Origin: Bryum argenteum
Taxonomy: Eukaryota; Streptophyta; Bryopsida; Bryales; Bryaceae
Reading direction: 5' to 3'
DNA: 64,000 nt
NCBI GenBank assembly: GCA_037043015.1
Contig: CM073323.1
Coordinates: forward strand, 7,130,001-7,194,000
Part shown: piece after piece, positions 1-64,000 of the stretch
How positions within the stretch are numbered: position 1 is the first letter of the stretch
Layout: each line of letters starts with the position of its first letter
Translations under genes and position numbers: made by a program
Notes under the pieces: model-generated
Told to the model about the DNA's origin: nothing
The model's database searches: none
What the model saw: the letters and a program-made list of their open reading frames with translations, nothing else

Positions 1-2585
1 TATCAATGAAAAAAATGAAAATGAATGGACTATTAAATAGGCTCTACTCAAGGGGTTGGCTCTCATAGTGGAGCTACTTGGAAAAAGACTTGTTTACCTT
101 ACTTGTTAGAAAATAACAATCACCATTGAATCAAGTCTATATAAAGCCATATAGTTCTTAATTGTGTATAACACTAAGAGTTTATATCCATATATGGTCA
201 TACTCCTATATAGCAACATCCTTGATCTGTCAACAACATGCCTATTATAGGGAGAGGTTGTTATATTTGTATAATAGCATAGGGGAAAAGCTAAATTCTT
301 TGTTGTCATATATAATTTGTTTCAGTTTTAGCTATACAAATGTTTTAAGTAAGCTTGTGAGGGGTTTTGATTTTGATTATAAAGTGTTTTGTTTCTTTCA
401 AATAAAATTGTCTGACGTCTAGGGGCCTAGGTGTGTTGGAGAAGTGGTGGTGGGGTTCTTAGGTGTGAAGAGTTATTTGGGATGGGTGTCGTTCTTGAAG
501 ACTTTAAGGTCACGAGTCATCATAAAACTGGAGGCTTTTAGAGAGGGAGCTCATCATTGAGGAGTTGATTTTGATATTTTGGATGTTGATGTTTTCGATA
601 GAATATTGTTATAAAGAGGAATATATACTTGTCTTGCCAAAACACTTTTAGTAAAAAATGCAATGTTTATAACAAAAATAATATACATGGGGTTGTTAAA
701 GGGATCTTATTGTAGTAAATGGCATCCAAACAATGTTAGGAGGTTCCAATTGATGAAGCAATGAACATGGAAGGCACATTGATATGATAAGGCATGGGGT
801 GTGCACTTCTCTCTTTTATGGTGTCTCCAATCGTTATAGAGGTTAGATTCACACATACTTTTGCTAATTACTTATGGTAATCACTTTGGCAACCTAGTAA
901 TGTCTAAGGCATTTTTTTGATCTAATGGCCAAGACTCAAACTTTGAAAATCATCAAAAATTACAATTTTACTATTAGTAGTTAAGATTAAATATGATGGA
1001 CAAAATCATATGAAAAAGTAGAAATAATCACTAGTAAATTAAGAATAATATTATATATTCATCTAAAATACAAAGTTTTCTTACACAAAGCTAGTGCCAA
1101 ATGCTAAGAAAATAACGGAAATTTGACTAAAATTGTCCAATATAACTACTTTTATGTTTAAGATATCGTTTTAACAGATTTATTACAAATTAGTTGAAAG
1201 GGTAAAGCTCAATAATTATAACATTAATTAAAAAACCAAATAATTAAAAATACTGTAAGATGGGTTTTGAAATTAGACAATGACTGGTAAGAATGGTAAA
1301 ATTCCTACTTTAATGACACATAATTGAAAGTAAAGCAAAAATAATAGTAAACATTTAATAGTTTTTGTAGTGAGAGGGATACTAGGCTATGGTGAATGTG
1401 GAAGAAGGGAGAGAAAGTAAAGAGTTGAAGGAGAATAAATAGAGGAAAATGCAAAAGGGGGTGGGGTGATGGGGTGCGATCATGTGGTGGGTTTACGTAG
1501 TTTAGGGATAGTGACAAATGGTGAACCACCTTTCATTTGTATGTGAGAGTAGGTTAGGGCAGCCTACCAATGGACTTGGCGAATGAGCCTTGGGCTAGCA
1601 AGACTTCTCCCCGTTGCTAGCTGAGAGGGCTCACAACATGCCAATGAGTACTGGCTCAATTGTCTTTTAGCTTCCGCCACAATTTCCACCAAGCTGAATG
1701 ACTCATTTCACCAAGGTTGGTGAAATGAGACATTCAAGAGCCTGAAGAAATTGCACGCTTTTCCACGAACGATTCTGCTTTCCACGAACGATTCTGATTT
1801 CAATCTCAGTTCCAGTCTCAGTGTAATGAGATTGGAGTTGGTAGGCATCAATAAGTAAAAGACCGTGTCCATGTAGCTGAATAGTCTTGTCACTGCGTCT
1901 GGGCATCATGATGAAACATTATCTAGTTAGGGTGAGATCCCATGTCATCGATTGTACGATCCAGGCACACATCGTCTCTGAATGTTCCTTTTCGAATTAA
2001 GAAAACGAAGGAAATCTTGCTATCATGTGAAAAGAGTCCGTGGGTTTCCTTTTTGTGACACCTGCTGTTGCGTGAGCTGAGGTGATGACCTTAAATGGAA
2101 CAAAAGCGCTGTCTCAAAGACCCCACACTTTAAAGGCCGCATTTATCAAGCTCCACCAATTGACTGAACTCATCCGTGCATGAGTGCCACTGTGCCTCCA
2201 AGTATTGCACCACAAACCCATGAACAATATCTTCTTCTGTATGCAAACAAACAAACAACATGCCTCATTGATCGTGGCATTGCTCTCTCAAGCAAGAACG
2301 ATGTCCTTTTACTCCGATACATTCATTCTCAGTGGTGTATGTCTTTCATACAATAGACTGCACAGCGATATTTTGATAGTAATCAAAATCAGCACAACCT
2401 GATGAAGTTTTCTCTTTACTGGCTGATCAGTAAATGAATGTTTTGTGTTTATATATGGAAGTGTAGCAAACATCGAACTTACATGCCCCGATAATCTCCT
2501 GTTACAACAGTTGAAATGATAGTTTAGAGCGTACAGGAGATTCATATACAGTGCGAGATATTGTATTCAAAATCGACCTTACGTC
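1..2585. other. Gene-poor AT-rich flank
   Basis: I see no convincing gene here. The short open frames have no recognisable domain and no supported splice structure. From about 1540 onward the base composition becomes less AT-rich as the 3' end of the minus-strand STEEP1/DUF167 gene approaches, so the last few hundred bases may hold its 3' UTR and polyadenylation region. Confidence 0.5.
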
Positions 2586-3940
<1,355 letters not shown>

Positions 3941-4808
3941 CGTAAGAATCGCAAAGATCGCTCCTCAAAAGCAATAGAAACGGGCACTCATCCCATAGTC
4001 GGCAGAAAAGATTGAAGCTCACAACATGCGATTCCGCGCGCACATGGAACGGAAGGGAATACAAGGTCGGGTCTGCCTGTCGGCGGGTCCCACGGCCCGT
4101 CCTGTCCGTTTGCCCTTAAACCCTAGAATGGCTTGTCTTATGCTCATTGGATGTTCTCTGACGATCCCTGCTTTCAGTCGTTGCTTGCTTGCTTCGATTC
4201 ATGCTCTTTGTCTGCAATATACTGTATGGGGACGTCCACACGTCTGCCAATGCGTGTCGGGCCACCGAAGTAGTAGTGTGGGGAACACTCAGCGTTGGGA
4301 ACGACAGTAGTATATGAGTTAGGTTAGGGTTTTCGCTGGCGTCACTCACTGCCTGCGAGGCCCTGTTCTGTTGCCGACATAAGTTTCGTGCTGCATTTGT
4401 CGAGTACGCTTCCGATGTTGATGACTGTGTGGAAGCCAAGACTTAGGTCACGCACGCACCGACTCTAGAGCGGTGTAGTGATTTTTCGACGTTGCGAATT
4501 GGTAAATATTGTCTGCGTTGCCTCCGATTGTGGTCTTCAAACGGAAGTATCATGACGCTAAGCAGCATCCACGTCTTGTGTGCAGATGATCTTACGGGAG
4601 CCGATGGGTGGGCACTTTCGAGCCGCCACTACGTACTGAGAACGGTCACTCCTTCTACTGTCAACGCGGCGAGATTGGCCGCTTGTTTTAGGGTACGTTG
4701 CTTTTCTTCGTTTTTGGGGTATTCTTTTTTGTGTTGTGGGAGGGGGTTTATGTATTGATGAGATGAGCTCGGTGGTGAGCCAGTGAGCACAAGAAGCAAA
4801 CGAGGGTC
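3941..4808. promoter_or_regulatory. Shared intergenic promoter of two divergent genes, with two telo-boxes
   Basis: This stretch separates the start codons of the minus-strand STEEP1/DUF167 gene and the plus-strand ubiquitin protease, so it must hold both promoters and 5' UTRs. Two telo-box-type motifs are visible in opposite orientation: AAACCCTAG at 4118-4126 and TTAGGGTTT at 4324-4332. Telo-boxes are common in promoters of broadly expressed plant genes. No clear TATA box was found. Short open frames here look incidental. Confidence 0.55.
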
Positions 4809-7800
4809 ATGGGCAAGAAGCAGAGGAAGAAGAGAAACGTGAGGAACGTTCAACGGACAGCCGGATCGAAACAAGGGACTATGACTCCGGTGCCGATTTC
4901 AGGGGATGAGGTGGGTGCGAAGGCTGTGTGTGTGCATGTGGAGCGAGGGGTGAAATTGGAGAAGCTGCGATCACGTTTGCAGTCGAAGCCGTCACACTGC
5001 CAAGCATGTAAGCGCAGCCGGAGAGCGAAACCGGGAGCCGTGAACGATTTGTGGATATGTCTTGCGTGTGGGAACATTGGTTGTGGTTGGCATACACCCG
5101 ATGCCAAGGATTCGTTTCCGCGCTTTTTGCATGCCGCTCAACACCGCAGTCAGTTCGACCATCCGGTTGTGATGCGATGGGGTGACTCTCCTGATTGCTG
5201 GTGCCTCGAGTGCGACAAGCAGCTCACGTATGCTGGCGTCTTTACCACTGATGATGACGAAACAAGCAGACCTAGGTTGCTGCAGAAGGCAGCAGCCTTA
5301 GTGCAAGAAGGGCAATCGAGTCATACCGTTGTGGACGTCGCATCTGGTCAGGACGAAGCCTCTTCAACTCCGATCAAGACTGTAGCCAAACCGATCGCGA
5401 GCAGGCGGGTGATCAAGGGCTTGATGAATCTCGGCAACACGTGCTTCTTCAACTCGGTGATGCAGAACTTAGTGGGGGTGAGTATGCTTCGAGAGCATTT
5501 CAGTCAGGAGCCTCCCATGCCGGAAGGCGTATTGAAGGGCGCTTTGAGGAAATTCTTTCAGGAAATGGATCCGCCAGCGGACTCCGGAACTGCTGCTCCC
5601 GATGGCGCTCTAACTCGGACGCTCCATAGCCTGTCCTTCGGAGGCAGTGTGGGCAATGCCGTGAGTCCGAGAGGTCTTTTCTCTGCGATTTGCACGAAAG
5701 CGCCGAGATTTAAGGGCTTCCAGCAGCAAGATAGCCACGAGCTTCTACGATGTCTATTAGATGGATTGCACGTGGAGGAAGAGAACATACGAAAGGCTGC
5801 AGAACCAGAATCAAACGGGAGCGCTCAGAAGAATGTACCTGAGACTTTTGTAGAGCACATGTTTGGTGGGCAGCTCTCAAGCACGGTCTCGTGCTGTGAA
5901 TGTGGCCACTCGTCGGTTGTGTACGAGCCTTACCTAGATTTGTCGCTGCCAATTCCGTCGAAACAGGAAAGATTGAGGGTTGAATCCATCCGCGAGTTGC
6001 CGAAGTTGAATGCACAGCGAAGTCAGAAAGGCATTGTATCTGGCAATGGTGTGTTAAGCGTCAAGACTGAGCCAGAGACTAAACCTACTCCCGTTGAGGA
6101 AGCTCCAGTGCTTGGGTGTAGCTTAGGACCGTTGAGCATGTTGGATGGTGGCACGACACTTGATTATCTGGATGAAAAACTACAGAGCTCGAGTATTGAT
6201 GACAAGGAGCTCCCTGCTGCTCTTCCTTTTCCTTGTGAACCCATTTCGGAAGGTGTTGCGTGTTCCAGCGGCGGTGACAAAGGTGGAGAATGGCTTGAGT
6301 TTGTGGACGAGCCTGCGCACGAGAAACAGGCTGCAATGAGCTGTTTGGACGAACGGAACGACTCTTATACGCCGGCTACTGTGGACGGTGAAGCCGAACG
6401 AGGAGAGGAAATGGTAAACCCTTTTTCCATGCAGGGTGGTGGTATTGAGCCGCCGCTTGAGGATGGGAACCAGATCGAAGAAGAACAGGACAAGGTTGAG
6501 TATGGGCCGCAGTTACCCGGTGCCGATTACAAGCAGCAGGAGTGTCTTGATTTAGTTCTGTACCTTCCTGCTGGACCGTTGAAAGATCAAACTATCCCCA
6601 GCAGCCTTGAAGAAGAAACCAAGGCAGGAGTCAAGCCTTCTGCGAGTGTTGAGGACGGTGACTACGATGGAGTTGCTGGGCTTTTTGCTGACGACGATGC
6701 ATTCTCCTTTAACGATACAGTGTCGTCTGCGACTCAAACGAACAGCTTCAGTCCTTTTGACCCAATCAGTGGCGACCTGCTGATGTCTGGTGGTAGAGCA
6801 GTATCGGCTCGGAGTGTTCGCGAAGTAGAAACGTACCCCATTATGTCACTAGAAGGTTGTTTGCAGGCCTTCACGAAGACTGAAGTACTTTCGGGAGAGA
6901 ATGCTTGGGGTTGTGAGAATTGCACTAAAAGAGCGCATGGTCTACGGGAGGAGCCTGCTCAAGACAAAACAGAAGACGCATCTTCCTCAGAAGTTGCTAA
7001 CAATGGCTCGGATGCCGCTGAAGGTGATGGAACGCAGGGTGGGTGGGAGTCTCTCGGTTTGATGGAGGAGCTAAGCACGTCAACGAGCATAGTAGTAGTT
7101 CCAGAACCAACTACAGAACCATCAAATAGTGGAAACAACGAATCGGAGATGATGGATAACGAGGAGCCAAGTTCGAGTGCCAACACTGATGAGTCGAAAG
7201 CAGCGGGGTCTCAACCATCAACTAGCGGCATCGAGGATCCGTATGTAATGGTAGAAGCTTCTGAGGACACAGCGACATTACGAAACGGTACGAGGCGCCG
7301 AAATAACGTGACTAAAGGGAAGACTGGGAAGAAAGGGCTCCCTGCGAAGAAAGAGGCTCCGAAGATGACCACGGTTTTACGAGACGCAACGAAAAGATTA
7401 CTGATTAGCAAAGCTCCACTCGTACTTACCGTGCACTTGAAGAGGTTTGCCCAAGACATGCATGGGCGATTGAGCAAGCTCAGTGGCCATATCACCTTCC
7501 ATGAGCAGCTTGATCTGAGCCCGTTCATCGACCAGAGGTCCGTTCTCCTGCATGTGCTAGCTCTCATTGTTAGAGATTTTGATTAGTGCTCAATCTGATG
7601 TTTTCTGGCTTGCAGGGATGGTTCGAAGCAAGATGGAGTTTATCAGTTGATTGGCACTGTGGAGCACTCGGGAACAATGCGAGGAGGCCACTACGTCGCG
7701 TATGTAAAAGGCTCGGAGAATGATGAAGAAGCTTCGAGCGAAGGAGGATCGTCAACATGGTACTATATTAGTGATTCACATGTTCGGAAGACAAGTCTGG

Positions 7801-7856
7801 AGTCTGTGTTGCGGAGTGAAGCCTATCTCCTGTTCTACGAAAGGCAAAGAGCGTAA
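4809..7856 (+). CDS. Ubiquitin-specific protease, UBP1/UBP2 (USP16/45) type, 2 exons, 989 aa
   Basis: Exons are 4809-7537 and 7616-7856, with a 78-nt GT..AG intron. The start is the first ATG, giving MGKKQRKKRNV, a basic N-terminus typical of the family. A ZnF-UBP domain spans about residues 64-141 (C64, C67, then CLACGNIGCGWH and CWCLECD). The USP cysteine box GNTCFFNSVMQNL has the nucleophile at C212, followed by FQQQDSHELL. The zinc-ribbon pairs are CxxC at 362-365 and 702-705. The histidine box GTMRGGHYVAYV has the general base at H935, then YYISDSHVRK. An acidic, low-complexity insert (about 420-840) separates the catalytic boxes, as in USP16/45. The enzyme should cleave ubiquitin from conjugates; human USP16 acts on H2A, and the plant substrate cannot be told from sequence. 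Without the intron the frame stops at 7586, just before the His box, so splicing is essential. Confidence 0.95.
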
Positions 7857-9996
7857 TCTCACATCGCTTTAATAATTTTTAGAAGATCTCTCTCATTGGA
7901 AGGATAGTGTTAGTCTATTCACCGTGTTCGATACCAGAGTGTGGCTCTGTCATTTTTTTCCCTCAACTCCTTAGAAATCTTGGCATTGCTTGTCAAGGTG
8001 GGAAGTCCAAGGGTGTAGTGTTCAATATCCTTTCTGTTGTGAGGTCGTTGTTCTCAATAGAAGAATGTGGCCATGAAAGCTGAGTAGGCAAATGAGAATA
8101 TTAGAATACAACCGCAACTGCCTTGGTTACGAGTTCTACTACACAGCTCTCGTTTTCTTGGCTAATGATCAGCTTTGTAAGGTTCTTTATGTGACTGGAA
8201 ACGTGAAGAGATGCAGACCCATTTCTTGGGTACTTGCTTGCACTGCACTACATCTGGACTTCCTACAGCAGCTTCTTGCTAGATTTCGGGATTATCATTC
8301 CAGATGTTTGCAGGTTGTAGCACGATAGTTGTTCGGAGTAGAATTTTCAAATAAAGGTATTGCATCTTTTGTTTTCAAGTAGAGAACTTAGTTGCATGTT
8401 CGACTATTTTGCAAGTTCTAGCTTTTATGTCTTATGGCACCATGTGTACTCTTGCATTGCGTCAACTAGCCCTTCTGTAATGTCCCTTTCCAGCATCATG
8501 AGCACAGTGGTGGGATTACGACTACTGGAGCGATGTTAGTAGCAGATAGTGCGTAACTTTTTTGATATGATAGGCTGCAGCATGTAGTGGATGAATTAAT
8601 TGTCATGATAGAAAGCATAGTAATTAATGTAGTAGCAGGTTGTGGTTAACCGTTTTGTCATGATGATGGAACTGACAAACTTGCATGAGAATGACTTGTG
8701 ACGATTATGGTGGCAAATAGAATTTTTTGGACCAATATTGGTGCATGCAGTAGAAGATTGCTTGTGTGTTGGTGTTTGGAAATGGGTGACAATGTGTGTT
8801 TTTGCATGCAGAAACTCTTCGCTTAGACATGGTAATTTTCATGTGTGCCTTTTTCATGGATTTAGTGTGTGTTTGAACTGATCAAAGTGAGGAGAAACAA
8901 GCATATTCAAGTTTCGCTTAAAAGTCATGAGGGGGATCAAAGTGGCAAGAAGTGACACTATTATTGAGTTTTGTAACACAACACAAATCAAAATCTCAAG
9001 TTTTGATTTTGACTTGTTTTCGACTTGGTTATGATGAGAATAGTCAATTTGTTTATGTGAAAAAGGAGCTCAAGTTTTCAAATTTTCAACAGTTAGATCG
9101 TGAAGTCAATTCATGAAGAAAAGATTAAAACAATAACATTAAGGTATGTGAGGACTCTGGAACACCATAACTTCAAATTGGGAAATAATCAAGTCTCAAT
9201 GGAGGTTCTATCACAACTATGACCCCCCTTTTTGACATCCTAAACTTTACATTATGCATATATTGGCTAGAAAAGTGACATTCGGAATGCATATCTTAAA
9301 AAGAAATAATTCCAAAATTGTAAAAGTTCTCCAACATATTGAATATATGGGTATAACAAGAATAAGTCATATGGTTTCATGTCAAAAGTAGGTGGATAAG
9401 CCATGTGAGGTCAAGTTGAAGACCAAGTTTGGACACCTAGTAAATGGAAAATTTGGGAGGATACACGTGTATAATGCGCTGAATAACAAACTCTAACACA
9501 AGAAATGATCCGCATTCGTTACATAGATGATGCCTCTGCGTGCACTGCATGCGCGTTTCTGATGGAGAAGTGTTCTCGCCACAATCCAGAAAGAAACGAC
9601 TTTGCTAACATGATGCAACTCTTGAACCAATTGCATGTGATTCTAGAAGCATCCGGAGAATACGCAATCGAAGTTGGCCAAGACCACCTGCATCATGAAG
9701 TGGTGTTACGTAGAACTACATGGGCAAGAAGCTATACTCCTTGTCGGTCTGTGCGCCACCCTGCTTAGGGATTTTCTCCGCACGTAGGAGCTCCTTCTCC
9801 ATGACCATGTTTACGTCAAGAACTCCTACAATGACAACAAACAAGCGACCCATGCATTCCACAAGTATGGCAATGCTACCCTTCTTAAATCCATCATAAG
9901 CAGCCGAGAATGATTCCCATGTGAAACTAGAAGGGACTGTTTCCATGTCCCTGCTTTCTCCTCCACTTCAGACACTCTCAGGTGTCCCCGTTCTTC
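7857..9996. other. 3' flank and gene-poor DNA
   Basis: The first few hundred bases are probably the protease 3' UTR. Beyond about 8900 the sequence is AT-rich. An 87-codon plus-strand frame at 9505-9768 and overlapping minus-strand frames have a less AT-rich composition and may be a decayed mobile-element fragment, but I recognise no domain. Confidence 0.4.
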
Positions 9997-10912
9997 CATG
10001 TCACGCACACACAATGTACTTAGCACCACTTCTAGTCAAGGTGTCCAACCCACCTTGACTCCTCCAATTCGTTACCCACAACTTGTAACCAGGAACTCCC
10101 ACAAAACACATGGGCGTGCGACTTGGTGACATCGGAAAGCCTTTCACAAATATCCGAGCTCCCAAGGGTGGCACTCCTTACCCCGAGAGCCAACCGCTCT
10201 TTCATGTTGTCCAACTCCATGCTAGTCCCCTTCCACTCATGTCTCTCACTCGACTCTTGACACTACCGGAAGTAAACACTACTTTTCATGATAATTAGTT
10301 TGGAGTGAGACACTTTCCCAACCCAATATTTCGAGATGCAGACAAGCATCCTATAATACCCAAGGTGCGGGAGTTAGGCCCCATTCCGAGCCTCAACCCT
10401 TCGAGCCACCTTGGCTCTCCTTGGCACCATGTAGAAGTGAGGAGGGAGACAACTTCTCCTCGTAGTACTTTCTACATTCTTTGGTAGTCTCCCCCTCCCC
10501 CACCCCCTCTTGTGTTAAGGGGCCTTCTATGACACACTTTTCTTCGAAAGACCACACGTTTTTGCCTTAGTCTCAAAAACACTCGTAACTTATCACCAGG
10601 CTAGCTCCTAGCTCAAATATCGATATGGAATGTGCAAGCACATTTTCGACATCTCCTCTTGTAGTAGATAGTGATGGACTACCTATTCCCAAATTTTGAA
10701 GTGTCGTGGGAAGGCGCTTTTAATTTGGGAAGTCATATTACATAATTCACAACTCCAATTTACGCATACTTGGGACCCTTGGGTGCATGCTCGAACAAGG
10801 TTTTCAACCATGTACACCACACCAACAGACAAGAGACAAGGTGAAGTGACCAATATGGGTTGGATACCTTGACTAGAAGTGGTGCTAAGTAACATTGTGT
10901 CTGTATGACATG
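9997..10912. repeat. Pair of ~57-bp inverted repeats about 0.8 kb apart
   Basis: The segment 9997-10053 reappears inverted at about 10855-10912. The best-preserved core is the block around TAGCACCACTTCTAGTCAAGG. The enclosed DNA is less AT-rich than its surroundings and has short open frames with no known domain. It may be a foldback or a decayed element with inverted termini. I found no target-site duplication. Confidence 0.55.
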
Positions 10913-11154
10913 TGCAGTTAGATAAGTTGTGGTTTGGCTGCTACTAACGAAGTGAGTCGTGATTCCGCTACCAAGTAAAACTTACTAAGAGAAAAAGAGT
11001 TGAAAGTAATAAGGGCACCGCCATAGATATAGATATTTATATATATGTATAGCAAATCCGAGGTAAATGAAGAAGAATGCCGATGAGGAGACTAAAAATC
11101 CCCAATTCTTCAAGCACAAAGAAAGTAAGTAGAATTTAAAATGTGGTTATGGGC

Positions 11155-11290
11155 TCTTCTAGCTTTTGCTCCGGCTCTTCTAGTCCTTGCTGCGGCTCTT
11201 CTAGTCCTTGGTGCGGCTCTTCTTGGTCTTCCACAGGCTCCAGCTCTTCTAGGTTTTGCTCCAACTTCGGCTCTTCCAAATCTTCCTTTG
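11155..11290. repeat. Degenerate ~24-bp tandem repeat (GGCTCTTCTAGNCCTTG-type)
   Basis: About six diverged units begin with GGCTCTTC and continue with TAG/TGG and CTT/TTT blocks. The long overlapping open frames here on both strands (Ala/Leu-rich or Arg/Ala-rich) are a by-product of the repeat, not evidence of a gene. Confidence 0.7.
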
Positions 11291-11699
11291 GCTCTTATAT
11301 CAAAATCGTTCAATATTTCACAATATCAAAACTTTAGGTCTAAGTTGTAGGCATTTAAGTGCCCTTTGGCTTCCTAAGGGCATTTTCTGACTTCCATTAG
11401 AAAAGATTGGTACCTTCTTGCCTCTTGAATGTTTAGGCTTAAATAAATTTGTCAGGAGTTAAGGATTTTGTTTATTATAAATTCGAGAGGTATTTGTGAA
11501 TGTTTTTACGTAAGCCAGGGACGTGAGTTATAAACGGGGAAAGTAGATATTAACATTTTATGATCCCCATTGGCATAAATTTATTTTTGAGACTTCATAG
11601 TATTTTTCAAATTATAGATCTTTATTATAATTTTCATTTAAATTTTTCTATAAAAAAAAATGCTTAAACTTCCTTGTTGTCTTGGGAGTAAGAAGTCTC

Positions 11700-12110
11700 A
11701 AAAGTGTTAACAAAATATTTGTCGGATATTTCCTTAGACAGGGTTCAAACTAGTTGATATCTGGTTGGTATGGATAGCATTCGAAACCTCGTCGGATGGG
11801 ACAACCGAAATTCGTTAAAGGAGATAGAGACACTCAATAGATACAATATCAGTAGATAGAGACCTACCCGACTTAGATTGGTGACCTAACTAGTCGACCC
11901 AACTAGTTGACTAGACCAATCGAACGGACCAAGTCGAGCCGACGACACCTGATCCATGTCGGTCCTCGCTCTATATATACTCCTCTTCGAGTTGGGAGGA
12001 GTGTTGCTTTTTCATTGTATCTAGGGTTTTTCTCTCTCTTCACAAGCGACCGCCACCCTTGATAATTTGTTTGTTGTTCAATTATTGCTACTCCCATGTC
12101 CGACAGCCTG
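11700..12110. other. Possible decayed LTR-like segment with TATA-like box
   Basis: The stretch around 11880-12110 has a CTCTATATATACTCC box at about 11970 followed by a pyrimidine-rich, AGGGTTTTT-containing segment, which resembles a retroelement promoter or LTR. No primer-binding site, polypurine tract or coding remnant was identified, so the call is tentative. Confidence 0.2.
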
Positions 12111-12338
12111 TCTACTCAAGCAGTCAAGCTCCATAATCCAAAATGGTTAGGATTGTACTAGTTTGAGAATCTTCAGCAGAAATAGATGTATGTTTTGCTC
12201 CCACCATATCAAATGGTTAGCCTACCTGACTAGTCTTAATCAATTGAAGATTTTGATCCACCATTAACCGTCTTTGTTAACTTTTGAAATCGACCTTTTG
12301 CAATCGACCTTTTGTTAACTTTTGAAATCTAAATATTT

Positions 12339-12417
12339 CAACAATCTTCACAAGAAATAATTTGGAAATTTGATGAGGGTACTACGATTTCCAAATTATT
12401 TCTTCGAAGATTGTTGA
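12339..12417. repeat. Strong hairpin: ~31-nt near-perfect inverted arms
   Basis: The left arm (about 12339-12369) and right arm (about 12387-12417) are reverse complements with very few mismatches, around a ~17-nt loop. The core is ATTTCCAAATTATTTCTTC on the right arm. It could be a tiny foldback element or a small-RNA precursor; sequence alone does not decide. Confidence 0.6.
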
Positions 12418-13106
12418 TTTTTTGAAGATTGTAATATAGGAGGCTGCCCTTATAAAATTAACAAAACTATTCAACTTAGGTCACTTTGGAACCCGAATAA
12501 TGATCTGGTCATGAAGAAATATCTATTAAAAAAATTCAAGTGAAGTCTAAATTTAAACTGCGTGTTATGTACTTGAACCTAAAATCTCTAATTGAATGAT
12601 TTTAAATTGGAACTCGGCTGTGCAAATTTCACCACACATACTTTGTAGTGTAAGGAACACCTTGTAAAAATCTGAGGCAAAGATATTAATTTTCACTCCT
12701 TCAAAATGGTTGCTTGGAATTGCAAATACCCATTTTCGGATTTCAAGGATAATGACTAGGGGTTGAAATATTCAGATTTCTTGTTCATCTGGTGAAAATA
12801 CAGAGATGCTTGTACTTACAGCTTCTTAAGAAATAATCAAGTTTTTTCTCTAACATCATGAAAATTTTGACATGTTTGGAAGTTTACCGCCACTTAACAC
12901 CTAGTTGAGAAGAAGACATTTGACGAGGGTCCCACAGTCATATACTTGGACAAAATTTTTGTAGCATGCTCTCAACTAACAAATCTTGAAAATGAATAAT
13001 GTAGTAAAAGAAATTGACTAATATGATACTTTGGAAATAAATTTCTACTGTGTATTAGCTGCCCCTAAAAAAATTAATTAAAGAATAATAAAAAATTAAA
13101 AATTAA

Positions 13107-13107
<1 letters not shown>

Positions 13108-13144
<37 letters not shown>

Positions 13145-13182
13145 TTAAATTTTTTAAATTTTTTAAATTTTTTAAATTTTGC
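13108..13182. repeat. AT microsatellite followed by (TTTTTTAAA)n
   Basis: A run of TA dinucleotides (about 13110-13139) is followed by about four units of TTTTTTAAA. It is low-complexity DNA. The larger region 12420-14229 has no other recognisable feature. Confidence 0.85.
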
Positions 13183-14229
13183 AAATGGAGCTAACTACGA
13201 TGTAGATTACTATCCCGATCAAAAATTTGCTAAGATAGTAGTTTACAAGCTCACAAGGAAGTGGGCATGGGAATCAAGTTGAAGATAGGCAAAGCACCCA
13301 GGAGACTGATCCAATTGCGAACCGATTTATCTCCTGTTGGTCATGATTTTTTATTTTTACTGATTTGACCCAGGTAATTCTATTTACCTGAAGTGGTAAC
13401 ATCAAATATTTAGAACATGGCAAACCCACATTCACGAACTTACTCTTGGGGCCCCATACCACCCTCCCCTTGCCACCAACCTGGGGTCAATTACCATCAA
13501 ACAAAGTGAGTGAAATGGAGCGCCTGTAAAGGAGTGCTACCAACGTTTCTCGGAGTCCCCAATCCTTGAAATTTTGAATTCAAACCCCCAATGCCCGTTT
13601 TTGAATTTAAATATGGCGCTTAACACTCCAAATTAGTCTAGAAGCCTACTACTTGGCATTTTAACCCTTCACATAAAAAACTTAGGAGCTCTTTGCTCGT
13701 CCCCTCCCTTGCCCCCGAGAAACGCTCGTAGCACTAATTTACGGTGACCCAGTGAAATGCAACTTGTAGAAATGCTATCTTAAAGTCAACCCTCGCACTG
13801 GACGAGTGCCACATGAGGAAGCCATCTACCATGCTGCTGTACATTTCTATCCTTTATATTAGATAACAAAGTATGGACTAAAATTAGTGCACTTCCACCA
13901 GATACCAAGTACAGCTTCCACAAATAGGGAAACTCAGAACAGCGTGAAAATGGATGAATGCAAGTGGTGACTGTTGTTGTGTTTCTTTATTGCAAAGCAC
14001 CAGAACATCGATTGATATGAAGCCATCAACTGTTCGAAGCCATCAACATACATAATGATGTGTTCTCTGCTCATTCTCCGTTCGCATTCCGGAGAGGCTG
14101 ACTTTCGCCGAACAGACAGCTATCAATCGCAAAAGAGATAAAAGAATGAATGGGGTTGATAGCTTACTCATCAACCCCGTTATTGATACACTGAATGGTA
14201 TAATCAAAAGAATCAGGGTCCTAGTAAAA

Positions 14230-16053
14230 TCACTTGTCGACTTCGACACTAACAGAATTGAAACTGATGGTTTGCTGCGACTCTACCTGCACAAGAGTGA
14301 TAACAATATCCGAGACTTTGGACAAGCCAAGCTGGTTCAGTTTGGCGTTGAGTCCCAGCACCCACGAGCGCGTGTACCCCTTTTTCTTCTTGTGATTCGC
14401 TTCGGGGATGTGCGAGAAGGTGCCGAAATACTCCAGACAGTCAATCGATGGGCCGCTGGCGCTCGGGTGGAAAAGAAACGCGTGGATAAGGGCCGTCTTG
14501 GTCCAGTCGAGCGACAACTTCTTAAACACCACGACCTCCTCTGACTTGCCGCTGGGATCGGCTCTCTTTACCCGGAATGTGATCGGCTTTGAGGAAAACG
14601 TCGTGGTCTTCTTCAGGGACGGCGTTTTCTTTATCAAAGCTTTGATGTTCAGAGTTGCAGGCGCACACTTCGTCGCCTCCATCGACTCCCCTGATGTCGG
14701 ATCCACGCTCCCATCATCTTGCGGCGACATCGACCTCGGACTCGCCCATGGATTTGTCACAGCCTGGTAGTTGTATCTATCATTCACAATGCGAGTGGTC
14801 AGGTCGGGGCCAATTACCAGAATCCAGGAGAATCGACAACCACTTTCTTTAGAGAACTACCGAATGAACTAGTACTGGCAATGACCAAGAAATCTAGGGT
14901 GACTTACAATCTTAAAAAATGTGGATACAAAGAAGGAGAGACATGTGGTGATGAGTATACTATACCTCAGATTGGATGTCTTGAGAACCTGGCTGACTTT
15001 GACGGACACGAGCCGCTTCTTCTCATCGTAGAAGACAAATTGAGAGTTCAGGTAATCGGTGTCCTTGATATCAGCACGATTGCCGCCGCCAGATTTCCAA
15101 ACTTCCCACAATCGATCAACGTTCGCGTGATGTGCGTAAAACAAGGGGTCGATGGCGGCGCGGTCCAGGTTGCCCATATCATCGTAAGGATTCGACCTGG
15201 CATTGGGGTTGCCAGTGAAAACATGCACAGGGCCGTGCGGGGCGCCTTCAAGGTTACCACCACCCATACCACCGGGCCAGCCAAATCGATACGTAGACCC
15301 AAAGAATACGCGGGGCGTGGTGGCAGTAGCCATCTGGTTGTGCATCAACCTGTTGTTCTCCATGCGCAGCACTGTCGGTTTCTGTCTCGTGCACCCCCCA
15401 CCAGAGTTCAGATCGATGATGTTGGGCGGCAACGCGCACGGGTTCCGATTCACGTTGTAGAGCGGATTCGGCGTTTTCTTCGATCCGTAAGTAGCGGGCA
15501 CGTAGTACCACGGCATTGTATTGGCCACTGGTGGCGCCGTGGCCTGGTTGTCCCAGTTCCAGAACGGGAGCGCGAACGAGGGGTCCCCGATCAGGCTCCC
15601 CAGAATCCGCTCATGGAAGTAAAGAAACATCCGGTGCCATGGGAAGAAGAACCAGCCGTCGTGAATCTCCAACCCGTATGAGCTCTTGCCCGGAAACGCG
15701 AACGCCGCTCCGCAGTACGCGCAGTGTAGCTTCGCCTGTGCGGCGAGCGACCGTGGGTCCGACGCGGGGAGCGCTCTCATCAACTGATACGCACGACGAT
15801 ACTTCGCAATGTAGGTCGCGTCCGCGGTATGTGCTGGCCGTCTTGTTCGCATTGGAATCGAGCTCCCAGGCAATTGAAACGGAATAGGAGGCACATTACT
15901 CCTAACCGGGCAACAACGCGTGAATATCGTTACGCAATCATTCACCCTTGGAGCAGGAAATGGGAGACCTTGCACTTGAAACAATCCTAACATAAACAAA
16001 CATCCCACCAAAACAAGCATCCTCCCTGGTATCCTCATTGTCCGTTCAGCCAT
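14230..16053 (-). CDS. Polyphenol oxidase (catechol oxidase / tyrosinase family), secreted, 2 exons, 544 aa
   Basis: Exons are 16053-14966 and 14776-14230, with a 189-nt intron (donor GTATAG, acceptor GATAG). The start is the ATG at 16053; the next in-frame ATG, 15 nt further in, is also possible. A hydrophobic signal peptide (about residues 6-30) predicts the secretory route, unlike the twin-arginine plastid leaders of seed-plant enzymes. CuA ligands fit H110 (in LHCAYC), H131 (EIHDGWFFF) and H140 (FPWHRMF); C114 can form the Cys-His thioether. CuB fits H273 and H277 (PHGPVH) plus H308/H309 (FYAHHANVDR). A PPO1_DWL-like linker (DTDYL) follows, and exon 2 carries the C-terminal PPO1_KFDV-like domain with the family's EYFGTF and basic stretch. 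It should oxidise o-diphenols to quinones with O2. The gene looks intact. Confidence 0.94.
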
Positions 16054-18606
16054 TGCAATGTTCAAACTTCACTGCTCCCAATCCTGTTTCCCTACATTGT
16101 CTGCAATTCAGCCGTGACCTCCACCATCTACCACAAGCTCTACTGAGCCGGACTTGGTGCAGCAACTTGAAACGCACCAAAGTGATAGTGGTAAGCGCGC
16201 TCGGCATACTTAATGACTTCAGTGCTTCCAGCGATTCCAGCGGGGGGTCGTGGCGCTGTGCACGGAGGTACCCACAGACAGCCAACTGGCGACAATAGTG
16301 CGCGGCGACAAAACCGGTAGTGATGAGCAGATGGACTCTCCGCATTCCCAGGATCTATTTTGCCAGTTTCCGGGGGCTCGGCATCAGGAAGAAGAGCGAT
16401 CTGCACCGTGTTTCTAGTCACGATTCTTGCTGCTCTTCCTGGATCTCTTTGCCCCAGCATTCATCCATTTCTCTGATTTCAAACGCTCAATTGAACGCCC
16501 TTCGGATGGAGCGAGTGGGTTCATTCATCGACATCTGCATGTATTTCATCGAAATCTGCATGGAATTCATCGGTCTCTTGCATGAGTAAGCGGGAGTACT
16601 CGCGAATTCAAATTGCTCAGCTAAATTTCGTACAACACCTGTCGATGAGATCATGAGATTCGAGTAGAGCCAAAGGACCTTCCCCCAGATAATTCTGTGT
16701 GGTCTATCTTTGGATGTTACGACGTCACGGATATTCGACCCAGTTTATACAGTATCGATATCGATGATGCTCGTGTCGTTGAAATCTAAAAATATGAAGA
16801 GGAAGGTTGGCTTTCGAGGTGCTTTCGCTCGAGGGTGTCTCTATGGAAAGTGTTAGAGCATTAGAGTTCAAGCCTTTTAGGTGAATCAGTCTGTCCGCGC
16901 CGGTGCTCGTATTCGACTCCGAGTACCTACTCTGCTTCGATGCCACTCATTCCTGAAAGCATTCACCTGAATTCTTGAACTCAGAATATTTTGCATGAGA
17001 ACGGTTAAACTCTCTTTCACCAGAGCAGACCTTGCAACAAAAGAGCCACAGAATATTGATGTTTCTGTATGCAGTTTCGTTTGGATTCCATGCAGTAAGA
17101 ATGTGTTGATTGGAAATCGTATGCAAGAATTACTAAGTTCAAAGTTTTATTGGGTAGTACATTGTTGGTTTTTGTTGTGTAGGCATATTGCTAAGGTTAG
17201 GTTGAATTGACATTCTATTCACGACAACCGATGACATGTTTGGTGTTCGTATTTATTACCAACGTTCCGTTGATGAAGTGCTGAGTTACACCATTTTAAA
17301 GTGTACTAAATCATTGCATCACTAGTAGTGAGTAGAGTTGGTGGATGTAATAACCTTGTCATTAGTATAAAACATAAATGATGATTTCCTGGCATGCCTA
17401 ACACACCAAACACTACATTGATTTTACTTGCTCTTAGTTGTGAATGAAATGAACCCTTCATGGTCTTTTCAAATTTGAAAAGTCTCTCATGAGTCAATGA
17501 TGATAGACTTGGACTTCCTCTTTGAAATCAAGTGAATCTAAGACATTTTCAGCATACGTATATGAGAATGTATGGTCTTGTTAATATGAAGCTTTAATCA
17601 ACCATAGCAATTTCTCAAAAATTGAAAAAGAGTGTACTAGGAATATGAGATTAGATATTGAGCATATCTAATGCATGTAACCTTGATTTTTTTGAATGAT
17701 AGCATGCTTACCAAAAATGGCACTTTTGGGGTGTAGAATGTTCATAAATAGGTAACCAAAAATATGTGAATTAGGGTCAGTTCGAATGTGAGGATACAAT
17801 GTTGTAGAATGATTGTTTTGAAACAATCAATTCTCATTTCGAAAAAGGAGGATGATACTTCTCAGTGATGTTAGAGAGAGTGATGGTGATTTTACACAAA
17901 ACAATTAGTACTTATGGAACATGATGTAATATCATAGATCGAAAGTGAGTGATATTACAAAGTGATGGTGTCATTACAATTAGTGCCATCTTGCAAGCAT
18001 AACTAGATTTGTCATTGAAATGACACTTTGTGCCAGAATAGCAATTTTATGACTTTCTAATTATTGTCAATTTAAGAATACACATGTCTCAATTTTCAAG
18101 ATTTTTGAATACCTTGAAATATAAGTATGTTCAAGAGTTCAAAAAATAAAATAAAACCCTAGTGGTTAAAAATCTATTCACTTTGACCAACTCAAAGTCA
18201 CTTATATTAATTACTGCAATAGAGCTCCCACCCAAAACTACTAGAGTGACTCTTTTAGAAATCACCAACTTTCATTAGCTGAATTTGGGGTGCTTGTTTT
18301 TTTCATTTCAACTTGAAAGCATTTGACAAACTTAACCTCTAAAGTTGGAGGAGGCAAAAATATGGTTGTTTTGACTTGCTATAATTAGATCATATGAGGT
18401 TCGAAGCTTCTACAAATCTTAGAGTTTTCTCATATATTTGGAATAAGACCATTCATATTTTGAGGACTCCTCGTACTTTAGAAGATATTCACCTCTAGAG
18501 TTTAAAAATACTATTGGGACATGTATATATCCTCATTTATCCTCAAAATTTGCCCAAAAACAATTTAGTTGCACTAATCTCAAACAATCACCAAAATTTG
18601 AGAGTT
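16054..18606. other. Upstream flank of the oxidase and AT-rich DNA
   Basis: The first ~450 bases are relatively GC-rich and probably hold the oxidase promoter and 5' UTR. The short frames at 16140-16460 have no recognisable domain. Beyond about 17000 I see only AT-rich, repeat-like DNA. Confidence 0.45.
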
Positions 18607-18629
18607 TTTTTTTTTTTTTTTTTTTTTTG
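18607..18629. repeat. Poly-T tract
   Basis: An uninterrupted run of about 22 T, which could be the reverse-strand tail of an old retroposed sequence. No retroelement body was recognised next to it. Confidence 0.8.
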
Positions 18630-19379
18630 TTTTAAATTTTGTTTTTGTATCTGCTAAGGAGGTAGAAAGGCATGTTTATCACTATTTGCATATCCTACAT
18701 GATAAGTCTTCACATGCCTTTTCAACTATCAAAATAGCTATATGTATTTGAATTCCAGCATACCGCCATGTCACTAGTAGGACTTTGCAAAAAAAATGAT
18801 TTTAATTACACTAACTTTGCGATGTGGAGCACATCATAATCCCCCATTTCTAGTAGTGACCATTCCCACAACGTATAGATTTGCCATTAAGTAAATTATA
18901 ACCAAAGTCATAACAATAAAATATGAATTCTTAAATTACCCATAATCCAATTGTAATAGCCCACATATGAGAGGTGGTCCGAGTAGTTAGAACCTTTTCA
19001 CCTCTTGTCCCAAAAACTGTCATTTTGGACACCAAAATGACAACCTATCATTTAAGACACAACTTGTGTTACAAACGTCGTCATTATGGACATGAAAGTG
19101 ACTACATGTCATTTAAGACACTTCTCAAATTTTTTATTTTTATTTTTATTTTTTTGCCAATTCCTACTAGTGTGTGAAAATACATCAAGCTTTTCTCTAG
19201 AATTTATGTGTTGCATGAGGGTAAAAATTATATGAATGTGTACCTAACTTGCCTTTGAAATGGTTTTTTTGGCTTCAAATCACCAATGTGACAATTCATT
19301 TACAAGTTAGGTACTAGATCTTACGGTTACAATACTCAAAATACATTACGAAGTGAAAATTCGTGGCTTGCACTGAAAG

Positions 19380-20640
19380 AGGGTGGAGTCATGAAATCAA
19401 GCCTAGCAGTTGTAGGGGTTAACTTCCATTGTAAGAGCAAGGCCAGTGGCTTGCCTGTATCAACCCCCGGCACTGAGCCTACGTAGGGTCTCGCATGGGT
19501 CAAGGGCCCACTTGCCGTGCCATTGCCCCAAGTGGTGCCCGTTCTCCTACGACGCTACTTGCGTGGCAACCACTGCTTGCGAAATGGCTAAAAAGCTTCT
19601 GCACAACCCTCACTCCTCTTGAGAAGTGAAATTCTTTCCCTTTCTTCCTTTTCCAGCCTCAAGCCCTCAACTCCTGCCATCATGGCAATAAAGTAGGTGT
19701 ACAGTGAGGTTTTGATGTCCCTGCAAAGAGAGAATATTTGAAGTGAGCGGGAAGTACTTGACGTGACCCGGAACGATGGAGTGAGCGATAAGATTATTGT
19801 TGGGTCGCCCCATAAACTGCGGGACCGCTAACTACCGTTACAGGGACCTTTTGCCGTGGCCATTTTCTAACTTTCCTTTCGAGCCGAATCGTCCACGGAA
19901 ACGGCAATTTCGGGCTTGTGGCCAGTTGCTTGTGACTCAGAAATGGAAAGCGAGAGCTGCTCATCAAGAAACTTGAGATCTGAGCTAGAGTGAACCCAAA
20001 TGCCACTTGAGAAGAGACAGCGGAGTAGCTTTAGACGTTGCTTGAATGCAAACCGCGTCTAGTGGGCCGTATGTCGGAGGCTTGTTTTCCGGAGGGATGA
20101 TCAAACCTCAAAGTGGAGTCGTAATTCAGCTAACGAAGTACATAGTTAGGTGCATCAAGCAAAATCCACCTGATCAGAGTCAGCATTTCACAATCGATCT
20201 CCATCACAGACCCGTTAGTAAGTTTGTCTTTTAGAAACCTCAATGAAGAGTCTTGAAATCACCCAAAGAAAGTTCAGCATACGAAAGTCTAGCGATTCGA
20301 TTGCTAGAAAACACACTTGCAAGTGAACCACTGGAAGGTAAAGCATTGGTTGTTTTAGAGCGTGCTTTTCCGCATGCACTTTGAGGTCGGCACCACATTC
20401 TTAATAAGTCGTTGCAGTAATTCAGAAAGTGAGGCGGATCCACGAATCGTGAGCTGTTGCGACGAACTGGAAGTAGCTGGACTTCGACATTCCAGGCGTC
20501 AACTTGCTCAATTCTCCGTAGTACGGTAGTTCCATCTTCACCGATGAGGTGTTTTTCTATTTTCAATGTCAACACAACCTCTTAAACTGAAAGGAGTCTG
20601 TTTTAGGAAGAAAAAAAGGAAACTGAAAATAGTGTAACGG
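19380..20640 (-). other. Less AT-rich island with unrecognised open frames
   Basis: This segment is clearly less AT-rich than its flanks and contains minus-strand frames at 20240-20575 (about 111 codons, no ATG at its start) and 19794-20006. I recognise no domain and could not build a spliced gene. It might be a decayed gene or part of one. A TTTATATAGGG box at about 20644 lies next to it. Confidence 0.25.
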
Positions 20641-20807
20641 ACGCTTTATATAGGGAGTGGAGATAATGTACTCACATTTTGAGCTCAATTGGTTTCCATG
20701 GGCCACTTGGAGAAAACATTAGAAATTTAATGAAGTGGAGGCCAATTCTCTCATGTGTATAGCCATGTAATGGGATTGGTTCCTAAAAGGAAAAATAAGG
20801 TCATTTG

Positions 20808-21126
20808 GTTTTTAACTATGGTTGTTACATTGTACAATTTACTATTCACCACATTAAACAATTTACTATTCACCACATTGGACAATTTACTATTCACCAC
20901 ATTGGACGATTTACTATTCGCCACATTGGACTCTTTGGACAACCTTATATCTTCGCCTTATGATTGGATCAATACAAGAGTATATAAAAATAGAACTTGT
21001 CCAATGTGTTCAATGTGATGAATAGTAACTTGTCCACTGTGTTCAGTGTGATGAATAGTAACTTGTCCAATGTGTTCAGTGTGATGAATAGTAACTTGTC
21101 CAATGTGACAACCCTGCTTTTAACTA
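20808..21126. mobile_element. Foldback/MITE-like element made of inverted tandem repeats
   Basis: The left arm (about 20822-20940) has about five units of a 24-26-bp repeat containing ACAATTTACTATTCACCAC. The right arm (about 20995-21110) has three to four units of the inverse, with TGATGAATAGTAACTTGTCC. The outermost blocks (TTAACTATGGTTGTTACA on the left, TGTGACAACCCTGC with TTAACTA beyond it on the right) are also inverted, so the whole ~320 bp can fold back. There is no coding capacity. I could not identify a target-site duplication. Confidence 0.7.
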
Positions 21127-21592
21127 CAATCCATGTTGTGATTTGTTCACAATTGAATAATCTAGTTAAGAAGATTTTTGTGAAGAAATCAATGTATAAC
21201 AACAATTTTTTTGTACTGAGAGAACATCAAATCTCAATTTTATTTCACAACACTTTGTGATTGTCCATTCGAGCATGTATTGTGACTATTGTCATTGGAA
21301 ATGACTTTTGAGCCAATGAAGCGATGCCACCTGGTACAAACGGCCAATTTCCCCTCGTCATACCGAAAATACCCTTTGTGAATAAATTTGGAGTTAGCAC
21401 AAACCAAAATCTGGGATAAAAATTGTTAAAAGGGAGTATCGGTCCGAGAGTTATATTTTGAGCAAAGTCTCTTTTTAACGAAATTGCTCATAACGACAAC
21501 GAGGTCATGAATTGACATTCCATTCTAACTTGTAGCTCCCAAGCTTTCATTGGGAGTGTGGGATGTGTCATATTAACTTGTTCCCCACCCCC

Positions 21593-21593
<1 letters not shown>

Positions 21594-21624
<31 letters not shown>
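21594..21624. repeat. Poly-A tract (31 A)
   Basis: An uninterrupted run of 31 A preceded by CCCCACCCCCC. It may mark the 3' end of an old retroposed sequence. Confidence 0.85.
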
Positions 21625-21627
<3 letters not shown>

Positions 21628-24600
21628 GCCTTGACTAGAGCCCTTGGGGCCAATTCAAAGAATGAAGTGATTATATGATAGCCAAGGTTTGCCAAGAATT
21701 GGCTCCATCAATGACTTAGGGTGCTATACACGATGGACCATGACCTTCTAAAACTTCTCATTGGATAGAGTGAAGTGCTCTTGATCCCATTTGGCTTTCA
21801 CCACCATAATCTACCTAGCTATGGTAGGGGTTCTTGGACCTCCTTATTTCCGTACCTCAAGCCCTTTGGGAGGATTCTATGTCAGGTATTTCTCAGGCAC
21901 TAGTGGCTAGATAGGAACTAGCATAGTGTTCACCCTGAGAAAGGTTAGAGTAGTCGCGCCATTAGTATGATGACCTCAAGGTATACGTCCAAGGATAGGT
22001 CAAACGAACACTCTATTCACGCCGACCTTTGAATAGGTTGGAGTTTCTCTTGTTCTTCTTCCCATTTGGATTTACACTACCTTGAAAAGAAGAGAATGAA
22101 CACTAACTTTGAGGTTGTCAAAGTATACTAAATTTTCTATGGAGGAAAATGTTTTCAAGGTGACCTTAATCATAGTTGAGTCGAAGCAAATGCCTCGACT
22201 CAACTACAATCAAGGAGACCATGAGGCTCAAAAGTCATTGATTGGATAGTGTTTAATTATTTAACGAGAAAAGATGAAGAAAGGGGAGGGTAAAAGAGAG
22301 AATGATGAGGCTTTATATAAGAGAATTGAGCTCAAACTTATAGGGGGCATTAAGCAAAATCCTACAACAGAATCATTATTTAGTTTACCTTAATATCTTG
22401 AAAACACCTTAAGATCATAGTTTTTCACAATCTCACTTTACACTACATTCAAAGGTCATGGCTCCTCAAAATGTGTCACATGTTTTCAATTTGAAAGGTT
22501 ACTAGCTTCTAAAACTTTGTCTTGTGTGATGGTGTCAACTTGCAATTGAGTGAGGTATTCTAGGTGCAAGAATAATGTTAGAAAACTTAACCTTTGACCT
22601 CGATACGTCCCTACCTATTTTTAGCCAACACCACATTTTCAATAAAAGTGTCACAAATGAACATGAATGTAATGTATTGAAATCTCAACTATACGTTCTT
22701 ATAGTAGACTTACTGTAAATCATGTGGACCAATTTTGAAGTCATGAACCCTCTTAGATTGGAGGGTCATAACGTATTAATTTGAAAAGAAAAAAAACAAT
22801 GAAGTTTCCTGATTTTAGAGTGGAAATTTTAGTAACCAACAAACTCCAATGAAAAAGCCATCAACTAGAAAGTTGTTTGATTTCATCTAAATAACACACT
22901 TGAATCAAAAAAATTCATTTAAAGAATTCATTGGCTCCTATATTAGCCTTGCAATGGCGACTGCCAACAAAATTACAAAGGAAAAGTAGTCCAAAACTAC
23001 ACCTCTTGCACTCAAAGTGACGCCTTATTTACAAAATAACTTCAATTTGGTCAAGATTTCTACCACCCAACATAGACTCCTAACTGAAATCCATCCTAAA
23101 AAATAAACTTGAAATCTAATGGTAGATGAAGGAGATGTAGATCCTCAAACTTGTTCCTTTAGGATGGGGATGAGTTTCTCCGGAACCTTTTAAACTACAT
23201 TCATGCTGGGTAATTGACATGGATCCTCAGATGTGGGAAATAACGATGTCAATCACTTATTTCATCAATTCGGTTTATTCATTGAAGTAATATCACTTAT
23301 AATCACTATCACGCTCTTAGTAAAATTTGATAAAATAGGGAAATCTTTTAGACAAATTCGCACACTTTCGCTCAAATAGCTAACCTTTGCCAACTCTCAT
23401 GAGCAACTAGTACTATAATGCAATAAAATATACTATTGGTATCAAATGACCCATGCAAGGATTGATTAACCCCTAACTATGCTAGAGGTTGGTATTCAAA
23501 TTTTAAGTGACTATCTCAACTAATAAGGTGTCGTTAATAATTTATTTATACATGAGAAAAGAATGTTTGATGGATTCTAAATCAATTTTAGAAATCTCAA
23601 AAAGAGGAGAAACTCCAACCTGGTTGGAGATCATCACATGCACTATTAACCCCTCTCAGGGTGAACACTATGCTAGTTTCTACCTAGCCACTAGTGCTTT
23701 GGAGATATCCGACATGGTATCACCCCAAAGGGCTTTGAGGTACTCATACAACGAGGTCCAAAAACCCCTTACCATAATTGGGTGGACTATGGTGGTGAGC
23801 ACCACGCTGGCACGGGAATAGAACCGACTACCTCTTGATTGAATGCCATGAGCCCTAACCACCAAGCTAAGGCTCGTCGTACCTTCTAGAGGTTTTATAT
23901 TCATCTAAGTAAGTTGTATAAATCCAAGGCATGCATTTTGGTGCAAGTAACTTTTGTTTCAAGGTTTGGAGCATGAAACATGTTTTATCATTGCAACTCA
24001 TTGGTTAAGTCAAACTTATATTTTGCATGAATTATTTTAGTTTAAATATGAATTGCATGGAGTTGAGCAACTTACTAAAGATTTGAAAGTTTCATATTCA
24101 CTTTGGTATTGGATTTGTGATGTTGTCTTTATATAAAAACCCTAAAGATATAAATGGTTCTTGCGGAGTTGTGTCTCCTTTGCATATAGTCAAATTTTAT
24201 ATTGATTGTGTCAAATATTGATATGCACCTATTTTGTGATAAAATCTTAGCTCAATTCAAAATGTCATGAAAATTTGACATGCATTTTAGTGAAGTGGTC
24301 CAGCATTGAACTTTTTGGCCTTCATAAAATTTGAAGGAGTTTTCTCCTTTGCAAGGTTAATAATACTTGAGGAGGGAAATTATTTTTAATGTTACTTTGG
24401 TGTAAAGGTGTTCTAGAAATGAAGGTAAAACAATTCTAAGTTGGAGAAATTCTAATAGCAATAAGCTTGGTGATAGCATTTCCATTTCAAGCTAGGATGC
24501 ACAGAAAAAGACATGAAATTTCTTCGCCAAGTAGCTATGCTACTTAGGTTCATGATTATATATCTCTCGCTTGATTAATATATTGATTGGTTAAAAAAAA

Positions 24601-25140
24601 AAAAAAAAATTAAAAAAAAAAAAATTAAAAAAAATAAAAAATAAAAAATAAAAAAAATTTGATAGCATCTCCATTCCAAAATGAAAATATTAAAAATTTA
24701 GAATCTCTTTTAATAATCTATGTTAGAATCTGTATTATAATAATGCAATCAATAAAACCTTGTGTCTCCAAATTTGATCCACATCTATTACCAGAAGTCT
24801 ACCACAAAATTACAGGATTGATATCAAAATAGCACACCCTTGTGTAGTAAGATATATATATATATATATAAAAGTAGAATAAAATGTTCTTTTCCGGGGC
24901 AAAAGATTTTACCTATAAGAGTTCATACATATCTATTCACTAAAATGAAGTTTCTCAATTAAGATACTCCAAAAAGAAGTCTTGTTTTGCTTAGGATTTA
25001 TTTTACTTGTCTTCTTATGCTTGATGACGCAAGGATAACCTACGAGAGAAAAGTCATAAGGTATCTACAATCATGAACAATTCACTGAGAATTGATCATT
25101 GGGATGATAGCTTTTTTTATTTGATCAAAGTATGCCAAGT
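21625..25140. other. AT-rich repeat-derived DNA without a gene
   Basis: No coding gene is recognisable. There is an A-rich low-complexity stretch at about 24593-24660 and a TA microsatellite at about 24850-24870. Several phrases recur elsewhere in the window, which marks most of this interval as old mobile-element debris. Confidence 0.5.
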
Positions 25141-25184
25141 CTTAAACCCTAAATGGTTAGAATGTCAAAAATCGACATTTTGGA

Positions 25185-25425
25185 TGGAAGGTAACAAGTT
25201 TGAAGAGCCATAACTTCTTCATTTAAAATCTGTTTTGAATGAAATTACTTGAGTTATGTCTCAAATGAAGTCTAGATTGTGGAGTAGAAATTGCAAACCC
25301 ATACAAGAAAGTATGAATCAATGGCAAGACTTTTAATGAAGGCAACTCCAATTTTTGGGTTTTCAAACATGGGGCATGTTTAACCATTGTTAGTCAATTA
25401 TGTGAAATCCAATTGAGCATGTCAT
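25185..25425. repeat. Dispersed ~240-bp repeat, copy 1
   Basis: A segment with the phrases TTTGAAGAGCCATAACTTCTTCAT and, further on, CAAACATGGGGCATGTTT is shared with about 44667-44910, 55210-55370, 56040-56250 and 62588-62840. The copies are diverged and in the same orientation. The parent element is unknown; the copies at 55 and 62 kb are embedded in a longer ~3-kb repeat. Confidence 0.65.
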
Positions 25426-26074
25426 GAGCTTTTTTTTATATCTTCATGATGAAAGTTAACAACTTCATAGTTATCAAAGATTTTTGATCCAAATGTTTTT
25501 GGTAATATATTTGCAAGGACATTTCAATCTTGCAAAAAAATAAATATATGGATGATTTTGAGGAGCTATATTTCCCTCATATATGGTTGGATTGTGACTT
25601 TATTTTTTTTGGGATGGATTCCAATAAGAGCCTAGTTCTAGTGGTAGAAACCCTGATAATTCAAAGATGTATTGAAGATAGGGTGTAGATTTAAGTACAA
25701 AGAGTTAAGTTTTGAGCTATTTGTAAAAAAAAATGGCAGTTTTAACCATTGCAAGGTCATTATCTTGCCCAAGGAAATTTGTCTCAAGAATTCTCTATAT
25801 AAAGGTCAACATCTTTTAGTCACTGTTTTTTTCTTTCCAATAAGTATGTTGGTAGCGTGTTCACTTCAAAGTGGAAATACTGATATTTTCAGATGTTTTT
25901 TTAGTACTAATATGTTATGATCTGGCAATTTGTGAATGCCCCCATTTGGAGGGGATTGAAAAAAAAGAAAAATTAAAAAGAAATGGTACAATGCTGAGAG
26001 AGAGAATGCTAATTGATGATCAAGCCAAAGGACTAAAACTCAGCAACAAAGAGCTAAGAGTTGGCCGAGAACCT

Positions 26075-26084
26075 TGCATGGGCC
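26075..26084. repeat. Left target-site duplication of the MULE (TGCATGGGCC)
   Basis: These ten bases are repeated exactly, in direct orientation, at 40635-40644, immediately outside the terminal inverted repeats. Ten bases is within the 8-11 bp usual for Mutator-like elements. Confidence 0.88.
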
Positions 26085-26118
26085 GGACATTACTGTGGCA
26101 TGAGCGTTGAGCGGTGAG
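26085..26118 (+). repeat. Left terminal inverted repeat of the MULE
   Basis: It starts GGACATTACTGTGG and continues into tandem TGAGCG-type heptamers. Compared with the reverse complement of 40601-40634, 25 of 34 positions match, with the inner 18 nearly identical. Confidence 0.82.
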
Positions 26119-26512
26119 CGCTGAATTTCAAATTCTTTAGCTAGGAAAAGTTATTAAAAGTAAAAATATTACTAAAAAAATTATTAAAAATTTAAAAAAC
26201 AAATATTTTCAAGAATATTTTTAAGATTCTCACCTATTACCGTGGATCTCAGTACCTATAACCGTGGAATTTTTGGGCATATACTTTGGATTTTTTGTGG
26301 TGAAGACACGTTGTTCACAACAAATTGAACCAAGTTTGATCACTTGGACAATTCATCATATATCCAAAATTAGTGACGACTGTGACACGGAAAACATGGT
26401 ATTCATATAAATATATTAATGTTTAGATATATCGTGTTACATAATGTTTATAGGTCTAGCCAATACGAAAAACTATAGAGAGTAAACTAGTAAATAAAGT
26501 GAATGGGGTGAA

Positions 26513-27487
26513 CTAAGAAGTAACGTGGTCTAGTACCCCCCTCTCGAGAATTGTCTTGACCTCGTTGAAACTAAGGGTAGCCGCATGCATGAAGAGATCC
26601 ATTTCGACATCTAGTTTGCAGACTGACTCTAGAATAAAGTAGAGATGCTTGCAGTTTTTATACAGGTTCCCACGTCTACCTAACTTAGCCATTGTCTCTT
26701 TGAATGCTGGGCAATTGCATTCCGGGAACGAGCTGATCGAGACTTGATAGATCGACTCGGTCGGAGGCAGTTTAGACTGCAACGTAACCACACACCCAAA
26801 ACCGGGTTCGGGGATCATAGTCACCTTCAAAATGGTTGCCTTCATCGCCTTGGCAGAGTATATGTTCTTCATTTGCTTCGACGAGGCTGTCGGACATGAG
26901 CGACGGATGGTCTTGGAGTTTCGCGTCTTCGGAAAAACATCTGCGTTATCCGGTACATGAACATTGGACAAATCACGAGGTGGAGCACCATTCGTAAACG
27001 TCCGGTTTACAGGGACACGCTCCTTTTGAGGAAGTTGAAATCCGGCATTCTTCAATGCATCAATTTCACCACGCGTGAGATTGGTCCCGATTTTCACCGG
27101 CCAAACCAAAGGGATAGGCGGTCGTTCATCCGTCTCGCTGAAGGGCTCAATCCACCTACGACGAAATCCCTTCACGCACCTCTCAATATCATCTGCACAG
27201 AAGAAGAATTCTTGTACCACCTTGCGGGGAGCTTTCTGAGGGTGGTTCCAAACTCCGGTGTAAGTTGGAGCTGGGGTGCTCCTCCCGTTTAGGACTATCC
27301 GGGCGGTACATTTCTTCCTAGTTACAGCCATCTGTGCCCAACATGCTTTAGCGGAATGCTTACCGACACGGGCAATATGCCATAGCTTCTCGTTCACTCG
27401 AGTCTCTTGCACGGCACTAACGCCACAAATATCGGACCAGCGGAGCTCAAAGGTTGAGCAGACTTTCCTCCACTTCATGTTCTTCAC
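26513..27487 (-). pseudogene. C-terminal transposase exon with SWIM zinc finger
   Basis: An open frame of 324 codons with no useful start codon, so it is an exon of the transposase gene. A SWIM-type finger C-x-C-x(19)-C-x-H sits at residues 257-281 of the frame (ECNCP ... NCKHLYFIL), as is usual near the C-terminus of MURA and FAR1/FHY3 proteins, where it helps bind DNA. The stop TAA/TAG region lies about 430 bp from the left terminus of the element. Confidence 0.75.
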
Positions 27488-28770
27488 GAATTGTGCTCAA
27501 AGTATGAGCTCGTGCTCGAGTAACTCTAATTCCTACCTTAGGTCGGGAGAAGTTCACAAAACCGGTCTATGAGTTTCTTCTTCAGACCAATGGGAACATC
27601 TCGCTTTTCGTTTCATGGAACCGAAAACCTCGGCTCCTCGTGATGATGCATCACGAGTACAGAACTCTTCGGCTCCGGCATCTCGAGGATCGCCTTGTTG
27701 AGGAGGAAGGATCTCCCGGTGCGGTGCGCACGTCGTTGGGCTATTCAAGTCGAAGTTCCTCCTCGACGGTCCCGTAACCACCCGCTCCGCCTTTGAGGTG
27801 CGGTAATAAGCCACCACTTGCAAGAAGGCTCGAATGTAATCGTCCCACGGCCGCAACGCATGTGTCTCCACCTTTGTTGCCCGAAGCTTGAAGCCATTTG
27901 TTGTGTACGGACTCGGCAAGATTGCAAGATGGCATTTCCGCTAACTCCTCTTGAGTGTATTGTTTTTCCTACGTTCAAGAACATCAAGTTTTGGTCACAA
28001 TGGATGAGAAAAGTCACAAGACATTTGGGAGGTAGGGGCTCCCTCATACGAGGAGCCTCCTAAATATAGATTTTAAAAAAATTAAAAATTGAGTAAAAAA
28101 AATTTACTTTTTACTTTGGAGTAGTAAAAGACATAACTCATAGAATCACGTAAGGTTGAACTTACTAGCTCCATAACCCCCCATTGGCGATATCGAAAAT
28201 GCCCGAATGCGAGCCAAAACCCCAAATGTCTCACTCCATCATCGGAAGGCGCGTGAAGACGCGTCCACCATGCTTTGATTCCCAAATAGCGTGTCTCGGC
28301 TCTTCCATGGACGAGGCATTTTTATATTGAAGACACAAATGCTTGTGTTGGTCTTGTAGTTCATGGCGAATGTCTCGCTTGTCATGTTTTCTCAAGGCGA
28401 TCGAGACCAATGGAAGAAGCACGTCTGTCTTGTCCTTCCATGGGCACGGTAGGGGGTTGCCAAATCCGTATATGATCCGCACCGCATTCCAATTGGCTTG
28501 TGCACTATCGACCATGAAACCTTGAAACCGAGGCTTAGGGACCCCATTTCTTGACATCACATGGTTCGATTCTTCCAAAAAACAATTTGAGCTTCTCTAT
28601 CCTCGGACATAAAATCACAACAAGCAATTGTAAGTACTCGTTGGTAATCGAGTCGTATACGCGTGGCACGCCATGGTCGTCCAGTGGATAACACGTTTGA
28701 CGTGATCAAACATCATCCAAGCATGCTCTAGATCACCACCAGGTTGCATCCGCCGACTGCGTCCACTCCA

Positions 28771-29439
28771 CTAGCGGGGCCAACTTCGACATCTTGAAAA
28801 TGAAGACTTTGTCCAAGTCGTCTCCTTGCCCTGGAAACATGTTACGCTGAACAAAGGCCCACCATCGAGCCCTCCGAGTTTGGTAATACCGTCCATGACT
28901 CCATAGCGCCTTAGATACCCGAACGTGTAGACACGGTTTCTAATACTTGGAGAGTTTAGGTCTTTACAACTATCGAACGCAGGCTCTAGTTGTTTCAAAG
29001 ATAGGTGGGTATGAGGCTCGTCCTCTTGACGTAAAAGGTAGTTTCCTAGAAGGTCTCTGTTGGCCTCCATAACAATCTTAGAAACAGGAGCCTGTGGATT
29101 GCGTTCGACATGTTCTTCAATCAACTCGTCAATCTTGCTCCGTGTACCTCTGTAGTCCCCAACCTTGACAGGGTGGTCGTGATTGCCGATATGAACGCAC
29201 GCACGCTCTTGGTTTTCATCACCAAAAATATAATAGATCTTAGCTTTACAAGTGGCAACGCAAATAGGAGGTTCCTTACAAATCCTGCAGATGATCGTGG
29301 ATGCGGAAGGAGGTGGTCCACCAACTCCGAATGGGTCTTTAGAGGATCCATCGAACTCAACTTCGTTCACCTCTGCTGCACGCTTAGGTCTCTCGCAAGA
29401 ATGGACAATTCGATTGCGACATCGGGACATGACCAACAC
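28771..29439 (-). pseudogene. Transposase segment with Cys/His (WRKY-GCM-like) DNA-binding domain
   Basis: The frame contains ICRICKEPP, then CVATCKAK, and about 20 residues later ACVHIGNHDHPV. This spacing of Cys pairs followed by C-x-H-x(3)-H-x-H resembles the zinc-stabilised DNA-binding domain (GCM/WRKY/FLYWCH-like) found at the front of many MULE transposases. The frame has no ATG near its 5' end that would serve as a gene start, so it is internal. Near 28870 the coding signal moves to another frame, where RWWAFVQRNMFPGQ and KLAPLVEWTQSADATWW continue the protein. Confidence 0.6.
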
Positions 29440-29666
29440 AATTAGAAGATCCGAAAGTCAAGCTCATGGTGTTGGAGATGTTAGTGGTCATGGTTTTAGT
29501 CCATAAGTGTCCGTCGTAACGTTTATCCATTCCATCCATGGATTTTGCATTTTTGTTAGCGGCCCAGATAGAAGAACGGGTGGAAGAATGAAGAGAATGT
29601 CACCATTGAAAGATGATGGTAAACTAACTACACGGACTCGTCGGATGTTAGCATAATCTAGTTTCT

Positions 29667-30284
29667 TCAAAGATCGTCTTGCTCATCGGGCATACTACCT
29701 AACTTGAGGAGGCAGGCGAGAATGTTTTTGGGTTTTGACGTTTGTGAGGAATGTTGTTGAGGGATAGGGGTAGACAATTGAGATGTAGTAGACGGGGATT
29801 GAAGCGGAAGAGGAGAACAATTACTTGGAACCGAAGTGTTGCGCTCGTCATCAGATGCCTCAGTAAGGTCTATGCTAACACGTTCACATGGTTCGACCTT
29901 TATACGACGTAGAACGGGAGTGATCGTTGACAGAGTAGAGGAACTACGGGGGGTCGGTAGGACAGTTGAAGCAGCCATTATAGATTCTGACAATCCGTAT
30001 AGGCGGTACTTGCCGGTATTAAGATCCCAGCTTTGCTTCTCATTCACAAGCACTGGACTAGGTTCAACAACCATGGAATACATGACGTTCAAGGTGATAG
30101 GGTCTACAACGTCCTTCTCTAACCACAAAGACGACGAATGGAACCCGAATCTAATTGATAACACTTGAGCAGTTACGCGAGCTACTCCTTGGGGGCCTGC
30201 TGGTATGCGTAGAGGAACTGGATCACCGGGAGAGAGAATTTCGACAACGTTCGGACTAGTAAGCTCTGAAGACGAGGATGCCAT
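29667..30284 (-). CDS. N-terminal part of the transposase gene, 205 codons
   Basis: It starts at a good ATG (30284; MASSSSELTSP). It is Ser/Thr/Pro-rich and probably disordered. It contains a SUMO-acceptor consensus IKVE (residues 128-131) and, directly after, VSIDLTEASDDE (136-147), which has the form of a SUMO-interacting motif. The frame ends at 29667, and an overlapping frame (29670-29488) continues with protein-like sequence, so there is either a frameshift or an unrecognised intron. No family match for this part. Confidence 0.45.
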   Translation of the reverse strand: MASSSSELTSPNVVEILSPGDPVPLRIPAGPQGVARVTAQVLSIRFGFHSSSLWLEKDVVDPITLNVMYSMVVEPSPVLVNEKQSWDLNTGKYRLYGLSESIMAASTVLPTPRSSSTLSTITPVLRRIKVEPCERVSIDLTEASDDERNTSVPSNCSPLPLQSPSTTSQLSTPIPQQHSSQTSKPKNILACLLKLGSMPDEQDDL

Positions 30285-30394
30285 GATAATAGAACGAGGT
30301 ACGACAATAGTAGAAAGGAGAATGGAAGTCTTTCTGCAGAGTATATGTATTTTGAATAGTTATTACCTCTAACCCTAGATTAGTATAAATAAAA

Positions 30395-30893
30395 CCATTT
30401 GTATACTCCACCTCCAAAGGCTGACAGAGTAAGTTTGAAAGTTTGCTACATGACAAAAAGTAAGTCACATTGAGTTAGAAATAGCCTTATTTGGATTTTT
30501 GCAGATCACACAATGGTGTTATGTAAACGTGTAAAGGTGCGGCGGCTGTCATTGTCAGGTAGACGCGTATATATTCTTAGTGCTTTAAGCGTAAGATAGA
30601 ATTTAGAATCCTATGTTAAGCCATCCTATGTTAAGCCATCCTATGTTAAGCCATCCTATGTTAAGCCATTTGTATACTCCACCTGTAAAGGCTGACAGAG
30701 TAGGTTTAAAAGTTTGCTACATGACTAAAAGTAAGTCACATTGAGTTAGAATTAGCCTTATTTGGTTTTTTGCAGATCACACAATGGTGTTATGTAAACG
30801 TGTAAAGATGCGGCGACCGTCATTGTCAGGAAGACGCGTAGATATTCTTAGCGCTTTAAGCGTAAGATAGAATTTATAATCCTATGTTAAGCC
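30395..30893. promoter_or_regulatory. Tandemly duplicated 228-bp segment between the divergent MULE genes
   Basis: The block 30395-30622 is repeated at 30666-30893 with few differences. The linker is made of 15-bp units ATCCTATGTTAAGCC (four in a row, 30609-30668). It lies between the start of the minus-strand transposase (30284) and the probable beginning of the plus-strand gene (about 31113), so it is well placed as a bidirectional promoter or enhancer. Confidence 0.7.
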
Positions 30894-31971
30894 GGAAACA
30901 TAGAGGATGTCAGATGTTCAAGACTGGAATGACGGGTGCGCCGGCTGTAGATCTATTTTATTATATTTTAAAATTGAATCTGAGTTCCGGGGACAAGGTA
31001 TATAGTAAGAGTGGAGCAAGGATTCAAAATCATTTAATCTTGAGAGCTAAAGTAGTGGACATCTAGAGCTGTATTCTTGTTTTCTTGTGTGGTGTTCTCA
31101 GTTCTAGAGACTACATGAAGGACATAGTTGAAATACCGAGAGAGTAGCAGGACATTCAACGAAAAACGGAAGAAGAGAGGAGGTTTGAAGTTTAGTGGTT
31201 CTAAACAGCGCAGGCGGATGGCGTTGAGGAGGAAAGAGTCAATGTCTCAATCCAAATGCGATGGATCAAGAGAGGAGCGCGAACTTGAAGGGAATGCGGA
31301 GCGGCCGGAGCCAACCCCATTCCAACTGAGGTGTATTAGATGAGCCACTAACTTAGAGAGTGTTTCAGAGGTCGATGAGTATGAAAAAGTAGAGGAAGAT
31401 TGCGAGAACACTATAGACGAGGTCTTCTCTACTGCTTCAAAGTATTGCACTTCCTAGAGTGATTCTCGCCACGCCGAGAATGACGATGAAGACCAAGGAG
31501 TTGATTCCGATGAATTGGTAATTTTTCAATTGCACATTAACTTCTCTATTTGCCTAATCTAAGTACTTGGAAATTTGGATAAAAAAAACTTGATACTTTC
31601 TTTCCACATCCTTGTAGATTGTATAAAATCAATTTTGTTAAGTAAATAGACCATATTCTCCATCTCCCTGTAGATAAACCCTTATGGTTGCTTCATAAAA
31701 ATCATTTCATCTGAATCTCCATAAAGGTAAGAGTCACAAATCCAACAAACAAGATATGAATAATCTATAATCTAGTGTATAAGTAGAGTGTAAAAGTAAA
31801 CCGTTCCGCATTCTCTCAGGTGCCGAATAAATGAGTATAAAACAACCTTCATACTCTTTTGGTAGTTCACAATCATTTAAACCAAAATTTTGTCCAATGA
31901 TCACACAGACATCGATGCATACTGATACATCCATAGACTAGATTATGTACTTCAGTTTACTACATCCATAG

Positions 31972-32196
31972 ACTACACTAAATTTGATAATTAGTGTTAG
32001 ATTATTATAAGATTTGAAAATGCTATAAGTTTTTACTTTTGTTTCTAAAAATTTACCAAGATCATTGATTCTGATACTATTTAAGGACCCCCATCTTGGC
32101 CAATATAGTGGGTAAAATTATTGAACAACGATAAAAACTTATAACGTGTTTATGTAAATTAGTGAATCTAACACTAATTACCAAACTTAGTGTAGT
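31972..32196. mobile_element. MITE copy A (ACTACACTAAATTTG termini), nested in the MULE
   Basis: A 225-bp non-coding element with ~30-bp terminal inverted repeats (ACTACACTAAATTTGATAAT at the left, its complement at the right). Its reverse complement matches 53868-54091 almost end to end, which confirms both ends. It lies inside the MULE, in DNA with no coding signal. Confidence 0.85.
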
Positions 32197-32309
32197 GACT
32201 GGGGAGATGTCTCATCCACCTTGCGGGGCACCATCTAAGATGACATTCATTCATTGGTGTGCACTTGTTGGCAATCCCCTCCAGAATGAAATTAGCTGAA
32301 TCCCGATAC

Positions 32310-32399
32310 CATGCTCGATACCATGGCCGATACCATGCCAGATACGATGGTCCATACTATGGGCGATACCATGCCCGATACCATGCTCAATACCATGCC
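32310..32399. repeat. 12-bp tandem repeat (GATACCATGCCC type)
   Basis: About seven diverged units containing GATACCATG, directly followed by the GGGCCATCGCGCC minisatellite. Open frames across it are by-products of the repeat. Confidence 0.8.
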
Positions 32400-32702
32400 A
32401 GGGCCATCGCGCCAGTCTCCAGGGCCATCGCGCCGAGTCTCCAGGGCCATCGCGCCAGTCTCCAAAGCCATCGCGCCAGTCTCCAGGGCCATCGCGCCGA
32501 GTCTCCAGGGCCATCGCGCCAGTCTCCAGGGCCATCGCGCCGAGTCTCCAGGGCCATCGCGCCAGTCTCCAGGGCCATCGCGCCGAGTCTCCAGGGCCAT
32601 CGCGCCAGTCTCCAGGGCCATCGCGCCGAGTCATGGGCCATCGCGCTGAGTCTCCAGGGCCATCGCGCCGAGTCATGGGCCATCCGCAGGGCCATCGCGC
32701 CG
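32400..32702. repeat. GC-rich minisatellite, 21/22-bp units
   Basis: About 15 units of GGGCCATCGCGCC plus AGTCTCCA or GAGTCTCCA, often alternating between 21 and 22 bp. The alternation keeps several frames open on both strands, so the long Ala/Arg/Trp-rich frames are not evidence of a gene. It stands out by its GC content in an AT-rich neighbourhood. Confidence 0.9.
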
Positions 32703-33121
32703 TTTTTTTTCTATGTTGTTTTGTGAAGCGAGGAGTTGAATGTTTTTTTCTCTTCCGTTCCAAGTTATCCTCACGAAAATGGTCAAGCGCGATTGGAGGA
32801 GAGATTCACGTTGGAGAAGGAACCCGAGTCGGAGGAGATGACGATGTTGGAGCGCGGAAGGGAGGGTGCGGGGCGTCGGCGACGGGTGAGCATTCGACAG
32901 AGGATTCGTTTTGGGAGCATCTAAGAACTTGTGGGAAAAGTTTTCCCATTTCGATAGAGGTAGGAAGGGAGAGTTTCCTCGCCGAATTGGAGACTGAGAC
33001 AGACACACAAGAAGAGGTAAGATCAACCTGTTCAAACCCTAAACCATTCTGATGAGCCTAAACCCTCAAGAACTGCTCTTCGTGATAATGTTCGTCGTGG
33101 TCCTGTTCAATCCGAAGGCTC

Positions 33122-34631
33122 CCTCGTGTACGAGGATGTTCTCAGTTCTAGGTCCGAAGGCTCCCTCCCACCACCTCAAATATCTTCAATATAGAATCTC
33201 AACGATGCTGCCTAGCCTACTCTTCCCAGATTCGTAAGCGTCGTGTGATGAATCGCAGAACGAGTTGTATGCACGCCCGGCGTACGATTGCTCTGATGGT
33301 GGCTCGTATCCCATCGCTCGGTAGCCCGAGTCTCGCATTGCCTGGCCTGCTCCGTGAGCAGGTCTTACCTTGCGAGCAGCTTCGGCGGCGCGTTCAGTGC
33401 AGGTGAGCTCGGGCTCTGGTGCGCCCCAGACGGTGGCATCGTAAGCTCGCGCTGCTGTGTCCGAAGGCTCCCTCGTGTACGAGGAACTGTCGGAATTCAT
33501 TGGCCAGGGCCGGATCATCTTGATCCAGCCGTTCCGGATCCTCATGCTCGTGATGCTCATGCTCGTGATGCTCGTGATGCTGTCATCCTCAGCCGTTCCG
33601 GATCCTCATGCTCGTGATGCTGTCATCCTCATGTTCGAGTAGGTTTGTGAGCGGTGTGTGAGGTTTGTGAGTGCGGGGGTGACCTCGTGTACGAGGATGG
33701 CACCGGGATTCATTGTCCAGGGCCGGATCCTCATGCTCGTGACGTTGAAGGTGATAGCCGCGTTCTGGTGATGGCCGCGTTCTGCGTGGCTGCTCAGGCT
33801 ACATACGTCGAGCCCCTGGGCGATGGAACGAAATTGTGATTTTGGTGGTTCAAAAAAAAAACCCAGAATTTATGAACTTGTACCTGTACCCTCGTACACG
33901 AGGGAGTGTTCGATGCTGGACACCGTCTGGACATATGACTCTTTTTGTCTTATCCATTCATGCTGACGGTATGAGGATTTCAAGCGAATCGGTGCGGTAT
34001 TCGTGATCTTTGTTCATCTCTTTGATCTTGTCACGCAGACATTAGAGTGGTCAAACCAAGGATTGGTCAAGTACACATGAGAGCTGAAGTAGGGTGGTTC
34101 AACCAGTGTGACCTCGTATACGAGGTTGTAGTAATGGGAGTCATATTTGCTACTATGTTGTCTTCATAATGCTCTCAAAATCTATAATCTTCTAAGTTTA
34201 GATAATTCTTTTAATTCATTATGATTAAATTGACCATTCTTGCAAATTATTGTAGTTTTTTGTGAATTCAGGTTGTTTCCTCGTTTACGAGGTAAGGTAG
34301 GCATTAAAATGTTTCTCTATTGAACAGATTTTGATTATAATACGTTTACGAAGAAGGATAGCAAATACAGTTTTGATGGGTGCCTCGTGTACGAGGTTGG
34401 GTAAAGAATTCGGTTCTTGATCGTATTTTTGTCTATTCTTTTTATTACACTTTGGGCATGGGCATTGGGCTTAAGCACTCTCCACTTGTGGTAGGTATCC
34501 TCGTATACGAGGGTGAGATCGAATCTTAACCAGTTAGATCAAAAGTTTGTGAATGTTGATAATTATTTTAAATATATGGGCTTTGGAATTGGGCATCACT
34601 TCATTTGTGGTAGGTATCCTCGTATACGAGG
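33122..34631. repeat. Cluster of nine inverted-repeat sites CCTCGT-NN-ACGAGG
   Basis: Fourteen-base sites with identical 6-bp arms occur at 33122, 33471, 33683, 33890, 34112, 34279, 34383, 34499 and 34618 (first base of each). The 2-bp centre is GT, GT, GT, AC, AT, TT, GT, AT and AT. Flanks are mostly unrelated, except that the last two sites lie in a short local duplication and the first two share CCGAAGGCTC. A tenth copy is at 40296-40309 near the right terminus, and a 12-bp shortened version (CCTCATACGAGG) is at 28042-28053. The pattern of fixed arms with variable flanks looks like binding sites for a dimeric DNA-binding protein. Confidence 0.9.
33536..33632. repeat. Short tandem repeats of CTCATGCTCGTGATG type
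   Basis: Several 9-15-bp units (ATGCTCGTGATG, GCCGTTCCGGATCC) are duplicated here, between the second and third CCTCGT-NN-ACGAGG sites. Frames across it give Asp-Ala-Arg-rich repeats of no recognisable family. Confidence 0.7.
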
Positions 34632-35734
34632 GTAGGTGTATACAAGAGAAAATTTCAGCCAACTTTGATCATTATAATCTCACAACTGAAGAATAATCAA
34701 TGGTTCATATTTGAGATGTGATTAGAATGTCTAATTCAATTTGAGATCCTACGGTTAAATCTTCTAAATAATTATTAGACTAGGATTTTTTAAGCCTAAA
34801 GTAGAAGAAGGTCAAATATTGTGTGTTAGATTGTTTTGCATCAAGATAATTTTAGGGGCTCAACTAGTTAGATTAAGAATTTGTAAATGTGGAAAATTGA
34901 TTGAAATAATTGAAATTAAATATCATAGGCTTGTATGGAAGTGGGTTTGCTAAACGGGTAAAATCAGGTTTTTCTTGAGCTCAACTACACTTACAATGTT
35001 TCTATAGTGGTTTGTGAATGTTCCCTTCTCTGTAAAGGTTCCGGTAGTGTTTCAATCTTTGAGTCCTAAGAGAAAAGTTTAGTAGATATGTTACTCTTCA
35101 TTCTTGAGCTCAAAATTCAACCATCTCTTTTTGTTTCAGTCTAAACATGTTTAATTTGTTCTGTGCCTTATTATTTTTTGCCAATGTGCACTCATGATTG
35201 TGACTAAACCGCTATATTCTTTTTGTGTGCAGGAGTTCTCTGCGGATAGCATGGAGCATGTCATTGAGTCTGACACTGATAGTAGTGATTTTGATGGAAT
35301 GAGTCACGGTGTTCAAAATTGGATTTGAGACCGTACCGTTGTCTTAGGTTTACCTGCCACGATCGTTCCCATGGCTGAGCCCTCTAATGGGGATTCTTTT
35401 CCCCGTTCCAATGTTGTATCATCCAATATTGTTGACAAGGAGGCTCATGCTCTATTCATGAGAGAATGGCGACGTCATACACGTGAGAAGAGACTAGAAG
35501 CTCGAGATGCGGCCCGTTTAGCCCCTAGACGGTCTCCTAGGCTAGCAACTTTTACTTAACTTGATTCATGATTTGACTCTCCACATTGTATTGTCTTTGA
35601 CAATACAATGATTTATATTTTGTATTATCCATGGATGATAGTTTACTAATCATCATATTTTTATTGATATACATCTATTGACATTTGTTGTTTGCATAAG
35701 TTTAATTTAGTGTTTTACCCTTTCAATTATCCAG

Positions 35735-36619
35735 CCAAGAGATGGCGATGACGATAATGAGAATGGCGAGCATACTCCCTTGAGTATTCCGGAGACCCAA
35801 CCCATGGAAGAGGATCGCAGTCTGCCGAACGTCCCGACACCATCCACTGGACAAGACATCCCCCCGCGCCATCACGTAAGTGACATTGAGAATGGGGACG
35901 GGCCAGCGCTTACTCCGGATGAAGGGGCCCAAGCAGTGCTTCCTAGTGAGCATCTTGCTATTGTGCACGCAACGCACGCCCTTGGGCTTGCTTCACCGGA
36001 GAGAGAGCAACAAATGGAGGGCCCGTCATCTCTTTCCGAGGATTCCGATGATGATGAGACCGCTAAACATCCTTCACATCTCAAGGATAAGGATATGAAG
36101 TTTAGCGAGCACGAGATTCGAGTTTGCACCACGGCGGACTCCGTTAAGGCCATCAAAGGGATTCTCAACAAACCGGAAGATAAGTCCCGGTTTCGAATTC
36201 CTTTATGTCGCCTTCAATCTTACCCGAAGGTTAGACCTGTTCTTGAAGCCGACGTGCGGGCTTCAAAACGAGTTTGCCCGAGGTTATAGGGAGGGTGATC
36301 GCGTCATGTACGTCTCGTTATATGACGAGGATAGTCGGGATCTTCTTGTTTCCCTGGAGATTGTCAGCACTTGGGATGAACATTGGGTGAATGAAAATAG
36401 ACGATTCGAGGACGACCTGTCTCGTGACGTCCACCTCCATCAATTTCAAGGCAAAATGTTTTTTGTCTATGAAGGGAATCATCGTTTGGGCCGCATGGAT
36501 GCGAGAGATTGCGAGTTTCACCAAGAAGATCCTTCTTGGCACATTCGGGTTGACTGCATCGTGCTTGATGCACGGGGAAGGAATGGCGTTCTCGTCAATG
36601 CCATGGCTGACGTCAATTG
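35735..36619 (+). pseudogene. ParB-like domain exon
   Basis: After an acidic, low-complexity start, the exon reads RFRIPLCRLQSYPKVRPV, then (after a one-base frameshift at about 36260) LQNEFARGYREGDRVMYVSL, and then KMFFVYEGNHRLGRMDA with VDCIVLD further on. A 'xIPLxxL..P.VRP' strand-turn, a helix, a strand and a 'GNHRLxA' motif is the pattern of the ParB/sulfiredoxin-like fold (box with G-x-H/R-R). In prokaryotic ParB this region binds nucleotide; in other members it is a nuclease. Which activity applied here is unknown. The exon ends in AATTG|GTAAGT and joins 36711 to give NWSTEND. Confidence 0.55.
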
Positions 36620-38663
36620 GTAAGTTGGTTGTCTTCCATGAAGTTCGATTTACATTTTTTTTCATTAAGCTTAACTTCTTACATCCTCATGCATATGGTT
36701 TGAATTGTAGGTCGACCGAGAACGACTTCGTGAAGAGTAGTCTTCAAGCGAAGTTACAACGAATTCGGACGTTCGGATCCATAAAACTTGAGGCTTTCAG
36801 GGACTTGATTTCGGAAGAGGCATATGTTTTTTGCCAAAAAGAGAAATCAAGGCGTACCACTTGGTATTCTCTGACAGTTGACGTATTTGTAGCATTCTTG
36901 TTCAAGGTAATAATTTTAAGTATTGATCTTCCAAATACTGCTTATGGCTATGGTCAAATGTTATGTAATTTGTACTGTGTGATTTTCGTAATTCACAGAG
37001 AGAGGTTTCTCGGACTCAAGACCTTGCTGCAAAGATTTACAAGGAGACCACTGCTAAAGAGAAGCAAACCGGACACGGGGTGTGGTTGGCTATGCATCAT
37101 GCGCAACAGAAGACCATCAAGATCTTAAAGGGTCGAAATTTTGAAAAATTTATCGCGGTGGCTAATCCACAAAATGGCCCCAAGTTCTTCGACGAGGTAC
37201 GTATAATATATTATTGCTTTCTATTTGATTACCCGTAAGATGATAATTGACGTGAGTTATGTCTTAATCAGATTACTACACACTACTCGACTTTTCCAGT
37301 ACCCGAGTTGTCAATTGAGCGACTCCAAAAGATTGCTACATCTCATGTTGAGCCGAATTCAAGGCAAAGTGGTCATCTTGGTGGAATAGCACGGATAATG
37401 AAAGACAGCTTGTGTGTTTTCCCTTGGATCGTCCAATGAAAGAGAAAACCTTTGACGCCTGGATTCAGAAGGCTTCTTTTTGGGCACAAGTATGCATGCT
37501 CTCTGATCAAACTTGTATTTTGGGTTGTTCGAATCTCTGAAACTATATCATGCTTTAATTCTCATTTACGTGATTCACAATCGTTTTTGCAGTTGGAGTT
37601 CGAGCTCGTCTGAGAGTTCAATAAGATCCTCGAAAATCACGCTATGCCTATTGTGTGGAAAGAGGACGTTCTCCCTCCATCCGCTTACGTAGAGCATTGG
37701 AGGGTGCGCCTTTGGGATCACGCGTACCTTGCATATCTCGCACCAACAGCAGGCCCAAAGTTTGTCAAAGGAACCGATTTGAAGAAGTTCGAGAATGGCA
37801 CGTTGATCATCAAACTCTTGGTCTATAGGTATTTTATGCTCCCCGCTTACTTATTTATTTGCTTTCTACTTGGTAATAATTGGTTTTCTAAACCATTTTG
37901 TTTTTCAGGTACTTTACCCGCGAGTTGATGACCAAAGGTGCTCTTCGTTTGTCTTCTCTTCCCGAGTTTTACAAGGATGCTCGTGATAAAGACTCAAGCA
38001 TAACGCATTCACTCCTCGCCGATGCGAGAGGTTCTCAACAAAGAGCCCTCAAGACTGGAGCTTGGTTTTGACCGCCGCTCGGCCCGTTCGTTCCCACGGA
38101 GGAGCAAGATCTTGCGGTGTCAATGGGCGTCGTCTCTGCACCTCAAGCTCGTATCGACATTGAAGACGACAATGATGCAGGAGACTTCGTCGACGATATG
38201 CCTAACCGAGCTCCTAAAGTTGGGAAGAAACGTGCTCAAGTGCCAGCAAGATCACGACCTGCAAGCCATGAACGCATCAATGTCTCAAGGTGGTCCTTCG
38301 TCACAAGCTGAATCTGGTCCTTCCCTTACTCTCGGGCAAGTGAACGTCTTGGTGACGTTGATGGCTTGCCATCCCACGCCACAAAATTCAATCGGCTTGT
38401 TCGCGGTCGCGATGTGGTGCGTCCTGACTTGTCTGAGAAAGTATCTGCTAACGTATCACCCTTGCCCATATTCCTCGAGCACGGAGACATGGGTGAGGTT
38501 TTGAACTTGAGCGACACTAATTCCCGCATGGAACCTCGGTCATCGCATTATGCGGCATATTCGTAAGGTAAACCCATATTCTCATAATTTCATATTGTTT
38601 TCAATGTCCCTTTTTAATCGTGGTGATTTTATGACACAATAATTGTTATACTTTATCGTCCAG

Positions 38664-39570
38664 GTTGGGAAAGGTCGTGATAAGCCCATTCGAACATGAC
38701 TATGAAGCCCAAACATCCCTAAGCATTGACCTAATCATCACCGATGCACCGAAAACCTTACGGTGCCTCTCATCGAACCACACGTTGTACCCATGTGGAA
38801 CATGCGAGATGACGATTATTTCGATAACGTGTTCGCATTTCTTTGATGCGAATCTAACGGATGATGGGGTTATACTTCTCATGCACCCAAGGGATAGGGC
38901 CATTGAACGAGAGTTGGACGAGTGCACGTATAGTTACCGATTCAAGATTGTTCGTGATCGGTGGGGTTATAACCCACTTCGTTTGACGTCCGCTGTTGTA
39001 CTCGGCTGCGACGGTAAATCTACTGCCGTTTATATTTCTATATTGTTTTCTCCGTTCAATTTGATAGATTGTAATGTGGTTTTCTAATCGCCCGATTGGA
39101 TTGTGTAGACTCGAACTTCCACATCAAGGTCTTTGCAAGAAAGGATGCAAAGTTTGAAATAAAGAGATCGAATGGTCTATGGGGCAACTCGACATTCTCC
39201 CCCGACGACAATGACAACTTAACCAACTTCACCCACGCCGAAGACCGGATGTTACGCCCGATGGGAAACCGTGGCGGGCGCTCGGGAGAAGCATCCAGAT
39301 TTCATCCGGTGTTTTTATCGAGTGTTTGACCGACGAGAACGACATCGTGTTTGATTGGAGTGTTTCTACGGTATGTGGTTTATGTCAAGATTGAGGATAA
39401 ATGTGATCAAGTGATTTATACTAACACTTGCTCGAATTGTTTTTGTACAGAGCTTCATTATCGCATGCAAACGAACGAATCGTTTTCTCATCGGCTTGGA
39501 GCGAGATGAGGAAATCTTCGCGACAGATCTTGAAACCGATGTTAGAGCAATCGCAAAGTCGGCTTGATGC
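38664..39570 (+). pseudogene. Beta-class DNA methyltransferase-like domain exons
   Basis: Upstream at about 38480 the protein reads IFLEHGDMGEVLNL, as in the 'GD..evl' start of many N4/N6 DNA methyltransferases. Exon 38664-39013 then gives SIDLIITDAPKT, a motif IV look-alike in which DPPY is replaced by DAPK. ANLTDDGVILLMHPRD (the usual post-motif IV strand) and YRFKIVRDRWGYN follow. Exons 39109-39370 and 39451 onward give LTDENDIVFDW, then IIACKRTNRFLIGLERDEEIF, which fits motif X/I (D-x-F ... GSG ... RxxIGxE). Motif IV before motif I is the beta-class order, typical of adenine-N6 or cytosine-N4 enzymes. The changed motif IV and missing GxG argue against catalysis in this copy. Confidence 0.55.
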
Positions 39571-40295
39571 AAGCTCATCCAGAGATCTTACGAGAGGATG
39601 TGGAGCCTAGGAGGAAGAAACCTCGCAAGTACATGGGTGCGTTATATCCGCTCTTTGTATTTTAACTTTTTATGACGCTTTTGTAAACGGGAATTTCTAA
39701 ACTTCACTTTGGAATCTAGTCACGCAGATTGACTCAAGATTATCACTCCATTCGGATCTCATTCGAGTCCTCCATCGCCATTTGCGCTTCCTCGTATCTT
39801 TGAGCGACTTGCCGAGCGGTGGGTGGCGACTCCATCTCCTATTCGTGCTCAAGCCCAAACACCAAAAGTTTCCTCAGAGTGTATTGCGCTTCATAGATTT
39901 TGAAGCTGACCAATGTGATGAAGAATTTGACTCGCCCCACGATAGCGACCATTCTCTTGATTACTATTGAACTTAGCCTCCCTATAGCTTTTGGCAACAA
40001 TATTCGATATTTTTGAATTCGTATGTTTTCAACTCATTTATGAGTTACTATTACTTATTTATACATCTTGGCGTATTGGTTATATATTAAACCGTTTTAA
40101 TTCTAATTACCATGTCTAAACCGCTCTAATATTTTTTTGATCACGCCAAATCAAATTTGTTGTTTGAGTGAGAATCGGTGTATATAAAACTCAGTTTGTA
40201 TTAAGAATGTTTATGAGGTAATTGGAATTTTGAAACCATAATATGTAAATCGAACAATTTTTTTCTTAAAAAAAAAAATCTATTTTTAGGGGTTC

Positions 40296-40309
40296 CCTCG
40301 TGTACGAGG
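40296..40309. promoter_or_regulatory. Tenth CCTCGT-GT-ACGAGG site, near the right terminus
   Basis: The 14-base site is embedded in a longer imperfect palindrome running from GGGGTTC to GAAGCCCC (about 40290-40316). It lies about 325 bp inside the right end of the element, downstream of the last coding exon. A similar extended palindrome with a shortened core is at about 28034-28062. Confidence 0.8.
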
Positions 40310-40406
40310 AAGCCCCCTACTTCTGACAATTATGTCACCTTCTCTCGCCCTTCACGACTTTTGCTTGAGCGAGAGAAACCCTAAACCATCTAAACCCCTA
40401 AAGTGA

Positions 40407-40426
40407 TGACGTCTGTGATGACGTCA
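40407..40426. promoter_or_regulatory. Duplicated TGACGT / TGACGTCA element in the right subterminal region
   Basis: GTGATGACGTCT is followed at once by GTGATGACGTCA, which holds the perfect palindrome TGACGTCA (40419-40426), a standard plant bZIP (ACGT-core) binding site. It sits in the right subterminal region of the MULE next to AAACCCTAAACC telo-box-like repeats. A regulatory role is inferred. Confidence 0.45.
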
Positions 40427-40600
40427 GCACTAACCTATTGTATAGTGTACCCAAAAACCTAAACAAATGTGACTTAAGTCCACGGGTTTGGGAGCATTTA
40501 CTTCTAAACCCTATACCAATATTTCAGTTTTATTTACCCTAAACCGTGGTAATAGGATACTTAATATTCGTAAACTCGGGGGGATTTTTTTGGAAATTTT

Positions 40601-40634
40601 CTCACCGCTCACCGCTCACGCCTGTGCATTCCCC
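40601..40634 (-). repeat. Right terminal inverted repeat of the MULE
   Basis: Its reverse complement starts GGGGAATGCACAGGCGTGAG and continues with TGAGCGG heptamers; 25 of 34 positions match the left end. It is followed directly by the target-site duplication. Confidence 0.82.
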
Positions 40635-40644
40635 TGCATGGGCC
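40635..40644. repeat. Right target-site duplication of the MULE (TGCATGGGCC)
   Basis: An exact direct repeat of 26075-26084. Confidence 0.88.
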
Positions 40645-43020
40645 TAGGGGACTGAGGTGTCCTCTATTTATTTTAACATGTGTGCTTGAAGCTCCTTGAG
40701 ATTCAAAATGGGTTTTTGAAATTTCGGGGCAACCTAGTAAAGGTATTTAAATTAAATATTTGTGTTGTGTTGTTCTTATATTGCAAAGTGTATTTGGTAG
40801 AATTTTCAAAGTCAAATTCCAAAATTCAGAGTCTTTTAGGAGAATCCATAGGTTGCGAGACGAAATTGGGCAACTCAATCCCTAAGAGCCCAACTAACTA
40901 TTTTATGGTCGATCTAAAATTTGAGGATCTCTAGCACGATAAAAAATGATATTTTGTGCATTTTTTTTTTCTACATTCAAGAAGTTTAGCAAGTTGAGAA
41001 CGACATTCACTTTTCAGAACGTCCTTCGCAGTCATAGGTTGTTCATGATATTAAGTTCTATAACACAAACAAGGCAAGGTTTTATTAGTGTAGGAAAACT
41101 TACTAGTTTGGAAAAGTAATTGTGTTTCTCTTAGGTTATTAGTGGCTTCAATCTACAATAATTTGAAAGACTTGTGTTTCTAGGCACAAGACCCCCCTTG
41201 GGCACTCGAGAGTTGACATGTAAGTATCCTCAAAACCCATAATGGGTTTATGCAATTTTGGGTAGCGATTTGAAAGAATTCAAAGTAATGTTTTTGCCTA
41301 AGATTATTATAGGGTGCTCCTTATACTACAAAGTGTATGTAATGAAATTTGCAAAGCCAAATTTCAATTTTAACACCTTCATCAAAAAAGTTCAGGTTTC
41401 TGGTACGAAACTGGCAATCAAATCTAGACTTTTGTCATTTTTATTTTAAACAAATGTGTTCATAACCAAATTATTATTCAAGTTGAAAATTTTGTCAATT
41501 TAACAAGGTCATCCTCCAAAAATTACAAAAACGATCCTCACAATTTCCCGTAATTTCCGAATCATTTCTTACAATATCTTCCAAAATTTGAGCTTTTGGA
41601 ATTTTTCTGATTTATTTTTCCAAAAATTCACACACTCACAAATGCACCTACTCTTTGCTTGAGATTCGAAAAAAATTTATATATTTGACCATGGTGCATG
41701 TTTTTCAATATTGTTGTTATTAGACCTTCTTTAAGGAAACAATTTGCATGTAGAGCAAGAAACAAAATGAGCCTCTAAAATTTTGCATGGGGGTACCCAA
41801 CTTGATTACCTACATGGAAAAAATATGCCCAAAATGTTTGGTGTAACAAACTTCAACTTGCCCTTGGCACCATTTACATTATGTGTCATGTGCAATGGCC
41901 AATAAAAGATTTGCATCAAGAGAAAATTCAATGGTTCAAAATTTTAGGAGGAGCTTAAAAACAAAGATCCTATCTGTCGAAAAATTAAAAATAAAGAAAA
42001 AATTGATTCACATGGCCAAGAGTGCAGGGGACTTAAAAAAGGCAGTTTTGAGACTTCTTACTCCCAAAACAACAAGGAAGTTTAAGGGTGAAATTCTTAG
42101 GAAAAATTCACTCCCAACCTCTTCATTTGTTAGGTCTTTAAACAAAAACTGCTCATTGAAGTGAAAATATTGAGCACTTGTAATGCGGCATAACCACCAG
42201 AAGCTAAAGGTCAGTTGAACCGTACTACATGTAGTCTTGAAGGTTTTTTGTCATCCATAAACATCGAAGGAAAAGTTTGTTGTCACTTGTGTTGACTTTC
42301 TTTTCAAGATACTGCATTTTGTTTTTACATGTGTTGCAACATATCATGAACAACACCTTTTCATGATAACCTTTTGGAGCGAACCCTGATTTGTAGGAGT
42401 GAGACCTCAAGGAAGAGTGCTAAAAAAATGGCTCAAATTTCAAATTTCCCTATGTGTAATGAAGATAATAATGGAAGTGATTTTCATGCATGGGAAGAGT
42501 AAGTGGAACGACATTCATAATGGATTCATGATTTTTGGATTTTTTTACAGTTTGCTATGAATTTTTGAAGAGACTATCTTATAGGTGTTTTTAAAATGGT
42601 CCTCTAATTTTGCACCTGATAATGTTTGTGGTGAGTACATGCTAGTGTTAAGTGAAGAAGCTATTATGTACATGTGGGTCAAGAAGCCTAGTGCTCCATT
42701 ATTGATACTGCTCCACTTCTGAGCACTCTCCCTTACAACATGCCTAGCTTTGTGCTTCACGCCAGGGCCGCTCGGCTGCATGAAAAGCTTGCACGCGCCA
42801 CTCGGTCGGGTGTGGCAACCCCACCCCAAGCCAAAGGAAAAAGCCGCTTACCGATCACATTTGCTCACAAGCTAGGTATAATAGAATAATTTCCCGCCAA
42901 TAAAGTTTTTGCCATGTGGCACTCTTCCATTGCATAATGGGGATGCTAAAATGTAAATGAAGACATGGGATAACTTGGAGTTATGGTGTCCTAGAATTTA
43001 GAAGACCTCAACCCTATTGA
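40645..43020. other. AT-rich repeat-derived DNA without a gene
   Basis: No gene is recognisable. The segment 41220-41440 resembles part of the ~3-kb repeat seen at 54.2 and 61.5 kb (phrases such as CCTTATACTACAAAGTGTATGT). The frame at 41883-42164 is Lys-rich low complexity and not convincing. Confidence 0.5.
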
Positions 43021-43205
43021 CCGGAATTCACGACCCGGTTACAAGACCAGATTATAGATTACAGGAGCGGGTTACAGGACCGGATTACAGATTACAAGAC
43101 CAGGTAACAAATTACAAGACCGGGTTATAGATTACAGGACCGGGTTACATATTACAGGACCGGGTTACAGGTTACAGGACCGGGTTACAGATTACAGGAC
43201 CGGAT
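43020..43205. repeat. Minisatellite, ~19-21-bp units (GGACCGGGTTACAGATTACA)
   Basis: Eight to nine units of GACCGGGTTACAGATTACAG with small changes, ending directly beside the MITE at 43229. Confidence 0.9.
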
Positions 43206-43228
43206 AGTGTGTGGGCTGGCCTCGACAC

Positions 43229-43524
43229 TAAGGGCGGGACAGTGGAGGACCTACGCCTCCCTGCCCGCCCACAAAACCCTGCCCGCATAAAATAATTTGG
43301 GAGTAAATTTGCCCCCTAAATTTTTGTTATTGATGTCACCAATGTCATCATGGGACATGTCTTAGGGTAAATTGGGGTCGCAGATCCCATTTTTAAACTC
43401 AAAATCTGAAAAAAAATATTGTAGGGCCTCCAAAAATGCAAAAATCAGATTTATACGAATTTTTTCCGGGCAGCGAGTATGGGCAGGCAGCGGAGGCGTA
43501 AGTCCTCCACTGTCCCGCCCTTAG
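43229..43524. mobile_element. MITE with ~42-bp GC-rich terminal inverted repeats
   Basis: The left terminus 43229-43270 (TAAGGGCGGGACAGTGGAGG...) and the right terminus 43482-43524 are reverse complements with a few changes. The 296-bp element has no coding capacity. Flanking TAA (left) and TTA (right) hint at a PIF/Harbinger-type TWA target, but the two are not identical, so the superfamily is uncertain. Confidence 0.8.
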
Positions 43525-46500
43525 AGACGAGGGTGGGCTGGGGGTTCCTCACACTCCAAACAAGGCTCCACTCTCGGGCCCTGAGTGCGGGCTGGGCATG
43601 GTCTTACCCCGCACATCCACATGCTCCAAAGTGGCAGGAAGAGGTGATGATGTCTGTAGTTGTACATGCACATGAGGCTTTTGCACCAACCCAATCCACC
43701 AGCATGTATCATATCCCCTGGTACAACACGCCTGGATATTTGGGCCGGTGTTTGGAGTACTATTAGTTATGGGTGGACTCAATGTGTTTCACCTGAGAAA
43801 GCTTCACCCCCCTTCCAATCCTATGCAAGCTCCACAATCTGCATTCATGCCTTCCACTTTACAAACATATACAAGCATTACGAAGGAAAATGTGAATTTT
43901 TCTACCAAATTTTCACATAAGAAACCAATTTCCCTTATTAGTAAAAGAGGACCAAGAGATCCAAAGCTTGTCTCTTTTAGATCGACTTTGAATCTCTTGG
44001 TTTTTTAGGGAGTAAGAGTCTACGGACACTAGAGATGAAAAGCCAAGAGAAAATGAATATTAGCCAATGCGAGGCCTTGGAACTAGAAGTCAAAGAGATG
44101 AGGTTCTTTTCGAGTCCAAGAGACGAGAGGAGAAAAGAATGACTTGGAAAACACTTTTGTCCTCCATGGCAACAATGATGTGCCTCCTTAGATTTATAAT
44201 CAGACTTGACCTTGAGAGGTTGGCGAGACTAGATATCAAGGGGGTTGTTGGCTAATAAATCTACAATTAATTACTTAATGTATTTTTGTATCATCTTAGA
44301 AATAATTTTACATGAGAGCTTTTGGCCTTTTCTCACTTCGCACCCACCTAAAAGCTATGGCTTCTCAGAGATTGGGGTCTCATGTATGGGCCATGACCCA
44401 ACAGGAGCTTGGCCTAAGATGAATATAGAAAAAATACTTCATTACAATTGATCACAATATGAATTCAATTGCATAAGAAATATCCAAGTTTCGGTATTTC
44501 ATCAAATGCTTAGATTTTCCAACATGTGCAATGAAATTTTTTGAATACTTTTATGATGCTTCTTATACTAATACTTTACAAGATCCTATGGTAAGATCCT
44601 ATTTCAAGCTTTTTCATCAATTTTTAGAAATTATAATCCCTAAATGAACCAAATGTTGAAAAGCGACAAATTGTATGGAAGGCAACACCTTTGAAGAGCC
44701 ATAGCTTTTTCATTCAAGGTATGTTTCAAAAATTACTTGGGTTAGGTCCCAAATCAAGTCTTGTTTGTGTGATGAAAATTGCAGACCTATGCAACAGAGT
44801 TTGACCTAATGGCAAGCATTTCAGTGAAGGGAGCTCTTGTTTTTGGGTTTTCAAACAATGGGGCATGTTTTACCATTGTAGGTCAATTATGTGAAAGCCA
44901 AGTTAGTTTTTTGGGAACTTTTTTTGCATAAGTATGATTTAAGGATGAATTCTAATAGATTTAAGTTGCAATATTTTTGGTTCGTTTCTTTTAGGTACAA
45001 GATTTGTAATGATATTTCTATATTGAGAAAGTTTTAATATTGCACGGTTTTTGAGAAGTTATTTCTCATTCATCCATTGTTGGATTTCAATTTCGTTTGT
45101 TGGGTTGAATTCTTTTTCAAGTCTTGTAAAAGTGGTAAAAATCTTAAATTCATCCAAGATGTGAGGAAGACATGGCATGCAGTTAAGTACAAGGTGTCTA
45201 GTTTAAGACCTTTTTCCTTTGAACATCTTTTTAGTTGGGGATTTTTCATTCTAGTAGGTATATTGATAGCATTTCCACCTCGAAGTGAAAATGATGAAAT
45301 TATGTAGCCTATCTTGTGTACTAATACGTTACAATCTCGAAATGTATAAGGCCTAACATCTCAATTTTTGGTGAGCATGACCTACAACAAGTCTACTACA
45401 AGTTTGTATGGTTGAAAACTAAACAACTTATCTTCATTTTCATATATGAGGCTTTTTTAGAAGATGTGTTTTTAGGCTAAAAATAGACTTAGACGTTTAG
45501 GAGATAAACTTTTAAGATTCTCTTAACCACATGCACATCTTTGGAGAATGCTTTTTAGTTCCTCAAGCTTTTAGAGTCAAAGATTAATCTAAATAAGCCA
45601 AATGTTCATATTGTGTTGAAAGACCCAATTCTTTGACTTTGTGATTACATCTAGGGGCCATCAAGTATATGGTTGGATCAGTGACTGGGAAGAAACGACC
45701 GCTAGTTCATTGTCAGCCAATTTTGTAACCTATTTTGCATACTAATGTGTTACGATTCTCCAATCTATGAGACCTTTTAACTATAATTCTCGTCCACATA
45801 ACCTACAATAAGTCTATTTTAAGTTTGTACGGTTGAGATTTAAATAGCTTATATTTCAACTATGACACTTCTTTTGAAAAAATGTATATTGACTAAAAGT
45901 AGGCTAGGAAGTCGAGGGGTTAAGGATTAAAGGGGAAAAGAACAAACAAGTTTTATATACTAGTATATACTTGTGTCATACGGACATTAAGAAAGAAAAA
46001 GAAAAAAGTATTTGATTAATTTGTATGTGATGTCCCCCTTATCACCAATGACCGAGCTCCTTATTTGGTACTCTTCAAAACTACCCCCTATCCCTAGTTC
46101 ACTTGTTAATGGTCTCCCTACTTTTTAAGATTTATTGCATGTCCTCTGTTCCCTTCTTCTCGCTTCAGAATCAAATAAGAAGAATTAACTATTCAAATTA
46201 AATTGTTAAATAGTATGACATGTTAACTCCCAAATGGAATTACGCATTTGTGGCGAACCAAACACATTTCCAAAAAAAATGTCACAAATAGAAACAAAGG
46301 TAACTTAATCAAATCTCAACTGTACAATCTTGTAGAATCGTGAAGTTGCTTGGACTAAGATGTATGCCAATACTTCACACTATATTGAATAAAATTGCAA
46401 TTTTCACTCTAAACATTAGATTTGATCCAGGATCGGCCCAAGCAAATCATGTTTAAAATGGATCATTAATTAAGAAGTGATTGCTTATGAGGTTTCATTT

Positions 46501-46730
46501 TGTCATCCAAAATGTCAAGTTTTGACATTTGGTGCATCTAGATAGAGGATATTTGTGTGGCATGGGGTATCTTCAAAACCATAGGACTCATAGGGGAGCA
46601 TGCAGTTTTTTTTGGAATAAGAATACTTCTTAAAAGTGGAGACATCAACTGGTTGCAAATTTAGGTGCATATCAAAAAATCAATATCAAAGCATATTTTG
46701 TCTGAAAATCTATAAATGTAATATTCTTAA
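43525..46730. other. AT-rich repeat-derived DNA without a gene
   Basis: It contains a diverged copy of the dispersed ~240-bp repeat at about 44667-44910. There are also two related segments at about 45318-45450 and 45730-45860 (around CCTACAACAAGTCTAC). No gene is supported; short frames at 43479-43766 overlap the MITE end and look incidental. Confidence 0.5.
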
Positions 46731-46739
46731 AGTTCAAAG

Positions 46740-47500
46740 TACAAGCGCAGCAAGGTGAAACCTACTTACTAAACAACCAAATCCAACCTAGTTAAAAAAG
46801 CGAGTAGGGTTGGTGTAAGATAATGCTATTGGTGTCAATGTTTGAAACTACCATGTGAATACAAGGGTTGAAGAGCCAAATTCAACTTAATCCAACCTAA
46901 GTGCATAGAAGGAGGTTGGTCGCAAATTGTCAAATTATTCCAGAGTTGAAACATATTTATCAACAACCAAATCCAACCGGATCACAAAAGCGGGTTGGTT
47001 GGTGTAGAATAATTCTATTGGTATCTCTGAAACTACCAATAGTGCCAACCAGATTGCAAATAGGAGGTTGGTGACAAATCGTCAAACTATTCTAAAGCTT
47101 AAACGTATTTACTAACAACCAAATCACAAAAGAGATTTGGTAGGCATAGAATAATAATAGCTATTGGTGTCTGAAACTACCATTTGAAACGAAGGGTTGA
47201 AAAGCCAAATTCAACTGAATCCAAGGAGATGGCAAAAAAATGGTTGTTAGTAAGGTTATTGGTATCGAAGTCTCAAACCGCCCAAGTAATTCCACAACCC
47301 AATTCAATAGTATCACACAAAATATTAGTTGGTGTGCAATAGGATAATTGATGTTTAAAATTGCCAACTGAATCTATTAGTTGGACAACTAAATTCAATT
47401 GATTTATTGATGAGGTTGGTTAGCATTGAAAAGGGTATTGGTGTCAATGTCTAATATTGTCAAAGAAGTCCAAGAGGTGAAAGTTTGAATCCAACCATCC
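46740..47500. repeat. Degenerate ~150-bp tandem repeat
   Basis: Phrases such as AACAACCAAATCCAACC, TATTGGTGTC, GAAACTACCA and GGAGGTTGGT recur in the same order about four to five times. The units are strongly diverged. No protein is implied. Confidence 0.55.
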
Positions 47501-49449
47501 AAAATGTGAGAAATTTAGGGTATTCACTTTTGTGCAAGAGTCCTAGTTTTAAATATCTTCTCCTTTATAAATTTTGGTGAAATTTTCATCATCGCAAGGC
47601 CACTATTCGTGCAAAGGAAAGTTTCTCATGGATGTTTTTTGTTCAAGGGTGTTCTTGAAATGAAGGTATACATCATTGTAGTTAGTGATTTGTTCATTGC
47701 GATAAGTCTAGTGGTAGCATTTTCACTTCAAATTGAATATATTGAGATTTTGTGATGTTTATTAAGTACTGAGCAATCCATGAAGCCTTAGCATTGAAAG
47801 TTTGGCTCACATGATGCACAATAGGTCTACTACAAGATTGTAAAATTGAGATTTGATCAAGTTACCTTTGTTTCTATTCATGACATTATTCCAAAAATGT
47901 GTTCAGTTCACCACAAATGCGTAATCCCATTTAGGGATTAACATGGCATTGTATTTAGTACTCAATTTTGAATAGCTGATTCTTGATTCTTCTTATCTGA
48001 TTCTTTGCTCTGATCCTTTGTTCTTGGTTCCTAGTTCCCCTATGATGTCCCCTTGATCTCCCATTCACTCCTTCTTTGCAGCCATTTTAATGTTCCATAT
48101 TCCTTGTCATATCACAGGGATCTAATAAAATTTCAATAAAAATCAAATACCACTCAGAGAAACTCTTCAAAATCTTCAAAACTCTTCATGTCATGTATAC
48201 ATGACCAAATGATGATGGTAACCATGACAATGCATGTATGGATCGCCACGGACAAAACAAATCACATTCTTTTATACAAAGAGACTAGTGGGACCCGTGC
48301 CGTTGAGCACATTCAACTTGGATTGCCTAAAGCTATAAAACATTCATAAACTTCAAATAAGTTGTTAGAGAAAATATTAAAAAATACATATCGAATTTAT
48401 ATAACGGTGCTTGATTGAGCGGTTGGTTGAGCGGTTGAGCGGGAAGTGTGGATACAGCAAGTCTCAACGACGGATTCCAACGCGGAACCATCGTGTGAGA
48501 CAAAGCCTCCTATATTGTAATAGAGATATCTACCATGGAACAAAACCTCACAAGAATCTTTTTCTTCCCACTCAAGAACAGAATCACTTTAAGGTAAGGA
48601 TTTTGCATGGAGATTTCAGCAAGGATTGGGTTTGAGACGATAAGGAAATATCAGCAGACGATATGAAAATATCAGCAAGGGTCAAATCAGCAACCTTTGG
48701 GCGCCATCACCAAATCTGCTGCATGAGTAGGGTAGGGTATATCGGAAATAGTGTTGATGAGAGCGGGGAGCACTTGAAGCTCGCGCGCGACACAAATGAA
48801 GGAGGGCATGCAGCGAGCGGTACGAAAACATCAACATTGAATCAACAGACAGAGAATTACTGCCTCCAGGGATGAGAGAAAAGGATAAACTGTCAGAGCA
48901 GTGAACAGAGCAGGGTCTCTCCGAAAGTTCAAATCTAGAGATCTACAAGTAGCCTAGACTCTAGTCTTGGGCGATAGGGCACAATCCTTCTTCATCATGG
49001 CGCTCATGATTGAAACGTCATCTTTCGCATGGGCCACATAAAGTCGCAATCATTTTCTGGCGTGGGACGAGGACGAGGAGGCCCCACTTCCCACTTCTCC
49101 ACGCCCGCCACAGTATTTTGCCTCCTCCACACTGCCTTGTCAACGATGAGCCATTACTCAATAAAACGGCAAAACCCTAGCTACAGTCATCCACATTCAA
49201 TGATAATGGAAAATATAGGGACTCTGTGCAAAGCTTGTGCAAGAGAAAGTTGGCTTCGCATTGATGGTGGTTTGCGAAAGTTTTACATTGGATGCGGAGG
49301 TGTTTTGTGAAACTGGGTCAAGACTCACACTGGGCCTGGCTCACTCGTTTCCGTACCTTCGTATCAAAGACTACAGCTTTTCTGTCAATGGGAGGTCAAA
49401 CTATTTCTCTATAAAACTGCACTCTTTATCATCTGATTTATTATTCTAT
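47500..49449. other. 3' flank of the aminotransferase and unassigned DNA
   Basis: No gene is recognised. From about 48400 the composition is less AT-rich, with short frames lacking known domains (48411-48635, 48663-48875, 49029-49310). Part may be the 3' UTR of the minus-strand aminotransferase. Confidence 0.4.
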
Positions 49450-49883
49450 TTAGTCGGGTGTCCGTGACGAATCGAGCTTTGCTAGCCGATCCACCAGGAG
49501 TTCGAACTTTTGGTGTCGATCCAGCATACTCAACCTGACGAATTCCGTGCCGACGCCGAAATGTTGGCCACCGCGAGTGATGATTTTGTTGTTCTTTAAC
49601 ATCGCTTGACAGTCGACTACTTTCATGCACTTGATCCACGCAAACGCTGCCACAAAGACATCCACTTTCAGAACTCATCGTTATAGGAGAGTCCACTTTC
49701 GGAACTCGGTGATCTAACGCAGAGAGATAGGTAGTTACCTGGGCTGGAGTCGATTTCCTTGTGAAAAAAGCTACAATTGGATGTTTCAGTTTCGGGAATC
49801 TCAAACTCGGAGGAAGCATTAAGCGCTGCACGCAACCGTTTCCATCTGTACTGCATAACGGTCGATCCGTAATGAAAAAGCTT

Positions 49884-49919
<36 letters not shown>

Positions 49920-51329
49920 CTCCGACGGTTCTGGGCTCGCAGTGTATCCTTGCACGACGGCTTTGATGATTTGCGTTGCTCGAACTTGGGAGTCGTGGGA
50001 AACACCGATAGTGTTTAACTCCATAAACTTCGTCATCCTTAACGCAACGTTCGCATCTTTCAAGATAGCCCACCTGCAAAACCAATCGCATGCAATGAGC
50101 ATATGCTTGCAGAGATAATCGTGGGCATGGTCTTGATCGATCGATTACCCGATGCGAGTCCCCGCATGGCCAGTGCTCTTCGAGAGAGTGAAGAGCATGA
50201 TGTCATAGTCGGCTGCTTCGGTGATGGGCGTATAATGGGGCCAGTAGTAAGCCAAGTCGTGCATCACATGCCCCGTCCCTCCTTCCACTACAGCATGGTT
50301 AATCTTCCCGTCCGGGTTCCCGGGCGACGTAACCATCTCAATGTAAGGCGCGCGTTCGGGATCGAACGTTGCCGCGTCTCCGGCCCACTTGTAGAGCGCG
50401 GACCGCAGGTAATCCGTCACAGGCGGGTACGACTGCACACCGAATGAGAAACGTCTGAGAGACTGCACGAATGGAGGTACGATCAGAGCAGCAGGATCGG
50501 GACAAGTACATACGGAGTAATAAGGCGTCGCGGCGACGACGTTCGTTGGCGTAGGTTGGTCGGGAGATGTGAGAGCGTAAAGCGCGGCTTGAAAGAGCTG
50601 GGTGGAACCCGTGCCCACCACAATGTGGCGGCCTTCGGTAACCGCGTTGCCTACCACGTGATGCAAAGCGCGAATCTGCTCGTCTAACTCGTTCTCCATG
50701 AACCACACATGCTTGCTCTGCGCGAAGTAGCTCATTCGCTGATAGCCCAAAATGACCGATATGCTGTTGGCGCCGTTCCTGAACCAATATTCTTCGAACA
50801 ACGTCGGGTCGCCACTGCAAAACAGGCACTGTGTTAGATCAGTCAGAAGGCAGGCCATAGCCAGAGAGTGATGGACCGAGCCTTACTGGTCTAGATTGAT
50901 AACGCAGGTGTTGATCGTCTGAGAGCAGTCCGCGCCGCCGAAGCACTCGTAACACTTGCACGTACTGTCGCCGAGGAGGTAACCATGACCTGAGCAAGGA
51001 AGAACAGCAGTCGCTCCGGCAATTTCCGAAACCAATTTCAGGAGCGGGCCACTAATGGCAATGGGAGCCGTCGTTGGAGCATGAGCATATCGCTTGAAAT
51101 ACCATGTCGACACCAGTATCACCATCAGTGCGATGGACTTCGCAATCCAGTAGTCATTGCTCGATTGCCCATGATTCTTCTTCGCCATCGGATCAACGTA
51201 CTTGCTTGATAGCATCGCCTTCGGCAACGTAGCGGCTACAAGATGCTTCTTTCGAGACCGCTCTCGTGACTTATGCTGCCGTCGCTCCTCATTGTTATGC
51301 TTCACAATCCTCTGCGCTTCGAACGTCAT
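49450..51329 (-). CDS. EGF/alliinase-family PLP aminotransferase (TAR3/TAR4-like), 4 exons, 552 aa
   Basis: Exons are 51329-50887, 50814-50149, 50073-49739 and 49664-49450. All junctions are GT..AG and phases chain without a break. The start is the ATG at 51329; the frame is also open 21 nt upstream to a TGA but without an ATG. Residues 61-78 are a hydrophobic segment after a very basic N-terminus, suggesting a type II membrane anchor. An EGF_alliinase region follows (C112, C124, C126, C129, C135, C142), then [14 protein letters not shown] at the first junction and the alliinase C domain. The PLP lysine fits K360 in [23 protein letters not shown] and VTSPGNPDG match the cofactor/substrate loops, and the C-terminus has the family's GGQHFG and VRLSMLD. 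Members are C-S lyases (alliinase) or tryptophan:pyruvate aminotransferases in auxin synthesis; sequence alone does not decide. An unusual poly-Asn tract lies in exon 3. Confidence 0.92.
49884..49919. repeat. Coding (GTT)n microsatellite, poly-Asn in the aminotransferase
   Basis: One ATT and eleven GTT triplets, read on the minus strand as twelve Asn codons (eleven AAC, one AAT) between PEPSE and KLFHYG. A surface loop in family members normally occupies this position. Triplet repeats of this kind vary in length. Confidence 0.93.
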
Positions 51330-52484
51330 CGCTTCCAACTCCTTCTTCAATCATGAAAAAGGCCCACACTTCCACCCCGTCTCCGATAATCTGTACAAGA
51401 AACACAAATCGTCACCACCACAAATTCTCTCACGCACGACGTCCAATTCCGAAGAATCAACACTTAATCGGCAATCAGAAAACACTTAATACATACCTAC
51501 CACACGCAATGATCCCAGAAGGCAGGCGCAGAAACGGGAAAACACGTACAAGTACGCTGGCTACAACCCCACAAGGAAAAGAGAATGCGATCATCTAGAT
51601 TAGCAGTGAACTGGCCTACACGGATCGTACACAAGCCAGCAGGGAGGGGAAGTTCAGGAAAGACCGCAGTGGCGGAAAGGTGGAACAGCAGGAGGCGCCG
51701 CCGACATTCTCCTGAAGGTGGAAATCTACCTCGATAGAAGTGCCGGGTGAGAAAGGCGAAGTCGCTGCTGGGGAGGAAGCTAAATAGTGAAAAGAATTCC
51801 CAAACACAGGGGAGGGCGTCACAAGCAGCCGCCCTCCTCGCACGCCACCAGACCCGGCAAGGGAGGGGATACTACACTGCTGCTGTGCTGCCAACTAATG
51901 GGAACCAGCAGGGGTGCTTATAAGGTGGCGCCGCAGCACACCATTCTCTCCTCCTGGTGGCTGGCGAGAACTGGCACAGACCAGAAGTGGGTCGGAGCGG
52001 TGACCGGATGGAAAGGTCTGGTCTTAGCGGAAGGGATGCGATGCGATGGGATGGCGCGCCCCCCAGGGGGCTTCAAAGCTCCCCTCCCAGTCCCTCGTCG
52101 CGGGTCCCGCAGTCTTCATTCAGCGAGATCCCCACAAATATTTCATTCATGGAGATTGTTACTTGCTGGCTGTGTGCTTTTATAAGCCACCGTTATTAGG
52201 CGGCCCCCTCTCCCCTGCCCCCTTTTATGGGCCTGATAACTCATCCACCTCATCGCCTTGTGGCTGTGCCGTAACTTTGCAAATTGGCCCCTCAGAGGAT
52301 CCCATTCCCATCCCCTCATATTGTCACCAAATGGCACGTTCTCTTTTGACGACTAGCAAAGCTTCATTTTTGGGCAATCGTAGGTAGGGACTCAACTTTG
52401 CTTGGCATGATATTTGATCATTACATCTAAGATAAGAGATTCAAGGTTGGTCATGGATCTTGAACGAGGGGACCTTGATTTGTG
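51330..52484. other. Upstream region of the aminotransferase
   Basis: Moderately GC-rich DNA up to about 52200, likely promoter and 5' UTR of the minus-strand gene. Open frames on both strands have no recognisable domain. After 52200 the composition returns to AT-rich. Confidence 0.4.
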
Positions 52485-55470
52485 AAAGGTCTTTGAAAGT
52501 ATCTTTGCAACAAGGTCTTACAACCGCTGGTTACGGTTGACTGGAGTGAAAGGACAACAAAGGAACCTCCGCTGAATGGAGTCAAAGGACGACAAAGAAA
52601 CCTCCGCTGGTTACGGCTGAACAGAGTGAAAGGACAGCAAAGAAACCTTCGCTTGTTGCGGTTGAATGGAGTCAAAGGACAACAAAGAAACTGTGTGATC
52701 GGTCCATCTTTGAAATATCTTGAATAAACTAATCACAATAGAAACTTTTGCCATTTTTAGGCCCCATAATCAACTTCACTCCTCTTGTACTAAAGCGTCC
52801 CTTTGTGCCTCACAAATGACAGTGTGGTTATTCATGTACAAGAGAGAGAGCCACATAGTTAGTGATACTTGATAACAATATTGTTCTTCCTCTAAGGTTT
52901 CGAAAAGTACCCAAACAACAAAGTCTTGAAACCGCCCACTATTGTTTAGTGGACTACGGTAGTAGGCTTTATATCAATATGGAGACTAAAATTTACAACC
53001 ATTTCACCAATTGTGTTGAGTTTAATCACTATAAACGGTCCACACTACCTTGCTAATCTTATGTTTGTGTAATACCCCAAAATTGCGTAGATCCAAGCTA
53101 ACTAAAATTCCAAAAAACTATGAGATTATCCAAAATACATTTGTGCTTTACCCATGCATATTTTTTATTGCTTGATGATAAAAGTTTCATAATAGCTCTT
53201 ACTTTCTACAAGGTAGCTTATGCAAACATTGAACATTCATTTGTGGTTATTGTATATAGCTAGATGTTTGTATTCTATGAATTAATGTATAAATGTCACC
53301 ATCTATAGTCTAATTGTTGAATCATAGCATCTCATTGTGGAATTTTAGCTTTTGATTTACAACGATACCATCTTGTGAGAATTCTAGCTCTTCACAACTG
53401 AAGGCTTTGCATGTCCAATGAGGTTGAATTCATATTTACATACACTTAATCACTTAGAACATAAGATTCTAAAGACATAAAACTTTTCATTTCCTCACAC
53501 ATGGTTATTTTGGCCTATAAGGAAATGATCCCTTACTTCAGCACGAAATAAATTTACTTTTCTTTATTGAGCTGAAAGATCCAAGAAATAAATTATTCCG
53601 AATATTTGATTTGGCATTAAAATAATTAATTCAGAAAAAGAATGATGTATATATGTATTATAGCCTTCAGTATGGTTTAAAAGATTATACTAGAATTATA
53701 AACAATTCTCTATGAAATGGATATATGGTTAGATAAGTAAGAATGTCGCATCATATAAAAATTAAAAAATAAAATTAAAAAAAGGAAATAAATTTATTTT
53801 ACATGTATTCGAGACTTTATCTCTAAAATATGACAAAACTTAACACGTGTTATAAAATTAGTTTCTTACTACACTAAATTTGATAATTAGTGTTAGATAC
53901 ACTAATTTTCATAAACATGTTAGAAGTTTTTACTGTTGTTCAATAATTTTACCCACTATATTGGCCAAGATGGGGTCCTTATATAGTATCAGAATCAAAT
54001 GCTCTTGGTAAAATTTTTAAACAAAAGTAAAAACTTAGAGCATTTTCAAATCTTATAACAATCTAACACTAATTATCAAATTTAGTGTAGTTGAATATTT
54101 ACAATTTTGCAACATAAGTGAAGAATGAGATTCCTAGATCATGATCTTATCACAAAGTGTAAACTAAAATACTTCAACTCAATCCCTAAAAATCCAAGAA
54201 AGCCGAAATAGTTTTTTGCTTTTTTGGGAAGTTAAGACGAAGCTAAACTTGTAATTTTTTCCTAAAATTTTTATTGGAAGTTCCTTATACTACAAGGTGT
54301 GTGTAAAAATCAGCAAAGTTAAATTTCAAATATTGAGTTCTTTACCGCAAACTTGAGTTTTCAAGCCCAAGTGGAAAAAGAAAAAACCTTTATCCTCCAT
54401 ATTTATTTTTTTAGTAAATTATGAACTTGTTCACGATCCCATAGAGGTACCTCACGATCCCATAGAGGTACTCATAATTAGGTTTTCCCTAAATATATTA
54501 CATGAAGGTTCAAAAAGTCAAACGAGTCCCTCAACTTTGTTAATTACATAAAATAGAAATAAAAACATGTGCAAAATATTTGGGGTAACAATTATATTGT
54601 ACAAAGTATATTTCCTAAATAATACCCTGAAAAGTTTTGCATCAATTTCGAACATTGTGATCTCACAAATGGTAAAGATCCTCGAGCTAAAATTTTACAT
54701 GCGTTTTTATCTTGCCTAGTTTCAAGACTTTACGATTGAAAGGAGTAAAAAGCATTAAAATCTTCACCATACCTTATTTTCAGCAAGGTGGTAGAAAATT
54801 GCATTTTGAATTTGGAGGTCCAAAAACACTCAAAATTCAGTAGTCAACTTAGGGATTATCTCATCCGGTACAAAGTTTAGCTCTTTAAGTACCTCTAGCT
54901 CATATTGTTACATATTACATCAATTTAAACCCCAGAGGAGAAACTCTATAATGACCTTTAAGAGGCCATATCTAAAGTTTTTCTAAGTGTGATTTTGAGG
55001 GATCCAATTGTGGGATCTTGTTTACAACTTTTTGATTAGTCTACCTACCAATTTTTATCTAATTTCCCTCTAAGAATCTTGATTTACATCTATTCAAAGT
55101 TTTAATTTTTGCAAAAGCAAAATATCTTTTTTTGTTCAATTGTAGTCAATTTTGACTTCATGGGTTGAGATACAACTATTCATTTTTAACCCCTCAACAT
55201 AGTGAATGTCAAAAAACAACATTATGGACGGAAGGGAGCAAATTTGAAGACCCATAATTTCATCATCTGGAGCCCATTTTGGATTTAACCACTTGAGTTA
55301 GATTTCAAATCACGTATAGTTTGTGTGGTGAAAATTTCAGACGTGGATTTACCGTTACAAGATAATTATGTACAAATCAAATTCGTTTCTTATGATTTTT
55401 TTGCAAAAGTATGATCTCAAGATGAAAATCCAACTGCTTTGCAGTTGGAAGATTTTTATTTGAATAATCT
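52485..55470. repeat. Large direct repeat, copy 1 (~3 kb)
   Basis: Matches 60003-62950 in the same orientation over almost its whole length. Examples are the blocks TTGTTCTTCCTCTAAGGTTT, ATATCAATATGGAGACTAAA and CTTTACCCATGCATATTTTT. Copy 1 carries the MITE at 53868-54091, which copy 2 lacks. There is no coding capacity; it is an old mobile-element relic or segmental duplication. A 45-bp tandem repeat (GGTTACGGTTGAATGGAGTC type, about 52521-52690) opens the copy. Confidence 0.85.
53868..54091. mobile_element. MITE copy B (ACTACACTAAATTTG termini)
   Basis: A 224-bp element, the reverse complement of 31972-32196 nearly end to end. The related site at about 61370 in the second copy of the ~3-kb repeat is empty, which confirms insertion. 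No clear target-site duplication. Confidence 0.88.
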
Positions 55471-58400
55471 AGGTAGTAGATTTGAGGAGTTCAAGGGGAC
55501 TCTTACAACTTTGATGCTACAACAACATACTATGTGATGCAAACAATGCCGTGAGCTTCACGCTTCGTGTGAAAAAATAAAATAAAATAATAAACCCTTG
55601 CGTAAAAAATCTCAAAATATTATACATGTAAACTTTGTCAAATCCAAGGGTTTTTATAGGAAGTAGTACAAATTCATCCCCTCCAAACTCAAGTTGTCAA
55701 TGTTGTGTTATTTTATAGCATGGTAAGAGAATAATGTCTACATCTTCCTTTGTTCAATAGGTGAGATTTTCTTTATTGAACCTAAAATGATATTAAACCA
55801 TAACAAGTATTGTTTGAATTTTAAGGGATGTTTTACATGGGGAGTTAGGCTGTACATGGGGTTGAAGGAGGGCAAAAATCCTCTCAATGTGACTAGTGCA
55901 TTCTTTGAACTGTAAGAAATGAACTAATCAGGTTAAGAGGATTTTTTCCCTATTCCAGTCCCATGAACAACTTAAATCCTATGTATAACGTCTCTTAAAC
56001 GTCCCTTGTCTTGAGAATCTAATTAATAAACGACGAGTTGAAACTTAAGAAGCCATAAGTTCTCCTTTCAAAGTCTATTTCAAAAAAATGTTGTTGAATT
56101 ATATTTTTAATATAAGTTTGGTTTTTGTATCTGAACTTGCAAATCCATCCAAGATGCTACAAATTTATGTTGCATGCATCTTTGTGATAGCAATTGTTGT
56201 TTTTAGGCTTTAAAACATGAGGCAGGTTTTGCCATTGCAACTTTTACCATTGGATAATTATTTTATAATTTTATTCTATATAAAACATGGTCTCAAGATA
56301 TAGTCCAAAAATCTTTGGCTATAATTTATAATATTTTTGATATTGGACTTGCATATAATTTGCATCACTAATATCAATCTATAATAGTTCAATACTTCAT
56401 TAACATAATTGGTTCATACTAACTTCTTGTGATTACATTACTGAAAAAAAACATCTTACTCGACCAAATTGCATATGCAAAAGTACCAATTCCAGATTGT
56501 TCACTAACTTGCAAGCTAAGATTCTTAGGAGTTATATTGTTTGTAGTGCATAAAAGATGTAAGAAATAATTGTCATATGTAAATTCTTTGTGCGTTTCTT
56601 GTATACAATCACCCAATTTACAATAGATTCAATGCCACATGTAACCAATTACAAACATATTCATGAATTTTTTGTCCTATTTGCAATGTCTAGAACTAGG
56701 TTGATGTTTGAGATAAGCAAGTCTTGCATTTGCATGTAATAGTGATATATCTCTACTAATGTCTTTCAAATAGTTCCACTCTCCAGAATGTATGATGGAG
56801 GGTTTCTCTGTAGCTTATTTATAGACCATTAACAATATTCAAGACTTTGAATGTTTTAGAATGAAACTCCTCTTTGCTTGGGATCCATCTGAGTTAGTCT
56901 CAAAATTTTAAAACATCGATTATCATAAAACCCATCAAAAAGCTAAAACCTTTGAAATCCTTGGTGTTCCATATTTATTTGTTGATTGAGGTTAATATGT
57001 TTTTCTATAAATAGTTTAGACCAATATTTGTGGCTTTTTGTAACCAAAACGTTGTTAATGAAAAATGACCTCAAATCTTGAATATCACAACTGAATTCAT
57101 TATTGAGCAACTTGTTTTTGAAATTTATTCTCCAAAAACAACTCTATGCTTAGAGATAGAGACGACCAAAGTAGATGTAGCTATCCTTAGCAAAATAATA
57201 TAGAAGCATCTAAGATTTTATAGAGTAAAACGATTGTTTATGGTGAATAAACTTTTATCACACATTATTAAAAATCAATGATTATCTCAAACAAACATCA
57301 AATACCTTTATTCATGATAAGAAGACTTTGCCTAAATTTTCATTTTCAAGCTAACGACCTTTCTTAATAAGCTTCATCATGACTTCTCATTCAAAATGGT
57401 TTGATATGAGTATTGGGAAGATGTCGATCAAGAATATCAAAAATATCAAAAAGTGGAATGTGTTATTTATGTAATAAATGAAGATATCAAAAATCCCAAT
57501 ACAATATTAGGTTCACAATATCTTACCCACTTTCTAAAGCCTTTGTCTTTTTATTCTTTCTTGTACTACCCAATATTATTCGAACACATGCACGGAAAGA
57601 ATGAGTTATTTGTATTACAACACGATACTAGATCGTACATGGTATTAGACGCAATAACTACGTTCATATGCAAATCTCTCAAATCCAAGACACAATAAAC
57701 TTAACTAGCCAAAAAAGAATGGAACAATCTAGAACAAACGTGGTATTTGAGTCAATGAGACTCTTAAAACCAATGCTCAAGAAGTAATACACCACTAACC
57801 TAGTGACATAACACTAATTTATAACATGCTAATCACTTTCATGATTCACAATAAATTGATGTGATCTGATTTGATATACCCTTTTAATTGCATGGTCATC
57901 CAACCTCTTTATTTGTTTTTTTTTTACTACACACACAGATTTCCTGGTTCTGAAATTACTATGATCACAAAATTTAGTATGTGTAAACAACTTTTGTGGA
58001 TTATTAAATGAAATTTCAATCGGTGTATGGAAGAATAAGTCATGTAATATTGATTCCTTAGGACCTTAAGAAGTATTCGCAACTTGATCATTTTAAACGA
58101 TGTTCATTCAAATATGATAAATTTATTAATTTTTGAATGTTCCTAAAAGCGTGCAACAACCAAAGTAAGTTATGGTGAACTGTATTTAGTTAATGGATAC
58201 CCTCATATTTTGAGCACGAACTATAACATTTAAAGATTCGAGAGAAAATCTTCTTAGTGATTGGCAAAACAAGATTGATAAGGCTAGCAATCTGCAAACA
58301 TGATTCTCTTTGGAAATTCATATTGCCTTGCGAGTCTTGTTTGTTAGTGATTGGCAAACATGGCCTTCCACACTTTCCAAAAATTTGTCGTAAGAAATAG

Positions 58401-58956
58401 AACCTAAAAAGGCATTAGAATAATGTCTTGTATATTTGTTCGCATATTGAATGAATTCTATGGTTGAATTATGAATACCTTACCTTCGTAAATATCATCA
58501 ACATCATGAAAATAACTTATGCTTAGAGACTAAAAATAGAGTGAGACATTTAATCCCCTCGGGGTCCTTGTTGAAAATTTTCCAAAATTGTCAAAAATTT
58601 GACCCCAAGGTTGCTACTTTAGCCTTGATTTAAGCATTATTTATGAACGTGGATCTCGGAATCAACTAAATGCACTTTGCACATATGAAGATTAAAGCGT
58701 TAGTTTTCTTACAATTATTATACCATCTATTATATAAGTCATATAGTTTGATTTGTTTTGTTTTGTTTTGCGAGTGAGGTGATCTCGGGTACAGGTGTAC
58801 ACCAGATGGGACTGGGGCGGATGAGGTGTCGTTAGAAGGGGATATTTTTTTGTAAAGGTGGGTGCAACAATTGAATTGCGAAGTCGGCCAACAAATCTCA
58901 TGATATTGAATTTTCGAGTAATTATTGCCCCCAAATTACTAAAATTATTGTTAAAG
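55471..58956. other. AT-rich DNA without a gene
   Basis: No gene recognised. The region 56040-56250 resembles the dispersed ~240-bp repeat. Short frames (57453-57698, 56419-56616) have no support. Confidence 0.5.
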
Positions 58957-59290
58957 AGAAAAACATGCTCTACCTACCAGTAGGGCAGACATGACACAAG
59001 AGTCATTGCATTGTAAAACATGTTTAACCTCTATGTGTGTAACCACATAAGAAGGCCTTTGCTTATATGAAGAAGATTCAATGGGAAGATCCACAATGTA
59101 GATCTGAATCTAAATCTAGATTTGGATATGGAACTAGACCTTGATCTAAACGTGGATTTGGACGTGAATGTGGACCTGGATGTGGACCTGAATACAAAGT
59201 TTGGTCCACTAGGAAGTTGAGCAAGTCGGGTCGACTATCAATTTCTCAACAAAACATAAGCCTTGTCAGGATAGTACCGACTACTATGAA
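58957..59290. repeat. Repeat A, copy 1, with GAYNTR hexamer array
   Basis: Matches about 63640-64000 in direct orientation (AAAACATGCTCTAC start). It includes a degenerate 6-bp array at 59099-59204 (GATCTG, GATTTG, GACGTG ...), which also occurs in the second copy at about 63785-63866. In one frame the array alternates Asp/Asn with Leu/Val, but no protein is supported. Confidence 0.8.
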
Positions 59291-59603
59291 CAATAATAAC
59301 CTGTTAACATTACTCTCCCTCCCAAGGTATTACGCCCTCGTAAACGCTATATCGAAGAGACTATATATTACAAATTCTACTTGTAGTCAAAGGTGGCCAA
59401 TAGTATCTATACCAAATGGTAGATGTTCTAGTTGGAAAGCTTCTTGTCAAAAGTGTTGGTGCAACTTGAAAATGTCCTCGTCATTTCATATTAACTCCTC
59501 TAAATCTAACTTGGTTACTAAGTTTTGGTTCTTCATGAGTCCAATGGAAGTTCTTTGCTCCTTGTAATGGTAATCACTTCACCATTAGAAGTACTGAGCT
59601 CAA

Positions 59604-59998
59604 AAGGTAGTACTTTAGGGCCGGTCTAACGATTGATCTCTAACCAACAAGATCTCTTCATTGGTTGAATAGTCATGAAGAGATCGTCATGAATCTCCAT
59701 TAGGCAGTTTATCTTTCAACTCCGTAACTTTAAGAGAAATCTTAAAACTTACCTATAACAGGTAGGGTCGGGTCAGGTTGGTTGTTCATCGAGTCGGCTC
59801 CTTAGTCGACTTCTGGTCGGGGTCTAGGTCAACTATTCATCGAGTCGGTTGCCCGGTCCACTTTTGGTGAGCTATGTCGTTGACTTTTGGTCAGCTCCGC
59901 TCCCTGATTGGCTTCCTGGTCGGGTCCGCTCCCTACTCAAACTTCTTTGGGTCCGTGCATACATAAGAAAACTAAATAACAACTGAAGGTCAAACATC
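59604..59998. repeat. Repeat B, copy 1, left of the second ~3-kb repeat
   Basis: Matches about 62964-63308 in direct orientation (ACTTTAGGGCCGGT, ATAGTCATGAAGAGATC, and a GTCGACTT/GGTCGG-rich stretch). The two B copies flank the ~3-kb repeat copy 2. Confidence 0.8.
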
Positions 59999-60002
59999 TC
60001 TG

Positions 60003-62950
60003 AAAGGTCTTCGAAAGTATCTTCACAACAAGGTCTTACAACAGCTGGTTACAGTTGAATGGAGTCAAAGGACGACAAAGAAACCTCCGCTGGTTACAGT
60101 TGAATGGAGTCAAAGGACGACAAAGAAACCTCCGCTGGTTACGGTTGAATGGAGTCAAAGGACGACAAAAAAACCTCTTGTGTGATCAGTCCATCTTTGA
60201 AATATCTTAAATAAACTAATCACATTATAGACTTTTGCCATTTTAGGCCCCATAATCAACTTCACTCCTCTAGTACTAAAGCGTCTTTTTGTGCCTAACA
60301 TATCACACTGTAGTTATTCATGTACAAGAAATAGCACCACGTAGCTATTATTACTTGATAATCAATGTTGTTCTTCCTCTAAGGTTTTTGAGAAGTACCC
60401 AAACACTAAGATCTTGAAATGGCCTACCATTGTTAAGTGGACTATGGTAGTAGGCCTCATATCAATATGGAGACTAAAATTTATAGCCATTTCACAAGTT
60501 GTGTTGAGTTTAATCACTATAAAAGGTCCACACTTCCTTCTTACTCTAATATTTGTGTAATACCCCAAAACTACACATATTGCGTAGATCCAAGTTAACT
60601 AAAATTCCAAAAAACTGTGAGATAATCCAAAATACATTTGTGCTTTACCCATGCATATTTTTTTATTGCTTGATGATAAAAGTTTCATAATAGCTCTTAC
60701 TTTCTACAAGGTAGCTTATGCAAACATTGAACATTCATTTCTAGTTATTGTATATAGCTAGATCTTTGTATCTTATAAATTAATGTCTAAATGTCACCAT
60801 CTATATTCTAATTGTTAAATCATAGCATCTGATTGTGGAATTATAGCTTTTCATTTACAACGGTACCATCTTTTGAGAATTCTAGCTCTTCGCAAGGTTT
60901 TACATGTCCAATGAGGTTGATATCATATGTATATACACTTAATCCACTTAGAAATAAGATTATAAAGAGCTAGAAGTTTTCATTATTTTCCTCACACATG
61001 GTTATTTCCTACAAGGAAATGATCCCTTACTTCAACAAGAAATAAATTTATGTTTCTTTATTAAGCAAAACTATCCAATAAATAAATTATTCGGAATATT
61101 CAATTTGACATTCAAACTAATAAATTTAGAAATAAGAATGATGTATCTATGTACTTAAGTCTTTAGTATGATCTTAAAGATTATACTAGAATTATAAAAT
61201 AATCTCTATCAAATGGATATATGCTTAGATAAGTAAGAATATCACATCGTGAAAAAGAAAAAAAGAAAATAGTCAAATTCAAAAAAATAGAAAAAATAAT
61301 ACTTTACATGTGTTGAAAACTCTATCTCTAAACTATGACAAAACTCAACACGTGTTATAAATTTAGTTTCTAATTGGTTGACTAATTATAATTTTGTAGC
61401 ATAAGTGAAGAATGAGACTTTTAAATCATGATCCTATCACAAAGTGTAAACTAAAATAGTTTAACTCAACTTCTAAAAATCCAAGAAAGCTAAAATGGCT
61501 CTTTACTATTTTGGGAAGCAAAGACGAAGGGGTCAATCTTGTATTCTTTCATGAGATTCTTATCGAAAGTTCCCTATACTACAAGGTGTGTAAAAATTTG
61601 CAAAGTCTAATTTCAAATATTGTATTCTTTAACGCAAATTTTAGTTTTCAAGCTCAAGTGGAAGAAGGAAAAACCTTTATCTTCCATATTTATTTTTCTA
61701 TTAAAAAATTGACTTGTTCAAGATCTTATAGAAGTATGTACTTATTATTCAAGTTTTCCCTAAACCAAATACAATTACTTTGATGCATATTTTATTGAAT
61801 CATCATATTTATATCTTCTTTTGGAAAATAAATTACATGAAGGCTCAAAAATTCAAACAAGTCCCTAAAATTTTGCATAGACATACTCAACTTAGTTATT
61901 TACATGCAAAATAATTATAAGCAAAATATCTTGAGTAACAATTATCATGTCCTCGTTTGTACAAAGTAGACTACGTCTCCAAAATAATACCGTAAACTTT
62001 TTTGCATCAACTTTGAACATTGTGATCTCACAAATGGTAAAGGTCCTCCCGCTGAAATTTGACATGACAATTTAATTTTGCCTAGTCTCAAGACTTTAGG
62101 ATTGAAAGTAGTAAAATTACAATTTTCACCATACCTTATTTTTAATATGGTGGTAGACAATTGCATTTTGGATTTGGAGGTCCAAAAAAACTTGGAATTC
62201 AAGAGTTAACTTTATGATTATCTCATCCTCTCCAAAGTGTAGCTTTAAAGAACTTCCATCTCATATTGTTATGTATTACATCACTTTATAATAAAGGAAA
62301 ATCTCTATAGTAACCTTTTTGCGGCCATAACCGAAATTCGGAAACAAATTTTTTTCGAATGTGATTTTAGGGAATCCAACCGTAGGATCTTGTTTACAAC
62401 TTTGATTAGTCTACCTACCAATTATTATCAAATTTCACTCTAAGAATCTTGATTCATATGTAGTCAAAGTCTTAATTTTTGCAAAAACATCATATCCTCT
62501 GTGTTCACTGTGGTCAAGTTTGAATTTAGAGGTTAAGATACAACTATTCATCTTTAACCCCTTAACGTGGTGGATGTCAAAAATCAATATTTTGGACGAT
62601 AGGGAGCAACTTTGAAGAGCCATTACTTCTTCATATGGAGTCCATTTTGGATGGAATCACTTGGGTTAGGTTCCAAATCAAGTCTAGTTTGTGTGCTAAA
62701 AATTTCAAACCCATACAATAAATTATAGGATGCATGACCTATTGCTTGTCATGCATCGTAGTGGAATGCATTTTAGTGAAGGCACTTCTCATTTTTGGAT
62801 TATCAAACATGGGGCATGTTTTATCATTACAAGCCAATTATGTACAATTCAAATTAGTTTTGTATGATTTTTTTTGCAAAAGTATAATCTTAAGATGAAA
62901 TCCAACAACTTTTTAGTTGGAAGATTTTTATCTTGAATAATCTTTAGAGT
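60003..62950. repeat. Large direct repeat, copy 2 (~3 kb)
   Basis: Matches copy 1 at 52485-55470, but without the MITE. It opens with about three 45-bp units (GGTTACAGTTGAATGGAGTC type, about 60038-60170). It lies between the two copies of repeat B. There is no coding capacity. Confidence 0.85.
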
Positions 62951-62963
62951 AGATTCGAGGAGT

Positions 62964-64000
62964 ACTTTAGGGCCGGTGAATGATTGATCTCCAACCGACA
63001 AATCTCTTCATTGGTTAAATAGTCATGAAGAGATCTGTCATGAATCTCCATTAGGTAGTTTATCTTTCAACGTCAAGAGAAATATGAAAACTTACCTACA
63101 ACACGTAGGGTCCGGTGAGGTCGGTTGTTCGTCCAGTTGGCTCTTTAGTCGACTTCTGGTCAACTGTTTGTTGAGTCAGTTGCCCGGTCAACTTTTGGTT
63201 AGGTCGACTCCCTCAATCCTTGATCGACTTCTTGTTGGTTCTGCTCCATCTTTGACCTTCTTTGGGTCCGTACATACATAACGAAACTAAATAACAACTC
63301 AAAGTCAAACAACTCTTCTTTGAGTTTTTTCAATCGAGCTTCTCCTCCTAGCTTGTTGGTATCTTGCTTCTATGGCTCACCTTATCTAAGTTCATGAAAG
63401 CATAAATCTTTCAGTAAGTTCTTGAACAGTATTGATCTCAAAATTTCTTGAATGGGCAAGAAAACTTACTAGGTTGAAGAGCAAGAAAAACCCTCAATAT
63501 GAGGCACCATCCTATATCACTTTTCAAATCATGGGAATCAATAAGACGATACAAGAAGAGAGACTAACAACACATTGAAGACAACAAATCTCCCAGAAGA
63601 GATCATAGTACGAAACACTTCATGGTCGCCAAATGTTAATGAGGAAAACATGCTCTACTAATTGGTAGGGCAAACATGACACAACAACCACTACATTGTA
63701 AAAAATGCCTAACCTCTATGTATGTAACTACACAAGACAACTTTTACTTATAGAAAGAAGCTACAATGGGAAGATCTACGATGTAAATTTAATTCTAGAT
63801 GTAGAACGGGATCTGAACTTGGATCTAGACGTGGATTTGGATGTGATTTTGGACCTAGATACAAAGTCTAGTTGAGTAGCAAGTCGAACATGTCGGCAGC
63901 GCCGACAAGTCGTGTCGACCGGTACTGCCACGTCGGGTCGACTATCAATTACTAAACAAAATATAAGCCTTGTCAGGAATGATACCAACTACTAGGGATA
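62964..64000. repeat. Repeat B copy 2, spacer and repeat A copy 2 (cut by window end)
   Basis: Order: B (62964-63308), a spacer (63309-63640) with no recognisable gene, then A (63640 to the window end). The A-B order of 58.96-60.0 kb is therefore reversed to B-A here, although both units are in direct orientation. Confidence 0.7.

Follow-up and report, generated by a model that had tools for sequence, protein, structure and literature searches.

A repeated 14-bp palindrome accompanies a ParB-like/methyltransferase-like gene in a large DNA transposon of a land plant

How a transposon recognises itself among silenced repeats is an open question, and it is raised here by a gene of Bryum argenteum in which a ParB-like domain is followed by a methyltransferase-like one: what could such a gene do for the element that carries it? 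The window (the whole 64-kb stretch of DNA analysed) contains the element, the boundaries of which are as follows.

26075..26084, unstranded: target-site duplication TGCATGGGCC, left copy, 10 bp
26085..40634, unstranded: whole element, 14,550 bp, delimited by ends common to related elements, with the target duplication outside
26513..30284, minus strand: transposase gene, broken, several exons, read from ORFs and comparison with the related elements e1 and e3
26624..26749, minus strand: stretch resembling a SWIM zinc finger (VSISSFPECNCPAFKET...NCKHLYFI), with a sub-threshold Pfam SWIM match (E 0.033)
40635..40644, unstranded: target-site duplication TGCATGGGCC, right copy, a perfect match to the left one

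The terminal inverted repeats of the element are imperfect (left end GGACATTACTGTGGCATGAGCG..., right end, in reverse complement, GGGGAATGCACAGGCGTGAGCGG...). Among the 8 elements with both ends read, the 10-bp target duplication is exact in five (the window copy, e4, e5, e6 and e7) and carries one mismatch in e2 and e3, and none was seen at e1. Rfam gave no match anywhere in the window. The earlier note had called this a Mutator-like element, a label based on the duplication, the length of which lies in the 9-11 bp range of such elements, and on a sub-threshold SWIM-type CxC...CxH part of the transposase. The transposase also has an AESVHNKWL stretch, present in e1 and e3, but Pfam did not detect the MULE transposase domain (PF10551) in the window transposase or in the transposase piece of e1. 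A genome search with PF10551 gave 52 matches, none of them at the elements studied, and a crude profile comparison of the element transposase with 8 of the 52 was no better than that with shuffled columns.

The gene in question occupies the right half of the element, in the orientation opposite to that of the transposase gene.

31128..31517, plus strand: possible upstream exon, a basic then acidic ORF ending in DSDEL before GT, in phase with EFSADSMEH
32741..33016, plus strand: possible alternative upstream exon ending in ETDTQEE before GTAAGA, also in phase
35233..39970, plus strand: ParB-like/methyltransferase-like gene, frameshifted copy, exons read from the sequence
35735..36619, plus strand: ParB-like domain exon, GNHR at 36474-36485, frameshift near 36260
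36711-36906, 36999-37196, 37272-37489, 37593-37828 and 37909-38568, plus strand: five middle exons, borders partly inferred
38664..39013, plus strand: methyltransferase-like exon that holds the motif IV position (DAPK, 38743-38754), 3' border from the sequence
39109..39370, plus strand: methyltransferase-like exon ending at the start of motif I (VFDWSVST)
39451..39640, plus strand: exon with the remainder of motif I (IIACKRTNRFLIGLERDEEIF), 3' border uncertain
39719..39970, plus strand: last exon, acidic C-terminus (SDHSLDYY), 5' border uncertain

This gene is real, and its pattern exceeds chance. The coordinates 35233..39970 and the multi-exon make-up proposed in the earlier note were right: the exon borders are mostly GT-AG, and the exons run in order through IPLCRL, VYEGNHRL, DLIITDAPKT, NDIVFDW and FLIGLERDEEIF, giving a composite protein of about 1,150 residues with an acidic C-terminus similar to one in P0009. 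The window copy contains at least 6 frame or stop faults, unlike related copies, which are open over both domains. The description of a transposon-borne gene with a ParB-like and then a beta-class methyltransferase-like domain is supported. A protein search with the broken 1158-residue composite returned no relatives; exon-sized queries found 9 and 22. In the middle exons (36711..38568), Pfam recognised no domain, and neither the HTH nor the C-terminal dimerisation domain of canonical ParB was matched there.

The two parts also occur together elsewhere in the genome. Among the matches listed, a methyltransferase-part match lies 1.2-2.9 kb downstream on the same strand of 23 of the 28 close ParB-part matches and of 9 of the 41 divergent ones, and none of these 69 has such a match within 4.5 kb upstream. 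The methyltransferase-like exons are present in 9/9 elements measured and the ParB-like exon in 8/9, being absent from e2. Both domains are under purifying selection, as seen from dN/dS values that are rough because they pool copies that are related and in part decayed; the row of the window copy and any rows with gaps or of short length had been removed before counting, and the row 'e2' of exon mtA, which is a divergent neighbour of e2 and not e2 itself, is included in the pooled figure. Gene capture is known for some transposons and many copies here are broken, as would suit a Pack-MULE-type passenger with no role for the element; nevertheless, given its retention in nearly all elements measured, the constraint on both domains and the pairing kept in divergent subfamilies, this explanation was already disfavoured and is very improbable.

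Sequence comparisons place the C-terminal domain among the homologues of beta-class (DpnA/CcrM-type) DNA methyltransferases, in agreement with the pattern noted earlier. The open copy e3 matches N6_N4_Mtase (PF01555) with E 6e-5 (23.5 bits, cut-off 26.7), and its methyltransferase-like part matches a PHROG methyltransferase with E 2.5e-6; the window copy alone gives E 0.033 and 14.6 bits with PF01555. The same profile reaches 26.8 bits, just over the cut-off, at C4:20498341, a divergent relative that resembles this gene family, and 26.7 bits at C7:9878472, the sequence being read for the former only. In the DpnA alignment, motif IV precedes motif I at beta-class spacing (query 20/173, chain 22/175); the motif IV piece alone gave an insignificant match to DpnA. 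When introns were left in the methyltransferase relatives, the profile built from them no longer matched DpnA and was rejected; with spliced sequences the match returned at 0.0023. Confidence is low for both predicted structures, that of the ParB-like part (mean pLDDT 45) and that of the methyltransferase-like part (40), and Foldseek found no match with E <= 0.001 for either.

The motifs of this domain are degenerate. Motif IV is D-[AVT]-P-[ESG] (DAPE, DAPS, DTPS, DVPG) in 7/7 divergent sequences, DAPK in the window copy and DAPE in most copies, and the catalytic [DNS]PP[YFW], or DPPY, is absent from all seven as well as from the window copy. In 8/8 divergent sequences, the SAM-binding DPFxGSG of motif I is replaced by DWSxST, DWHASTG or DLTASTG. 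Since these signatures are replaced in divergent relatives while both domains remain under purifying selection, the gene product is conserved but probably not an ordinary methylase, and the term 'DNA-modifying', used in the earlier note, is not supported by the relatives read. Most likely, the domain would serve as a DNA- or cofactor-binding scaffold, as does METTL14 beside METTL3. The homology and the constraint on the methyltransferase-like domain would also be expected of a catalytically active protein that methylates adenine at N6 or cytosine at N4 and thereby marks the element encoding it, a role put forward for algal transposons in PMC12477816; with the motif IV of 7/7 sequences lacking DPP[YFW] and the motif I of 8/8 altered, we consider such activity unlikely. 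The methyltransferase domain of ParB plus methyltransferase accessory proteins thus need not be an enzyme.

The ParB/sulfiredoxin-like pattern stood in part. The GxxR of the ParB/Srx Box II P motif is present as GNHR, and in 22 relatives G, N and H are invariant and R is kept in at least 90%. Beyond this box the ParB reading is weak, drawing on the order helix-strand-(helix)-strand-GNHR-helix-strand in the low-confidence predicted model (mean pLDDT 45), where the first strand (IPLCRL) is unpredicted, and on weak profile matches, namely phrog_1033 'ParB-like partition protein' in 3/22 relatives (best E 0.0098) and DUF6551 in 3/22 (best 0.048). However, PF02195 was absent among the Pfam matches of the window copy, the e3 copy and the 22 relatives, and NCBIfam gave no ParB match for the latter. 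Searches with the ParB-like part found no relatives in viral contigs or GTDB genomes, and phages and plasmids gave matches at E 0.9-7 only, none significant.

A candidate target for a DNA-binding protein lies within the element itself, as a 14-bp palindrome that occurs at 10 places in the window element.

28042..28053, unstranded: decayed left palindrome site (CCTCATACGAGG)
33122..33135, unstranded: palindrome CCTCGTNNACGAGG, central cluster
33471..33484, unstranded: palindrome, central cluster
33683..33696, unstranded: palindrome, central cluster
33890..33903, unstranded: palindrome, central cluster
34112..34125, unstranded: palindrome, central cluster
34279..34292, unstranded: palindrome, central cluster, centre TT
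34383..34396, unstranded: palindrome, central cluster
34499..34512, unstranded: palindrome, central cluster
34618..34631, unstranded: palindrome, central cluster
40296..40309, unstranded: right-end palindrome, 325 bp from the right end

The palindrome has a 6-2-6 form with two CpGs and near-random flanks. It is enriched, the genome match counts of CCTCGTRTACGAGG being 192/196 against 1/0 for the reversed control. The 79 sites listed fall into 9 clusters, each with a copy of the ParB-like/methyltransferase-like gene family, and in the first 22.8 Mb of C1 the palindrome is confined to such clusters among the matches listed. Its layout recurs: most sites are central, some 7-10 kb in from the left end, and form a cluster that separates the two divergent genes and precedes the coding exons of the ParB-like one; one is near the right end (at 325-364 bp in 9/9 elements measured); and there is usually one leftward, intact as CCTCGTNNACGAGG in e1, e2, e3, e4, e5 and e7 at 1.93-1.98 kb from the left end. 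The partial copies e8 and e9 were rejected as palindrome-less elements: the right site of e9 is CCTCATGTACGAGG, and the likeness of e8 to the family ends before the right site.

Other candidate motifs were discarded. CGTACCNNGGTACG, a palindrome found once upstream of a divergent ParB-like copy next to e3, is outnumbered by its control (2 vs 9). The palindrome CAATTCGNNNNCGAATTG, downstream of the divergent copy L013, counts 64/64 vs 0/0, but its matches are single and, by eye, away from the ParB-part matches, and it was taken for another repeat; a direct repeat upstream of that divergent copy has just 3 matches, a pair of which flank e3. Divergence across copies was lower in the motif, at 0.014 vs 0.056 for the right-end one (14 columns) and 0.104 vs 0.163 for the central one; these values are not counted as evidence because the central comparison is anchored on the motif site and the right-end one is tiny.

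Alternatively, the palindromes could be sites for the transposase of the element or for a host factor, with the ParB/methyltransferase-like protein acting otherwise. Transposases bind near ends, where one site is found on the right and usually one leftward, and the transposase, with its SWIM-like part, is the other DNA-binding candidate encoded by the element; moreover, the palindrome is absent from about 1.5 kb upstream of a divergent ParB-like copy (e3 flank), the single such stretch read. Most sites are nevertheless central and upstream of the ParB-like gene, the left one is 1.9 kb inside the end, and the 6-2-6 symmetry fits a symmetric dimer such as that in which ParB binds parS, hence we regard this alternative as rather unlikely.

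Our preferred reading, to which we assign a probability of roughly 0.45, is that the gene product is a DNA-binding accessory factor specific to its element, one that recognises the palindrome CCTCGTNNACGAGG and the element itself. From the enrichment and layout of the palindrome we infer its binding by the ParB-like/methyltransferase-like protein, with the following consequences. The ParB-like domain, dimeric or clamp-forming, alone or with the methyltransferase-like domain, would recognise the 14-bp sequence, and its occupancy would mark the element as self and regulate both divergent genes. The bound factor might, like VANC, protect the centre and the ends from silencing by keeping them open, or it might pair the ends for transposition in a TnpA-like manner. 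The likeness in role to VANC, suggested in the earlier note, is strengthened by the repetition, in non-coding DNA, of a motif specific to the element. A bolder and still less likely version is a eukaryotic parS-like system, in which a ParB-like NTP-gated sliding clamp would load on the palindromes and spread over the element, the chain of clamps with its pseudo-methyltransferase tail shielding it from plant methylation or coupling its ends; the two CpGs could then make loading methylation-sensitive. As a candidate DNA target accompanies the gene, the role of the accessory protein is open to a concrete and cheap test, and self-recognition by a transposon would become directly testable.

The protein resembles DpnA/CcrM in its motif I match, in the position of motif IV at equal spacing and in weak profile and structural matches, but the DPPY and DPFxGSGTT signatures are replaced. 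TnpA of maize Spm, an accessory protein that acts on many short sub-terminal repeats in regulation and transposition, is a different protein, and its sites are sub-terminal whereas those described here are mostly central. VANC of Arabidopsis VANDAL elements is likewise a second element-encoded protein with a short motif that forms arrays in the non-coding DNA of the element, introns and upstream regions included, but nowhere else; however, in VANC21 the motif is a directional 9-mer, frequently repeated in tandem, not a 14-bp palindrome with near-random flanks, and the available text mentions no ParB or methyltransferase part (PMC5735166). Phage and bacterial ParB-CTPase-fold proteins fused to N6_N4_Mtase, described in PMC12704722 as common on mobile elements, combine both domain kinds in one protein, but the ParB-like part found here has no significant relative in phages, plasmids, viral contigs or GTDB genomes. 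Dinoflagellate and charophyte retrotransposons also carry DNA-methyltransferase genes; these are cytosine C5 enzymes shown to be active, and the abstract of PMC5890265 mentions no ParB-like part. A close parallel in architecture and position is Sola1-1_Ec32 of Ectocarpus (Dinatale et al. 2025, PMC12477816), a DNA transposon of great length in which one long protein (1104 aa vs about 1,150 here) with ParB-like and methyltransferase domains is encoded opposite to the transposase; for green- and red-algal cases that paper cites Iyer et al. 2011 and Petroll et al. 2025. The pairing, of which the earlier note knew no characterised case in a plant MULE, was therefore already known from algal transposons, and what is new here is the palindrome and a land-plant variant of such genes, not the pairing itself. 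In contrast to algal Sola1, the present element is from a land plant, duplicates 10 bp of its target, has a transposase with a SWIM-like part, shows a replaced methyltransferase signature and carries the repeated palindrome. With it, the range of ParB plus methyltransferase accessory proteins widens from transposons of algae to a large family in a land plant.

A multi-exon gene is readable across 35233-39970 of the window (G000:C3:7130001-7194000, within a 258.8-Mb assembly), with GT-AG at most exon borders, and the peptide motifs that the earlier note had named are present in the sequence. The reading frame of the window copy is broken by six or more frame or stop faults; the ParB-like/methyltransferase-like gene as such is real and conserved. 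Over 5 copies of the ParB-like exon the pooled dN/dS was 0.24; the three methyltransferase-like exons gave 0.32, 0.25 and 0.31 (14, 18 and 15 distinct copies), with the window and gapped or short rows left out of the count. Against L013, a divergent family copy, dS was saturated and dN was roughly 0.16 for the exon that carries DWSxST, an altered methyltransferase motif I. Genome searches returned at least 233 and at least 260 exon matches (150 of 1542 and 90 of 2515 candidates scored). Among the matches listed, a same-strand methyltransferase-part match lay 1.2-2.9 kb downstream of 23 of the 28 close and 9 of the 41 divergent ParB-part matches, and within 4.5 kb upstream of none of the 69 rows. 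The 5 close and 32 divergent rows without a partner may have one beyond the matches listed, or may reflect nested insertions or real losses. The neighbouring host genes point to a land plant:

Window 4779-7583: ubiquitin hydrolase with zf-UBP
Window 14872-16068: polyphenol oxidase with PPO1_DWL
Window 50148-51350: alliinase-type protein with an EGF domain

A search of a protein collection found 22 relatives of the ParB-like part at E <= 0.01 (48-89% identity). In their alignment, G, N and H of the ParB/Srx-type box GNHR were invariant and R was conserved in at least 90%; Box II of ParB reads GxxR (PMC12704722). PF02195 was absent from the Pfam matches of the window, the e3 copy (one of the related stretches e1-e10 from the same genome) and the ParB-like parts of the 22 relatives, for which NCBIfam gave no ParB match either. 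The profile phrog_1033, 'ParB-like partition protein', matched 3/22 relatives over the GNHR stretch (best E 0.0098), and 3/22 were matched by DUF6551 (best E 0.048), which is listed among the fusion partners of phage proteins with the ParB-CTPase fold (PMC12704722). At the profile level, these matches hint at a ParB assignment. The predicted elements of the ParB-like part run helix, strand, helix, strand, GNHR, helix, strand (model mean pLDDT 45); compared with the order of helices and strands expected of the ParB/Srx fold, this low-confidence prediction fits, save that the first strand was not predicted. Fold searches with the same model found no ParB.

Comparison of ten related stretches (e1-e10, of which e8 and e9 are partial copies) placed the element ends at 26085 and 40634, and a perfect 10-bp duplication, TGCATGGGCC, flanks the window element outside both. 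Among the eight elements with both ends read (13.9-15.9 kb long; e10, whose left end falls outside its stretch, was left out), the duplication was exact in five (window, e4, e5, e6, e7), had one mismatch in two (e2, e3) and was not seen at e1. The transposase occupies the left half on the minus strand, contains the stretch AESVHNKWL in copies e1 and e3, and has a SWIM-like finger at a Pfam E of 0.033, below the cut-off. A Pfam search gave no PF10551 match to it, and in a crude comparison its likeness to eight stretches of this genome that match PF10551 did not exceed that of shuffled columns. The element had earlier been called Mutator-like; given these two negatives, the support for the label 'MULE-like' comes from the 10-bp length of the duplication and from the SWIM-like finger.

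Several repeats were seen in and around these elements. Tandem units similar to CCAGGGCCATCGCGCCGAGTCT form a minisatellite-like repeat between both genes (window 32400-32700), a stretch that differs in e1 and e3, and a direct repeat of about 231 bp lies directly upstream of the transposase gene start (window 30390-30890; also e1 4716-4946 and 4957-5187). Apparently, e2 (C1:3724001-3740000; L041, L042) is inserted in a divergent relative, with the methyltransferase-like part on one side and the middle exons on the other. On its right flank (C1:17307400-17309000, L044), e3 borders a divergent ParB-like gene and sits immediately upstream of it, and the direct-repeat pattern CATCATGMTSGTCGRNTTTTG is present on both sides of the insertion. 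Just beyond the end of e9 (right flank, C3:171720-172090, L056) lies a tandem repeat of about 106 bp, four units of which contain TTCGTNNACGAA.

The 14-bp palindrome CCTCGTRTACGAGG occurs, with up to two mismatches, in 20 rows at 10 places in the window; shuffled versions gave a mean of 0.19 rows and a maximum of 2. Genome-wide, the exact pattern had 192 forward and 196 reverse matches, AT-centred sites being counted once on each strand, against 1 and 0 for the reversed control. The matches listed (100 rows, to 22.8 Mb of C1) comprised 79 distinct sites in 9 clusters, and among them methyltransferase-part rows were found in 9/9 clusters and a ParB-part row in 8/9. Nine elements were measured: in each, the distance from the right end to the last site is 325-364 bp, and 6-11 sites occupy the centre. 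Six of the nine have a site 1.93-1.98 kb from the left end; of the other three, the window has it in decayed form, in e6 it was not found, and the left end of e10 lies outside the fetched stretch. This central cluster would lie upstream of the ParB-like gene or inside its first intron, the upstream exons being predicted. Flanks of different sites within one element were 0.356 identical, compared with 0.294 for random stretches, a near-random value indicating that the palindrome recurs without its surroundings, like binding sites. Separately, an 18-bp hairpin, CAATTCGNNNNCGAATTG (C5:21361236 and other places), gave 64/64 matches against 0/0 for the control, with TCCT or TCCC at the centre where shown, and is a dispersed repeat.

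The following mechanism may be proposed, in which we infer the binding step and every later one: the ParB-like/methyltransferase-like protein would bind the CCTCGTRTACGAGG palindromes, whose 6-2-6 form suits a symmetric dimer, and would thereby act solely on its own kind of element. Sites ahead of the gene would point to regulation and to protection for the promoter region, and those nearer the ends to a connection with transposition. Since selection has maintained the methyltransferase-like domain, yet its catalytic signature is missing, we propose that it serves as a scaffold or sensor. Transitions away from the majority base, counted over the right-hand 3.5 kb in ten copies, amounted to 5.4% at CHG, 3.0% at CG, 1.8% at CHH and 0.9% at A/T; the higher values at CHG and CG than at A/T are as expected if the copies had been methylated.

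Transposon genes pairing ParB and methyltransferase domains are already known and little studied. Dinatale et al. (2025) describe a 1104-aa ParB-like and N4/N6-methyltransferase protein of a 21.5-kb Sola1 element in Ectocarpus, its gene lying opposite the transposase as it does here, cite cases from green and red algae, and propose self-binding and self-marking for the algal protein (PMC12477816). Retrotransposons with C5 methyltransferases are described from dinoflagellates and charophytes (PMC5890265), and the nine-base motif bound by VANC21 is arrayed in non-coding stretches of the element that encodes it, VANDAL21 (PMC5735166). The literature searched, mostly outside subscription journals, yielded no report of the ParB and methyltransferase pair in a land-plant transposon. 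As far as could be seen, what is new here is the palindrome set together with a methyltransferase domain that is degenerate yet selected.
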